DNA from: Cristatella mucedo
Taxonomy: Eukaryota > Bryozoa > Phylactolaemata > Cristatellidae
NCBI GenBank assembly: GCA_009760855.2
Contig: WPIO01000065.1
Coordinates: 2,079,001-2,143,000 of the forward strand
Direction of reading: 5' to 3'
DNA length: 64,000 nt
Shown: piece by piece, positions 1 through 64,000 of the stretch
Position numbering within the stretch: position 1 is the stretch's first letter
How the letters are laid out: each line of letters starts with the position of its first letter
Made by a program: the position numbers and the translations under genes
Notes under the pieces: model-generated
What the model was told of the DNA's origin: nothing
What the model saw: only the letters and a program-made list of their open reading frames with translations
The model's database searches: none

Positions 1-2084
1 TCTAAAGTTACATCCGCAGCCGATAGATTCGCTGATTTTCTGCAGGATTTAAGCATGAATTTCCCAGCGTGTACAAGGTGCTAGTATGTGTGACTGGTGG
101 AGCAAGCTAGATGAAAAAGCATTTTATTTTTCGAAAGGCTTATTAAGGAGCTCCATATTTTAAAATTATGAGCACACTTTTTTCAAGCTTGCACTGGAGA
201 TCTTTGCTCGCTTCTTTAATACATGATTTGAGTGAGCGTGGAGGTACTTCGGCACTCTGTCAGAGATTAGTTGTGTGAGTACGGCTGTTTTGAAAAAAAT
301 TGAGGATTGTTGCGAGAGATAGGTTTAACGAGAGAGGCTTGTCATTTTATTTTTGTAATGCATGCAGCATGTCTAGAGACAAACTTGTAAGGCAACTTGA
401 AGCCCGTTCGGCAATACCGTATCATTTGACTGGGGCAGTCTTGATCCAAGGCTACCACCACAAGGGACAGTAAGACAACTATATTTCAAGCTTCAGGTTT
501 AGCAAATTGCAGAACCACGGAAGCATGCGTCGTCAAATTTCAGTCATTCTCATGAGATTATATCAGAAGAATATAGAGAGCACAGAGCTTAATGCTGCCC
601 CACTTGTCTCAAATGGCTCACCACGTGCGTTTTTGCCTTGTGGTATTTTTAATGCTGAACTACTGTTTTCTCTGTACGAGCACTTCGTGGCTGAGAGAAG
701 ACGTTTCTTCAGCACAAGAATCGAAAAAATACTTTAATTTTCATTAGAAAAACTCTACGTTTTATTTTACTTTACGTTGATTGTCTTTTTATCCGTTCAG
801 TTATGACATGACGATGGATGTTATTTTAGAAAAACTCTACGTTTTATTTTACTTTACGTTGATTGTCTTTTTATCCGTTCAGTTATGACATGACGATGGA
901 TGTTATTTTAGCATTAGATTGTTTCTAGTTATAATACTACTGATTGTTTATTTCGCCTAGATTTTATTTTCTGAGCTTCGTGATGAAAATTAAAATGAAA
1001 ATGAGCTTCGTGATGAAAACTGGCAGATGATTTTTACGCAGATTATCGAAGCGCAAAAGTGCATAATAATTTTTCTATCTAAACCAATTTTCTCTCTTTC
1101 AAGCGCACAAGTAACGGCAAGCGTGCCAAATCGGTCCTCCGTAGCCGTATTACCTGCGGAAGTGCCCTAGAAACATGCAGTTCTGAGTAATTTTGTCTGC
1201 GTAGTTCCTTAAAATCTTTCTTGTGATGAAAATTTGAACTATTCCACACGCAATAGTACATACCTGCAAGCCGTTGCTGAATGGACACTGGTTGGAGCTC
1301 GGCTGCCGCTCTCTGTGCTTCAGCTAAACTGTGCCAATAGAGCTCCAAAGTGATCGGAAGACCTTAGAACGCTTGACCTTTGTCGCCGACATGAATACGA
1401 CGCATGAAACCAACGACTGTCTTTGGTGCGACCCCGAACGAAGCGCAGTTCATTGCTACCGTCACGTGAGTACTGCGGAGTTCTTGCAAGGAGCGACCCG
1501 GCGCTCAGGCTAGCCTGCAGATTCATAATGTTAACTCCTACGCATTGAGAACTTGTTGAATTCCCTGCGAGACCGTTGTCTGCGAGCTTCGGAAGTTGAT
1601 CTGTAATCTTTGCGATCCCTATGACAAACTTTGCGCAGCCATTCTGCAGCTTTTTTTCACCTCCAAATAACAGCGACTAAGTCGCCTTCTGGCTGGTGAG
1701 TCACTTTGCTACCGCACACCGACGCAATCCTGCACAATCTACAGGCGTATCGCCTCAAAGGCAACATGGCGACGAGTCACCGCAGCCCTGTTGTTCGAGC
1801 TTCTCCTGCATTGTCTGCCAGCAGACATCCATGTGGTTGTGTCGAGCAGTGACGGCACCTCATCCAGCATTAATGCACAGGCGGAATTTAAGATACTCTT
1901 GAGACAGCCAGCAGCCGCATGGAGCTGCCATGATGGGTGGATTTATTTAATGCCCCTGCACATACCATGATTTGGATTTACTCCAGATGGCTAGCTGGAG
2001 ACGTCTGCACGAAACGCAGCAGCGGCCGTAATACAAAAATACTAGCTTATTCAGCAGCCACTTTTGCATAGCGACAGATAACCC
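1..2084. other. No gene recognised; A/T-rich flank
   Basis: I see no conserved coding segment on either strand. Reading frames here are short, use non-ATG starts or overlap each other, and none has recognisable domain structure. The only clear structures are an 82-bp tandem duplication (745-908) and a shorter direct repeat of roughly 20 bp near 975-1018. Confidence 0.6.
745..908. repeat. 82-bp perfect tandem duplication
   Basis: Two adjacent copies of an 82-bp A/T-rich unit (745-826 and 827-908) appear identical by eye. The lack of divergence suggests a recent duplication or an assembly artefact. No gene is involved. Confidence 0.9.
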
Positions 2085-2215
2085 CTTGCAGAATGTCGCC
2101 GCCGCTTGCAGCGGCAACAAAGGATCGCCCACCGCAGGATTGGAACCCGCGACCTCGGAGCCGAGGTCCCGTGAAAAGTAACTGCCTTACCTCACATGCC
2201 TTCACGCCTCACCGA
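2085..2215 (-). repeat. tRNA-derived SINE remnant (B-box-like)
   Basis: Read on the minus strand, this stretch contains a segment close to a pol III B box (GGTTCCAATCC at about 2139-2149), next to a G/C-rich self-complementary stretch made of related ACCTCGG/CCGAGGT words. It resembles the tRNA-like head of a SINE. It is not a functional tRNA gene: no full cloverleaf or acceptor stem can be drawn. Confidence 0.4.
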
Positions 2216-2239
2216 CCCCACGATCTCGGGACCAAGGTC

Positions 2240-2672
2240 ATGGAAAGCAACCGCCTTGTCACGTATGCTATCGCGGCAATGCTGCTGCAGTTGCTACCTC
2301 GAGAAACCGCTGCTTCACCTTCGGCCTCTCAATCGAACACGAGCGAAATGGTTGCCTGCGGACTAACGTTCTGGCGCTTGGAAATAAACTCGGAAGCGAG
2401 AACGCCGGCGCGGCGGCTAGGCGAGCGGAATGTGTCTGGGCTGAACCCGCTCGAGGTCTATATCGAGGGCCGGCGCTCAAAGAAAGGCGTCTCGTCCAGA
2501 CGGCGGCGAGTGCTAGTGGGGCACTCGTTCAGCCTTCCAGGCTCTGCGATGCCAATCCATCTGCAAGTTCTCTTAAAACGGGAACCACGGCAGTGTAGTG
2601 CAGGCAGCGCCGCAGCTAATGGGACTGGAGATTGCAGCTTACTGTTCTCCGCGCACGATCCAGACGAGAGAG
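2240..2672 (+). other. Open frame with signal-peptide-like start; possible lost 5' exon of Ig copy A
   Basis: An ATG at 2240, with G at -3 and +4, opens a frame whose first 20 residues end in a hydrophobic run (AIAAMLLQLL). The frame stays open until it enters the CT microsatellite. It has cysteines and an N-glycosylation motif near its end, and a GTGAGC that could be a donor after about 2672. It lies upstream of Ig pseudogene A, which has no visible signal exon. I cannot align it convincingly to exons 1-2 of the intact gene, so the link is inference only and it may be a chance ORF. Confidence 0.2.
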
Positions 2673-2775
2673 TGAGCTTTATCGTAGGTGCGGCCTCGTT
2701 CATTGGCATCCTTCCACCGAATATGGCCGAGGGACGACTCAGCGCCCAGTCTCGACTGCGGGCCGCCAACGACTC

Positions 2776-2909
<134 letters not shown>

Positions 2910-3087
2910 GTGTGCGAGTGTGTGTGTATGTGCCGTTTTTTCTACCCTACTCAAACTAAGTCTAGGGCATCGGCGGAGTTGTTTCGCGGTTGCTCTCGGT
3001 AGCCGATACCGGTAGTACCTTCTCACGTGGCGTCAATTTTCTCGCCCTTCTCCGTCCGGTAGTCGTCGACCTGCAGTAATCTCTAAT

Positions 3088-3218
3088 GTAATCTCTATTT
3101 TAATCTCTATTTAGGTGCTTCACATATGCCAGGGGGCTCGAGCCCACGACCTCGGCCAGACCTTTGTCTGGGCGAGCACCTGAACCACTGGGTCAAACCA
3201 GAATGGCAAATCACATTC
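3088..3218 (-). repeat. tRNA-derived SINE (family S)
   Basis: On the minus strand this reads as a tRNA-like head (TGGTTTGACCCAGTGG, then a B-box-like GGGCTCGAGCCC), followed by a tail beginning GTGAAGCACCTAAATAGAGATT. The tail matches the 3' end of the CR1-like LINEs in this window, as expected for a SINE using that LINE's machinery. Related copies lie at 6345, 16735, 42775 and 53205. Confidence 0.7.
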
Positions 3219-3225
3219 TGTTTAT

Positions 3226-5710
3226 AAACTTTGAGACGGAATCAGAGAGGCAATCCACGACACCGATGAGCATCAATTTGCAAATTTTTTTGATTAGGGA
3301 TTAGTCAAGCATAATTGTGATCTAGATATAAAACGCTTACTGCATTCAGTGAAAACTGATAAGAAACCGCGCCTTCAATAGCAGTCACAGCACGGTTCCG
3401 TTATTGGTATACCCGAAGTTATTGAAGTTTAATATTGCATGCAGAGGCCTTTAACCTAATGATAACCTTGCATTTTTTTTATTTTTCTTTGATTTACTTA
3501 TCTGCATTTCATTCATTTTCATTCATTCATCAATCAATTTTGTGCTACGGTTCTGTTTTATTGCCACACAGGCAGGCAGCCATGTTTTTTGGATCGGAAA
3601 GAGGCAACACAGTTGGCAGTCCGCAGACAGTTCTCCCGTACCGAATATCAGCCCACTGTGGTGCGACAGGGGCATGCAGCCTATCACCAAACAACTGAAA
3701 TTATCGGACTGAACAGCTAGCCCATATTGAATCCTAAGTATCTGAGATGCCTAGGTGGCTCGTGGTCTTCTAACATGCCAGTGAGGTCCAATTTGAACGA
3801 CTTCAAACGTCGAACGAGTGAAGCATGGCGATCGACATATAACGATCGCACACTGAGTTAGTCAGACAGATAGATCAGTTAACAGAGATACACATGGACT
3901 GCAGGCAGCCACGGCTTGCTCGTAGAGCCAAACTTAGAACTCGACATTTATACCAGGCAAAGACTTAAGAATTACCAAGTCTACAGACCTGCAAGGGCAA
4001 GTTGCAAAATTTCCGAAGTCACAAAATAACATACACCAATACCATTGGATTAAGCATGCACAAAGACAGCAGCCTGTTTCTGAATACAGCAAGGGCCAGC
4101 TAAATTGAGCCAGGCTATTTTCGCACTCAATCAAGCTGATGACAGAGCAGAACCGGCGATTAAACAGGTCACAGCTCCTCCGTCTATTCCACTCGCTCTC
4201 ACACAATACTCTAAATTTGTTAGGCAGATGTCTACGTCCTTGATAAAATTTGGGCAATTCACTCACAAAACTAGGGTGCAGCGTTGTGTCTCAGGCGAAA
4301 AATAAGTACTTGACGTTATTGATAAACCCAATACTCATGCTTAGACTAATCACTGTCGGTGTAAGTAAAGATGGTACAATACGCCTTCTGCACACTGGAT
4401 GGCGTGAAAACAATTTGAACTATTTTTGGTACATAACTGAATTTAAATTTGTGCACTGTCTGAACAATTAGCTACTGGTATTTTTCAAGCACTCCACTAA
4501 TCTAGACTGCAGAGGGCAAATATTATCTTCCCATGCCAAATGCTACAGACATCAAGCTGAATACAATTGTAATAAAAATACATCGTACTCTGGAATAGCG
4601 CCCGAAGATAACTAAATCTTATTCTGAGCTCTTTGAACATGCTGTCGAGGAAGCGCGTCAATGAATTTTAATGGAAAACGCAGTGAGTAGCTGGCAGCTC
4701 CAGCTTCGAGTGCCAATGTCGTCAAGCCGGGAAATTTAGCGATATCAATTATGTCATTTTTGGGCTTTAGACGCATATACACTGGAGACGGCGGTGTCAC
4801 CGGAGCGTTTAAAGTTGCTTATAGGAGCAGCTTGAGGACATGAGTCCGCGTAGCCACTGGCATGACAGGAAGCATACCTAACATGGCGGGTGGCAAGACC
4901 TGGAATTCGAGGAGCTGCTTTATAAGGACTCCCTGCAGGTAGTGGAGAAGTGCTTTAGTTTAGCACTTGCCCCATTGGTGACAAGCTCAGATGCCAATGT
5001 TCGTAGTAATCTGTAAGCATTCCACAGTGCTGGCAGGAAGACCAGTAAGGGAAGACTTGGCAGAAATCAAGACATGAATGCCACAAATGCCTTGACTAAC
5101 ATGGGTGATGTATCCTTGCTAAGGCGCTCTGGAAGTTTTCATGCAGAATGAGCAAATGGCACAAGGGTATGCAAGTTGGCTCTACCTAAGCACTGGACTC
5201 TATCGGAGCACTAGCCGACAATGTTAAGGATAGCTAGGCTCCCGCGACGACGGAATACGGTATCGTGGTGACCACTGGCTTCCACGCTAGCAGCTCTCTG
5301 AGCGGTACAAAATAAAAAAAGGACGGCTACTTCCTGAGCAGAATAAGTGCAGTAGAGCTAATAAAAGTAAAGCGAATACTATTCGCTGTGCAACGTTTCA
5401 TCGGAAAGTTCGGTTCGCTTCGTTGATGAAAAAATGAAAAACACTAACTATGCATTTACTATTTCAAGAAGCTGCTCTTATATGAGTCGGTGGAGGTTGC
5501 AGATGAATTAATGTAAAAATGGCCCATTCCGTACGGTCATGCTTGTAAAGAGTTTACACGCATACCGAGCGAGAGTGCAGAGACTTTTGACGGCGTAAAT
5601 AAATTATAAAAATGTGTACCCTGTATAAGCCAAATTTTCTATACCGATTCATTGCTCGGTATAACTATTAATTCACATTTACATGGTTCGAGGCGAGCAC
5701 CTAAACCACT
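3226..5710. other. No gene recognised
   Basis: About 2.5 kb without convincing coding signal on either strand. The frames present (3435, 3934, 4612) have no recognisable motifs and no splice context. The part from about 4640 to 5250 could include very old LINE sequence, but I cannot align it by eye. Confidence 0.5.
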
Positions 5711-6345
5711 GTGCTACCAAAGAAAGCTATTATGCCACTGCAGCGGACTATGAATATGGCTGCAAGGCTGGTCTTCAAGTCCCAGCGGTTTGAGCACGTG
5801 TCACCTCTGCTGAAAGAGCTAGGATGGCTGCCGGTTGAGCAAAGGATACAGAGCAAAGTTCTTACGCTGACCTACAAGGCCCGCCACGGCCTGGCTCCTT
5901 CGTACCTAGCTGAACTGCTGCATCAGTTTCAGCCTGTTCGCACCCTCAGGTCCTGCGTGGACAATAAGTTAGCTGTCCCATTCCTCCGCTTAAAGACAGT
6001 TGGCGACAGAAGCTTTAGCTCTGCAGGTCCTAGACTGTGGAACTCGCTTCCACAATTCTTGCGCAACGACATCTACTCTCCAACTGCCGACTATGGCACA
6101 TCTTTTTCAGCGGTCCTGAGCTGCTACTTCCATGCTACTCACTACCTCAACTGCTCTCCTAACTCTGCTATGCTTCCCACTTTCTCTTTGTTGCGTGAGA
6201 CGAAGTCTGTTGGCTACCGAATGCGTACCGAAAGCCGCTTAGGCTGTGAGTGGGCTATACAAAACTCTCCTGTGTAACACCCACATGGTCTTTATGACTT
6301 TGTGGAGTTACTGACGGAGATACATTACATTACATTACGTTACAT
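5711..6345 (+). mobile_element. LINE family 2 (CR1/L2-like): reverse-transcriptase C-terminal fragment and 3' tail
   Basis: A 5'-truncated non-LTR retrotransposon. The open frame to 6277 encodes the region downstream of the RT catalytic core in CR1/L2-type elements, with the familiar motifs MAARLV, LGWLPVEQRI, LTYKARHGLAPSYLAELL, and SFSSAGPRLWNSLP. The element ends in a short TTACA-type tandem tail (about 6321-6343). No YADD box or endonuclease domain is present, so it is dead. Related fragments lie at about 18830, 20105, 26000, 34725, 38820 and 40450. A SINE follows immediately. Confidence 0.85.
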
Positions 6346-6500
6346 GTGCCGAAAGCCCAGATGGTTTGACCCCAGTGTCTAATGTGCTCACCCCGATCAA
6401 GGTCTGGACGAGGTCGCGGGCTCGAGCCCGGTGGCATATGCGACGCATCTGAATAGAGATTGAGTTCTCTTAGGGCCCTATACAAATGAATTATAGAAAA
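6345..6500 (+). repeat. tRNA-derived SINE (family S)
   Basis: A plus-strand copy: tRNA-like head with GGTTTGACCCCAGTG and B-box-like GGGCTCGAGCCC, then a tail with GAATAGAGATTGAGTTCTCT and GGGCCCTATACAAATG. That tail is the LINE 1 3'-end motif. It sits directly downstream of the LINE 2 tail. Confidence 0.7.
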
Positions 6501-6686
6501 TCTGCACTGCACACATGAATACGTGCAAGCAAATGCATTCTCACAATGTTGTGTCGACTACTAGTCTGTTCATCCGTCAACTCGTGGAAGTTACTTCTCT
6601 GCGTGTCGGTCAGTGTCCTCTCAGAAGACAAAGCAGATAACCTTTTAAGCATCCACCTTTGCTCTTATCTCCTCCCGTTTTGATAG

Positions 6687-9600
6687 ACCACGCTTGCCGT
6701 AATGGCGTTGAAGTCGTTGGTGTCGCTATCGCGGAGCGGTGACGATGACGACAGCGAGTGGATCAGCACATTGACGGTCGCCGGACTGACGTACCTCAAC
6801 TTGGGCCAGTACACGTGCGCGCGTGCTGAGCGCTCGTCACGGCACGTCACCGCCCATCCCCGGACCAAGGCCGCAGTGCAGCTCGGCGTCCGCGCGTTCG
6901 TGAGCGGTGAGGTGGCATGCGCATGCGCAGAGTCGGTGCCGCGGCGGCTGCTGCCAGCGCGCGGCTGTGCTGCTGAGCGAGACGGGCAGCAGACTTCGCC
7001 GCTCCGACCGCCAGGCTTGGGTGCCCGCACGAGGACTTCGCTAATTCGTGCTCGGTTTCAGGTCGGAACTACATTTTCCATGGAGAGCAGGTGAACGCCA
7101 ACGCGACGACGGCGCTGCTCGGCTTGGCGGGCCGGCGCCTGCAGCTGCCGTGCGCCGTCGCATCATCGCCGGACACGCGCATGCAACCGTATCGCGTCAG
7201 CCGCGGCGGAGGCTACTTCGATCGGCGCTCGCTGCTCGAGAGGACGGGCGGCGATCAAAGTGCCGCGGGCGGCGGCGGCGCTCAGGTCCTCAGAGGCGGA
7301 CTAAGCTATTAGCCCAAGCTCGGCTTCCTAATGGACGCCGCCGTGGCCGACCATTACGTCTGCGCGGGCGAGCACCGGTGGCGTGAAGCACGAGAAGCGC
7401 ATCTTGGTGAACGTCGTGAGCGGTTAGTGCGCCCGTCGGTGGCTGGGCGAGCGAGCGAGCGGTGCGGCGCGAGCCCGATAGTCGCCCTGGGCTCCTTCGC
7501 GGCGCGGGGCGACTAGCGGTGGCTGGGCGAGTCGCGGCGGACGGAGCAGCCGAGCATTGGCGCTAGCTGCGTCGTGCTCGCACGGGAGCGGAGCGCAATT
7601 CGACGCTCCGCATCTTGTGCGCCTGGTCTGCCGCTTCGACTGGATGCAGCAGGTGGCTCAACAGCTTGCCGCCGCCGCCGCAGAGTTGTTAACGCAACAT
7701 GTCGTCGTCGCAACGTGTCGTCGCCGGGCGACGACACGTTGCGACCTGCAAACGGGTCGGACCCACGCTCCTCCAGCGGGCACGCGGGGCTGAGGCATCA
7801 GCAGCAGCGCAATCGCCGTATGGCGCGATCGCTCGGCAACGGCAGTCGAGAGGAAAAAATGGGGGGGCGGGCAGATCGATACTCTGCCAATACTCAGCAA
7901 TGGCACAGCGGCGGCGCGTCGCGCGTTTAAGTCCTGCAGAAGGCAATACCTAATTATCTTTGTTCAAAATCGGATGACTGCCGGTTTCGTTAAAGGCTGC
8001 GAGGGGATTCACCGACTGCGGCTAAGTTGCTTTCATAAGCTACGCTGCACGGTAGTACTCTGCTCCTCCTGCCCGACACGATCGCCAGCACATCAGAGGG
8101 CCTGCCATCGCGGCGGCGGCAAGCCGTAGCGGGCGTCTCGCTGCGTAGCCGTCCGTTTCTCGACACCCTTTATCGAAGACGTAGTCAGTTGTAGCGCGAG
8201 GGGGCCGAAACACGGGTCCGATATGGCAGCTGAGGCCGCTCGAACAGTCGTGCGCGCTTCGACGTCGAACCGCCGCGTTACGACTGCACGCTCGCTCGCC
8301 AGCGCTCCGACGGCCGCCGGCGGGCGCGAGCCGTTTTTTCGCCGACGTCTGCTCGCGGCGGCTACTCATGTCTAGCACTTGAGACCGAGACAGATTTCGT
8401 GCGACTCGGAATTGTTAACCGGTTTGCTTCACCGGGCTAGCGCCGGAGCCGCACGGCTAGATTGCCCTCGCTGCGACGCTGCGCCTGTGCTGAGCTCGGC
8501 CGAAGGACGGCGGCGCAAATCTGCTCCACTCAAGCCCACCATCTTTGCTCGTGGAGCCCTGCATTACGTCAAGCGTAGACGAATTCTCGTACGACAGTGA
8601 CAGTGAAGCGAAGTTGCGCTGCGACACGCTAGTGCGCGACGATAGCACGGTGACCTTCACTTGGGCAATGCCGCCAGGCGACGAATCGCTGAGCGTGAGT
8701 ATCGATTTGGTGTCGCCGCCTCGTGCGCAAGATGCCAAACTGGAGTCACCGAGGTGCTTTGAACGATTGGTGCTCACGAGAGTGCACCATATATGCGGCT
8801 GATTGGAGACAGTCGCCAGTCGATGAAAGTGCGGACTATAATGAGCTCGAGGCTCGATATTCAGCCTCCGCTAGGTTACCAATCCTCGTCGACGTAGCGC
8901 CAGACGACACTTTCCGCCGCACTAGTCAGCACTCGACGTGCGCGTCAGCTGAGATTTCTGCGCGACTAAACGCCGCTCTTGGAAGCGCGTTGTGCAACTT
9001 CCGCGACGAGAACGAGCCAGGCGCGGCTAGGGCAGCGCTGGCGCTGGCGCGCCGATGCTGCTCACAAGCCGGAGCTGCGAGCACCGACGAATGGTGGCGA
9101 CGCCTGCATCTTGCAGCACGGCCAGCATCTCGTACGTGCAGCACCACTGCCAGGCGGCTGGCCGAGAGCAGCGGGAACCCGGCAGCGACGGCGAGCGCTC
9201 CTACCCTGACGTAGGCAGGTCCGTATCCGCAATATAGACTGGTAGTATGGAATGTGCAGTCTGCTCGGCAGCAGCGCAGTAGTAACACATGCGTTCAGCA
9301 GCGGTCGCGACGCACACCAATGGCTTAACGGCCTGCAGCTTAAGTCAGCTCAAATTCCGAGGCCAGCTTTAAAAACACAATTGTCCACCTGTCTATCTCG
9401 TGGCGTCAGCTTTTATGCAGTCTTGGCTCTAAACTATTGCCCGATCCGTTCCCCAGGCTACTGCCGTATTGCCTTTTCCATTCTGGAACCGAAAAATGAA
9501 TAAAAAAGCCTGTGGAATCACTTCACTGAGTCCTAGTAGATATAGTCGTAGTACGGTCACGGGAAGATGCCACTGTGCGATCTTGCCACGTGACGGAAAT

Positions 9601-10667
9601 GCGATGGCTTATTTAGGTCCTTGCTATTTCGCCGTGCTTAGGATGTCCGCATCGAAGTCACGCGTGACGGCACTCTCCTCCATACGCAGCAGCACTTGAA
9701 AAACGTGTCAGCTGAAACTTTACAGAAACAGTGCTAATACAAAAATGTCTGTCTGTCCACATTCCTCGGCGAAAACGATTGCCCATGCCCTTGTTATGCT
9801 TTCTGGTAGATTAGCTCTGAGAATATATATCATCGCTCGTATATTAATTTACGTATTGTGTGTGCTCATCTTATTGGCGAGCGACAGCTAGCGAATCAGA
9901 AGCATCTTTCTTTGCGTATATATATTTATGTGTATTTTCATTTACGCACATTTTAAAAATACGTGAGTTAATACAATCTGAGCCTGCTGGTATTCTTTTA
10001 AATCTGCCGATGTAAAACATCTCTGAAAAGTTCATGTAAGAGGGTAAAAGTTTATTATTAGCGACTTTTTGAAGGATTTTAAATTTATTTTAATGTTTCT
10101 CTGCTCTGCAAAGTTAAAAGCTCCTCAGTTGCATGTGAACAAAATGCCTTCGGACTTCATTAAAGAGTAATTTTGCAGTACTTTCCCGACTCATTGCCAT
10201 AAAATGAGAATTGACTTTGTTCTTAAAGGCATGTCGCAGAAAGTCCAGTTTTCAGAGGAAAATAATTTCAAACTGCAAAGCAAACAATTGTCATACAGTG
10301 CAGTCTTGTTTTTTCCACTCAGCAAGAGTGAAAGACAAGTTGAGCGACTAATTTTTAGAAATCGGCCGATGGAAGGCTCTACGTGCATTAAGGAGTGAAG
10401 CGCCCACTCTGCACTGGTGGTCTTACCGAATGTCCTTTCAAATGACATTTGGAGGAACAGGATCCGCGATTTTCTTCTTACAAGAGAGTGGCGTCGACTT
10501 TCTATGTCTACGCTCCGATGTCGCTCGGTACGGGCACCTATCAGTGCACGGTGTCCGATGCGGCAGGCCTCGGTCATCGGACGACATGGCAGCTGAACGG
10601 GCTCACATCCCTAACCGAAGCCGATGATCGCGGCCCAGCCGCCCAGCTGGCGGTCACGGTCACGTGA
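6687..10667 (+). pseudogene. Ig copy A: divergent VEGFR/PDGFR-like three-Ig gene, disrupted
   Basis: Exons collinear with the intact gene at 54456-56974 can be read. D1 second half is 6687-6906 (acceptor ...TTTTGATAG, donor GTGAGG, phases 0 and 1 as in the intact gene), with STLTV and GQYTCAR. D2 is 7062-7422 (acceptor CGGTTTCAG, donor GTTAGT), with GRRLQLPC and DHYVC. D3 first half runs from about 8545 to 8694 (donor GTGAGT), with KLRCDTLV and FTWAMPPG. D3 second half is 10485-10667 (GTGTYQC) and ends in TGA directly after the last Ig strand. Two lesions lie in D2: an in-frame TAG at 7310-7312, where the intact gene has the Asp of YDP, and a one-base insertion near 7380. I find no clear signal exon or first D1 half; a LINE and a SINE occupy the upstream space. 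The acceptor of the D3 first-half exon is unresolved. Protein similarity to the intact gene is low, so this is an old paralogue; most exon borders survive, so decay may be recent. Confidence 0.75.
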
Positions 10668-10828
10668 CCTGGCGGCGAGCGCCAAGGGCACGAGGAGGCA
10701 TGTGATGACGAGCAGTTTTGAGTTGCAGCGCCGAGCTAAAAATTTGAGCTAGCGTCGGACTTGCCCAGTCCGCGCGCAGCTTCAGTCGAGCTGGCATTCT
10801 AATGCCGCTTGCTGTGCTATATATAACG

Positions 10829-10954
10829 CACGGCCTCATGCTGGCCAGCTAGGGGCTGTCTAGGCTTAGCTCGGAAAATGAGAATCCTTTGCACGGCCTC
10901 ATGCTGGCCAGCTAGGGGCTGTCTAGGCTTAGCTCGGAAAATGAGAATCCTTTG
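10829..10954. repeat. 63-bp perfect tandem duplication
   Basis: Two adjacent 63-bp copies (10829-10891, 10892-10954) appear identical, about 160 bp beyond the end of Ig copy A. Confidence 0.9.
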
Positions 10955-12235
10955 CGTTGCGAACGAGCGCAACTTGTTATGCATGGGCTCTCGCAGTGCC
11001 CTTGGGCATCTGCTCTGCAGACATCGGAGAGGCGAACTTTGTTGCCGCCCGGTACTTGCCCATCGACGATCGCTAGCAGCACTCGACACTCGATAGTTCC
11101 CCTTGGCTTGACCACTAATTAGGGCATCTGAAAACAGCGAGCAAGCCGACAATGCCGTCGTGAACAAAAATAATTGCTTAACCAGCATTATTTATGCTAT
11201 AATGCTATTCAGAAGAAACTCCTATCAGTAGTATGGCGACGTGCTTAATGATTGTTGTATTAACGATTCTAAAACGCGACAAGGACCGGAAGCCTGAGTT
11301 ATGTGAGTTCGTTTCGCTCAGCTTTCCCCGCTCGGCATTTTATAGGTTGCAGTTCCTGCAGGCTCGGCGTGCATATCTGTGCGTAGTTTACAGTAGACTG
11401 CTAACCGAAGTTGCTACTAGCCAGCAGGCCACGTGTGCTCTGGTGCGATCCTGCTTGTACATATAAGTCAACCACGACCGAAAAGCTTTTTCTCGCTTGT
11501 CTGAGCACGATCCGATGGCCTTGCAATGGCAGCTGCTTACTGGCCTTTATTGCTGCAAGCAGCGGAGCACTGCGGTTGAGACTCGCTTCCTTAAAATAGT
11601 CCTTCACGCAAGGCAGAGGATTGGTTAGTGTTTTTTTTTTATCTTAAGAGCGCTCTATTGGGTTTTCCTCGTGAATTCTTCGCAATCCTCTCAACAAGGC
11701 TGCCTACCTAGCTAAATTCGTTTGCATCATTTTCGCTCTAGAGACAGTCGATAAGCGGTATAGCACCTGTGAAGAATAACAAAAAACGAACTTTATTTTT
11801 AGCAGGTGGGCATTACTCTCCACTGACGTTGCCGATGAGCCTGCCCAACGAGAAGTCAATCGAGGAGTGTGTATGAACTACTGATTAAGCCCTAAAAGAA
11901 GATTCACTGGCGAATTCCATGTTTACGCATCAGCTGCTTTCCAAAAGCAGGCGGAGCACCAAGTCCCAGCTGGTCAAGTTAATTCTGCCAGTTTCCCAAT
12001 TTGCTAACTCAGCTGTTCAGCAGGCGAAAGAGCTTTTATAGGTTTAATTTTAGTCTTTCTGTGACAGTGCACGCGGCCTTTTAATTTGAAAAATAAGAAG
12101 CAATCTCCCAGTTTTTCTCCTTCAGAAGATCACGAATGTACTGAAACTTACCTATTATAAAAATCACGAAGACCTAAGTGTAGATCTGACGTCAGGATAA
12201 AAAACTGAGTAGCTAAAACATAGCATTTTAAAAGA

Positions 12236-12324
<89 letters not shown>

Positions 12325-13202
12325 TGTGTGCACTAGCGGTTATACATTTTTCCAAACCCACTCCGACTATGGCCGCCTGGTTGGCTATAGCTGTAGGAAG
12401 TTTTAAAGTCCTCCCGGAGCGTCCAAACGAGTGAAAATGATGCCAAAGTAAACAAAACAGCCCAACACACAATTGATTAACACGACAACAGTGGCATGGG
12501 CAGTAAAAACCACCAAATCTGGTAGGATGAGGCCCCTTCTCGATTAGCGACCACATTCCGCTATTCGGGCTGTCGTGGACTCGACGAGTTTCGGGTTGAC
12601 GTCGGATGGCGTAGCATGCCAGACCGCTTGCAATTTTTTTCCAATATTCGGCCGGCGATCTTACGATAGTGTCTCGAGCTCTAAGCCGACGCTGAACCTC
12701 GTCACGCAGATATTTCCTAAGTTTGGGTTCGGCTCTGACTCAGCCACTGCAAGAGCGTGAAATGAGGAGACAGCTGTCGAGAAACTGCAGCACAACTATG
12801 GCAGTATGCTTCGAATCTCTGTCCTGTGGATATATTAAATTATTACCTCGCATTCTCACAATGTACCGGGCGCAGCAACGCTGGCCAGGATTCGCAGATC
12901 TTTATTCGCCCTGCCCTTAATGTGGCGAAGGGACTTGCATCGTCTGCTGCGAAACCTTCCCACACTGTCACTAATCTGGACCCGAATTTCAAAGTATGTT
13001 GCAAGTAGACATCATCAAATGCTTCGTCGCTCCTGCGTCAAACGTAGGATCGGCGTTTGCAGCTGCCAGACTTACTTTCGACTAGAGAATACCCGCGTCC
13101 AAACTTCCCTAGTCTAATGTCTATGCTGCCACTCCAATGGACGGCTTGCGTCTTTGTGGCTTCTGAGGCCATCAGTTGCGGAGGTTTCTTTACCACCCTT
13201 GC
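10955..13202. other. No gene recognised between copy A and the left arm
   Basis: Apart from the TG microsatellite at 12236-12328, I see no conserved coding segment or mobile element in this 2.2 kb. The frames near 11233 and 12164 have no domain features, and the latter is mostly repeat. Confidence 0.55.
12236..12328. repeat. (TA)n(TG)n microsatellite
   Basis: A short TA run followed by about 80 bp of TG. It lies outside the inverted arms. Thr-His and Val-Cys reading frames across it are artefacts. Confidence 0.97.
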
Positions 13203-13703
13203 CATAAGCCCTTGTTAGCTGAGCCTTCGCCTCACCGCTCGCTCACTGAGAATCTTGCCGATGGTAAACTCGAGTGCTTTGAGACGGACAGGAGCAGGGG
13301 CGGAGCGGACCTTTAGGCAATCCATTTTCCGGGAGCCTATCATCCTTCCTAGTAGAAGCGCGAGGGCGCTCGGACACAGGTTGACTCTTTATCGCTCCTA
13401 GCTTAGACATTTTCCGAATGTTATATCGAACAGTTTTCTCCCTTGTTCCCAGCTTCAGAGCGATCTCTAGATTGCTAAATCTTCACGTGATGTTGACACC
13501 ATAGCTGGCCCTTGACGAAATTGACCTCGGCATTGCACATGCGTGAACTCCGGCGTTGCGGCGGCAATACGTCTCAGACACTATTTCGAGTTCGGAGGCC
13601 ATGCGGTCCCTGTTCCTGAACCGGACCTCACGAATAACACCCACAGAGCTCCTACTGTTAATTACGTATACTTTTATAATTATTTTAATGAACCAGTTCA
13701 TAA

Positions 13704-13782
<79 letters not shown>
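13704..13782. repeat. (TA)n(TG)n microsatellite in left arm
   Basis: About 17 bp of TA followed by about 62 bp of TG, flanked by TATGGCGTTGTAGTTAGGCT. The same flank borders the right-arm counterpart (46230-46297), which contains TA and no TG. Confidence 0.95.
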
Positions 13783-13784
<2 letters not shown>

Positions 13785-14014
13785 GCGTTGTAGTTAGGCT
13801 AAAGCTGCATTTACACTATCGAATTCACTACACAGCTAGGAAATTCGATTTGCATCCACAGTTTGACCTGCAGCTATCCCCCTGCCTGACGCCTAGGCGA
13901 CTGAAAAGTCTAAAATGTAGAGAGCGAAATAGGGCTCGATTAGCGAGCTGCTGAAAGGCAAGATGCTGCGCTGCCAAGCTCAAGCAGCTGAGGACAATGC
14001 AATGGATGAGACAA

Positions 14015-14061
14015 TGCAATGGACGAGATAATCACTGCACGTGATTATCTCGTCCATTGCA
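14015..14061. repeat. Perfect 21-bp hairpin, left arm only
   Basis: Positions 14015-14035 and 14041-14061 are perfect reverse complements separated by five bases (TGCAC). The right arm has no such palindrome at the homologous place (about 45990-46025). Confidence 0.9.
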
Positions 14062-14673
14062 TCACCTCCCTTTTAAGGTAGACGGAGACAGAAGTAAAAT
14101 CAAAATAGAAGCAGGAAAGAAAAGCAAGTGAAAGTGAGTGGAAGATAAAAATAACACTTTAAAGACTCAAAATTGATCAGAAATCTCTGAGTGTGTTATA
14201 AAATATCTCCAAAGACGCGGTCGCGCCTGGCTTCTTTTAAATTAGTGTTTATGTAGTGCGTTGTTACTAGTTTCTAAGCGTGCAGCGGGTTACCACATAT
14301 ACTGGAATTTTGGGTCGCACGTTCATTCGGAAAATCCTTGGCACAAAGCACCAGCCTTTCCTGAAACTTCAAGGTTAGCAAATTTAACATTCGTTTATAG
14401 CAGCAGAAGAGCCTTACCGTCCATTACCACCGCCTGCAGTGAGCAATGAAAATTCGCCACTGCCGACTCGAACAGGCCACATGAGGTAGAAAAGAACGAG
14501 CAAGCAAACCTGGGCTAAGAGCCACGTGCTCGTCCTCAAAACTCTTAGCAACATTGCGATAACAAATGCAAAGGTCGGCTGCTAGTCAACATGGGGCTGC
14601 TACGTATACGATGTAACGACGTAAATGAAAGCAAACTGCAGGTTCAAAACCGGAGCGCCGAGTGAGGTGCGAT

Positions 14674-16341
14674 TTATTTAGCAACGCCACTGCCTGTGCT
14701 CGTCGAGCCCCAGTCGCTGCTAACGGTAATTGTCTGGTTGACAGAGTGGCCAATGCCGACAGTGGAGGCCAGGCAGTGATACTCTCCTTAGTCGGAGGCG
14801 ACCGCACGTCTGATCGACAGCCACGATGCGACTTTGTTGCAATCCGATAGGGTGGCGTTCAGCTGCTGTGCGTGACGGCTGAGCGTGCAGCTGGACGAGT
14901 TTTGATTCGAACATGGACGCCTCGCACTTGCCGCATCGATGGACACTCGCTGATCTGTCGAAGTCGACAGAAAATTGTAAAAGGCTAAGACCTTGTACCG
15001 CAACGATGACAATAGGAATTCTTTTTACTCTGAATTCAAATCAAGGATACTAAGTCACGCTTTCGAGAAGTTTAACGGTCATCGATGTTGCTAGGGTGCG
15101 AGTTCTTCAGGACAAGCAGTCTAAACGGATGGCACCGGCAAGAAGTTCGCCGAGCGGACGATAGCGAACCAAATACCACTGGGCATCGCAACCGTTAAGT
15201 GCCTGTCGCGCCTTTGATACGGCACCTCTCGTCTTCCACAGGGATCGCGGCGATCGATTTCGCGTTTCACACGGTCTGCTCGACATATGCATGAGCCTGA
15301 TGACCGTTTCATTAAGGCTAGGCGAGAGTAGAGCTACAAACGACGAGAGGCAGACACCTGTGAGACAAGCACGGATGAGGGCTGGACTGTGCGGAAGGCA
15401 GTACTCACGCTGATCGGTACACCGTTCTTAATCCACATAAAGAACACCGGGCTCCCGACGAAGACGAGCGTCGTGGAATGCAGCGATATAATCAAACCTT
15501 GAGAATAAGCGTTGCACTTGGCAAGCTCATCGCTGGCTGGTGAATGGCCGTCGGAGAACCTAGGGGCGTAGCGTTAAGCGAAAGCTCTTGCCAAATCTTC
15601 GCCTTCACCCATCCGCTAGAGCCACGGAGCCAGTCCCCGGGAACCAACAGAAAAGCGATCGAGCGCTTGCGACGCTACATTCTAAGGTTCAAGCTTACCG
15701 TTGAATTCACGTATAACAAAATGTTTCTCTTGAATGCAGCCGCCGCTGCGCTCAGCCCAACAAACATATGTTCCAGCAGCTTGCTGCGACGTAATCTCCA
15801 TGGCGAAGCTTACTCACGGGTCGTACTACAGCCCGCTTTGGGTGGGCGCCACCATGTCACCAATGCCGTCCGCAGTCCGGTCGAAGAGCAAAGCTTGACC
15901 TGTGGACCCAACCATGCGAAGCAGCTTTAAGCGAGCGAACGAAGAAGTCAAGCTGCAAGGGAGTTCCCTCTGCAAAGAGTCTGGTCGAGTCTGTAACGCA
16001 TATCAAGACACGGGTGCTCTCGCCTCATGGCAATTGCCGCTCATTCGTGCTTAGTAACACCGGGTGAGTGAAGCACTGCCCGATTCGTGCCGCGGTCTCA
16101 CGGACCGGTCAGTCCTTGCGGCAGTCGGTGCAATGACAGATTATAAGACTGCCCAAGTGAGCACCGGCTGGCGGTTGCTTCCTCTAACCCTACCAAAGAA
16201 GTTGCTCAAGCAAATGCCGCCATTTTGTAGAGCGCCTTACCAGTATCACCGATCTGGCGCCCTTCTGTCGTCTGACTGAGTTTGGCTGCATCCCAGAAGA
16301 ACCGCCGCAAGTATCGCCAAATGTCGTGTTGTCAAGTCCGT
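14674..16341 (-). pseudogene. Ig copy B: VEGFR/PDGFR-like pseudogene in left arm
   Basis: Exons read on the minus strand: signal exon 16341-16241 (start codon is ACG, hydrophobic core then GTAAGG donor, 2 bp shorter than the right-arm copy); D2 15990-15699; D3 first half 15559-15409; D3 second half 14964-14674. The two D1 exons are absent: only 250 bp separate the signal exon from D2. Lesions private to this arm are a 53-bp deletion and a TAG in D2, and a one-base deletion plus Cys-to-Ser in D3. Lesions shared with the right arm are the ACG start, loss of the AG acceptor before the last exon (TCG instead of CAG), and a TAA two codons before GEYHC. It makes no product with this structure. Confidence 0.85.
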
Positions 16342-16734
16342 TGTGAGGAAGGAGCGCTAAAAGCCAGACGAAGGGATCGTATAACGCGCGATTTGCTGGG
16401 GCGGGCACAAATGACCGACCGGTGATCTCCCACGTGATTAAGTGCCGCAACTAGATTACGATGCTTTCGGCAATTATTTTGTTTCAATTCACCACGCACG
16501 ACAGCTTTCTAAACAATTCACTGTTTAGTTTATATCGCCAATAATTGGTTAGTGGGTTAATGCTTTGGGTTTGGGTTTATAGTTTATATTTAGGGCGACG
16601 CATACAAGCAAAGAATTAAACGTATTATAGACCGCTTGTGGCCTAGCAGCACTTGGGCAGCTTTAGAGTTTTATCTTTGCAGAAAAAATACGTACGAAAT
16701 ATGTAATACATTTATATTGCGTCGTGGGAGAACT

Positions 16735-16860
16735 TAATATCAAAGAACGTGCTTCACAAATTCCGCGGGGCTCCGGCCCCGACCTTGGCCTGCACTTAAA
16801 TTTGCATGTTCCTAGGTCTGGGCAACCATCTTAACCACATGGTAAAACCACTGCGGTGTT
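16735..16860 (-). repeat. tRNA-derived SINE (family S), left arm
   Basis: A diverged copy in reverse orientation, with the B-box region as GGGGCTCCGGCCCC and the partner-LINE-like tail GTGAAGCACGTTC. It is the mirror of the copy at 42775-42905, so it was present before the arms duplicated. Confidence 0.55.
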
Positions 16861-16989
16861 ATGACCGTGAAATACTAACTAGTTCGGGTAGAGGCAGAAC
16901 GCATGTAATGTGAGAGGACCTGACGCTTGAAATACGCCAAAGTTAAAATTATGCACTCAATATTCCGTACGCAGCCCTAGCAATTAGAC

Positions 16990-17200
16990 CATATTAATAA
17001 ATAATAATAATATTAAATTCGATAAAGTGCCCTCAGAGAACTCAATGTCTTTCTAGGCGCTATACGTTTGCTTAAAGGAAGCCCGATCACAAACGCTTTG
17101 TGGTAGCATGCTCGAAAAACTGCAAGAATAATATGGTTAGGGGTGACATGCACTTGATCGGCAAGCTAGTTCAGTCAGTAAAAGCACAACAGCCTGCCTT
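16990..17200 (-). mobile_element. LINE family 1 3'-end fragment, left arm
   Basis: Plus-strand AATAATAAT repeats are followed by the reverse complement of the LINE 1 3' end (GCCCTCAGAGAACTCAATGT, then CTTTCTAGGCGCTATACG). There is no coding sequence. It is mirrored at about 42470-42640. Confidence 0.8.
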
Positions 17201-17499
17201 ATACAGCTGATACACACGGTTTACTTTCTGTTGACTAGCTAACAAGCTAACAGCAGCTCGCGCTCAGTGCTACACTCACCGACCGGCAGATCGTTGCTCG
17301 AAGATCGCGGCAGCTGTTAGGCACAAGCGTTATATTGCAGCCAGCTCATAAGTCACACTGATCACTTACAACCAATAATCAATAGCAATAGTCACACGTA
17401 GCGTTGCTCATAAGCCTTAGCTTATCGCAGCCAACTCATAAGCGTCCTCATTCACTGGGAAAGCTCATAATTCCTAATTGAGGCTCAACTGCCAAGTTC

Positions 17500-18825
17500 A
17501 TAGTTAATAATCACGGGGCATTACAGCACCAGAAAATCGGGGTCAGGCTTAGTCGGCCAGTCATTGACGTATACCGTTGAGTATTGGCGACGGAGGGGGC
17601 GGGCCAGGAACGGTCAGCACCTGTCAGACGACAACGGCCGGAATTCCGGAGTCGGATGTGTGTAAAACGGCTCGAGAGGCAGAAGGTGCATGACAGACGT
17701 GGTCGTATACGCTCACCCGGGTAATCGCTCACCCGTCGTGAGTTCGAGGATAAATATGAACGTTTCTGGGGGTTTAGAGGACAGTTCTCTTTTATAGTAG
17801 TGTTCGGAGTTTTGGCCGAGCAAGTAGGAGCCTGAACTGACGCTGTTAGATTTTTCCTCAGTAAGCACGATCTAATCGTAGGGTAGCATCCGAACAATAG
17901 TTTTGTGAAGTGATTTCGGAGAGAAGCACTGTAGGCGAGGCGACTTGCCTATTGCCGATAGATGCACGCCGAAAAGAACTAGACAGTTTGCTACTCCTCA
18001 TGGCAAGGCTGGTTACGTCTATTCTCTACTGAGTGGTCGGTTTCTACATTTTGGCGCCCGATCGGCGCCTCGGCAAATTACCGGAAGGATGCTGAAATTC
18101 CGCGTGAACGGGCTGGCTAGGTGTAGGTTCCCTAAATTAGACTTGAAGGTGATTAAGGTGGATCAAGAGGGCGAGCTTCATTTGAACTGGCTGCATGCGG
18201 CATTTATGTTTTTCAACCAGAGGAACTACCCGAAGCGAGCTAGTCTATGCAACGATAGAAGCGCCTGTGTGGACGCTGGTAGAACGCCTAGCGTAGCTTT
18301 TCAGGCGGAACACCTGGAAACAATGATGGCGGAGATCGCGCCGCTAAGAGCTGATGCTTACTCTCAGGCTCTGCAGCGGCCACCGACTCTACAGGCTGCA
18401 CTATAAATTCTGTGTTTGCAGTATGTTTTTGCAGATTTTTCCGGTTACTGTTGAGTACTTGGCCGCGTATTTCAGGCCAAAAGCCTAAATCGGTGATACA
18501 GTGGCTTAAGGAGTTTAAATAGCAGGTTCGGAGCCTCGGGTGGAAACATACTGCCATCATTTTGCATCGCTTAGGTGTGCACTGAGAATGCCTTGTGTGT
18601 GCAGTTTTTGAGGAACGGCAGAATTCGGTTTTTCTTGTTCGTGGCGGAAACTGCGCCGATTGAAGGCGTTCGCCAAGAGTTCTTAGCTGGATACCCACTG
18701 TGCGTGCGCTACTGCAAGCTTGAATGCGGAGGCGAGGCAAAACTATTTCAGACTTTTACCGAAGTTTCTATAACAAAGCAAAGGTCGCTAACGGGCAGGC
18801 CTGTTTTTATATGTTGGCACTAAAT
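17500..18825 (+). mobile_element. LTR-retrotransposon-like fragment with primer-binding-site-like motif, left arm
   Basis: Positions 18052-18069 read TGGCGCCCGATCGGCGCC, which begins like the primer-binding site downstream of a 5' LTR. The preceding bases end in ...TCTACA, compatible with an LTR end in CA. Downstream, an ATG at about 18090 opens some 105 codons without recognisable motifs, possibly a gag remnant. A TATAAA-like word lies on the minus strand near 17790. I could not find a second LTR, an unambiguous LTR start or any pol domain, so the assignment is tentative. The segment is mirrored at about 40820-42115. Confidence 0.35.
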
Positions 18826-18829
18826 GTAA

Positions 18830-19161
18830 AGTATCTTCACCTGTCACTCTGCAATGCCATAGAGAGAATGTGGGTGTTATAATAGGCTAGGCGACTTTTG
18901 GTTCGTATTCGTTAGCGAAGAGATTACATCTCACGCTACAAAGAGAATTGTGAAGCATAGTTGAGTCAAAAGAACAGTTGTGATAGTAAGTAACATAGAA
19001 GAACAGGTCAGAACGGCTGGAACGGATGTGTCATAGCCGTCAGTAGAAGATTAGTTGTCGTTGCGTGAGGATTTTCGAAGTGAGTTCCATTGTCGAGGAC
19101 CTGCAGAGCTAAAGCTTCTGTCTCCAAAGATCTTTAGTAGGAAGAATTGAACAGCTAATAT
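18830..19161 (-). mobile_element. LINE family 2 3' fragment, left arm
   Basis: The reverse complement shows the LINE 2 3' region, ending in a degenerate ACATTTA-type tail near 18825. It is broken by stops and frameshifts. It is the counterpart of 40450-40812. In the left arm the AT-rich palindrome sits between it and the next shared sequence. Confidence 0.7.
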
Positions 19162-19220
19162 AGTATATAATTTATATAAATTATTATATATTATTATAAA
19201 TAAATAAAATATATTAGTTT

Positions 19221-19251
<31 letters not shown>

Positions 19252-19302
19252 CTTTTTATATAAACTAATTATTTTATTATTTATATTATAATATAATTTA
19301 TT
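19162..19302. repeat. AT-rich imperfect palindrome, left arm only
   Basis: About 140 bp of almost pure A/T. Its two halves are imperfect reverse complements around a central TA run (about 19222-19250), so it could form a long hairpin or cruciform. The homologous right-arm position near 40460 lacks it. Confidence 0.8.
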
Positions 19303-19416
19303 GTCCATGGAGGGCACTGGTCAAAAATGTTTTACAAAATTCACGTTGCGGAAATGCAATTAGTCGTTTATTATCAATTTTTGTGTGTTTAACACATACA
19401 TGACAGACAAATTCAG

Positions 19417-19692
19417 TCATATATGTGGTTGCTTGGTTCTCTCCATACTATTGTTACAGAAAACGGCATTGATACTCTTGCGCCACTCAACCACTGTAAA
19501 AGCTGCCTTGTACTTGTAGTGCAGCATATATGCGGACCAAAGGCTGGTCTTGGTCGCCAAAATTGCATCCGAAGTGAGGACGATATGCCTTCTTCTCTTG
19601 AGAAGTGGTACTTGCCTTCCGGTTGAAAAAAATGTTTCTTCTCCACGAATATAGCAACCGTAGTCCACGGCATTAGCACTCTTCTGAAGCAT
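19417..19692 (-). pseudogene. Remnant of a small cysteine-containing coding module, left arm
   Basis: An open frame starting at 19692 includes GCYIRGEETFF. A second frame carries the continuation, with GPHICC and VWREPSNHIYD. Together these match the start of an uncharacterised metazoan protein type that I recognise by its pattern (CYICGEVTF ... W-x-PHICC ... VWREP). The frame switch, and Arg in place of the second Cys of CYIC, mark it as broken. It is the single-copy counterpart of the right-arm minisatellite and module (39326-40345). Function is unknown. Confidence 0.5.
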
Positions 19693-20104
19693 TACTTTTC
19701 TGTACTGTACCTAATGGATGAGATGATAATAGTTTCGTGTGACAGTAGCTTAAGCTTCCTCGTAAAAATTCTGAATATTTTCAATGCTCAACCTGATGGC
19801 GACTCGGCGTTACGACGTCAGCTTAGTGCAGCAGCCGCTTTCGGTAGTATTGCATTGCATCAGAAATAGTGCAATCAACCTTAGATGATTTCTGTGCGAT
19901 GTTAATGTGAAGTGCGGTGCAAAATTGTATCAGTCTAGGCTTATTTAGGATGTTGATGAAGTACTACTGTATAAATTCACACGGTGAAACAAAGAAATGA
20001 ACTATATGAAATATCTTCAAAACGAGAGCCGTTAAAACATTGTATGGTTACATCGGTATTCCGCACACATACATACTACTGATTATAGCCTTTTTATGGC
20101 AGTG

Positions 20105-20640
20105 AGGATTTCAACGTTGACCAGTGGGATCTGAGGGCACGAGGAGGAGGCTGAAACTGTTGCAGCAATTCAGCTAGGTATGAAGGGGCCTTAGCTAGGC
20201 ATTGCGGGTCAACAAAAGGACTAAGCTCTGTCTCCGTCGATCAACCTGCAGCCATCCAAGGTCTTACAGCAAAGGACACATGTGGTTTAACCTCGGGGAT
20301 TTTTCAAACTAGTCTTTTACCCATATTTAGCACCATCTGCAGTAGTCTACTGGCTTTAATCAGTAACCCAGCCAAAAGTAAAATCCAATAATCAAGCCGA
20401 GGCACAAATAAAGAGCAAATTAAATTCTTTGCAACCCAATGGCCCGTTGAGATTGTTGAAGACATGTGCGAGTGACTACAGCTAGCACGTAACGTACCAC
20501 ATGGGACTCGAATTACTCTCTAACCAGATCTGTCTATGCAGCTGATGAAGAACCAAAAATGTGCTCACTCGACCTATTCAGCAGCTCTCAGTCGTTGAAG
20601 AAATCTATCGATCGGGACTGGCTTTGCTCTTCACCATCCA
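20105..20640 (-). mobile_element. LINE family 2 fragment, left arm
   Basis: The reverse complement contains the equivalent of the APSYLAELLHQFQP region and sequence upstream of it, with many stops. The right arm keeps only a short part (about 38820-38945), so roughly 300 bp were lost there or gained here. Confidence 0.6.
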
Positions 20641-21295
20641 AGCTCTGTCTATTTTTCTTTCCATGAAAGCCAATGTAACCAAAAGTTGAAGCCTTCGGTG
20701 CAAAATATTTTAGCAACTAGAAGCAAAAGAAACAACAAATCGCTGAGCACGAGATCAGTTCTATTCATCGAGCATCCGTTATTAAACTGCTAGCTCGAAG
20801 TGACGCACTAATACCTTTTGACCTGACACTAATCAATTAGCGTGGCTAACAAACATGAGTATTGGCATATTTTCTCGAGTGGTTGCTTGAAACTACTTCC
20901 TTTTGATCTGAAAGCGGCTTGGATTTTAGATGTGACAATCAGATTGTTGGCTTTTCCCTACAGGCGGCACGACATGAGCAACGTCCAAGTACCTCGGGCT
21001 CGCTATAGTCCAACAATAACGGCAAAGCGGTCAATATTCTGCTTGCAGAACAAAAAAAGCCGTATTGGAACGACACGAGTAGTAGCTGGTAAATTACGAC
21101 TAATACGCCAGGTGACTTCCAACAGATTCGTTTACAAGCTTACGCTCAGCCCGAGAACACAAATTGCAGTCTGATCTCGTTTGAGCTTCATTAGCACAGC
21201 ACTACACGTTTTGCATTTATATCTCAGTGGATGACTCTAGAGCGATAAAATCAACCGGCAAAAAGCATCGGAGGTACTGCCAAAGTAAGGGGTAT

Positions 21296-21713
21296 CCAAA
21301 GCCTCTTAGTCAGTGTTTGTGTTGCTCAAAGGCCTAGATAAAAAGAGAAAGTAGGTTTGCCTGCATTGCTCGGCAGCTTGGTCAGGACAGAATTCGTGAG
21401 CTCGGCGAAATAATGACAATAATAATAATGCATTCGTAGAGCACCCTCGGAGAGCCATATCTCTTTCCAGGCACTTTAAGTTTGCTGTAAAAAAGAAGCA
21501 TGGTCAAATGGTTAGTGCTAGCCCGCACAATGTCAACTCGCATAATATGGTTAGCTAGAGGCGACGTGCAGTGTCCACGTGTAAATGTGGTTAGTAGCAA
21601 CATGCACGGTGACTAGCCATTTTTACATGACAAAAAGACAGCTATCTGCTGTTGCTATCGGCAGCTGATCGATTATGCTGTCTCGCCACTTTCTCTAGCT
21701 CTGTCGCTCCCTT

Positions 21714-21766
<53 letters not shown>

Positions 21767-21815
21767 ATGTATCTAAGCTTAGTCAGTGTTTGAGTTGCTC
21801 AAGGGCTGGAGGGGT
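21296..21815. repeat. Left-arm-specific insertion flanked by diverged ~45-bp direct repeats
   Basis: The motif TTAGTCAGTGTTTG followed by TTGCTCAA occurs at about 21308 and again at about 21779, but only once in the right arm (about 38070-38095, reverse complement). Between them lie a LINE 1 3' end in reverse orientation (about 21411-21625) and a CT microsatellite (21714-21764). The flanking repeats look like a target duplication, although the LINE ends do not abut them directly. Confidence 0.65.
21411..21625 (-). mobile_element. LINE family 1 3'-end fragment
   Basis: AATAATAATAAT on the plus strand is followed by GAGCACCCTCGGAGAG and TCTTTCCAGGCACTTTAAG, the reverse complement of the LINE 1 3' UTR. 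No coding part remains. It is absent from the right arm. Confidence 0.75.
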
Positions 21816-22825
21816 AAAAGCTTATGTGCTTTATTGTGGAATCGGCAGAACCGTAAAGGCCGAGACTTCAATTTGCGATTAAATTGTCAAGAGTGTTACC
21901 GGGACTTGGGCTAGGCTACTTTCAGCTCATATCTACTTTATCCCTGCTGGGCAGTCCATTTCCATATCAACTTTGGTGGTCTAGGGCAAGACGCGAGCGT
22001 CAGTTCAATTAAACCTCTTTATAGCAATATTACATGCTCCAACAATAGCATGGGAACTACAAGGAACTTTTGGAGGGTCGCAGGTAAACTAGGCTGCGGA
22101 AAACGTAGGAAACAACGAAGCCAACTTTTCAAACACGGTAGGGCACTCTCGAACCATAGTCATCTTGAAGGCGGGCCTGCTTCCTCACAAGGACCAAACC
22201 ACCACGACATTTCAGCGCCAATAAAGTGCATAGAAAGAGTTCGGGTTCGCTAGGTGAGCTATAACAATTGTATTCTTATTCTTATCTCGCTCTGAAAATT
22301 CTATTCTTATTATTATTGTTTTAGTGCATGCCTAGCAGAGACTCACTAGCGCAGCTCAGCTGGCCATTGGCTCACGGGTCTGAGAGGGGGCTAGGAACTT
22401 CAAACTACTGGTGAACGCGGAATATACACGCAGCGACATCCAGCCTGCTTGTCTCCAGGGACGCTCGGGCAGTGGATCCACGTTGCTTTCCGTGGATTGC
22501 CTCGTTGTCTGCAAACTGCAGCAATTCATCCAGATGCTTAGTTACCTGAGAGTGCTGGATCCCACGTCTACGCCGACGAGCTCTGTGTATCCACCTAACA
22601 GACTAAGAGGCACCACCGCCCATCCGGATGCTAGCTTAAAGGTCAGGCTTTGGCCCTAGTCAGTGACCTTCATCACATAACAGCCGTCGCGAGCCTCCAC
22701 AACGGTGAAACTATACAATGTGAAAAGAAGCCGACTAAGATCATAGCCCTTTTGTACCGCTTACATTACCATTCAAATTTTAAAATATATTAGTAAAAGT
22801 ATTTAAACGGAATTGTTAAACTCGG

Positions 22826-23640
22826 TATTGATTAAGGCAAACCAATTTCCTCTTGGATGCTTCTGGAGGTTTGATTCCTGAACGAAACTTCTCGATCTTC
22901 CATTCCTACTTCGTTTTCTGACGGAAGCGTTCAAGCAGCTTTTAGACGGCCAGGTGTTTGGCAATCGACCTTCTGCTGAAAATGTCGAGGCCAGGCCTCG
23001 ACTGAGCTGTTGTTACGAGGCACGGAGCCGTCGCAGGCTCGACCACGAAAATTCCACTGTGGCGAAGGAAACCTGGGATGTGATGCACCTCGACCTGGGA
23101 TATGTGCCTCTGCATATGTCTTACCAGTACTTGATGAATGGTGCCATTAGAGTGCGGTAGGCACTAGCAATTTCTTTGGGAAAAGCAGGAACATTCGATG
23201 CAGAAGCGTACCTTAAAGCAAGCACCGTTTCGACGCTCGTTCGCAGTTGGTCGTCGTCAGCATGCAGTTGCAAGATTAAACTCTTGAACATTGCGCCAAA
23301 GATTCGGACCAAGAGAACCAAGCATCCAGCTAGCTGTGCTCCAAGGAGTGTAGTTTGAAGTACATTCTAACTAGATTTTTCAAAATTTATTTTACGTGAT
23401 ATTTACCGGATTCTGAATTGATTGTAATTTATACAGCTTGTGGAGGACTTGTTCATATCCTTTATATTGATTTTTCTGGCACTAACATCTACACCAGAGA
23501 ACATGCAGGACTATAGATCAATTTCTGAATAATAAAAATTTGACAGAAGATTATTTGTTTAACTTTGATTGTTCCATCAAAAAATAAATGATCATGTTAG
23601 TGAAGAAGATAATAATACTAATAATAATATTAATTCACTT
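22826..23640. other. Inner edge of spacer; no gene recognised
   Basis: Homology to the right arm ends just before this segment. Short frames on both strands near 22954-23358 have no recognisable motif. I see no mobile-element signature. Confidence 0.5.
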
Positions 23641-24240
23641 GATAAAGCACCCTCAGAGAACTCAACCTCTTTCCAAGCACAGACAATTTGCTGCAAAAAA
23701 TGCACGATCAAATGGTGAGTGGTATCGTGCTTGCTAAACAACATGAATAACAGGATTAGGTGTCACAGGCACAGGGTCAGCATGCAAGAGTGGTTAGTGG
23801 CAGCATCATTTTGTTAGCACGTATAAGCACATGAAGGACGAATCACAGAGACACACTAAATACTGTCATAAATAGGTGCATTTTTAGTTTCTTTTTTAAT
23901 GTTGTCAAGTCGGGGGACGTCGTGATGAGTCGGTGTGAGTTCCAGGCTTTGGGCGCATACGAACTAAATGCATGGTCACCAAAGGATTTCAAGTTTGTAT
24001 GAGGTATAGGTAAACAGTTAGTTTCCGAAAAGTGCATGGTTTTCGTACATGGCCTGGTTGGGGAGTAGATCTGATAGATTGGCTGAAGCCAAAGAATGAA
24101 GGGATCTAGAAGTCGTAGATTGGCCCTAGTGTCGATCGTCAGAATTCCTTTGGTTTTGTCTCCACTAGAATCCTGCTGCATAAAATCTGCATTCCTCGTT
24201 TTTGTATAGGCAGATCTGGAATGATAATATAACTACAGTG
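23640..24240 (-). mobile_element. LINE family 1 (CR1/L2-like) C-terminal fragment
   Basis: The minus-strand frame 24181-23843 carries IPHTNLKSFGDHAFSSYAPK, followed by the RT-domain end, and then the 3' UTR ending in AAT repeats near 23620. Part of the upstream RT region is present with frameshifts. It is 5' truncated and lacks the catalytic core. Confidence 0.85.
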
Positions 24241-24344
24241 TTAAATTGGCCACGTGGAACAGTGAATCCCTTTAGTCGTCGTTGAATGGTTCGTTGAGAA
24301 AAAAATTAGCTAATTGAACAACCTCATTTTATATAGCAGCCCAA

Positions 24345-24440
24345 TAGCCTTAGTGGTTATCGCCACTGCTTGCAGTTGGAAACCTCACATTCAAACCAAG
24401 GACCACGGTCGAGGAGAGCGAGCACCTTACCTCCGGGGCC
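24345..24440 (+). repeat. tRNA-like SINE fragment
   Basis: The stretch AGCCTTAGTGGTTATCGC resembles a pol III A box, and about 45 bp later CATTCAAACC resembles a B box. No tail shared with family S is obvious. It could be a separate, older SINE. Confidence 0.4.
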
Positions 24441-25009
24441 ATTATGTGACTTAAGAAGCTTATACTCTGGCAGACGACTTGATACCCCCAAGGAAACTGC
24501 AGTTGGGCTCTGCTGAATGACTTATTTAGGTTTCCATGGTTGTTGCGGCTTGTCGAAAAATTTCCTAAACAATCTGTGTTGCTTCATTTTGATCAGGATG
24601 TGATGCATGACTGGGTTCTGTAGTAAAAGCGACATCTTCTGTAATACAGAGCTTGATTTTTAAAGAACATCCATTTCTGAAACACTTCCGTGAAATGCTT
24701 TTATCTGGGAGAGCTCTACGTCTACCAGTTTGTATTTTTATTATGCAAAAGACGATTTCTTTGCTTCTGAGAGACGGTGTTCTCAATGACAAAAATGTTA
24801 AGTTTAGAAACCCTCACGGCGATTTGCACAGGCCGACGTCTCTTGTCCGAATGCTAGGTCAGACTGTCCAACTCATTTTATAAATGATCGACATCAATTT
24901 TTGTCTTTTACTAAAGTATAGGTCAGTGTATCGCTCTTCTCTATGTCTACTCGTGTCTTTTGAACAGTATAAAAGAATATTCATTCATTTTGTCAGCAGA
25001 TCTTTTCAA

Positions 25010-25870
25010 TTTCTAATTATGGTCTAGGTGTCATATTCCAAAGCGACCTCTCGTTAGACGACCATATCAGCTCCACAGTCAAATCTGCCTATTTTCAGCT
25101 ACATAACATTGCTAAAATTCGGGCTTGTTTAGATAAGGATACCACATCTAAGTTGGTCCATGCATTCGCGACATCCCGTCTCGACTTCTGCAACTCACTG
25201 CTTACTGGCTTACCAGCATGTGCGATCAGGCGATTGCAGCTGGTGCAAAACTCTGCAGCTAGGCTTGTCTGCCGTGAGCGTCGCAGTTGCCACATTACTC
25301 CACTTCTCGCTGACCTGCACTGGCTACCAGTCAAGCAACGGATTGACTTCAAGGTTTTGTCGCTCACTTTTAGGTCCCTTCATTATATGGCTCCAGCCTA
25401 TCTGTCAGATATACTACCCCATCAGGCCAAGCATCGTACCACCCGCTTTACTGAATCCAACAGTCTAGAAATACCTCATACAAACCTTAAATCCTTTGGA
25501 GACCGTGCATTTAGCTCGTATGCTCCCACAGCCTGGAACTCCCTCCCGACCTGCTTCAGAACATCCCCTGACCTGGCCACATTTAAAAGAAACTTAAAAA
25601 CATACCTATTTAGGACAGCATTTAGTGGGTCTCTGTGATTCGTCCTTGATGTGCTTATGCGTGCTGACACTGTGCATGCTGCCACTAACCACATTTGCAT
25701 GCTGACCCTGTGCATGTCACCCCTAACCATATTATTCTTTTCGTTTGTTTTTCAAGAATGATTTTACTTACCATTCAATTGCATTTCTCTTTACAGCAAA
25801 TGTAAAGCGCCTAGAGAGAGATTAAGTTCTCCGAGGGCGCTTTATTAAGTGAATTATTATTATCAAGTGA
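25010..25870 (+). mobile_element. LINE family 1 (CR1/L2-like): best-preserved 3' copy
   Basis: An uninterrupted frame of about 208 codons (25013-25638) covers the RT thumb and C-terminal region: LGVIFQSDLSLDDHISS, SRLDFCNSLLTGLP, LQLVQNSAARLV, LHWLPVKQRIDFKVL, SDLATFKRN-type end. The 3' UTR ends near 25860 with AAGTGAATTATTATTATC. It is 5' truncated, with no endonuclease or YADD motif. The lack of stops makes it the youngest LINE 1 insertion in the window and the best reference for the other copies. Confidence 0.9.
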
Positions 25871-25999
25871 ATTATTATTACACACGCAGGAAGAATCCTA
25901 TTTCGCATTTCTTCATTACGTCCGCTGGGCTATCAGTATGTTTATTTACTGTGTACTTGGCTACGCGAAAACCTCTGACGCACGACCTGCAAGGTATGC

Positions 26000-26440
26000 C
26001 ACAACTGTCGCTCCTTCGTAGCTGATCCGGTTTCAGCTAACTCATCCCGTAAGTTCCGCTATGGATAATAGATTAGCTGTTCCATTCTTCTGCTGAAAGA
26101 CCGTAGACGACAGAACCGATTACCTTGCATGTCCTAGACTGTAGAACTCACTTAAGCTTAAGCAACTCTTACAAAACAACAACTTTTTTCCTGCTGCCGA
26201 TTATGGCAGATAATTTCCAGCAGCCCTGAGCTGCTACTTTAACTCTTAATCAAAACTTCAACAGCCCTGCTGACTTAGCAATCTTTCTCAATTTCACTTT
26301 CTTGAGTAAGCTGCAGCCGGTTAGCGACTAAATGCGTACCGAAAGCTGTTCAGGGTCCGACTTTGCTAGAGCGTATGCAAGTGTCCTGCAAAACACCCAC
26401 ATAGTCTTTGTGATTTTGTGGAGTTACAGACGGAGGTACA
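26000..26440 (+). mobile_element. LINE family 2 fragment
   Basis: A heavily mutated copy of the 5711-6345 element: it retains the AATAGATTAGCTGTTCCATTC and CCTAGACTGTAGAACTCACT words and ends near GATTTTGTGGAGTTACAGACG, the same 3' end as the copy at 6300. No open frame remains. Confidence 0.75.
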
Positions 26441-26699
26441 TGCCGTGAGATTGTTTTACCGGTATTTGGTTGCATCAGGGCTGCTTTGAGTCAGTCTAGC
26501 ATGTGGCATTTGAAGCGGTACGTGACGTCAAGAGCAACCTAGAGAGTGGTGCCCAACTGCTGCTACCGAGGGCTATTCCTTGAGGAGCGAACGATATGCT
26601 AAGAAGCGTTTACGACTCTGCGGGCGGCTAGTGGCGGACGTCAGTGTGATAAAATAATAATCGCTGAGGAGCGGCTCAATAACAGCCTAGCGCCACCTT

Positions 26700-26960
26700 C
26701 TCCCAGTTCGCTCTAGCTACTCAGGCGACATGTGGAGGCTACACACTCGATTGACGCAGTCACAGGCACCACGAGTCTATAAGAGATCGAATGTTCAAGG
26801 ACGAGCGTTTCTTTTGTAGGAGGAATAATGCAATGCCCCGAGATTATGAATTTTGAGCTTGAAAGCTGAGCAGCGACTACGAATTATTAGCTAGGCAGCG
26901 GAATGGTAACTGCGAGCCGCCAGTGAGATAGTCGCGATAGGCCGTGGCCAAGAATAAAAA
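26700..26960 (+). repeat. Repeat related to the LTR-like block of the arms
   Basis: ATGCCCCGAGATTATGAA and the following 40-60 bp resemble the right-arm sequence around 42108 (ATGCCCCGTGATTATTAAC). Upstream, TCTATAAGAG resembles a promoter TATA box. It may be a solo LTR fragment or other dispersed repeat. Confidence 0.3.
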
Positions 26961-27009
26961 GCGCAATTTATGATTACGTGCAAACAAGACTATAGTATGA
27001 ATTCTAATC

Positions 27010-27500
27010 ATAGTAATAATGATAATAATAATAATAGATTTTATATAGCACCCTCAGAGAACTATATCTCTTTCTAGGCACTTTACATGCACTGCAAAGG
27101 AAGCACGAGCGAATGGTTGGTGGTAGCCTGCTCAATAAACGACAAGGGTAACACGGCTAGGGATGTCATGCACAGGGTTAGCATGCAAGTATGGTTAGTG
27201 GCAGCATGCACCATGTCAGCGAGCATCAGCACATAATCACGAATCGCAGGGACCCGCTAAATGCTGTGATAAATACGTGTCTTTAATTTCTTTTTTAAAC
27301 GCGGTCAAATCTGGCGTTGTCGTGACGCAAGTCGGAAGTGAGTTCCAGGCTTTGGGAGCATACGAGCTGAAAGGAAGGTCTCCAAAGAATTTGAAGTTTA
27401 TACGAGGTATAGGTAAATGATTTGATTTCAAAAGGTGGCTGGCACCTCATGGGGAAGTACATTTGATAAGTAGGCTAGAGCTAAAGAGCCATGGGACCTA
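27010..27500 (-). mobile_element. LINE family 1 C-terminal fragment
   Basis: The minus-strand frame 27431-27237 has IPRINFKFFGDLPFSSYAPKAWNSLP (one continuous run, quoted in parts elsewhere); the 3' UTR extends to AAT repeats near 27012. The RT part upstream is truncated near 27500. Confidence 0.85.
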
Positions 27501-28487
27501 AAAGTGAGTGACTGAAACCTTCTGCCTTGGCCACTATAGGACGCATGGGCCTGACCAGGATCGCTCTTTCGAAATAATGGTCACCCAGTCGGCGAGTCCT
27601 ATCGCGGAGCGTAGGCTGGTGGAAGCCTGTTAACGAGGTTTTTTCTTAGTCACCTGTCGGATATTCTCCTATATAAAGGCTTTTCTCTTTGCTTTGCAAT
27701 ACCATAATATTGTTAGAGTTATGGGCTGAATATCGAGTGCTCTGCCGTTATCGATGGCACTTAGCTAGGTTCAGATGCTTGCACGTCGCATACGCTGTTC
27801 TTCTACCCGAAATAGTTAACATCGCTCGGTTCAAACATGATAACTAGTGTCAAAGGCTGCCGGCAGGTCAAGCTGGACGAGAGAGACCCTTTGTGCTGGT
27901 TTCCTTCAACAGGAAAGTTTCAGCAGTTTTCTTTCCATTAGTGAATGTCCGGCGGCGAGCTGCCGAGCGATTAACGGCAGGTTCTCGAGCAGCGAGCCAA
28001 ATTTCGGGGCGTCGAAGAATTCCCTCAGGCTGCTTTAAAAGGTGACCGATAGCGACACGATCCGGGGGCAGCCACATAGTCACCAAATAGATCGTGCGCG
28101 CTTATAGCACAGTATTCCACGTCGTACCGTCTCGCCGTCTGGCTTGAAGCTCTCTCAGTCACTGTTGAAACAGATAGATGACATCAGGCGTTGGTAGCGC
28201 TTCTTTTTCAGGACTGCGGCAGAGTTTGCAGTGACTCTGCGTAACACGGATCTGACGCTCTAGGCAATCGCTGCATTTGCTGAAACATTTTCTTCCGGGG
28301 AGGGAGGAGATGCCAGAGGTCACTAGCATTGGCAGTCTTACAATCAGTCTTTGCGAGATTAGCCGTTTGACTTGCTGGTCCTTGAGACCTGGGCCGGCAT
28401 CTGGCTTTGCTGGGCCCACCTGGTGCCATTGCTGGCGGGCGAGCGGCCGTTGGCACTCGTCGAAAGCATCGGTCTTTTCCTGGGTAG

Positions 28488-29925
28488 CAGCCTCTTTCAG
28501 GAGGGATCATGAGCTGACAAGACGATCAATTTAGACCACGTAACCAGAAGAAGATTGCTGTTGCCTTGCAGCACGACTTCGCCGGACGCGCGTGAAGCTT
28601 TTCTTCGCGGTCGGCTGATCGGCTTTGTGCTTCGACTGGAACGCAGAAGCGTCGGGCTTAGGCGGTGGCACAGTGGCGCCCACGCAGAGCCTGCTGCAGT
28701 ACGATCCACAAGCGGGCTTCGTATCGGAGATCAGGTCGCTGCAATCAAGTAGCGGGAACGTGTGACTGCCACACCGAGCGAAGAGCTGCATCTGCTCTGG
28801 AGAAAGAGCATATATTGCGCGTATTTAACTTTGAGATAGAACCTTCAGTCTCAGCGTCGCAATCTCAAGGGCGAACGATGTTTCAACCGGTATAAGCGAA
28901 CAGGCGCTAAAACCTTACTGCCGATTGGGATGAAATCTTTCGGAATAACTAGAGCAACTGCGTGGGTGAAGCGAGCTGTCGGTGATGGCTTGTGAGCTCA
29001 CGAGGGGTCTGAGCTTGATCCAATAGAGCCAGTCAAGGGCACATAGGCGAAGCCATCGCTTTTGGCTCGAGTCGCGACCGAGTCACCTCAGTATTCGAGC
29101 AGAAAAGCAACACCGGCAACGAGAGACAGAGTGTTTATTAAAGCTATGTCCACAGGTTCTCAGTCGGCTATTGGCCAGCCTACGATGAGCTTGCTTGGTG
29201 GCCATTCATACACTCGAGGCGAGACCGTATCGCTTCATTGCACGACGCCCCTTTCATTGGGTACCCTGTGTTCTGACCGTGGATGAAGAATAGAGTCCAT
29301 GTCAGCGTAAGTGTTGCGTTCTCGACACGTATCTCTCTAGTATCGCAAAGTTGTATCCGAGATATTCATTTGCGTCATGGCCATCGTCAGTCGGCGTCTC
29401 TGCCTGTCTCTCTGTTCGTCGTTTTACTCCCATCTCTTTACCCGCCGGGGCAACCGAAAAAAAGTCGAGCATAGCGGATTACCACTAACTTGAGCTCCGC
29501 CAGCCAAATTGAAGGCTAGAGGCACCGGTCGGCGTCAATAGGCAGGGAATAGGTGTCGCATAGGCTGCTCGGCCCTACCGTCTTGAATATTTGGAAAGAA
29601 AGTTGCCTCTATTTGCTTCGTAGCAATCTTCTGTCTTAGCTATTCACAAGTTTTTTTCGTTAGACATCGACGAATCAGCGAGTGTCCACCTCAAGGGCTT
29701 TCACGAGGCGTCACCCGTGTACTAATCAAAATGCCTCCAGCTGCGCCAAGTCTAGCAGACAAGCCTTGTAGCTGAACGCGACCCAGTAAACGTACGCAGA
29801 GTCCGCATCATGGCTGTGAATCAGAAACTCGGTCGTCTCTGACTCAGGCAGCTATAAGCGCCTCGCCTCCACACTGTCGGCACTGGCCGCTCAGTCACGA
29901 AGGAGATGACCATAAGCAGCGAGGC
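28488..29925 (+). pseudogene. Ig copy C: VEGFR/PDGFR-like pseudogene in spacer
   Basis: D2 is about 28488-28829 with RRRLLLPCSTTSPDAR and LLQYDPQAGFVSEI. A one-base deletion and several stops interrupt it, and its 3' donor is lost. D3 first half is 29156-29306: the acceptor TCCACAG|GTTCTCAG is the same as in the intact gene and a GTAAGT donor is kept, but a one-base deletion and a TGA disrupt it. D3 second half starts at 29664 after a TTTTTTTCGTTAG acceptor and ends near 29925; it has three internal stops, and Arg replaces the second Ig cysteine. It keeps SDSG, where copies B and B' have a stop. The D3 end reads into GCAG|GTGAGA, a strong donor consensus. No D1 or signal exon was recognised. 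Confidence 0.8.
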
Positions 29926-30067
29926 AGGTGAGAGCTTAAGCGTCGATGCCGGTAACTAAGGAGCGGCCATTCTAAAGATTCCATCGGAACGACTGTTGAA
30001 TATTTTAACTGGCGTGGCCTCTGTGGCTAATGATGCGACCCATCCTGGTCTGCAATAGCACCTGTTG

Positions 30068-30202
30068 AAGGCGATCAGCTTGGCAGCATGGTGCAAACTT
30101 TAGCCGCAAGTCGCTGATAATAATAATAATAATAATAATAATTCACTTGATAAGGCGATCAGCTTGGCGGCATGGTGCAAACTTTAGCCGCAAGTCGCTG
30201 AT
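30068..30202 (-). mobile_element. Ultra-short LINE family 1 insertion with 51-bp target duplication
   Basis: The insert is only 33 bp (30119-30151): plus-strand AAT repeats, then TTCACTTGAT, which is the reverse complement of the very end of LINE 1 (ATCAAGTGAA plus TTA repeats). It is bracketed by two 51-bp direct copies (30068-30118, 30152-30202) that differ at one base. Confidence 0.85.
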
Positions 30203-30474
30203 CATTTTGTCTTAGTTGGTGATCATTCCTGCAGCAAACGTCGTGGTCGCTAGTGTGAATGTACATCTTCAAACGGCAAGACTCATATATCTCGTACATT
30301 CAGGGTTTGATTAATAGAACTCTTACCACTGATTTCGATTGAAATCCATTCTTTGCTTGCGTTAGCATAGTTGCAGCACCTATTGTTCCTAGCAACATCT
30401 TGTCTGCAAGCGGTTGACCTCTACGCTACATCTAATGAAGCGGTGCATGACCTTTTAGCACACCCGGATGTAAG

Positions 30475-30545
30475 CCTAGGATTAAGGTGCTCGCTCTTCG
30501 CGACCTAGGTTTCGGGCGCGAGTCCTGTAGTGAGGATCCTATATT
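30475..30545 (+). repeat. tRNA-like SINE fragment
   Basis: A region with GGATTAAGGTGCTCGC and GGGCGCGAGTCC (B-box-like), related to the SINE heads elsewhere in the window. No tail is recognisable. Confidence 0.35.
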
Positions 30546-30984
30546 CCCAACCACAAGTTTCGGAATAGTCTGTAATGCTCTACTGCCGCTAAAAAATGAT
30601 GCATCTAAATAGGCTAAACGTTCATCTCAGCAAAGGTGGGGTCATTTTGTCACAATTTTTCAAAAGGAATTTAAATCCGAAATGGGAGCACAAGAGCAAA
30701 GGCATTATAAGCAGAAAAATAATTCACTCCCTCTTTTTGTCACCGTTACACTGGTACTTTTGATGTATTTCTTTCCCAGTAGCCCCTAAAAAGCAAGGGG
30801 ACGCAATTGCCGCGACAGCCGTGTGCCGCTCAGCGGCTCGACATCGTCTGCTGCGCATGTTGCCTTTTCGCAGCACGCAAATATGGCATCCCGGCTAATC
30901 TGTAAATCTTTGGCGTTTTGTCGTCTGTCGTCTTGACCACCGGCGTAGCGATAGCTGCACGTCAAAGAGTATACGCAAATAATA

Positions 30985-31600
30985 ATAATAATAATAATAA
31001 TGCTCTTGATTAAGCATCCTCAGAGAACTCAATTTTCTTCTAGGTGCTTTACATTTGCTGCAAAGAGAATTGCGGCTGAATTGTGAGTAATATCATGCTT
31101 GATAAACAACATGAATAACATGGTTAGGGGTAACATGCACAGGGTGAGTATGAAAACGTGGCTAGTGGCAGCATGCACAGCGGCAGCACGCATAAGCACA
31201 TGAAGGACAAATCACAGGGATCCACTAAATGCTGTCCTAAATAGGTGTGTTTTTTAAGTTCGCTTTAAATGCGGTCAAGTCAGGATATGTTGTGACGCAA
31301 GTCGGGAGGGAGTTCCAGGCTTTGGGAGCATACGAAATAAATGCACCATCTCCAAAGGATTTCTGGTTTGTTCGAGGTATTAGTAAACTGTTTTCTTCCG
31401 AAAAGCAGGTGCATGATCCTTGGCCTGGCGGGGAGTAGATCTGAGAGATAGGCTGGAGCCAAAGAATTTAGTGACCTAAAAGTGAGCGACAAAACCTTGA
31501 AGTCGATCCGTTTCTTGACTGGTAGCCAGTGCAGGTCGGCGAGAAGTGGTGTGATGTGGCAACTGCGACGCTCGCGACAGACAAGCCTGGCTGCAAGTCA
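30985..31600 (-). mobile_element. LINE family 1 C-terminal fragment
   Basis: Plus-strand AAT repeats (30980-31001) mark the 3' end. The reverse complement reads through the 3' UTR into the SYAPKAWNSLP-type region, then LTFRSLNSLAPAYLSDLLP (minus 31492-31280) and LHWLPVKKRIDFK. It is 5' truncated near 31600, with a few frame lesions. Confidence 0.85.
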
Positions 31601-31647
31601 AATTTCTCAGGCAAACTATAGTTCTGGTCACGCGCTCACTCCTTCTT

Positions 31648-31726
31648 GTAATAATAACAATAATAATGTACTTGATAAAGCACTCTCAGAAAACTAATTC
31701 TCTTTCTAGGCGCTTTACATTTGTCT
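31648..31726 (-). mobile_element. LINE family 1 3'-tail stub
   Basis: About 80 bp: AATAATAACAATAATAATG, then the reverse complement of the LINE 1 3' end. It lies 50 bp from the end of the previous LINE copy. CTGGCTGCAAG occurs on both sides (about 31587 and 31725) and may be a target duplication. Confidence 0.65.
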
Positions 31727-33637
31727 GGCTGCAAGCAGTTTGTGCCACTTCTGTGCCCATACGGGTTTTAGCCACGTCTCAAATTCGCTGTGTTTTTGTT
31801 TACGTTGAAAGACTGTTGGGAAGCAGACGCGTCATACGAACGTCTACATTACGAAGAGCTCGCTTACGAAACCAGTGCATCGGTCAAGAAGAAACATCTG
31901 TACGCTGCTTAATCGGCTCTTTTTCAGTCGTTTTTGCGGCTCGTGCTGCCGCTGTGTCTTTTCTTCACCACCTGCAAAGTTCTCGTGATCTGGCGATCGA
32001 TGCTTTTACTTTCTGTTGACTCTGTTTGTGTGACGAAAGTGGGTGACAACATGATGTGCATGCTCAGGACTGTTAAGGTTAGAGTAAGCCAAAAAAGTGC
32101 TCGTCTATATCAACTGTTGAAATACATGAAATTATACGTTGAGGCACATATCGCATGTGTTCACACACATGTTTACAAACAGCACACGTACCGTATATAC
32201 TAAGTAATATTTGTATGCTGGCTCAAAACCTATAGATCCCGCATACAAACATGGATATAGATCTATAAACCAATATACATATAAATATGTTTCTACAAAT
32301 TTGTTTATTTATACACTATACATATCTAACCACCCCTGTAATTAGCAAGGTTGGTTAGTTACTCCATTTTTCCATTGCTGGCATAAGATGTACGATTCAT
32401 GGTTAGTGATTAGTTGGATTGGTTAGTGCACTTTTGCTATATACATTAAGGTACAGCAATAGAGAGCTTCAATTAAAAGAGGGAATAGAGAAATCCAAGA
32501 AATTATTCGCTACTCTTTATATTCAGCATCCAAGTGCTCTCCCATGTTTGAAATTGAACAATGAAATGCTTTAACTTTGTAGAGCACAGAGCTTAAAGGG
32601 CAGTTAGAAGGATGGTCATTGCATCACCGCAGCTTGTGATTTTTTAAATTTAGTTGCAGGGCGTCTTCTTTTAGTTAACATAATTCATTGAAATTCTTGA
32701 ACTTTGAATAACTTTGAACTTAAAAGAGATTTCTTAAGGGTTGTCTTGGCCTCCCAAAACCGGCTGTTTCTTAAGGGTTGTCTTGGCCTCACAAAGCCGG
32801 CATTTTTCCTTTGCTGCTATTTGAAGAGACAACATATGCTCAACCGTCGCTTTCATTTGGACCAGCTGAGTTGATTTACTGGTAGAATGCCAGAAGGGGC
32901 TCGCTCAACCGGAAATTTGTTATGAACGTGCTTTTGGTTAGGAATGGATTACCATTAGTAAAAATCTGGCCGTGATTACAGGGATCAAGTGGAAGGAACA
33001 AAGGGTCCGGGCAGGCAGGCTGGTGTAAGAAAGTGATGGCTAGCGATCTGTACGCAACGAGAAAAAAACGAAGGCATACACAGATGTAGTACTAGACTTT
33101 AGAGATCAGAGCCAGTGAAGCTTAGTGCTCTAGAGTGCAGTTGAAAGCAGACTGGACTAGATTTAAATCTGTGAACTCGGACTCTTGGTCCTTTCCGCCT
33201 AGAATCGTTGCATGCCAATTACAAATCGCATCAGCGAACCACTGACTGGGATTTTTCTGAAAATCATACTCTCTTGTGCGAGTGATTTTGTATTCACGAC
33301 GTCATCGTCGGCTCGCTCGCTGTCCTTAGATAACCTAATAAGTTGGAAAGCTAAGGAAAACTCTTTCAAGTGTTGAACTACTGGTCATTGATGGGCAAGT
33401 ACAGCACGGCACGAAGTGCACCTCTCCGATGTCTACAAAGCAGGTGCACGAGGGGCACTGCACTAGTGCCTCCTTAGCAAGCTGTGCTAGTTCGCTACGC
33501 AACTGATTCTCAGTTCTCCAGCTGAGTTCTGACAGACGCTGATCAGCGAGCCGTGATGCATTAACGCAGCACAGCATGCCGTGTCAAAACATCAACTTGA
33601 TGGAATCCACCAATGAGAAAAAGAGATCAAGACAGAC
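31727..33637. other. No gene recognised
   Basis: About 1.9 kb of spacer with frames near 31666-32203 that have no recognisable motif. A duplicated motif (TTTCTTAAGGGTTGTCTTGG) occurs at about 32731 and 32767. Nothing else was identified. Confidence 0.5.
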
Positions 33638-33663
33638 AGAGAAAAACAGGGAGAAAGAGGGAG

Positions 33664-33748
<85 letters not shown>

Positions 33749-33960
33749 GAGACAGAGAGAGAGACAGAGAGGCCTAGGGAGAGAGAGAGAGAGAGAGAGA
33801 CAGAGAGAGACAGAGAGAGACAGAGACACAGAGAGAGAGACAGAGAGAGGGAGACAAAGAGAGAGAGAGAGGCAGACAGACAGACAGAGATAGAGAAAGT
33901 GACACAGAAACAGAGAGCGAGAGAGAGAGCGAGGGGAGAGAGATGGATATTGAGAGAGCG
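33638..33960. repeat. (AG)n-rich simple-sequence block
   Basis: Over 300 bp of AG dinucleotides with interspersed AC, giving long Ser-Leu frames on the minus strand that are artefacts. Confidence 0.95.
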
Positions 33961-34079
33961 GAAGACTGGCGGCGATAGAGATTTTCGACGAGTCCGACGC
34001 AAACCCCAACCCGTGCTTGGCAGTGTCTGACGGCGGCCTTCTAGCCATTAGAAGCCGCTGTCAGGTCAAGCTGTTCTGA

Positions 34080-34724
34080 CCGTCAGCTTAACGGCTATGC
34101 CGAGATCATTCTCACCATATTTGGCTGTAAGCACTATAAAACCATGCGTAGGCAGATAAGATGACTGGTGCCTGGCAAATGGAATACTGTGCCTTGGTAT
34201 GTGCCTGAATAGAACACTGTCCGATAATGATCATCTGCAACGAATTCGCGCCTTTGAGTACCTTGAAACCACAGCACTAAGAGGCTGAAAAAGAAGCCCA
34301 GAAGCATTGCACTTTCATAGCTTTATGGATTTGTTACGCCACTTGTGTGCTGCTGCTCAAAGATTTTTTTGCATTGAGAATGGACTGCTAGATTGCACCA
34401 CCATCGAGCAGGCTCACCAGGAGATCAGATGAATGCCAGGCCCACCTTCTAAAACAAAACAAAACTGCATGAAAAACCTCCTCAAACCACATTTGAGGAG
34501 TTTTTTTTTAAGGAATAGGCTAGTCTACAGATATGTCTTCAATGAATGTGTGGTTGAATATATTAATGTATGTACAAACGAAGATAATTGAAAGTGTGAA
34601 GCACAGATGAATCATGAGGACAATCGAGGAAATTAAAGTAGAACGGAAGTCGCAGCCAAGGATGGCTCGCAAGTTTGTGCCATGGTCATCACCAAGATAA
34701 TACACGTCATTGGGCAAGAGTTGT
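34080..34724. other. No gene recognised
   Basis: This stretch contains one self-complementary CTCCTCAAA/TTTGAGGAG hairpin followed by a T run near 34480-34510. No coding or mobile-element signal is seen. Confidence 0.5.
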
Positions 34725-35200
34725 GGAAGTGTGTTTAGTAGTGTAGGACCTGGAGAGCAAAAGCTTCTGTCGCCGAAGGTTGTTCGGCGTAATGCTGGAT
34801 GAGCCTATTTATTATCCAAAGAAAACTTAAGGGCACAAGGAGCAAGAATATGATACAGCAGTTCAGCTGGGACTGAAGAAGTCAGGCCACGACAGGCCTT
34901 GTGGGTCTGAGTACTAATTTAACTTCGTATGCAAAGATCGACCAGCAGCCTTTGCAGCTCCTCTAGCGAAGGAGACATGTGGCTAAAACTCAGGAATTTT
35001 ATGGAATAGCCTAGCATCGGCAATGTGTCAGCTGACTCATTCGTAGAGTGCTGTCGCGTATTGAGGAAAGCGCCGTCATGCGAAACGTCGAAGTGGACGC
35101 GTAATCCAGAGCTGGCGGAACAATATGTCGAACTAGGCAGGCTGCACCTGCATTGACTGATCTGTCGGTGCCAAATAGGTCACCCTCGATTGTTAGACTA
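34725..35200 (-). mobile_element. LINE family 2 fragment
   Basis: The reverse complement shows GGCGACAGAAGCTTTTGCTC (the GDRSFSS region), then equivalents of the GLAPSYLAELL region, with many substitutions and no long frame. It is older than the copy at 5711. Confidence 0.6.
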
Positions 35201-35577
35201 CTGAAGCAACTAAGCAACAGTGTGAATTCATGACTTACGCTTAGGCTCAAGCTGTTAAGCACAAGTCGACGAATAAATAGTCAATACTGCTGCTGCTTTT
35301 CCTGGCAGGCTTGTCTAAGTGACTGCTGCAATGCGATCGTCACGAACCAGTGCTACACAGCGTATTTTTACTGTGTCAACTTTTTCCTAAGAACATTCTC
35401 CTAGTCTTGAGATAATTAAGGATGTTAAAAATTGCCGATGACTGGCCAGAAAAAGCACAATGTTCTTCAACCCAATTTAGCTTCACTGAGCAAGGAGTCC
35501 GCAGATGCGATCAGTACCTAACTCTTGAAAGAGTTACAAAATACACTTCTCACTGCACCTGATCCTCATGATGACGT

Positions 35578-35600
35578 CTCTCTCTTTCTCTCACTCTCTC

Positions 35601-35652
<52 letters not shown>
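35578..35652. repeat. (CT)n microsatellite
   Basis: About 75 bp of almost pure CT. Confidence 0.97.
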
Positions 35653-35653
<1 letters not shown>

Positions 35654-36561
35654 ATTATCATCGTTTTCAAATGGATGCAAATGGTAGAAAGCTATAATAA
35701 ATGGGCCGACTTGGCGAAAATGAGCTCGTAACTAAGTAATTGGTCGGTGTACAGGCGCATGGGGAGGAGCTAGAGTTGGCCAGATCAAATGTTCGGTAAA
35801 AGAAGACAATGCCACTACACCCGGGTGATGCCACCATCGAGAACACAATGCACCATCGAGTACATCGGTGACTTCTCTTGCGTGGCTGCTGGCGTATGAG
35901 TTCGTTGGCAGATGTTAACAAAGTTTAGTCAGAGTAAGACTTTATTTCGCCAACGTATGAGAAAGGGAAGCGGAGAGAAGAGGTCCAGTCAGTCCAACCG
36001 GCAGGCCGAGAAACATTGGTCTTTTTCGCCCAAGGTGCGGGAGGAAAGTCGTCATTGTCTGCCGTCCCAAGACAGATGTGGGTTCAGGAATGTCTGACGT
36101 CGAGGGAGATTTATCTCTCAGCTGGCAAGTAATTGGAAAGCCTACAGGAAGTAATTGGGAATGAATTAGAATTGGGAAGGCTACAGGAACACCGGGTATG
36201 CTGGATGTGCTGCCGGGCTACAGGACTGTTAGCTGTTTTGGGAGGTCTACTGGGTGCACTGAGGTCAAGCCTGCGTATTTGAAGACCCAAACATGCCAAC
36301 ATGTTTCATAATGCTTGAAGTTCAACACTTCAATTGCAAGGACGGTGGCGTCCGGTGGGCAGGTGAGACCACTGCAGCAGGTGGACACATCTGCAGCACC
36401 AACTCTGAGGTCGTACCAATTAATTTCATGATCAATTTTCATCTCTGACTTAGCACACTGTTGGCCCTCGTCATCCACCTCTCATGACCGAATGGCTTAT
36501 GGCTATTCGCAGGCGTAAACTAAGAGGTTGCAATTAGTTTTACGTGTTAACAATTACACGT
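35653..36561. other. No gene recognised
   Basis: About 0.9 kb without conserved coding signal. A direct repeat of the motif GGAAAGCCTACAGGAA/GGAAGGCTACAGGAA lies at about 36135-36190. Confidence 0.5.
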
Positions 36562-36894
36562 TTAAGCCGGGGCAACATGGCCGGCCGGAGCCGAAAGCAA
36601 AATGCGAGACTCACGACTTCGGAACAGGGTCCACACGGGCTCGGGGCCCAATATGGCACCAAAGAGGTACAACCGACGCAAAGATGCGCTCTCACTGCTC
36701 GGGATACCGAGGTCCACAAGGCAATCGTCAGTCTCCGGGAACCAGCTGTTTAGTGTGCCGATGACAAACGACCGAACCACCGCCGACCTGTATCCGCTCA
36801 CCAGTAGTGCTCGGGCAATGCCCGAGTATTTGTATACTTTCGCCTGGGCCGCGACGCAAGTAAGTAAGCTAGCAAATAGGTCTAATGAGGTCAA
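36562..36894 (-). mobile_element. Open frame resembling the C-terminal end of a retroelement polyprotein
   Basis: A 110-codon minus-strand frame contains KYSGIARALLVSGYRSAVV, FVIGTLNSWFPETDDCL and LRRLYLFGAI. This arrangement resembles a segment found near the C terminus of some animal non-LTR retrotransposon ORF2 proteins. It is uninterrupted, G/C richer than its surroundings, and lies just inside the spacer edge of the right arm. It could equally be a fragment of an unknown host protein. Confidence 0.35.
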
Positions 36895-37559
36895 GCTTGA
36901 GGATGGTTACTAAAGTCCAGGGCTGTCTGTCAACAAAAGATCAGGACCGACTGTTTATCAACCGGCATACGAAGACAACTGTAGATCTTAAAAAATATCC
37001 TATTCAAGGCCGAGTCTAGCATTTAAAGTAACAGTGTTAAGTCAAACGTGCTTAACAGTTCTGAGTTTAAATACTTTTTACTAAAATATTTTAAAATTGG
37101 AATGGTAATGCAAGCGGTACAAAATTGCTATGATCTTAGTCGGCTTCTTTTCACATTGTATACTCTCACTGTTGTTGAAGCTTGCGACGGCTGTTATGTG
37201 ATAAAGTTCACTGACTAGGGCCAAAGCTTGACCTTTAAGCTAGGGTCCGGATGGGCAGTGGTACCTCTTAGTCTGCTCAGGTGGATACACAGAGCTCATC
37301 GGCAGAGACGTGGGATCCAGCACTCTCAGGTCGCTCAGCATTCGGATGGATAGCTCCAGTTCACAGACAATGAGGCCATCTACAGAAAGCAACGTGGATC
37401 CACTACCCGAGCGTCCCTGGAGACAAGCAGGCTGGCTTTTGGTGCGTGTATATTCCGCGTTCACCAGTAGTTTGAAGTTCGTAGCCCCCTTCCAGAGCAA
37501 GAGCCACCGGCCAGCTGAGGTGTGTTAGTGAGTCCCAGCAACTTAAGCAATAAAACGGT

Positions 37560-37700
37560 AACACTCAAAATGCAATTGTTATAGTAATAAAATAACAAAA
37601 ATCCAATTTCTTTATAGCGCCCCCAGAAAGCTCAATGTCTTTCTACGTACTGTGTAGGCGCTGCAGTGTCGTCGTGATTTGGTACTCGTGAGAAAGCAGC
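37560..37700 (-). mobile_element. LINE family 1 3' tail, right arm only
   Basis: TTTATAGCGCCCCCAGAAAG and TCTTTCTACGTACTGTG are a diverged reverse complement of the LINE 1 3' UTR. The left arm has only AT-rich sequence (22260-22320) at this place. Confidence 0.55.
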
Positions 37701-38819
37701 CCTGCCTTCAAGATGGCTATGGTTCGAGAGTGTCCTGTCGCCTTGAAAAGGCTGGCTTTGTAAGATCCCACGTTTTCCCGTAGCCTAGTCCATCTGTGAC
37801 CCTCCAATAGTTCCTTTTAGTTCCCATGCTATTGTTGGCGCATGCAATATGGCTATAAAGAAGTTTAATTGAATGACACTCCTCTTGCCCACGACCAGCG
37901 ACAGCGACATGAAAATGGGCTGCTCAGATGGGTCATAGCGACCCTGAGCTGAAACTAGCCTGAGCCGAGTTCTTGTAACTCTTAGAAATTTAACCGAGAA
38001 TTTAAGTCTAGGCCTTTACTGCCGCGTCGATGACACAATAGTGTACCTACGCTTTGGTCTCTCTAGCCTTTGAGCAAGTCAAACACTGACTAACCACTGT
38101 GGCTTTGGGTACCCAATACATTGGCAGTACCTCGGATGCTTTTTGCCGGTTGATTCTATCGCTCTAGAGTCTCCCACTGAGGTTGGACGCCAAAACGTGT
38201 AGTTCTGTGGCAGTGGAGCCCACACGAGATCAGATGTGCTCAAAAAGCAATTTGTGATCTCCGGCTGAGCATAAGCATGTCAATGAATCTGTTGGAAGTC
38301 ACCTGGCGTATTAGTCGTAATTTACCAGCTACTACTCATGTCGTTCCAATACGGCTTTTTTAGCTCTGCAAGCAGAATATTGACCGCTTTGCCGTTATTG
38401 TTGGACTATAGCGAGCCCGAGGTACTTGGACGTTGCTCATGTCGTGCCGCCTGTAGGGAAAAGCCAACAATCTGATTGTCACATCTAAATTCCAAGCCAC
38501 CTTCAGATAAAAAGGAAGTAGTTTCAAGCAACCACTCGAGAAAATATGCCAATACTCATGTTTGTTAGCCACGCTAATTGATTAGTGTCAGGTCAAAAGG
38601 TATTAGTGCGTCACTTCGAGTTAGCAGTTTAATAACGGATGCTCGATGAATAGAACTGATCTCGTGCTCAGCGATTTGTTGTTTCTTTTGCTTCTAGTTG
38701 CCAAAACATTTTGCACCGAAAGGTGCAATTTCTGGTGACATTAGCTTTCATGGAAAGAAAAATAGACAGAGCTTGGATGGTGAATAGCAAAGCCAGTCAC
38801 GCCAAATAGATTCCTTTGA

Positions 38820-38945
38820 CAGCTTTGGCTGCAGGTTGATCGACGGATACAGAGCAAAGTTCTAACGCTGACCCGCAATGCCTAGCTAAGGCTCCTTCAA
38901 CCTAGCTGAATTGCTGCACCAGTTTCAGCCTCCGCGTTCGCTCAT
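38820..38945 (+). mobile_element. LINE family 2 remnant, right arm
   Basis: Contains GGATACAGAGCAAAGTTCT and CCTAGCTGAATTGCTGCACC, matching the LINE 2 frame around QRIQSKVLT and YLAELLHQ. Only this short part remains, compared with about 500 bp in the left arm. Confidence 0.6.
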
Positions 38946-39325
38946 ATCCCACTGGTCAACGTTGAAATCCTCACTGCCATAAAAAGGCTATAATCAGTAG
39001 TATCTACGTGTGCGGAATACTAGCGTTACTGTAACCTATTTTAATGGCTCTCGTTTTGAAAATATTTCTTATAGCTCATATAATTGTTTCACCGCGTTGA
39101 TGTATGCAGTAGTATTTCTACAACATCCTAAATAAGCCTAGACTGGTGCAATATTGCATCGCATTGCACATTAACGTCACACACAAGTTATCTCGAGTTG
39201 ATTGCACTAATTTCGATGCAATGCATTACTACAGCAAGCGGCTGCTTCACTAAACTGACGTCGTAACGCCGAGTCGCCAATGTTGAGAATTGAAATTATT
39301 TCAGACTTTTTACGAAGAATTTCAA

Positions 39326-40127
39326 GCTACTGTTTTATCCATCGGGTAAATACAGAACATGAATGCCTCAAAAGTGTGTTAACATCGCGGACGATGGCTG
39401 CTATATTTGTGGAGAAGTGACATTAGCTACTGTTTTATCCATCGGGTAAATACAGAACATGAATGCCTCAAAAGTGTGTTAACATCGCGGACGATGGCTG
39501 CTATATTTGTGGAGAAGTGACATTAGCTACTGTTTTTTATCCATCGGGTAAATACAGAACATGAATGCCTCAAAAGTGTGTTAACATCGCGGACGATGGC
39601 TGCTATATTTGTGGAGAAGTGACATTAGCTACTGTTTTATCCATCGGGTAAATACAGAACATGAATGCCTCAAAAGTGTGTTAACATCGCGGACGATGGC
39701 TGCTATATTTGTGGAGAAGTGACATTAGCTACTGTTTTATCCATCGGGTAAATACAGAACATGAATGCCTCAAAAGTGTGTTAACATCGCGGACGATGGC
39801 TGCTATATTTGTGGAGAAGTGACATTAGCTACTGTTTTATCCATCGGGTAAATACAGAACATGAATGCCTCAAAAGTGTGTTAACATCGCGGACGATGGC
39901 TGCTATATTTGTGGAGAAGTGACATTAGCTACTGTTTTATCCATCGGGTAAATACAGAACATGAATGCCTCAAAAGTGTGTTAACATCGCGGACGATGGC
40001 TGCTATATTTGTGGAGAAGTGAAATTAGCTACTGTTTTATCCATCGGGTAAATACAGAACATGAATGCCTCAAAAGTGTGTTAACCTCGCGGACGATGGC
40101 TGCTATATTTGTGGAGAAGTGACATTT
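39326..40127 (+). repeat. 100-bp minisatellite, eight copies, right arm only
   Basis: Units start at 39326, 39426, 39526, 39628, 39728, 39828, 39928 and 40028; the third is 102 bp because of an extra TT. Units are nearly identical (single changes such as GAAATT at 40021 and AACCTC at 40084). Each carries an ATG followed by 20 codons that include DDGCYICGEVT. The left arm has one diverged unit at about 19630-19725. Confidence 0.95.
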
Positions 40128-40345
40128 TTTATCAACCGCGAGGCTTCACGCACCGCTTCACGAGTGAAGGCAAATCGTCTTTACTTCAGATGCAATTTAG
40201 ACAACCAAGACCAGCCTTGGGCCCGTATTTATGCTGCACTATAAGTACAAGGCAGCTTTTACACTGGTTGACTGGCACAAGACCGTCAATAGCGTCTTCA
40301 GTCCCCATGGTATGGAGAGAGACAAGCAACTACATATATGACTGA
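40065..40345 (+). pseudogene. Small cysteine-containing coding module, right arm
   Basis: From the ATG at 40065 (in the last minisatellite unit) the frame encodes CYICGEVTF and continues through KANRLYFRC and QDQPWAR before a stop. A one-base shift is needed to reach the next part (LLHWLTGTRPS, VPMVWRETSNYIYD), which ends at 40345. The pattern matches an uncharacterised metazoan N-terminal module of about 90 residues that I recognise only from its conserved cysteines and the VWREP motif. Its function is unknown; this copy is frameshifted and has no downstream region. Confidence 0.5.
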
Positions 40346-40449
40346 ATTTGACTGTCGTATTTGTGTTTTGCTACCACAAATTGATATGAAATGATTGGTT
40401 TCATTTTAGAAAGGTGATTTTTGTAAAAGAAAAAATTTGACCGGGGTCT

Positions 40450-40812
40450 TCCATGGACAACAAATTAGCTGGTAAATTCCTCACATTAAAGCCCTTTGGA
40501 GGCAGGAGCTTTAGCTCTTCAGTTCCAAGACTGTAGAACTCTCTTCGAATTTACTAATGCAACGACAACTACACTTCTTTTGACGACTATCCCAAATCCT
40601 TTCCAGCCGTCCTGACCTGCTACTTCCATGCTACTCACACATACAATTGCGATTTTGACTCAGTTATGCTTCACAATTCTTTTAGTCGCATGAGCTGTTA
40701 TCTCTTCGCTACCGAATGCAAACCAAGAGTCGCTTAGCCTATTATAGCACCCACATTCTCACTATGGCTTTGCGGAGTGACAGGTGGAGATACCTTACAT
40801 TACGTTATAGTG
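40450..40812 (+). mobile_element. LINE family 2 3' fragment, right arm
   Basis: Retains TAGCTGGTAAATTCCTC, GGAGGCAGGAGCTTTAGCTC and the tail CCTTACATTACGTTATAG. It has several stops. Mirror of 18830-19161. Confidence 0.75.
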
Positions 40813-40819
40813 CCAACCC

Positions 40820-42115
40820 ATTAAGACAGGCCTGCCGGTCAGCGACCTTTGCTTCGTTATAGAAAACTCAGTGAAGGTCAAAAACTGATTTGCCTTGCCT
40901 CAGCATTCAAGTTTGCAGTAGCGCACGCACAGTGGGTATCCAGCTAAGATTTCTTGGCGAACGCATTAAATCGTGCCGTTCCTGCCACGAACAAGAAAAA
41001 CCGAATTCTGCCGCTTCCTCAAACACTTCGTCCACAAGTCCTTCTATGTGCAAACCTAAGCGATGCAAAATGGCAGTATGGTTCCACCCGAGGCTCCGAA
41101 CCTGCTATTTAAGCTCCTTAAGCCACTGTATCACCGATTTAGTCTTTTGGACTGAGATACGCGGCCAAATACACGACAGTAACTGGAAAAATCTGCAAAA
41201 ACATACTGCAAACACAGAATTTATAGTGCAGCCTGTAGAGTCGGTGGCGCTGCAGAGTCTGAGAGTAAGCATCAGCTCTTAGCGGCGCGATCTCCGCCAT
41301 CATTGTTTCCAGGTGTTCCGCCTGAAAAGCTACGCTAGGCGTTCTACCAGCCTCCACACAGCCGCTTCTATGGTTGCATAGACTAGCTCACTTCGGGTAG
41401 TTCCTCTGGTTGAAAAACATAAATGCCGCATGCAGCCAGTTCAAGCGAAGCTCGCCCTCTCGTTCGAGCTTAATCACCTTCAAGTCATATTTAGGGAACC
41501 TACACCTAGCCAGCCCGTTCACGCGGAATTTCAGCATCCATCCTGTAATTTGCCGAGGCGCCGATCGGGCGCCAAAATGTAGAAACCGACCACTCAGTAG
41601 AGAATAGACGTAACCAGCCTTGCCATGAGGAGTAGCAAACTGTCTAGTTCTTTTCGGCGTGCATCTATCGGCAATAGGCAAGTCGCCTCGCCTACAGTGC
41701 TTCTCTCCGAAATCACTTCACAAAACTATTGTTCGGATGCTACCCTACGATTAGATCGTGCTTACTGAGGAAAAATCTAACAGCGTCAGTTCAGGCTCCT
41801 ACTTGCTCGGCCAAAACTCCGAACACTACTATAAAAGAGAACTGTCCTCTAAACCCCCAGAAACGTTCATATTTATCTTCGAACTCACGACGGGGTGAGC
41901 TATTACCCGGGTGAGCGTATACGACCACGTCTGTCATGCACCTTCTGCCTCTCGAGCCGTTTTACACACATCCGACTCCGGAATTCCGGCCGTTGTCGTC
42001 TGACAGGTGCTGACCGTTCCTGGCCCGCCCCCCCTCCGTCGCCAATACTCAACGGTATACGTCAATGACTGGCCGACTAAGCCTGACCCCGATTTTCTGG
42101 TGCTGTAATGCCCCG
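40820..42115 (-). mobile_element. LTR-retrotransposon-like fragment, right arm
   Basis: Mirror of 17500-18825. The primer-binding-site-like word is at 41574-41557 on the minus strand. The downstream frame is interrupted earlier than in the left arm. The same uncertainty applies about LTR ends and the absence of pol domains. Confidence 0.35.
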
Positions 42116-42469
42116 TGATTATTAACTATGAACTTGGCAGTTGAGCCTCAATTAGGAATTATGAGCTTTCCCAGTGAATGAGGACGCTTATGAGTTGGCT
42201 GCGATAAGCTAAGGCTTATGAGCAACGCTACGTGTGACTATTGCTATTGATTATTGGTTGTAAGTGATCAGTGTGACTTATGAGCTGGCTGCAATATAAC
42301 GCTTGTGCCTAACAGCTGCCGCGATCTTCGAGCAACGATCTGCCGGTCGGTGAGTGTAGCACTGAGCGCGAGCTGCTGTTAGCTTGTTAGCTAGTCAACA
42401 GAAAGTAAACCGTGTGTATCAGCTGCATAGGGCAGGCTGTTGTGCTTTTACTGACTGAACTAGCTTGCC

Positions 42470-42640
42470 GATCAAGTGCATGTCACCCCTAACCATATTA
42501 TTCTTGCAGTTTTTCGAGCATGCTACCACAAAGCGTTTGTGATCGGGCTTCCTTTAAGCAAACGTATAGCGCCTAGAAAGACATTGAGTTCTCTGAGGGC
42601 ACTTTATCGAATTTAATATTATTATTATTTATTAATATGG
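42470..42640 (+). mobile_element. LINE family 1 3'-end fragment, right arm
   Basis: CATGTCACCCCTAACCATAT, then GCGCCTAGAAAGACATTGAG, ending in ATTATTATTATT. Mirror of 16990-17200, with high similarity. Confidence 0.8.
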
Positions 42641-42774
42641 TCTAATTGCTAGGGCTGCGTACGGAATATTGAGTGCATAATTTTAACTTTGGCGTATTTC
42701 AAGCGTCAGATCTTCGCACATTGCACGCCTTGTGCGCCTGCCCGAACTAGTGAGGGTTGATCGGTCATAACACC

Positions 42775-42905
42775 GCAGCGGTCTTACCAACTGGTTAAGA
42801 TGGTTGCCCAGACCTAGGAACATGCAAATTCACGTGCAGGCCAAGGTCGGGGGTCTGAGCCCCGCGGAATTTGTGAAGCATGTTCTTTGAAATTATATTC
42901 TATCA
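42775..42905 (+). repeat. tRNA-derived SINE (family S), right arm
   Basis: Head with GGTCTTACCAACTGGTTAAG, B-box region GGGTCTGAGCCCCGCGG, and a degenerate tail. Mirror of 16735-16860. Confidence 0.55.
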
Positions 42906-43291
42906 GGACGCTGTATAAATGTATTACGTATTTGTTATACATTTTTGTTCGGCATAGATAAAACTCTAAAGCTGCCCAAGTGCTGCTAGGCCACAAGCGG
43001 TCTATAATACGCTTAATTCTTTGCTTGTATGCGTCGCCCTAAATATAAACTATAAACCCAAACCCAAAGCATTAACCCACTAACCAATTATTGACAATAT
43101 GAACTAAACAGTGAATTGTTTAGAAAGCTGTCGTGCGTGGTGAATTGAAACAAAATAATTGCCGAAAGCATCGTAATCTAGTTGCGGCACTTAACCACTT
43201 GGGAGATCACCGGTCGGTCATTTGTCCCCGCCCGTAGCAAATCGCGCGTTATACGATCCCTTCGTCTGGCTTGTAGCGCTCCTCCCTCACA

Positions 43292-45377
43292 ACGGACTTG
43301 ACAACACGACATTTGGCGATACTGGCGGTGGTTCTTCTGGGATGCAGCCAAACTCACAGTCGGACGACAGAAGGGCGCCAGATCGGTGATACTGGTAAGG
43401 CGCTCTACAAAATGGCGGCATTTGCTTGAGCAACTTCTTTGGTAGGGTTAGAGGAAGCAACCGCCAGCCGTCGCTCGCTTTGGCAGTCTTATAATCTGTA
43501 ATTGCACCGATTGCCGCAAGGACGGGCCGGTCCGTGAGACCACGGCGCGAATCGGGCAGTGCTTCGCTCACCCAGTGTTACTAAGCACGAATGAGCGGCA
43601 ATTGCCACGAGGCGAGAGCACCCGTGTCTTGCTATGCGTTACAGACTCGACCGGACTCTTTGCAGAGGGAACAAGAGCCGACGAGAATATCAATTTTGAT
43701 GGCGTGACTAGAAGAAAACTGGTGCTTCCTTGCAGCTCGACTTCTTCGGACGCTTGCTTAAAGCGGCTTCGCGTGGTTGGGTCCACTGGTCGAGCTGTGC
43801 TCTTCGACCGGACTGCGGACGGCATTGGTGGCATGGTGGCACCCACCGAAAGCTGGCTGCAGTACGACCCACGAGTCGGCTTTGTCATGGAGATCACGTC
43901 GCAGCAAGCTGCTTAAACGTATGTCTGTCGGGCCGAGCGCAGCGGCGGCTCCATTTAAGAGAAGCATTTTATCGTGCGCGTATTCAACGGTAAGCTTGAA
44001 GCTTAAAATGTAGCATCGCAGGCGCTCGATCGCTTTTCTGTTGGTTCCCTGGGACTGGCGCAATGGATGTGGCGGAGTGAAGTGGTGTGGTGAAGGCGAA
44101 GACTTCGCAAGAGCGTTCGCTTTTTCTGTGGGCTCTGGCAAAAAGGCGCAAAGCCACCCGCCAATACACAGGATCAGTGCGCTTCCGCTGCGGCAACGGC
44201 AGCACCGCAGACGCCTCGCCCGGTCAGTGCCGGAAGTCGTGACGTTCGGGAGTGGCGAATCCATATCGGCCGCTTGAGAACGGAAAGCAATGGTTGTTCG
44301 CAAGGTCGCGAGAGGGTTCAGCGTGATTGCATGTTGCTGGTCACGCTTTTGCGAGCGAAGCAGTTGCTGCCGGCCAAGCTCTTGCCGGGGTGGCGTAGTG
44401 GTGGCGTAGCGCCACCATCGCCACAGTGGCCGAGATGCAAAGCGGCTCCGGCGACTAGAGGCAAAGCGATTGTTAACGCCACGCGCCTAGGTTCTCCGAT
44501 GGCCATTGACCAGCCGACAATGAGCTTGCCAAGTGGCTACGCTTATACTCAAGGTTCGACTGTATCGCTGCATTGCACGACGCTCGTCTTCGTCGGGAAC
44601 CCGGTGTTCTTTATGTGGATGAAGAACGGTGTACCGATCAGCGTGAGTACTGCCTTCCGCACAGTCCAGCCCTCGTCCGTGCTTGTCTCACAGGTGTCTG
44701 CCTCTCGCCGTTCGTAGCTCTACTCTCGCCTAGCCTTAATGAAACGATCATCAGGCTCATGCATATGTCGAGCAGACCGTGTGAAACGCGAAATCGATCG
44801 CCGCGATCCCTGTGGAAGACGAGAGGTGCCGTATCAAAGGCGCGACAGGCACTTAACGGTTGCGATGCCCAGTGGTATTTGGTTCGCTATCGTCCGCTCG
44901 GCGAACTTCTTGCCGGTGCCATCCGTTTAGACTGCTTGTGCTGAAGAACTCGCACCCTAGCAACATCGATGACCGTGAAACTTCTCGAAAGCGTGACTTA
45001 GTATCCTTGATTTGAATTCAGAGTAAAAAGAATTCCTATTGTCATCGTTGCGGTACAAGGTCTTAGCCTTTTACAATTTTCTGTCGACTTCGACAGATCA
45101 GCGAGTGTCCATCGATGCGGCAAGTGCGAGGCGTCCATGTTCGAATCAAAACTCGTCCAGCTGCACGCTCAGCCGTCACGCACAGCAGCTGAACGCCACC
45201 CTATCGGATTGCAACAAAGTCGCATCGTGGCTGTCGATCAGACGTGCAGTCGCCTCCGACTAAGGAGAGTATCACTGCCTGGCCTCCACTGTCGGCATTG
45301 GCCACTCTGTCAACCAGACAATTACCGTCAGCAGCGACTGGGGCTCGGCGAGCACTGGCAGTGGCGTTGCTAAATAA
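43292..45377 (+). pseudogene. Ig copy B': VEGFR/PDGFR-like pseudogene in right arm
   Basis: Signal exon 43292-43394 has exactly the length (103 nt), phase and hydrophobic core (HLAILAVVLLG) of exon 1 in the intact gene, but its start codon is ACG. Exons for D1 are missing. D2 is 43645-43989 (RRKLVLPC, LQYDPRVGF), with GTAAGC donor and two in-frame TAA codons that the left arm lacks. D3 first half is 44491-44642, 152 nt as in the intact gene, fully open, with SLHCTTLVFVGNPV and a GTGAGT donor. D3 second half is 45087-45377: the acceptor AG is lost, one TAA precedes GEYHC, and the frame ends at 45375-45377 in TAA, 12 codons beyond the place where the intact gene stops. Confidence 0.85.
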
Positions 45378-46227
45378 ATCGCACCTCACTTGGTGCTCCG
45401 GTTTTGAACCTGCAGTTTGCTTTCATTTACGTCGTTACATCGTATACGTAGCAGCCCCATGTTGACTAGCAGCCGACCTTTGCATTTGTTATCGCAATGT
45501 TGCTAAGAGTTTTGAGGACGAGCACGTGGCTCTTAGCCCAGGTTTGCGTGCTCGTTCTTTTCTACCTCATGTGGCCTGTTCGAGTCGGCAGTGGCGATCT
45601 TTTATTGCCCACGACAGGTGGTGGTAATGGACGGTAAGGCTCTTCTGCTGCTATAAACGAATGTTAATTTGCTAACCTTGAAGTTTCAGGAAAGGCTGGT
45701 GCTTTGTGCCAAGGATTTCCCGAATGAACGTGCGACCCAAAATTCCAGTATATGTGGCAACCCGCTGCAAGCTTACAAACTATTACCAACGCATTACATA
45801 AATACTAATTTAAAAGAAGCCAGGCACGACCGCGTCTTTGGAGATTTTTTATAGCACACGCTGAGATTTTCCATCAATTTTGAGTCTTAAAAGTGTTATT
45901 TGTATCTTTCACTTTCATTCTCTCGCTTTTCCTTCCCGCTTTCATTTTATTTCTACCTCTGTCCCCGTCTACCTTAAAAGGGAGGTGATGCAACGAACAA
46001 GATAGTCGCGTGCAGTGTACGCACAGCTGCTTGAGCTTGGCAGCGTAGCATCTTGCCTTTCAGCAGCTCGCTAATCGAGCCCTAGTTCGCTCTCTACATT
46101 TCAGACTTTTCCGTCGCCTAGGCGTCAGGCATGGGGATAGCTGCAGGTCAAACTGTGGGTGCAAATCGATATTCCTAGCGGTGTAGTGAATTCGATAGCG
46201 TAAATGCGGCTTTAGCCTAACTACAAC

Positions 46228-46229
<2 letters not shown>

Positions 46230-46269
<40 letters not shown>

Positions 46270-46297
46270 GGTTTACTATATATATATATATATATAT
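46230..46297. repeat. (TA)n microsatellite, right arm
   Basis: Two TA runs separated by ATGGTTTACTA. It corresponds to the TA-TG repeat at 13704 in the left arm but lacks the TG part. Confidence 0.95.
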
Positions 46298-46969
46298 AAT
46301 GGTTTACTAAAATATGAATATAAGTATATGTAATTAACTGTTGGAGCTCTGCTCTGCCGGGGACGCGGTTTTTCGCCGTGACTTTCTGCTTAGGAACAGG
46401 GACCACACGGCCTCCGAACCGTAAAGGGGTCTGAGACGTATTGCCGCCGCAATGCCGGAGTTCCCGCGCGTGCAATGCCGAGGTCAATTTTGTCATGGGC
46501 CAGCTATGGTGTTAACATTCTGTGAAGGTTAGCAACCGAGAGATCGCTCGGAAGCCGGGAATAAGTGAGAAAGCTGTTCGATATAACATTCGGGAAATGC
46601 CTTAGCTAATAGCGTTAAAGAACCAGCCTGCATCTGGGCGCCCGTGCGCTTTTACTAGAAAGGATGATTGGTTCTTATAAATGGAGTGCCTAAAGCGCGA
46701 CTTTGCCCTTGCTCGAGTCCATGCCAAAGCATTCGAGTTTACCATCGGCAAGATCGTCAGTGAGCGAACGGTGAGGTGAAGGCTCAGCTAGCAGGGGCTT
46801 ATTTCAGGCCTCACAAGATGTGGCAAATGCCGATTTTAACGATTTTAGCTTAAATTCGGTGCCAACAAATCTGGAATAACGGCATCGTATAGAAATTTGC
46901 AAAATACTGTGATTTTATTGAATTAGGCGAAAATTAATAGCAAAGCAAGTCGTCGGCTTCTTGTACTGC

Positions 46970-48835
46970 TAATGTGATGCAGCCTGTTTTCCATAATCTC
47001 GGTCAAAGCCTCCTGGCACCTCAATTACCATCACGACTTCCCGCTGTTTTGTTTGGAAGATGCCCTGGAATGTGCTCGATACGTTTCGAGAATTATGTCG
47101 ATGAAATCACACGGTTCCAGTTTCACGAGGTTGAACGGCATCACTATCGCGGAGCGAGATCGTCAGCAGCCTGGTTATAGGAGTCAAGGTTATAGGTTAT
47201 AGGAGTCAAGGTTATAGGTTATAGGAGTCAAGGTTATAGGTTATAGGAGTCAAGCGCAGCCTTAACACAAGCCACACCATCTGTTAGTTTCAATCCGAAA
47301 AGAGCAATCTCTGTCAAAATAGACGTTCGGCCAGCACCATCTAGATCTTGCAACAGGTCTCGAGTCCAGGAGCCCTGGTTGCAGAGGTGGCGCTCCGCGT
47401 CTACGATTTTAACCCACCAACGAAATTACGTATTCATCAGGCTGCATGCTCTCGGACTCATTCTTTAGAATACATCAGTTCAATATTCATTGATTGCATA
47501 AGGCGGAAGGAAAGATATTCGATCTCAGCGGTTGGTTTTTTTGGGAAAGAATCATGTTTGGAGATTGCAGAATCACCAACGTGACGTTGACCAGCTCGAC
47601 TAGTGGTCGGTTACCGGCCGCCATCAATCACCAATGTTCGTCCGGAGCAGAAGCAGGATTCTTCTCAGTAATCCGATTCATCAAAAGACGGCAATGCTGG
47701 AGCATCCAAGATAGGATTCGCTCAAAATGAGCCCATTGATTTTTTATCTTTAGGGCATGTTGCACCCATTTCGAGCTGTACATTCTGCTGGCGGCGTAGA
47801 TGAAGGCGGAAATCCCGAACGGTCTTGTAGAACGAGCATCCATCGATAAAATGGCAGCAATTCTTTCCGACAAGGTCGACCGGATGAGGAGCGAACCATA
47901 TGGGCATCAACGCGGATTCAGCCTCTTGATCGATTCGTGTCACCACACCCAAATTTCGTCCGGTCATTTCGTTCTCGCCGTCGGAGCTGAATGCAACGAC
48001 TTTTGAACGCCAGCTGTCGAATAGCCCATCCAGAATGCGACATATCATGGCAGCAATGTTCGCAGCAGTATGAAGATCGTAGAAAGGCACTGCGATCAGA
48101 TGCTGATTGCTCAGAACAAACACAAACATTGGCACACAAATGAATCCGAATGTCGAAGTGCGAGACTGGTCGATGCGTAGAGCTATCGCCAGCAAGAGAA
48201 AAACCCCCAAACTCGGGCAGAGCTCTAAATATCGCATATGCATTGAAGATTAATGGCGACACTGGCTCGGACATACTTGCTGACGAGAGCATCATTGATT
48301 CCGATAAGCTTGACATTGTGGAAGGCCTCTTTGTGCATATCGATGGCAGCAGCAGTTTGACGAATAGACAATCCAATAGAAGTGCGATCTAGGGCGAGCT
48401 CGAATCGCTTTGCGTTTTTTATGATGACCTGATAAGAAGACATTGCGTTGAGAACTGGTTAGAACAGAGACAAGCTTTACTCCATGATAAAGCCTTCGAA
48501 TCTTCATCAGCACGAAAGAACAGTTTGGTAATATCCTCCACAACTTTCTAATCCACAACGAGATTTAGGTCATCGCTGCTCTTGACAATGTATCGATCGA
48601 CGGACAACGGTTTCGCCGCATTAAATAATTCCTTCTTTTCTGCCGGTGCAGCCTTCTTGTACTTCTCCCATTCGACGGTGTGCTGGTTTCTGTTTTGCTT
48701 TTCGTAGTTTTTTTTGCAGAATGGAACGCTGCAGTACTTGGTGTTTTCAGTGCACTGGCGCTCCGCACCTTTCTTCTACATTCGTTTGAAGGTCGTGCAA
48801 AAACGGCACATGACTGACATGACACGGGACTTGTT
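46970..48835 (-). pseudogene. Decayed hAT-like transposase with BED-type N terminus
   Basis: Read from 48835 leftward, alternative frames give a Cys-rich start (MCRFCTTFKRM ... FCKKNYEKQNRNQHTVEWEK), then GFSLAGDSSTHRPVSHFDIR, then NQHLIAVPFYDLHTA, a core with AFSSDGENEMTGRNLGVVTR, then APHPVDLV and, near 47650, ASAPDEHW and VNVTLVILQS. The order matches the BED finger, RNase H-like core and C-terminal part of a hAT-type transposase family. At least one frameshift (about 48150) and several stops break it. The intervals between motifs look complete, so this is a near full-length copy inactivated by point lesions. I did not identify terminal inverted repeats or an 8-bp target duplication. Confidence 0.7.
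47173..47254. repeat. 22-bp tandem repeat, about 3.7 copies
   Basis: Unit GGTTATAGGAGTCAAGGTT plus ATA, repeated with no visible change inside the 3' part of the hAT-like remnant. Confidence 0.9.
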
Positions 48836-51594
48836 GTCGCGTTCAGTAACTAAAAATTCGAATTCTAGAGTGTGGTGAACGTGTTCGACGACTCATTTCT
48901 GAAGTCAAAAGTTTTCAAAAGGCACGTTTAAGTCGCGGGACAGTCGTAGGTGCACGAATTGATACCCAGGGATTGCTTTGTTTTATTCTGCGTCACTCAA
49001 TCTTAAGATTGAGTATATGCGGTGTCTAAAAATAGAATGGCACATCTTATGTGGCCTGTTATAGACCTGAATACTCATGCAATAGCCCGCTTATGTTGGG
49101 TTACCGTCAAACGTATTAAGGATACGTGCCTTGAGCGAAGACATTTTTCATTCAACTGCTATCGCAATCTCGAAACAATTACATGTCCCCCATTTTTATT
49201 CCAGATCAATAAAAATTGATATCTGAAATAATTTCGCCTGTCAATGAGAGAAAGAGAAGAGAGAGGGACACGTGTCTCTTCACATTTCTTTTTATTAATA
49301 TAAACAGCGTAGGCAGTTTTGACCGGAAATACATACTTCAAGCGCAAAACAACGAATCACCTGCAGTGTTAACAAAACATACATAAACCACTGAAAATTG
49401 CCAAAATCAAGATTTAGTGTCACGCTGGTAAAGAAATAATCCCACGGTCACTATTTCAACAAATAATTACGAGCCACTAAAAACCAAGCCATAATCACAC
49501 ACAGCAATATGCAAGCATAGACTAGGCAATGATTTTGTAACACTTGTAAAGAAAAATATGCATCAGCCGATATTACCGGGACAAATCTCACTCCTTTTAT
49601 TCCAAGATGGCCTATTAGGAAAAGATTTTCAAATATTATGGCTTTTCAGCACTGAAAAATCCGACAGCTGAAAAACAAGTTCAACATTTCGATGCTTCAG
49701 CATCACTTTTAAAAATAGCTAAATGTATGGAATAAATTCTACTAATCATCATTTTGGATAGACACGTGATCTGGACAGTACCCATTAGCTCGAAGCTTGG
49801 TGCATGAGATAAATATCAGGCCTCCCTACCTATTGCGAACAAATCCAAAATCTAGCTGACAAACTCGATGTGATATTTTTCTTTGTGGTGCCTCAAAAAA
49901 CGTTCACAGCAGCACGCTGTAACTAGAACCAAAATCAAGACTAAGTAGAAAGAAATACTAATACTAATTATCCAATGGGTAATACAAAAAATGTATCTTA
50001 ACAAATCAGAGAAATTAGAACTATTTTTGAGTTTTATCAGCAGGTTAATAACTCAAACTTTCTGAATCGCTGACTTGCATAATAATAGCTAACACGAGAC
50101 GATTAGGACGATAATATTTCATTGAACAATTAACGTTAAAAACGTAGGTTCAGCTTGCCTTATAGAACTAATGCGAAAGGTCACAGCTGAAAGTCAGTTT
50201 TCAACAGCATCTTGACCTTTCCAAGAGCTAATAAGGATGGCTGAGATTCGCTTTCTTACCTAAGTGTTATAAAAATCAAACACTATCACCAGGTTTCTGC
50301 GCAAAATTGGTTGGGTGTCTATTGAACCTACGACTACTGACCCTACGACAACCTGCAGCAACCAGCCTATACGACAATTGATCTATATACCATTTGGTCT
50401 GCGGCTATTGCACCTACGACAACTGGCCTGTACTAACTGACCTGTACGACGTTTGATCTTTATGTCAATTTATAAGAAAAATACACAATTTTTAATTGAA
50501 ACAATTGGTACAAACAATAAAAAATGAATTCATGACTGTGTGAATGTTTTGTATTTATGCAACAGCATTATTTGTACAACAGTTTTTTCTCTTAAAAGCG
50601 TCAAGAAATGTTCATTACATTCTAGATAAAAATCGATCTTAATTTTACTGCAGCTTCCCAACTAGCTATTCGGCATTGCTATTTTTCCTTCGTGGCAGTG
50701 TTCTGGAGCTCGATTTCAAAGTACTGTAGTGCCATTCGTTATTAGACGAGCCTTGCAACCATGGTGGTGGTAATTTCAGCATCGCCAATTCGTAGTGCCG
50801 CTTGCATTAACGATTACTTTCTAGTATTCAAAGTTTCTATATATCGCAGTAGCATTTCCACGCTCAGAAATTCCGTACTGTATCGCTGACTCCATGATTT
50901 ATAAATATTGTTATGTTCAACGATATTAACTTCACAAATTATCATTCTATTTACTTATACTAGCTTATATCCAATCCTTATAAAAGTCTATAACCTATTA
51001 TATATATAACCTAATTTAATCAAATTAAACCGACCTGCACCAGTTTTATTTGTATGGCCTATTTCTGATCTTAGGGCCACTTGTCAACGATCAGTAGTCA
51101 TATAGATCAATTGTCGTATAAATGGAGAAATGCATAGACGCAGAAATATAATCCACTGGTATACCACTATGGGTTGTCGCAAACGCCACTTTGCGACTAT
51201 CTGTAGCTGCGTTTGTGCAAGCAGCTTTCCTCCTCAGTCGGTGCCGATTTCTAATCGTCTTTTCTCTTGATTTGGGCTAGTACGTCACTAAGTGCTAACG
51301 CATTTCAGGGAAGGAGCCAAGTCAGCCGACTCTGATTAACTCTTTGAACGTGGACTCCAAATGGGTTGCAGCCGTAGCGTATTACTTTGATGCAAGGAAG
51401 AAGCCATGTGCCTTTTTACGGAATAAAAATACGAAAGCTGAACGGCACGTGTGATTTAAAGCTATGCACCACACACCGGTGACAACGCAAATTACATACA
51501 ACTTTTTAATTTTCCAGCAACAGTTGTCTATATGCTTAACTTCCCTACGTTTATATGCTTCTCACGCTTCAACAAAGTGATGACTGCAGCGATG
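48836..51594. other. No gene recognised; A/T-rich
   Basis: About 2.8 kb with no open frame of note. A short GA-rich tract lies near 49245-49265. Clusters of related ACGAC/CTGACC words near 50320-50460 look like old degenerate tandem repeats. Confidence 0.55.
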
Positions 51595-52860
51595 AACTCA
51601 ACCTCTGCGGGTGATGGCTTGGCAGCTGCATGATGTAACCCTCTTTCGTATCAGCCTCCGCATTACAGCAGGGCGCTGTAAAGCGGGACTCAGTCGGCGA
51701 TCAGCGTTTTCTGTATAGATGTAAGCGCCCTGATTAGAAGGAACGTCGGAAAGGAGGAAATTCGATAGTCTAAACGCAGCGTAAGAACTGTGTATAACAC
51801 CCACAGTTTGACGCGCAGCTAAGGCCGTGCCAGTAGTAAAATCAACAAGTCGTGGAAATTATAAGTTTTAAAGACCGGTTATGCGATCGCATTGGCTAGA
51901 TTCGGGCAGGCAATATACAAAGCAGCCGATCTCGGAAGCTGGGCGTACACGGCGCACGGCTAGAACGGCCATTGTATCGCCTCACCTCGCCCTAGATGAG
52001 ACTAACTCCAAGTAAGACCTACACCAGAGACTGGAGAGACTGTACTGAGCAGGACGCAAAAAGAGACAGTGAGAGAAAGATAGAGAGAAAGGAAGAGAGT
52101 CATCCGTCGCGCGTTGGCACGCATTTGTCTGCATGCAGCGCCTTAGCTCAAATGCTTGCATTTCCGTTTAGGCGCACATTTTTTTCAATATTAGTAGAGC
52201 GGTACAACCTTTCCTCGGTGTTAGTGGTGATCCCATTCGAAAGGCTTATTTACAGAGCTCAAAAAGAGCCAAAACCGGCTACTACCAGCTACTTGCAGCC
52301 GACAACCTCGGAACGCCTGCTGCAGCACTCGAACCAACAACGTTCTCAAGGTTTCAACGGTTAAGACCAGCACACAGACATTCTTTGGCTGTCCCTGAAA
52401 TTAAGCGTCTTAAGCATGCCCAGCTAGTCACCAGTATTTGGCGTACGTGACCGTAAGAAAGTGAAAAGTGATATCGAATAAGGTGAACAGTGCACATTGA
52501 CACAGAAGGCGATTGACCAGCAGCACGAGCAGTAAAGGAATGCTGCAAAAGAAGCCAGCCTAACTAGCTGTAAAATATCCCATCATGACCTATGCACCGG
52601 TTGTGGACGCGAGCTCTGCTTAATGTGGACATATGCACGAAGCACCTGCTTTCGAACATGATTTTCACGCGAACAAGGAGAACAGCAAATGTTTACAATC
52701 GTAAGGGTGTGCAGAGGCAACAGCTGCTTGCAGCGAGGCGTGAACTATAATATTGCTTCCTCTTCAGTGCATGCAAAGTGCCTACGTAGAGGTTAAGTTC
52801 TCCGATATGCTATACATATTTTTTTAATTATAACGATTACCGCGTGACAATAATTGCAGT
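51595..52860 (-). repeat. Dispersed repeat family R, copy 1
   Basis: Shares CTCTTTCGTATCAGCCTCCG and CATTACAGCAGGGCGCTGT with the copies at 53400 and 58670. Its middle contains a tRNA-like segment (about 52280-52350). Its right part (52410-52860) matches 60550-61075. The tRNA-like part reads on the minus strand. No protein is evident. Confidence 0.75.
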
Positions 52861-53104
52861 GATTCAGAATAAGCAGTACACTAGCAAATGTTCGACTAAA
52901 TAGGCGATCATCAGATCAGCTTACCAATCAAAACCTCTAGCTCGTACTAATGGACTCCACTGCTAAAGTAAAGTTGGCAGACGCTCGTAGGCTCGAGTAT
53001 ATTGAGAAATCAAAAGCACTGCCTTTAACGCGGGATCTTCGTGCGTTGTAGCAGCGGTTTTACTTTTTCCTACACAGAAAACTCCTTGCCGTCTGTTTAA
53101 AATA

Positions 53105-54130
53105 GCCACCGACGCACCTATAACGGCTCAAAATACTTATGACCTGTGTAATTACTCGGAAAGACCTTTTTATACGTTTATCTTCCTTGGATTAATATTT
53201 TACTCAAAATAATATAATAATATAACTCATTTATATAGCGCCCCAAGAGAACTTAATCTCTATGCAGGCGCTTCACATATGCCTCGGGGCTCGAGCCCAC
53301 GACCTCAATCAGATCTTGGTCGGAGCGAGCACCTTAACTGCTAGACCAAACTAGCTCGGCAATACGGTGTGCTAATCACTGAAACCGCATACTCGACTTC
53401 TGCAGGGATGACTTGGCGGCCTTCTGATGAAACCCTCTTTCGTATCAGCCTCTCCATTACAGCAGGGCGCTGTGAAGCGGGACTCAGTCGGCAATCAGCG
53501 TTTTCTTCAACGATTTAAGCACCCTGACTATAAGGACAGTCGGCTTCGATAACGAAAAGAAACTTTGGACTAAACGCAGCACACAAAACTTTGGCTGGCA
53601 ACAGCCGTTCGACGTGCAGCTATCGCCGTACATAAAATAACTTCTACAAGTGTCAGATATTCTAAAATGTCGAGAGGAGTTCCACTGCCATACTTGCTAG
53701 CTTAAGGGAGGCTTGTATGCAAAGCAGCCTATCTCAGATGTAAACTGTAAGCGGCACACGGCTAGCACGATCATTGCATCGCTTCGCATTAAAGAGATCG
53801 GGAAAGAGTTAGACCTAAGGTAGGAGCGAAATGTTATTTATCGACCGTTGGAAGGCATTAGTCATTATGCAATGCCTTCGCTTAAATGCTCGCATTTCAG
53901 TTGACAAACATATTTAGGCAAAGCGGTGCCATCTTTCTTCAAGTTAACGGTTAGCCGATTTGTGTAGCCCTGTTTGCATTTCGGCAGAAGAACCGTACCA
54001 GATACTGCTACCACTTGCAGTAGGCCACCTCGGAACGCCTGCCGCAGGACTTGAACCGATAACCTGGGTCGTGAATATCGAGTTCCTTAACCCTGGACTT
54101 AGACGCAGACGTCCACAAGGCTTTCAAATG
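53105..54130 (-). repeat. Dispersed repeat family R, copy 2
   Basis: Starts with CGCACCTATAACGGCTCAAA, as does the copy at 58535. It is interrupted by a family S SINE (53205-53375), then continues with the shared block and a tRNA-like end. The minus strand of that end has a perfect B-box match, GGTTCAAGTCC, at about 54045-54055. The unit ends roughly 330 bp beyond the stop codon of the intact Ig gene. Confidence 0.8.
53205..53375 (-). repeat. tRNA-derived SINE (family S) inside repeat R
   Basis: On the minus strand: tRNA-like head ending in GGGCTCGAGCCCC, then GTGAAGCGCCTGCATAGAGA, TTAAGTTCTCTTGGGGCGCT and an ATTATATT tail. The tail is the closest SINE match to the LINE 1 3' end. It is absent from repeat R copy 3 at the homologous place (58640). 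Confidence 0.8.
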
Positions 54131-54455
54131 ATTAGTGTTTTATTTCTACACGCCAGTGCCTGGGTAACATGGGCCAGTCATGTCGCAGGGCATGCACTCT
54201 AGCGACAGCAGCACCTGACAGCAGCTGACGTCACCGGCAAAGACTGGATGACCTGCCGCCGGCGGCTCAAGGTCTCAGCAATGCAAGGACGCTCAGCGTT
54301 TTCCGCGGATGAAAGAAAACGCGACGAATTGGAGCATTGTTTTCCACTACGGCCAAGTCAGCTATGAAATTCAACAGTAATCACGATAGTTTCGCTAGAA
54401 TGACAGGGCCTCCTCACAGCTCGTGTCGTCGTTCTGGCTCTTTCTTGGCTCCGGC

Positions 54456-56974
54456 TTAGCTGCTGACCGTCACCTTCTCTGTGACAAAGCGGTTAATGCC
54501 GACCGTGGAAGCACTGCATTGATACTCGCCAGAGTCGGACACGACCGCGCCTCTGATCACCAGCCTTGATGCCACCTCCGTGTAAGCCGGCTGACTCCCG
54601 TTCAGCAGTTTACCTTGTCCGCTGGAGGCACAGCTGGAGGAGCTTTGATTAGTACATTGCTGCCTCGTCGATGCACTTTCAATTGACACGCGACGATCAG
54701 TCGAGTTCTGAAAGAATTTGTAATCGACTAAGACCAACGATTCGTGGAAAGAAATCCTCACGCCTTCATTGCCACTGTTCAAAACATGAATTCCCAAACG
54801 CACTTTTGAGAGTCAGACTTGCAACGATGTTTCCGAGCTGAGACGCCACGAGCTAGTGTAGCCGATAAGGACGACGCCGGCGAGCTGGGCGGTCAAAGGG
54901 AAGATGGGAAACCCCTACAGCCGCCTATCGATGCCCACAGGCGCTTCACGCCTTCAATGCGGCGGGCGAAGCTCAATTTAGCAGTGCTCCCGGTGTGCTC
55001 GACTTTTTTGCGAGATTCTGCCAATCGATGGGGCAAAGTCGCAGGAAAGAGCAGGAAAGAGCTGACGAACGGCCCTGATGAGAGAGAAGCTGAGCGACGG
55101 CGGCAGAGAGGCAGAGGCCGGGGGAGGCAGGCCGGGCTGCCGTCCAGAAAGCAGTGCTTACATTTATCGTGATGCCATTCTTCATCCACGTCCAGGTCAC
55201 GGGGTTCCCACTGAAGATGTTCGTCGTACAATGCAACGACATAGTAGAACCTTGAGCGTAAGCGTAGCCACCTGGCGAGCTCATCCAAGGCTGGCTAATA
55301 GCCAACTGAGAACCTGTGGACGCAGCATTTAATGCACACTCCAACGTCACCTCTCAAAGCGGCTCTGCTGCTCAGCTACAGCATGGCGATTCAGCTCGAC
55401 CATCGCACCACGCCGCCACTGCTCGCCATAATTAGAGTTAGGCAGCAGCTAATGCTTTGCTGACGAAAAGAAAGACGGGCGAGTTTCAAAGAAGCCAAGA
55501 CCAGTAGCGAGCAGACAAGATACCGTAGCCAGATCGCCGAGCCCACGCATTCGTTAATGTTTCGCTAGCAAACAATGTGGCGAGCTGTACTGATGCTCGG
55601 GCAAGCAAGTTCTGCCTTACCGTACAGGACGCGCAAGTGCAGCCTTTTCTCCTGGGGGATGGAGCCGCTGTGCTCCACCTGACAGATGTACGTTCCTGCA
55701 GCTTGCAGCGACGATATCTCCACGAGGAAGCCCCTTCGCGGGTCGTACTGCAGCCCGCTCTGGGCGGACGCCACTAGACCACCGCCTCCGTCGGCAGCTT
55801 CCGCCGTCCAGTTGAAGAGCAAAGCCCGATCGGCGGTGCCAACCGTACGAAATAGCTTCACTCGCACGTCCGGCGAAGTTACGCCGCAAGGCAGAAGCAA
55901 CCTTCTTCCCGTCACGCCGACTAAAACGGTAGGCTCGTTTGCTCTCGTTAGCCCCTGAAAGAGTCTGCTCGGGTCTGCAACGCACGAGAAACATAAGCCC
56001 CAGCCGCATTCCAATCAACGCTCGAGCGCGGACAGTGAAGCTCCGTTTGCAAAGACGCATTAGCCAGTCACGTACCGCTGACGAAAACGAAGACACTTGG
56101 CCGTCGTTCCGATGCTCTGTCTGCTGCGTCGGTCCCTAACGACTCGGCCGAGCGGTTGCCGCGAGCGCAGGAGTACTCTCCCGTGTCCAAGTGCGTGGCA
56201 TTGACGACGCTCAGCGTGCTCGACCATTCGCTTTTCGCCTCAACCCACGAGAGCGACACTGACGACGAGCCATGCATGGAGTGCTGCAGCGGTGAGGAAA
56301 TTCCTTTGGTCGAGCGCATTGGCAAAGTTTGCACGTCAGCTGACGCGAATGCCAGGCAAAGTTCGCGCTCGCGCGCCCGCCACTGCTCACGTTGGACTTC
56401 TTGCCCGGGTACGTCCATTCGAGGTCGGCGGTTGAGCCGCTGCACGTCAGCTGAATATTACCGCCGGCCTGACGCCGCAAGAAGCTGGCATTGATTTCGA
56501 GCAGCGAATCCTGGTCTACGGCGAGGGAGAGCGAGCGCGGCGGTATGCGATCCTTGCCTGCTACGGTGCAGAAGCCGCGCCAAACGAGCGGACCTCGGAC
56601 GAGGAGGATCGGCACCGGCCAGATATGGCAGCATCGCGGCCATGAGCACTCTCGCTACCGATGGGTGCCATAGTCCCGGTGCCTCAGCTGCTGCTGCTCT
56701 CGGCAGAGCAGCAGCCGTTGCGATCTAGCAGGGATCGGCGAGACGCGTGGCTATACTTGCAAGAACCTATTGCCGGGCTGCCGCCGCGAGCCACTCGCCG
56801 GCAGTTCTTATTATTCCTCCCGACCGAAGCAGTCATTTCAGAGAGCGCAGCCATCGCATGCGTAGACTTACCCACGTTACCGAGGCGGTACTCTCCCACG
56901 GTCTCACTGCAAGCACGGCCGCCGCCGAGAAGTATAACCGCCAATAACGCCAAATGTCCTCTTCCGAAGTCCAT
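54456..56974 (-). CDS. Secreted three-Ig protein resembling VEGFR/PDGFR D1-D3 (intact, six exons)
   Basis: Exons: 56974-56872, 56557-56391, 56283-56076, 55974-55621, 55313-55162, 54707-54456 (TAA). All five introns are GT..AG, 101-454 bp long, with phases 1, 0, 1, 1, 0; the total is 1236 nt, 411 residues. The start ATG has a strong context (GCCATGG), and no upstream in-frame ATG exists. Residues 1 to about 22 form a signal peptide (HLALLAVILLGGG). Ig D1: Cys73-Cys129 with DTGEYSC. Ig D2: Cys189-Cys257 with GRRLLLPCGVTSPDVRVKL, YDPRRGF and TYICQVE, the pattern of D2 in class III/V receptors. Ig D3: Cys306-Cys392 with WTWMKNG and SDSGEYQC, plus an extra Cys346/Cys354 pair. Several N-glycosylation sites are present. 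The linker FVFVSD between D1 and D2 resembles that of VEGFR1. D2-D3 is the growth-factor-binding region in those receptors. No transmembrane or kinase part follows, so I infer a soluble ligand-binding or decoy protein. Ligand, expression and any longer splice form are unknown; another Ig family cannot be excluded. Confidence 0.85.
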
Positions 56975-57394
56975 GGCGAGCGGGAGTGCTGGAATCTCGA
57001 CGACCAGACCGTGCAACGCGTAAGGTGCTTTTAGCGTCAACTGATGCCCGACCGGCAGTGCATCCGGTGGTTACGTCCCGGCCAACGGATTATCGCGCTT
57101 CCGGTAAACCTATGAAAGCGACCCTGAGGATTCGTCGGCATGCCCCATCAGACAATATATAATTCTAAAGGTAAATTTTAACTGTGAAAGCGCACGTTGC
57201 TCTGTGTGTTTAAATTAGCAAATATTTCTCTTTTTTTTTGCTTCTTTCTCAAGTTGCTCGACAATGACTATTGCAACACCGTAACGCAGCACCTATAAAT
57301 ACACCAAGAAAGAACTAACGTGAAAGCGATGCCTGAAACAGACAGACGCAGCGACCAACAAAGCTATTCTATTATAATTGTGAATATTCTTGCA
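56975..57394. other. Upstream flank of the Ig gene
   Basis: About 420 bp between the start codon and a microsatellite. No clear TATA box or initiator could be assigned on the minus strand; the first 100 bp upstream of the ATG are G/C rich and probably contain the 5' UTR. Confidence 0.4.
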
Positions 57395-57465
57395 CACACA
57401 CATATATATATACATATATATATATATATATTGTGTGTGTGTGTGTGTGTGCGTGCGTGCGTGCG

Positions 57466-57517
<52 letters not shown>

Positions 57518-57545
57518 TGTGCACGTATGCGTATTCGTATATATA
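57395..57545. repeat. (TA)n(TG)n microsatellite
   Basis: TA repeats, then TG with an inserted GTGC/GTGCG stretch. It lies about 430 bp upstream of the Ig start codon. Confidence 0.97.
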
Positions 57546-57614
57546 CTCAATGACTAGTAAATATGTATGTAATCGCACGCGTCCCTATCCGTAACTTAAC
57601 GGCAAACCAATTGT

Positions 57615-58530
57615 GATTCGGAAATTAAAAGGTTAAAGCTCAAAATCGGCTCTGCCAACATATCTACTGTTGAATCTGCACGAAATCTAGGTTTCATGTT
57701 CCAAAGTGACCTTTCGTTAGATGACCACATCAGCTCTACAGTCAAGTCTTCTTACTTGCATCTACATAACACTGCTACAATTCGGGGTTGCTTAGATAAA
57801 GATACCACATCTAAGCTGGTAAATACATTTCTTATATCCCGTCTTAACTTCTGTAACTCACTGTTTGCTGGTCTACCGGTATGTGCAATCAGGCACTTAC
57901 AGCTGATGCAAAACTCTGCAGCTAGACTTGTCTACTGCGAGCACTGCGGTTGCCATATCACGCATCTTCTCGTCGACCTGCACTGGCTACCGGTCAAGTA
58001 ACGGAACGACTTCGAGGTTTTGTCGCTCACTTTTAGGTCCCTGCATTCTTTGGCTCCAGCCTATCTATCAGATCTGCTCCTCCAACAGGCTAAGCGTCGT
58101 ACCACCCGCCTTTCGGAAAATAACTGTTTACCTATACCTCCTACAGACTTCAAATAATTTGGAGACCGTGCCTTTAGTTCGTATGCTCCCAAAGAGTGGA
58201 GCTCGCTGTCGACATCCGTCACGACATATCCTAACTTCAAAACATTCAAAAAGATATTTAAAATGCACCTATTTGTGGCAGCATTTAGTGAGTCCCTGTG
58301 ATTCGTCTTTAATGTGCTTATAAGTGCCGATACTGTTGCATGCTGCCACTAACCACACCTGTATGCTGACCCTGTGTATTTCACTCCCAACCATGTCATT
58401 CATGTTGTTTATAAAGCATGGCACTACTCACCATTCAATCGCGTTTCCATTTGCAGCGAATGTAAAGCGCTTAGAAAGAGATTGAGTTATCTAAGATTAC
58501 TTTCTCAAGTGTATTATTATTGTTATTATT
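57615..58530 (+). mobile_element. LINE family 1 (CR1/L2-like) C-terminal fragment
   Basis: Frame open from about 57616 to 58001: LGFMFQSDLSLDDHISS, SRLNFCNSLFAGLP, LQLMQNSAARLV, DLHWLPVK, then a stop (TAA replaces Gln of the KQR motif). The remainder continues with two frame changes to the 3' UTR, which ends in ATTATTATTGTTATTATT near 58530. It is 5' truncated. Family R copy 3 begins directly at its 3' end. Confidence 0.9.
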
Positions 58531-59125
58531 ACAAACGCACCTATAACGACGCAAAATACTTAGCACTTTCTCAATAACCCAATAAGACATGTGTGCAAGT
58601 TTATCTTTTGATTAATATTTTACTTAGAATACGCTACAATAATCATTGCAACCGCATACTCGACTTCTGGGGGTGATGGCTGGGCGGCTTTCCGGAGAAA
58701 TTCACTTTCGCATGAGCCTCCGCGTTACAGCAGGACGCTGTGAAGCGGGACCAAGTCCGCACTCGGCGCTTTCTTATTAGAGGTAAGCACTCTGACTAAA
58801 AGAAAAGTCGGCGTCGACAACGAAAAAAGACGATAGTCTAAACGCAGCGTAAAAACTTTCGCTGGCACCCACTGTTCGATGTGCAGCTACCGCCATGCCT
58901 ATAATAACTTAGACTAGTGGCAGATATTCTAAAATGTCGAGACCATTACCTCGGCTGTTTTGCTAGCTGCAGGAAGGCCTGCATATAGAACAGACGATCT
59001 CAGCAGCAAACTGTAAGAGGCACACGACTAGTACGGTCGTTGCATCTCCTGGCATAAAACAGATCGGGAAAGAGTTAGTCATATGGTGGGAGTGCTATCA
59101 AAAGAGACCAAAAGGCAGAGAGAGA

Positions 59126-59161
<36 letters not shown>

Positions 59162-59555
59162 GAGGAGGAAAACAGCGTGAAGTTTTCTTGATGTAGCAGT
59201 ATTTTCGAAAATGCGGCAGTGCTAGGCTATCTTGTTAGCCATCATCCGTTGGCAGGCATTTCTCATCATGCAAAGCCTTTGCTCAAATGCTTGCGTTTCA
59301 GATGACATGTATATATTTAAGTAAAACAGTAACACCGTTCCTCAAAGTTCATGTTTAGCCGATTCGGCAGCCTTCTTAAATTGCGTCAGAAAAGCCGCAC
59401 CGGATAGTGCCACCACTTGCAGTAGGCCACCTCGTAACGCCCGCGGCGGAACTTGAACCCGAAACCTGGGTCGTGAAGATCGAGTTCCTTAACCCTGGAC
59501 TCGGACGCGGGTGTCCGCTGGGCTTTCAGCCAGTTAACTACGGCTAGTGTGCAGA
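58531..59555 (-). repeat. Dispersed repeat family R, copy 3 (left part)
   Basis: Begins AAACGCACCTATAACGACGC and carries the CGTTACAGCAGGACGCTGT block and the tRNA-like end (minus strand GGTTTCGGGTTCAAGTTCC near 59450-59468). It contains a GA-rich tract at 59118-59160. A further match to copy 1 resumes at about 60550, so the 59556-60550 segment is either inserted here or deleted from copy 1. Confidence 0.75.
59118..59165. repeat. (GA)n microsatellite
   Basis: About 45 bp of GA with GGG interruptions. Confidence 0.95.
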
Positions 59556-60549
59556 CCAACTGCCAGCGGCCGAGAGGCTACTTTCATAATGCAACGACGT
59601 TTGCGGAACCAACAGAGGTTTTGTGCAGAAGGGGGACGCAGCTGCGGCGAGCAGCACCCCCTACATCAAAGGTCAAACGCTACGCCGAGTCGACTGCCCA
59701 AACATCAGCTGCAGGCGGTACATACATTAGTGGCCGGATGCCGCGCTCATTACAAAACCAGAAGCGCCGTGCGCATAGGTGAATGCACGCTTCAGGCGAA
59801 AGCTGCATGGGACATCGGCTCGTGCAACTCTCGGACGAAGGAGGCGTTCGTCTTGAAGCGGACCGAGGGCCGAGGCTGTCGGCAGAGAGTGCGCTCATGG
59901 GAAATGCGCCGACGCAAAGTGCGGCAGACGGCGCGAAATCCAACGTAGCTCCTCCGTCAGAGTCTTTCCGGCTAGCCTCGTTTCAGGCACTAGTAAAGTT
60001 AGCTCGGCGTCAAGTTTTGCCGAGAAGGGGCGAGATGGCTGGCCTGCAGCAGTTTAACGACCCTCGCCGAGGGATGAGCAGGAGTGAGGACTGAGGCCTG
60101 CACTACTTCAGCCCGAAGCTGCCCGACGCCGATGCTCCCAGGCTCTGAGGTCAGCGACTGACTCGTTCTCCGGCAGCTGAGCAATCCACCGGCCATTCAG
60201 GGCGATTAAAGCAACCGCGAATTTATTATCCTTGCGGCGACCGCACAGCATTTCGCCTGCCAGAACTGCAGGCGGCCCACCGGCGACGCGGCCAGTTCAG
60301 CTGCGGACACGAGGACTGAGTTTGTATACACGCGTCCATCTTCATTATTAGATTTTTCGGGTATTTTTAAGGTGCTCTCCTTTGTAAGGACATGTGATAT
60401 TTATAGTGAGTACATGTGCACATGCGAGTGCATGTAATAAAAAAATCTCAAAGGTAATTAGGTATGATTGCGTATATTTCAAGGGCTACCGCGGACGAAA
60501 ACTTTCTCCGGCTCACTTTAAGAAGAGTATCTATAAGCTTAAGGGTCCT
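59556..60549 (+). other. Unassigned G/C-rich segment with overlapping open frames
   Basis: Frames of 103-133 codons run on the plus strand (59547-59948, 59783-60094) through G/C-rich sequence unlike its A/T-rich neighbours. I recognise no domain, signal peptide or splice structure. The segment separates two parts of repeat R. It could be an exon of an unknown gene, or long frames may be open by composition alone. Confidence 0.3.
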
Positions 60550-61075
60550 GAGCATTTCCAGTTGATTGTTACCAGCTTTCAACGCACGCGACCAAGAGAA
60601 AGTGAGTAGCGTAACTGAATTTGGAGGACAGTGCACATGGCGACAAAAGGCGATACTGCTGCAGCAGCACGAGCAGCAAGCAAAAGCTGCAAAAGAAGCC
60701 CGCGTAACTAGCCTCAAAATATGGCGTCGCGAACGACGCAGCGTTTTTGAACGTGAGCTCTGATAAATGTGGACATTTGCATAAGAACTTGCTTCCGAAC
60801 AGTATTTTAACTCCAGCAAAGAGGACAGCGAATTTGAGATCTGGCTACAACCTGTTAGGGCGTGAAGAGGTATCGCCTGCTTGCAGCGAGATATGAAATA
60901 TTATCGTGCTTCTTCTACAGCATATATAAAGTGCTTAAGCAGGTGTAAAGCGCCTAGAGAGAGATTGAGTTCTCTGAGGGCCTTTATAAAGAGCATTATT
61001 ATTATTATTATTATTATTATTACAAAGTGATTAACTTCTCTAAGGGCGATATGCTAATTTATTAGCGTTATTTTT
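60550..61075 (+). repeat. Dispersed repeat family R, copy 3 (right part) with LINE 1 tail
   Basis: Matches 52410-52860: CAGCAGCACGAGCAG, GCAAAAGAAGCC, GAGCTCTG and TGCTTGCAGCGAG occur in the same order. Within it, 60950-61022 is a LINE 1 3' end (GTAAAGCGCCTAGAGAGAGA ... ATTATTATT). A 65-codon frame (60566-60763) has no known domain. Confidence 0.65.
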
Positions 61076-61199
61076 ATTATTATTACTACTACATAGTAAA
61101 GGCGTCACCAGCGTTTTAGTACGGCAATAGCTGCGTTTACCCTGCACAGTTTTTTCCTTAATCGGAGCTGAATTTGGTTCGATTTCCTCAACTAATATG

Positions 61200-62850
61200 C
61201 CGCCCTGCTATGTGCACTATGTCCATAGCAGCTACTAGGGGGATTGTGAGCATAGCTGGTTGGTGCGTCAGCTGGGATGATTCGGCAGTGCGGCACAAGC
61301 CCACGCATTGGCGGCATCGGGGGGGGGGGGAGGCGTGACATCCATCTACCGCAAACTGCCGCCAGTTGTCGGGTTCGAAAAGAACCTTGGCTCGACAGGG
61401 CACCAAATAATGCATGCAAGGAATACCAGGGCTGCCGGCTGAGTAGAAGGAGGGGTAGGCTAAATCGCTTGACGCCGGGCAGCTGTCTAGAGTTCGTAGA
61501 GGCCAGTGCGGTTACGGAATAAAGCGCTTGGTGCAGGACCCAGGAGACTTGTTTCTCGGTCGCACTACTCAGCCCGACGACAAGACATTAGGAGGGCTAT
61601 CACATTCGGTGGCTCAGCAGTTCGATCAGGTAGGGTCTCTCCACCGGCATCAGTACGTCAAGTCAGTGCAAGCTTTTCAGGGGCGGTGCATGCCAAAGTG
61701 CTCTGGTTTAAATTAGCAGGGAATGGCACCTGCAAATGCGACCGAAGAGGCACTCTTGAGGGAATGGGTCATCATCCCTGCGGCGAGCGGACGCAACGCG
61801 AGGCAGAACGCAGGGAGATGCTGCAGGGACTGCAGATGGAGGAGCGAAAGCAATTCAAGGAGCTGGCTCAGCAACAGGAGGCCAAAGTGTGACATGTGAT
61901 GTGAGGAGCCGGAGCGGACGGACAGGAGGAGGAGGAGGAGCGACGGCAACGAGAGGTGGCATTGAGAGCAGGAGCATGGATGTGAGTACGAGTGCAAGGA
62001 GCGAGAGGGGAGATAAGAGAAGTGGAAACAGTCACTTCAGAGCTACTTGGAGCTGGCACTGAGAGAGTCGAGCGGAGCGCGACTTGAGGAGCAGGATGTG
62101 GCCCGGCCACCTTAGTCAGCAGCTGAGCCAACACCAGTAGAGGTCTTGGCCGACCCCCAATCTGTGCTAGGGGGCCAAATCAAGGAGGACCTCTTTCAAA
62201 GCAGCTGGTAACAGACGAGACTGACCTGCCGTGGAGACGGGAATGCAAAAGGATTCACAGGACGGAGCCTGGGACTTGCCAGGCAGGAGAGGAAGCCGAG
62301 TCTGGGGTCGTGCTTAGCCAGGAGCAATCAATCGTGACCCAGGAGGCTCACCCTATGCCGGAGCATGTGCTATGGCTAATCGCAAGTGGCTCGGAACCGA
62401 GCAGCAGCAGCTATCTGACTGATGAGTGGGTCTGATGGATAGCAGATGGACCGCACGGAGGGCTGGTCCAGAGTCCGTAAAACCGCTGTTGCCGAATACC
62501 TGTTGGAGCGGAGCGACGAAGATCTCCGGCTCTATTTCACTGGGTCGAAGAATAGGAGCGGCTGGGTGCTGGATGCCGGCCAAGATGTGAGGTGTGAGGC
62601 AACAAACCCCTGGTGACTGTCGAAGCAGCAGCAGACTCTCGAGCTGTAGAGGGGCGGACAATGGCTCTCGGCAGACGGTCGGGGGGGGGGGGTTGGACAA
62701 TGGCTCTCGGCAGACGTCAGCCATCCGGCCCACATACATGCACAGGCTGCATCTGTGGGGACATCTATCAACCGCAAACTGCAGCCAGCTGTCACGAGGG
62801 TACGCCACGAACAATGACTCTAAAGTGCGAAAACAAGGCAAGAATGAAAT
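61200..62850 (+). mobile_element. Degenerate gag-like or repeat segment
   Basis: A charged stretch (REAERREMLQGLQMEERKQ at about 61800-61858) resembles coiled-coil parts of some LTR-retroelement gag proteins, but it is surrounded by stops in all frames. Two related blocks containing ACCGCAAACTGC, then GCCAG and TGTC, lie at about 61350-61370 and 62768-62795, about 1.4 kb apart; they could be remnants of terminal or internal direct repeats. G runs of 10-12 bases are present near 61320 and 62682. No protease, RT or integrase motif was found. Confidence 0.3.
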
Positions 62851-64000
62851 TTAAGCACTGACAGAGGAGTACGAGGAGAGGGAGAGGCTGGATCCCTCGA
62901 TGCTGATAGCAATCTAGAATGCATAGATTGCGCTTGGCCGGCTTGGTGTCTGAATGCAGTTCGTGGAGATGGAGCAGCCCGACCACGGGTCGTCTCAGGG
63001 CTATCGCACAGCCCTGAGATCATGAGCTGCCTACTTGCATTGTGTCAATCTTCAGCAGGTGTTCCGGAATGAACGCTCTGAAGGGTCTAGTTGAACCATA
63101 GCTCGTACTCATCAATTCGGGCAAGCAGCCAACAGTATCCGGAAAGGATTACCTGCTTGATCCCTGGGAGGCATCAGGTATAAAGCCTCTCAGCTGCACG
63201 GCAGCTTTGGATTGCTATTGGTGTTATTGCTCATGGCAGAGACGACATATAATAAGGGCTGTCTCTATAAAAATCTACCGGATGCCCGTATTACATGCAG
63301 ACATGCATAGCTATTATACATCTTTAAATATCTTTAATTGGACACTAATTTATAGGAACAAGAGCCTGGCATACTCGGAATAACGATGGTTGTCGATTAA
63401 TATTTGGAGCCAGATTCAGGCGGTCAGTACAGAGGATGCCACATCTTGACTAGTCTTGGCTACTTATTTATTCCCTTGGTCAGTCTATTAGTCTATTGAC
63501 CAGCATTTCTTTAGAGTCATCACGGTTTTCGTCTGCGTGCTAAGTGCAGAGTTGCTGCATTAAATCAGCGCTAACGTTGCCACATGCCTTTGCCTAAGCA
63601 CCCTATAGCCTTGACAGCAAGCACCCATTAATTGTAGGTATCCTCGAATGCTTGACCCCCTAACCACGGAGTCACGAGACACAAGGTTAGACAGGCACAA
63701 GCAGTAGTTGCAAAACGACAAGCTGAAAATGAGGTGACTGCGGGGTCTCCTCTCGCTTTGGAGCTTTCAGAATTTTCTCTCTTTGTCTCTGGCCTGCTAG
63801 CTCTCACAGTGCGTACTCCATGTAGGCATACCGGTGTATCTATGTGCATACAAATTAGCCTCATTAATGATGACGAAATGGCAATAGGAGTGAAGGTGCA
63901 AAATGAATAGAACCAAGTTTTGATCCCTTCAGAGGTTTTTGAGATGAATCTGAATGCATACTAATATGACACGGAGTAATAAAAACCGTTGCTCTGCGAG
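62851..64000. other. No gene recognised
   Basis: About 1.15 kb at the right edge. The minus-strand frame 63864-63628 has no recognisable motif. Nothing else was identified. Confidence 0.5.

Follow-up and report, generated by a model that had tools for sequence, protein, structure and literature searches.

Does an animal outside the vertebrates encode the ligand-binding front end of a VEGF/PDGF receptor in a gene of its own, and is that gene intact? This question is raised by a locus on contig C614 of the bryozoan Cristatella mucedo, situated in a stretch of 64,000 nucleotides that was analysed as a whole (the window; positions given without a contig name refer to it). A first-pass annotation of this stretch had described an intact gene of six exons and 411 codons for a protein with a signal peptide, three VEGF/PDGF receptor-like immunoglobulin (Ig) domains, D1 to D3, with paired cysteines, and a stop directly after the last strand of D3. 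It had further proposed that this short architecture is ancestral to a family of neighbouring copies and that the animal's receptor tyrosine kinase is encoded elsewhere.

Gene structure and predicted protein

The six exons lie on the minus strand between positions 56974 and 54456 and join to 1194 nt, corresponding to 397 residues and a TAA stop codon. All five introns (356, 107, 101, 307 and 454 nt; phases 1, 0, 1, 1 and 0) are of the GT-AG type and the frame is open, in agreement with the first-pass annotation. Exon 1 (56872-56974) contains the start codon in the context GCCATGG and encodes a signal-peptide-like N-terminus. The first half of D1 (D1a) is encoded by exon 2 (56391-56515), and the second half (D1b), together with the start of the D1-D2 linker, by exon 3 (56076-56283), while D2 resides entirely within exon 4 (55621-55974). 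D3 is again split: its first half (D3a), generic Ig by sequence, is specified by exon 5 (55162-55313) and its second half (D3b) by exon 6 (54456-54707), where the TAA at 54458-54456 follows directly after the last strand, just as had been described. A polyadenylation signal-like hexamer, AATAAA, is present on the same strand about 310 nt past the stop (54139-54144); a hexamer of this kind within about 300 nt can easily be due to chance.

The length of 411 codons had to be corrected. The 3' junction of exon 2 is ambiguous, and alternative joins, which were tried at the exon 2/3 junction only, comprise six others that are in frame and lead to 366, 381, 392, 393, 407 and 419 codons including the stop; none of the joins tried gives 411. 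We prefer the 56391/56283 join because its phase, and nearly also its place after the D1 tryptophan, match the corresponding junction in the animal's own VEGFR, which is described below (8 residues past the tryptophan in the gene and 10 in the receptor, by eye).

The N-terminus of the gene product is hydrophobic and, judged by hydropathy alone, the protein is predicted to begin with a signal-peptide-like segment, consistent with the annotation. No second membrane-like segment was found when the 397-residue protein was scanned with 19-residue Kyte-Doolittle windows, the later windows peaking at a mean of 1.04. Nine cysteines are present (residues 22, 59, 115, 175, 243, 292, 332, 340 and 378), among which 59/115, 175/243 and 292/378 are positioned as Ig-type pairs. 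N-glycosylation motifs likewise number nine, with one overlapping pair. The extra D3 cysteines, 332 and 340, encoded by exon 6 (54707-54456), are also seen by eye in three of the related copies introduced below, D, B' and C. D3b of the C. mucedo VEGFR likewise has two extra cysteines at about the same place, with slightly different spacing (by eye), and the pair may perhaps form an added disulphide of this lineage.

Similarity to VEGF/PDGF receptors domain by domain

When the whole protein was compared with 177,635 distinct PDB sequences, 88 matches were obtained at E values up to 1. The top five were VEGFR1 (4.5e-13), PDGFRB (1.7e-8), PDGFRA (3.4e-7 and 3.5e-7) and VEGFR2 (1.7e-6). An origin from FGFR was rejected, as FGFR3 appeared in this search only at 0.11; kinases that are presumably of the FGFR type, judged by eye from a motif, are present on contigs C28 and C144. 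With D1 and the linker alone (235 matches, E up to 10), VEGFR1 (2.2e-7), PDGFRB (7.4e-7) and VEGFR2 (3e-6) came first; ranks four to six were taken by a surprising entry, an iota-carbonic anhydrase chain (3.3e-6), and by PDGFRA (4.4e-6) and titin (4.9e-6). The D2 exon yielded 16 matches, the first five of which were VEGFR1 D2 chains at about 5.5e-4 with only 28 residues aligned, and the next SIRP-gamma at 0.007. In the whole-protein search, the D2 core LLLPCGVTSPDVRVKL aligned with LVIPCRVTSPNITVTL of VEGFR1. At the level of sequence, D1 and D2 are therefore of the VEGFR/PDGFR type, D2 over 28 residues only.

D3 behaves differently. On its own it matched DSCAM (1.9e-6), DCC (5.6e-5), a receptor-kinase fragment (7.3e-5) and AXL (8.8e-5), and no VEGFR or PDGFR chain occurred among the best 60 of its 144 matches. 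By sequence it is a plain Ig domain, and we call it D3 because domain order as well as exon split and phase are as in the C. mucedo VEGFR. The proposed VEGFR/PDGFR likeness of all three domains thus holds for D1 and D2, each of which found VEGFR1 first when searched alone, and for D3 is suggested by order and exon layout.

Several general Ig families exceeded the Pfam cut-off, with V-set assigned to D2, while the VEGFR-1-like family PF21339 stayed below it (20.8 versus 27 bits). A search with the PF21339 profile gave no match in the C. mucedo genome nor in any of 14 control genomes and is thus uninformative. A single-sequence AlphaFold model of D2 alone was poor (mean pLDDT 58.9). None of the 1958 Foldseek matches to this poor model reached an E value of 0.001 or better; V-type Ig domains and antibodies were found, and VEGFR was absent from the best 50 of the 1958.

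A kinase-bearing VEGFR and candidate ligands

A search of the 572 Mb genome for the tyrosine-kinase family gave 163 matches (141 of 606 candidates scored), and 20 stretches around selected matches were examined. One of them, C669:620001-650000 (minus strand), contains pieces of all seven Ig domains (D1-D7) as well as kinase exons and a transmembrane segment, and represents a seven-Ig VEGFR whose kinase is split. A kinase-bearing VEGFR thus does lie elsewhere in the genome, as surmised. The joined kinase exons matched VEGFR2 kinases at 7.4e-66 and scored higher with a chain labelled EGFR (9p9u, 1.9e-93). Further kinase exons at C669:1281001-1289000 have an atypical DFG region and do not belong to a VEGFR; we take them, from reading by eye, to resemble RYK.

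The gene and the VEGFR on C669 share four intron phases (D1a/D1b 0, D1b/D2 1, D2/D3a 1 and D3a/D3b 0, by eye), although an intron with no counterpart in the gene appears to split D2 of the receptor. Over the best 141 residues, the identity between the two is 27%. D1-D3 of the receptor, with an approximate join in D2, matched vertebrate VEGFR at 1.3e-4 at best, compared with 4.5e-13 for the gene. Given the low identity and the gene's better match to vertebrate VEGFR, we reject the idea that it was recently derived from the C669 receptor by duplication and truncation, and conclude that the gene is old. Genome searches with D2-D3 and with the signal peptide plus D1 revealed no closer receptor.

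Candidate ligands were found as well. Two PDGF-family matches exceeded the Pfam cut-off, one on C664 (1085347-1085532; 2.4e-6) and one on C222 (9.8e-4). On the latter contig, three weaker PDGF/VEGF-domain matches, one with a stop, bring the number to four within 180 kb (13521976-13701674), and C222 perhaps harbours a ligand gene cluster. As a control, 14 further genomes were searched for the PDGF family and a single one, from an archaeon, gave a match, which stayed below the cut-off.

Related copies on contig C614

A genome search with D2-D3 returned 18 matches, 17 on C614 and one on C222 (E 0.84), with the C669 receptor not among them. When the signal peptide plus D1 was used, six of eight matches were on C614 and the remaining two, at 0.6 and 0.99, elsewhere. 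As far as these searches reach, the close relatives are confined to C614. Six copies were found there, one of them intact and one more, copy D, perhaps intact. The relatives noted in the first-pass annotation thus exist, yet each of the four within the window is disrupted by stops or frameshifts. Copy A (6723-10667, plus strand) consists of D1b (6723-6836), D2 (7073-7414), D3a (8569-8664) and a D3b-like part up to a TGA at 10665, and is disrupted by a TAG in D2. Copies B (14674-16338, minus strand), C (28486-29959, plus strand) and B' (43295-45377, plus strand) are pseudogenes without D1; within the window, D1 matches occur at the gene and at copy A and at none of these three. In the numbering of the gene's codons, the stops in exons 4-6 are located at 239, 253 and 373 in B', which has no frameshifting indels, at 221, 225 and 373 in B, and at 156, 304, 348, 354 and 364 in C, the latter two also bearing frameshifting indels. 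B' is an inverted duplicate of B, and the stop at 373 common to the two suggests that both were dead before this duplication. Its arms (13781-22798 and 37076-46233) are about 9 kb long, lie about 14 kb apart and are complementary in many blocks to 76-99%.

Copy D (C614:2174226-2178490, plus strand) is situated about 31 kb beyond the right end of the window. Its matches to D1a, D1b and D2 are free of stops, the D3a match contains one TAA, perhaps in an intron, and a TGA and a TAG are listed in the match to D3b. Reading of 501 bases showed the D3b exon to be open for 87 codons from the acceptor and to end with EVEIYKDDANS followed by TAG, such that the two listed stops lie upstream of the exon. 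The first exon of copy D was not found in the search with the signal peptide plus D1.

The gene itself is flanked by direct repeats (53969-54126 and 59371-59528; also 53407-53587, 58675-58855 and 51613-51793). The block at 53969-54126 includes the stretch GGTTCAAGTCC, which we take to resemble a tRNA-type B box, so that the repeat is perhaps a SINE. Repeats that also occur many times in the flanks were observed at 23609-25863, 27010-27434, 30977-31598, 57600-58531 and 5705-6277, and the frames at 57600-58000 and 5768-6180 read, by eye, like parts of a LINE reverse transcriptase.

A putative soluble decoy

In an animal with a kinase receptor and PDGF/VEGF-like ligand candidates, the simplest role for a secreted D1-D3 protein would be that of a decoy. 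We consider it moderately probable that the locus encodes a dedicated, kinase-less, secreted VEGF/PDGF receptor-like D1-D3 protein from its own gene in the C614 cluster and that this protein serves as a soluble decoy. The gene would have originated long ago from a receptor gene of the VEGFR/PDGFR type, whose 5' exons were either duplicated on their own or left behind when a duplicate lost its 3' exons. Outside the cell, D2-D3 would bind a PDGF/VEGF-like ligand, which would thereby be kept away from the kinase receptor. We infer the identity of D3, secretion, ligand binding and trapping. Only tentatively, and as a rather unlikely extension, do we suggest a lineage-specific cluster of soluble VEGF/PDGF decoy genes that underwent duplication and loss alongside expanded ligand loci, independently of vertebrate PDGFRL.

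Two of the findings described above speak against a decoy: D3 alone prefers DSCAM, DCC and AXL, and the D2-VEGFR1 match covers 28 residues, the remaining D2 being V-set-like according to Pfam and the poor fold model. The same V-set character of D2 and the generic Ig nature of D3 would suit a secreted immune or recognition protein, that is, a receptor ectodomain that was copied and then altered to bind a target other than PDGF/VEGF. Copies that duplicate, diverge and die would also be in line with such a role, as would dN/dS ratios among copies of 0.42-0.51, which denote no strict constraint. However, the VEGFR-type D1, the linker and the D2 core have been kept, even more so than in D1-D3 of the C669 VEGFR, and PDGF/VEGF-like ligand candidates are present in the genome. 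We therefore regard an immune or recognition protein as unlikely, though the strongest competitor of the decoy.

Is the gene under constraint?

The disruption of every other copy in the window raises the possibility that the gene, too, is recently dead or dying and that its frame is open merely by chance. In exons 4-6, dN and dS amount to 0.31 and 0.71 between the gene and B' (ratio 0.44) and to 0.33 and 0.63 between the gene and C (ratio 0.51). Changes unique to the gene are distributed nearly evenly over codon positions 1 to 3 (36, 30 and 36), which counts against constraint and in favour of a dying copy. On the other hand, six of six exons and their splice sites are intact, and stops would have accumulated under neutral drift after the split: in a simulated neutral walk over 753 nt (2000 runs), 26%, 9%, 1.5% and 0.3% of the runs remained stop-free at 0.05, 0.1, 0.2 and 0.35 changes per site, respectively, the last value being half of dS by assumption. 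Moreover, D3b of the gene and of copy D, which have 30 identical residues, differ at 39 first, 36 second and 60 third positions over 82 codons, an excess at third positions in a comparison in which synonymous sites are saturated. A dead or dying copy appears improbable to us in view of these data.

Does the gene end after D3, and is the short form ancestral?

The D3b exon of the C669 receptor and exon 6 end at the same place, so that the family resembles the 5' portion of a receptor gene. The notion that the short form is ancestral was originally based on the copies in the window, and this ground proved weak, as these are pseudogenes with differing stops. Little can be learnt from the stops in A, B' and C, which could represent reads into a former intron: with 3 stops among 64 codons, almost half of all random reads meet one within 13 codons. 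Stronger backing for an old short form comes from copy D: its D3b is open, its stop follows soon after D3, the sequence at its end can be aligned with the bases past the last strand of the gene, and no GT donor is present between its last strand and the stop.

Donor-like sites do exist in the family: the gene has AAG/GTGACG within its last strand, copy D has a comparable AG/GTG, and copy C has GTGAGA immediately behind D3. When exon peptides of the C669 receptor for D4-D7, the transmembrane segment and the kinase were searched against the window plus 30 kb on each side, there was no convincing match (E up to 1, best 50); the top hits were that of D7 to D3 of the gene itself (0.011) and one of D5 (0.039), which we attribute to chance. 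Four kinase motifs found nothing in the same region, and no tyrosine kinase was located on C614 among the matches listed (141 of 606 candidates scored). There is only a slim chance that the six exons are the beginning of a longer gene, perhaps for a membrane-bound protein, with exon 6 also spliced to later exons and the TAA closing just one isoform: the donor-like sites and the shared exon end would permit it, but no convincing likeness to the downstream domains was found in the window and 30 kb on each side, C614 has no listed kinase, and copy D lacks a donor ahead of its stop.

Comparison with known systems

Soluble receptor front ends that act as traps are already known in vertebrates, and the C. 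mucedo gene probably represents a natural growth-factor trap. Mammalian soluble VEGF receptors, which hold back the growth of vessels, arise as forms of the receptor gene itself. sFLT1 resembles the C. mucedo protein in being a kinase-less receptor front end but is such a form, and it has six Ig domains. The gene reported here stands alone with three Ig domains and is located on C614, whereas the VEGFR that was found is on C669; unlike a splice form of the sFLT1 type, it is not a product of that kinase receptor gene. Compared with class III/V receptor tyrosine kinases, the genomic sequence specifies D1 and D2 of their type without D4 onward, transmembrane segment and split kinase. The C669 VEGFR itself agrees in the D1-D3 layout and the four intron phases and differs by its seven Ig domains, transmembrane segment and split kinase. 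An artificial mouse construct, sFlt-1(1-3), consists of just D1-D3, like the protein predicted here; it is active in mice, with effects partly like and partly unlike those of full-length sFlt-1 (PMC4230935). In the main text of a review on VEGF evolution, the words 'soluble' and 'decoy' are absent (PMC10328876). In a narrow literature search, no invertebrate gene came up that encodes VEGFR D1-D3 on its own.

A close parallel is PDGFRL (PRLTS) of vertebrates, which has its own gene, a signal peptide, three PDGFR-like Ig domains, a stop directly after the last D3 strand and no kinase. Its architecture is the same as that of the C. mucedo gene, with an own gene for D1-D3, a stop after D3 and no membrane segment. 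Alignment with a PDGFRL sequence gave 23 bits over D1-D2. The gene scores closer to VEGFR1 and PDGFRB than to PDGFRL, albeit in different databases, and is unlike PDGFRL in not having a long basic N-terminal stretch. The function of PDGFRL is described as debated (PMC9541363). If the proposed decoy is real, a stand-alone D1-D3 family outside the vertebrates would show that a decoy function can become a gene of its own, and the gene would provide a minimal natural ligand-binding module whose binding is directly measurable. The family also bears on how PDGFRL may have arisen.
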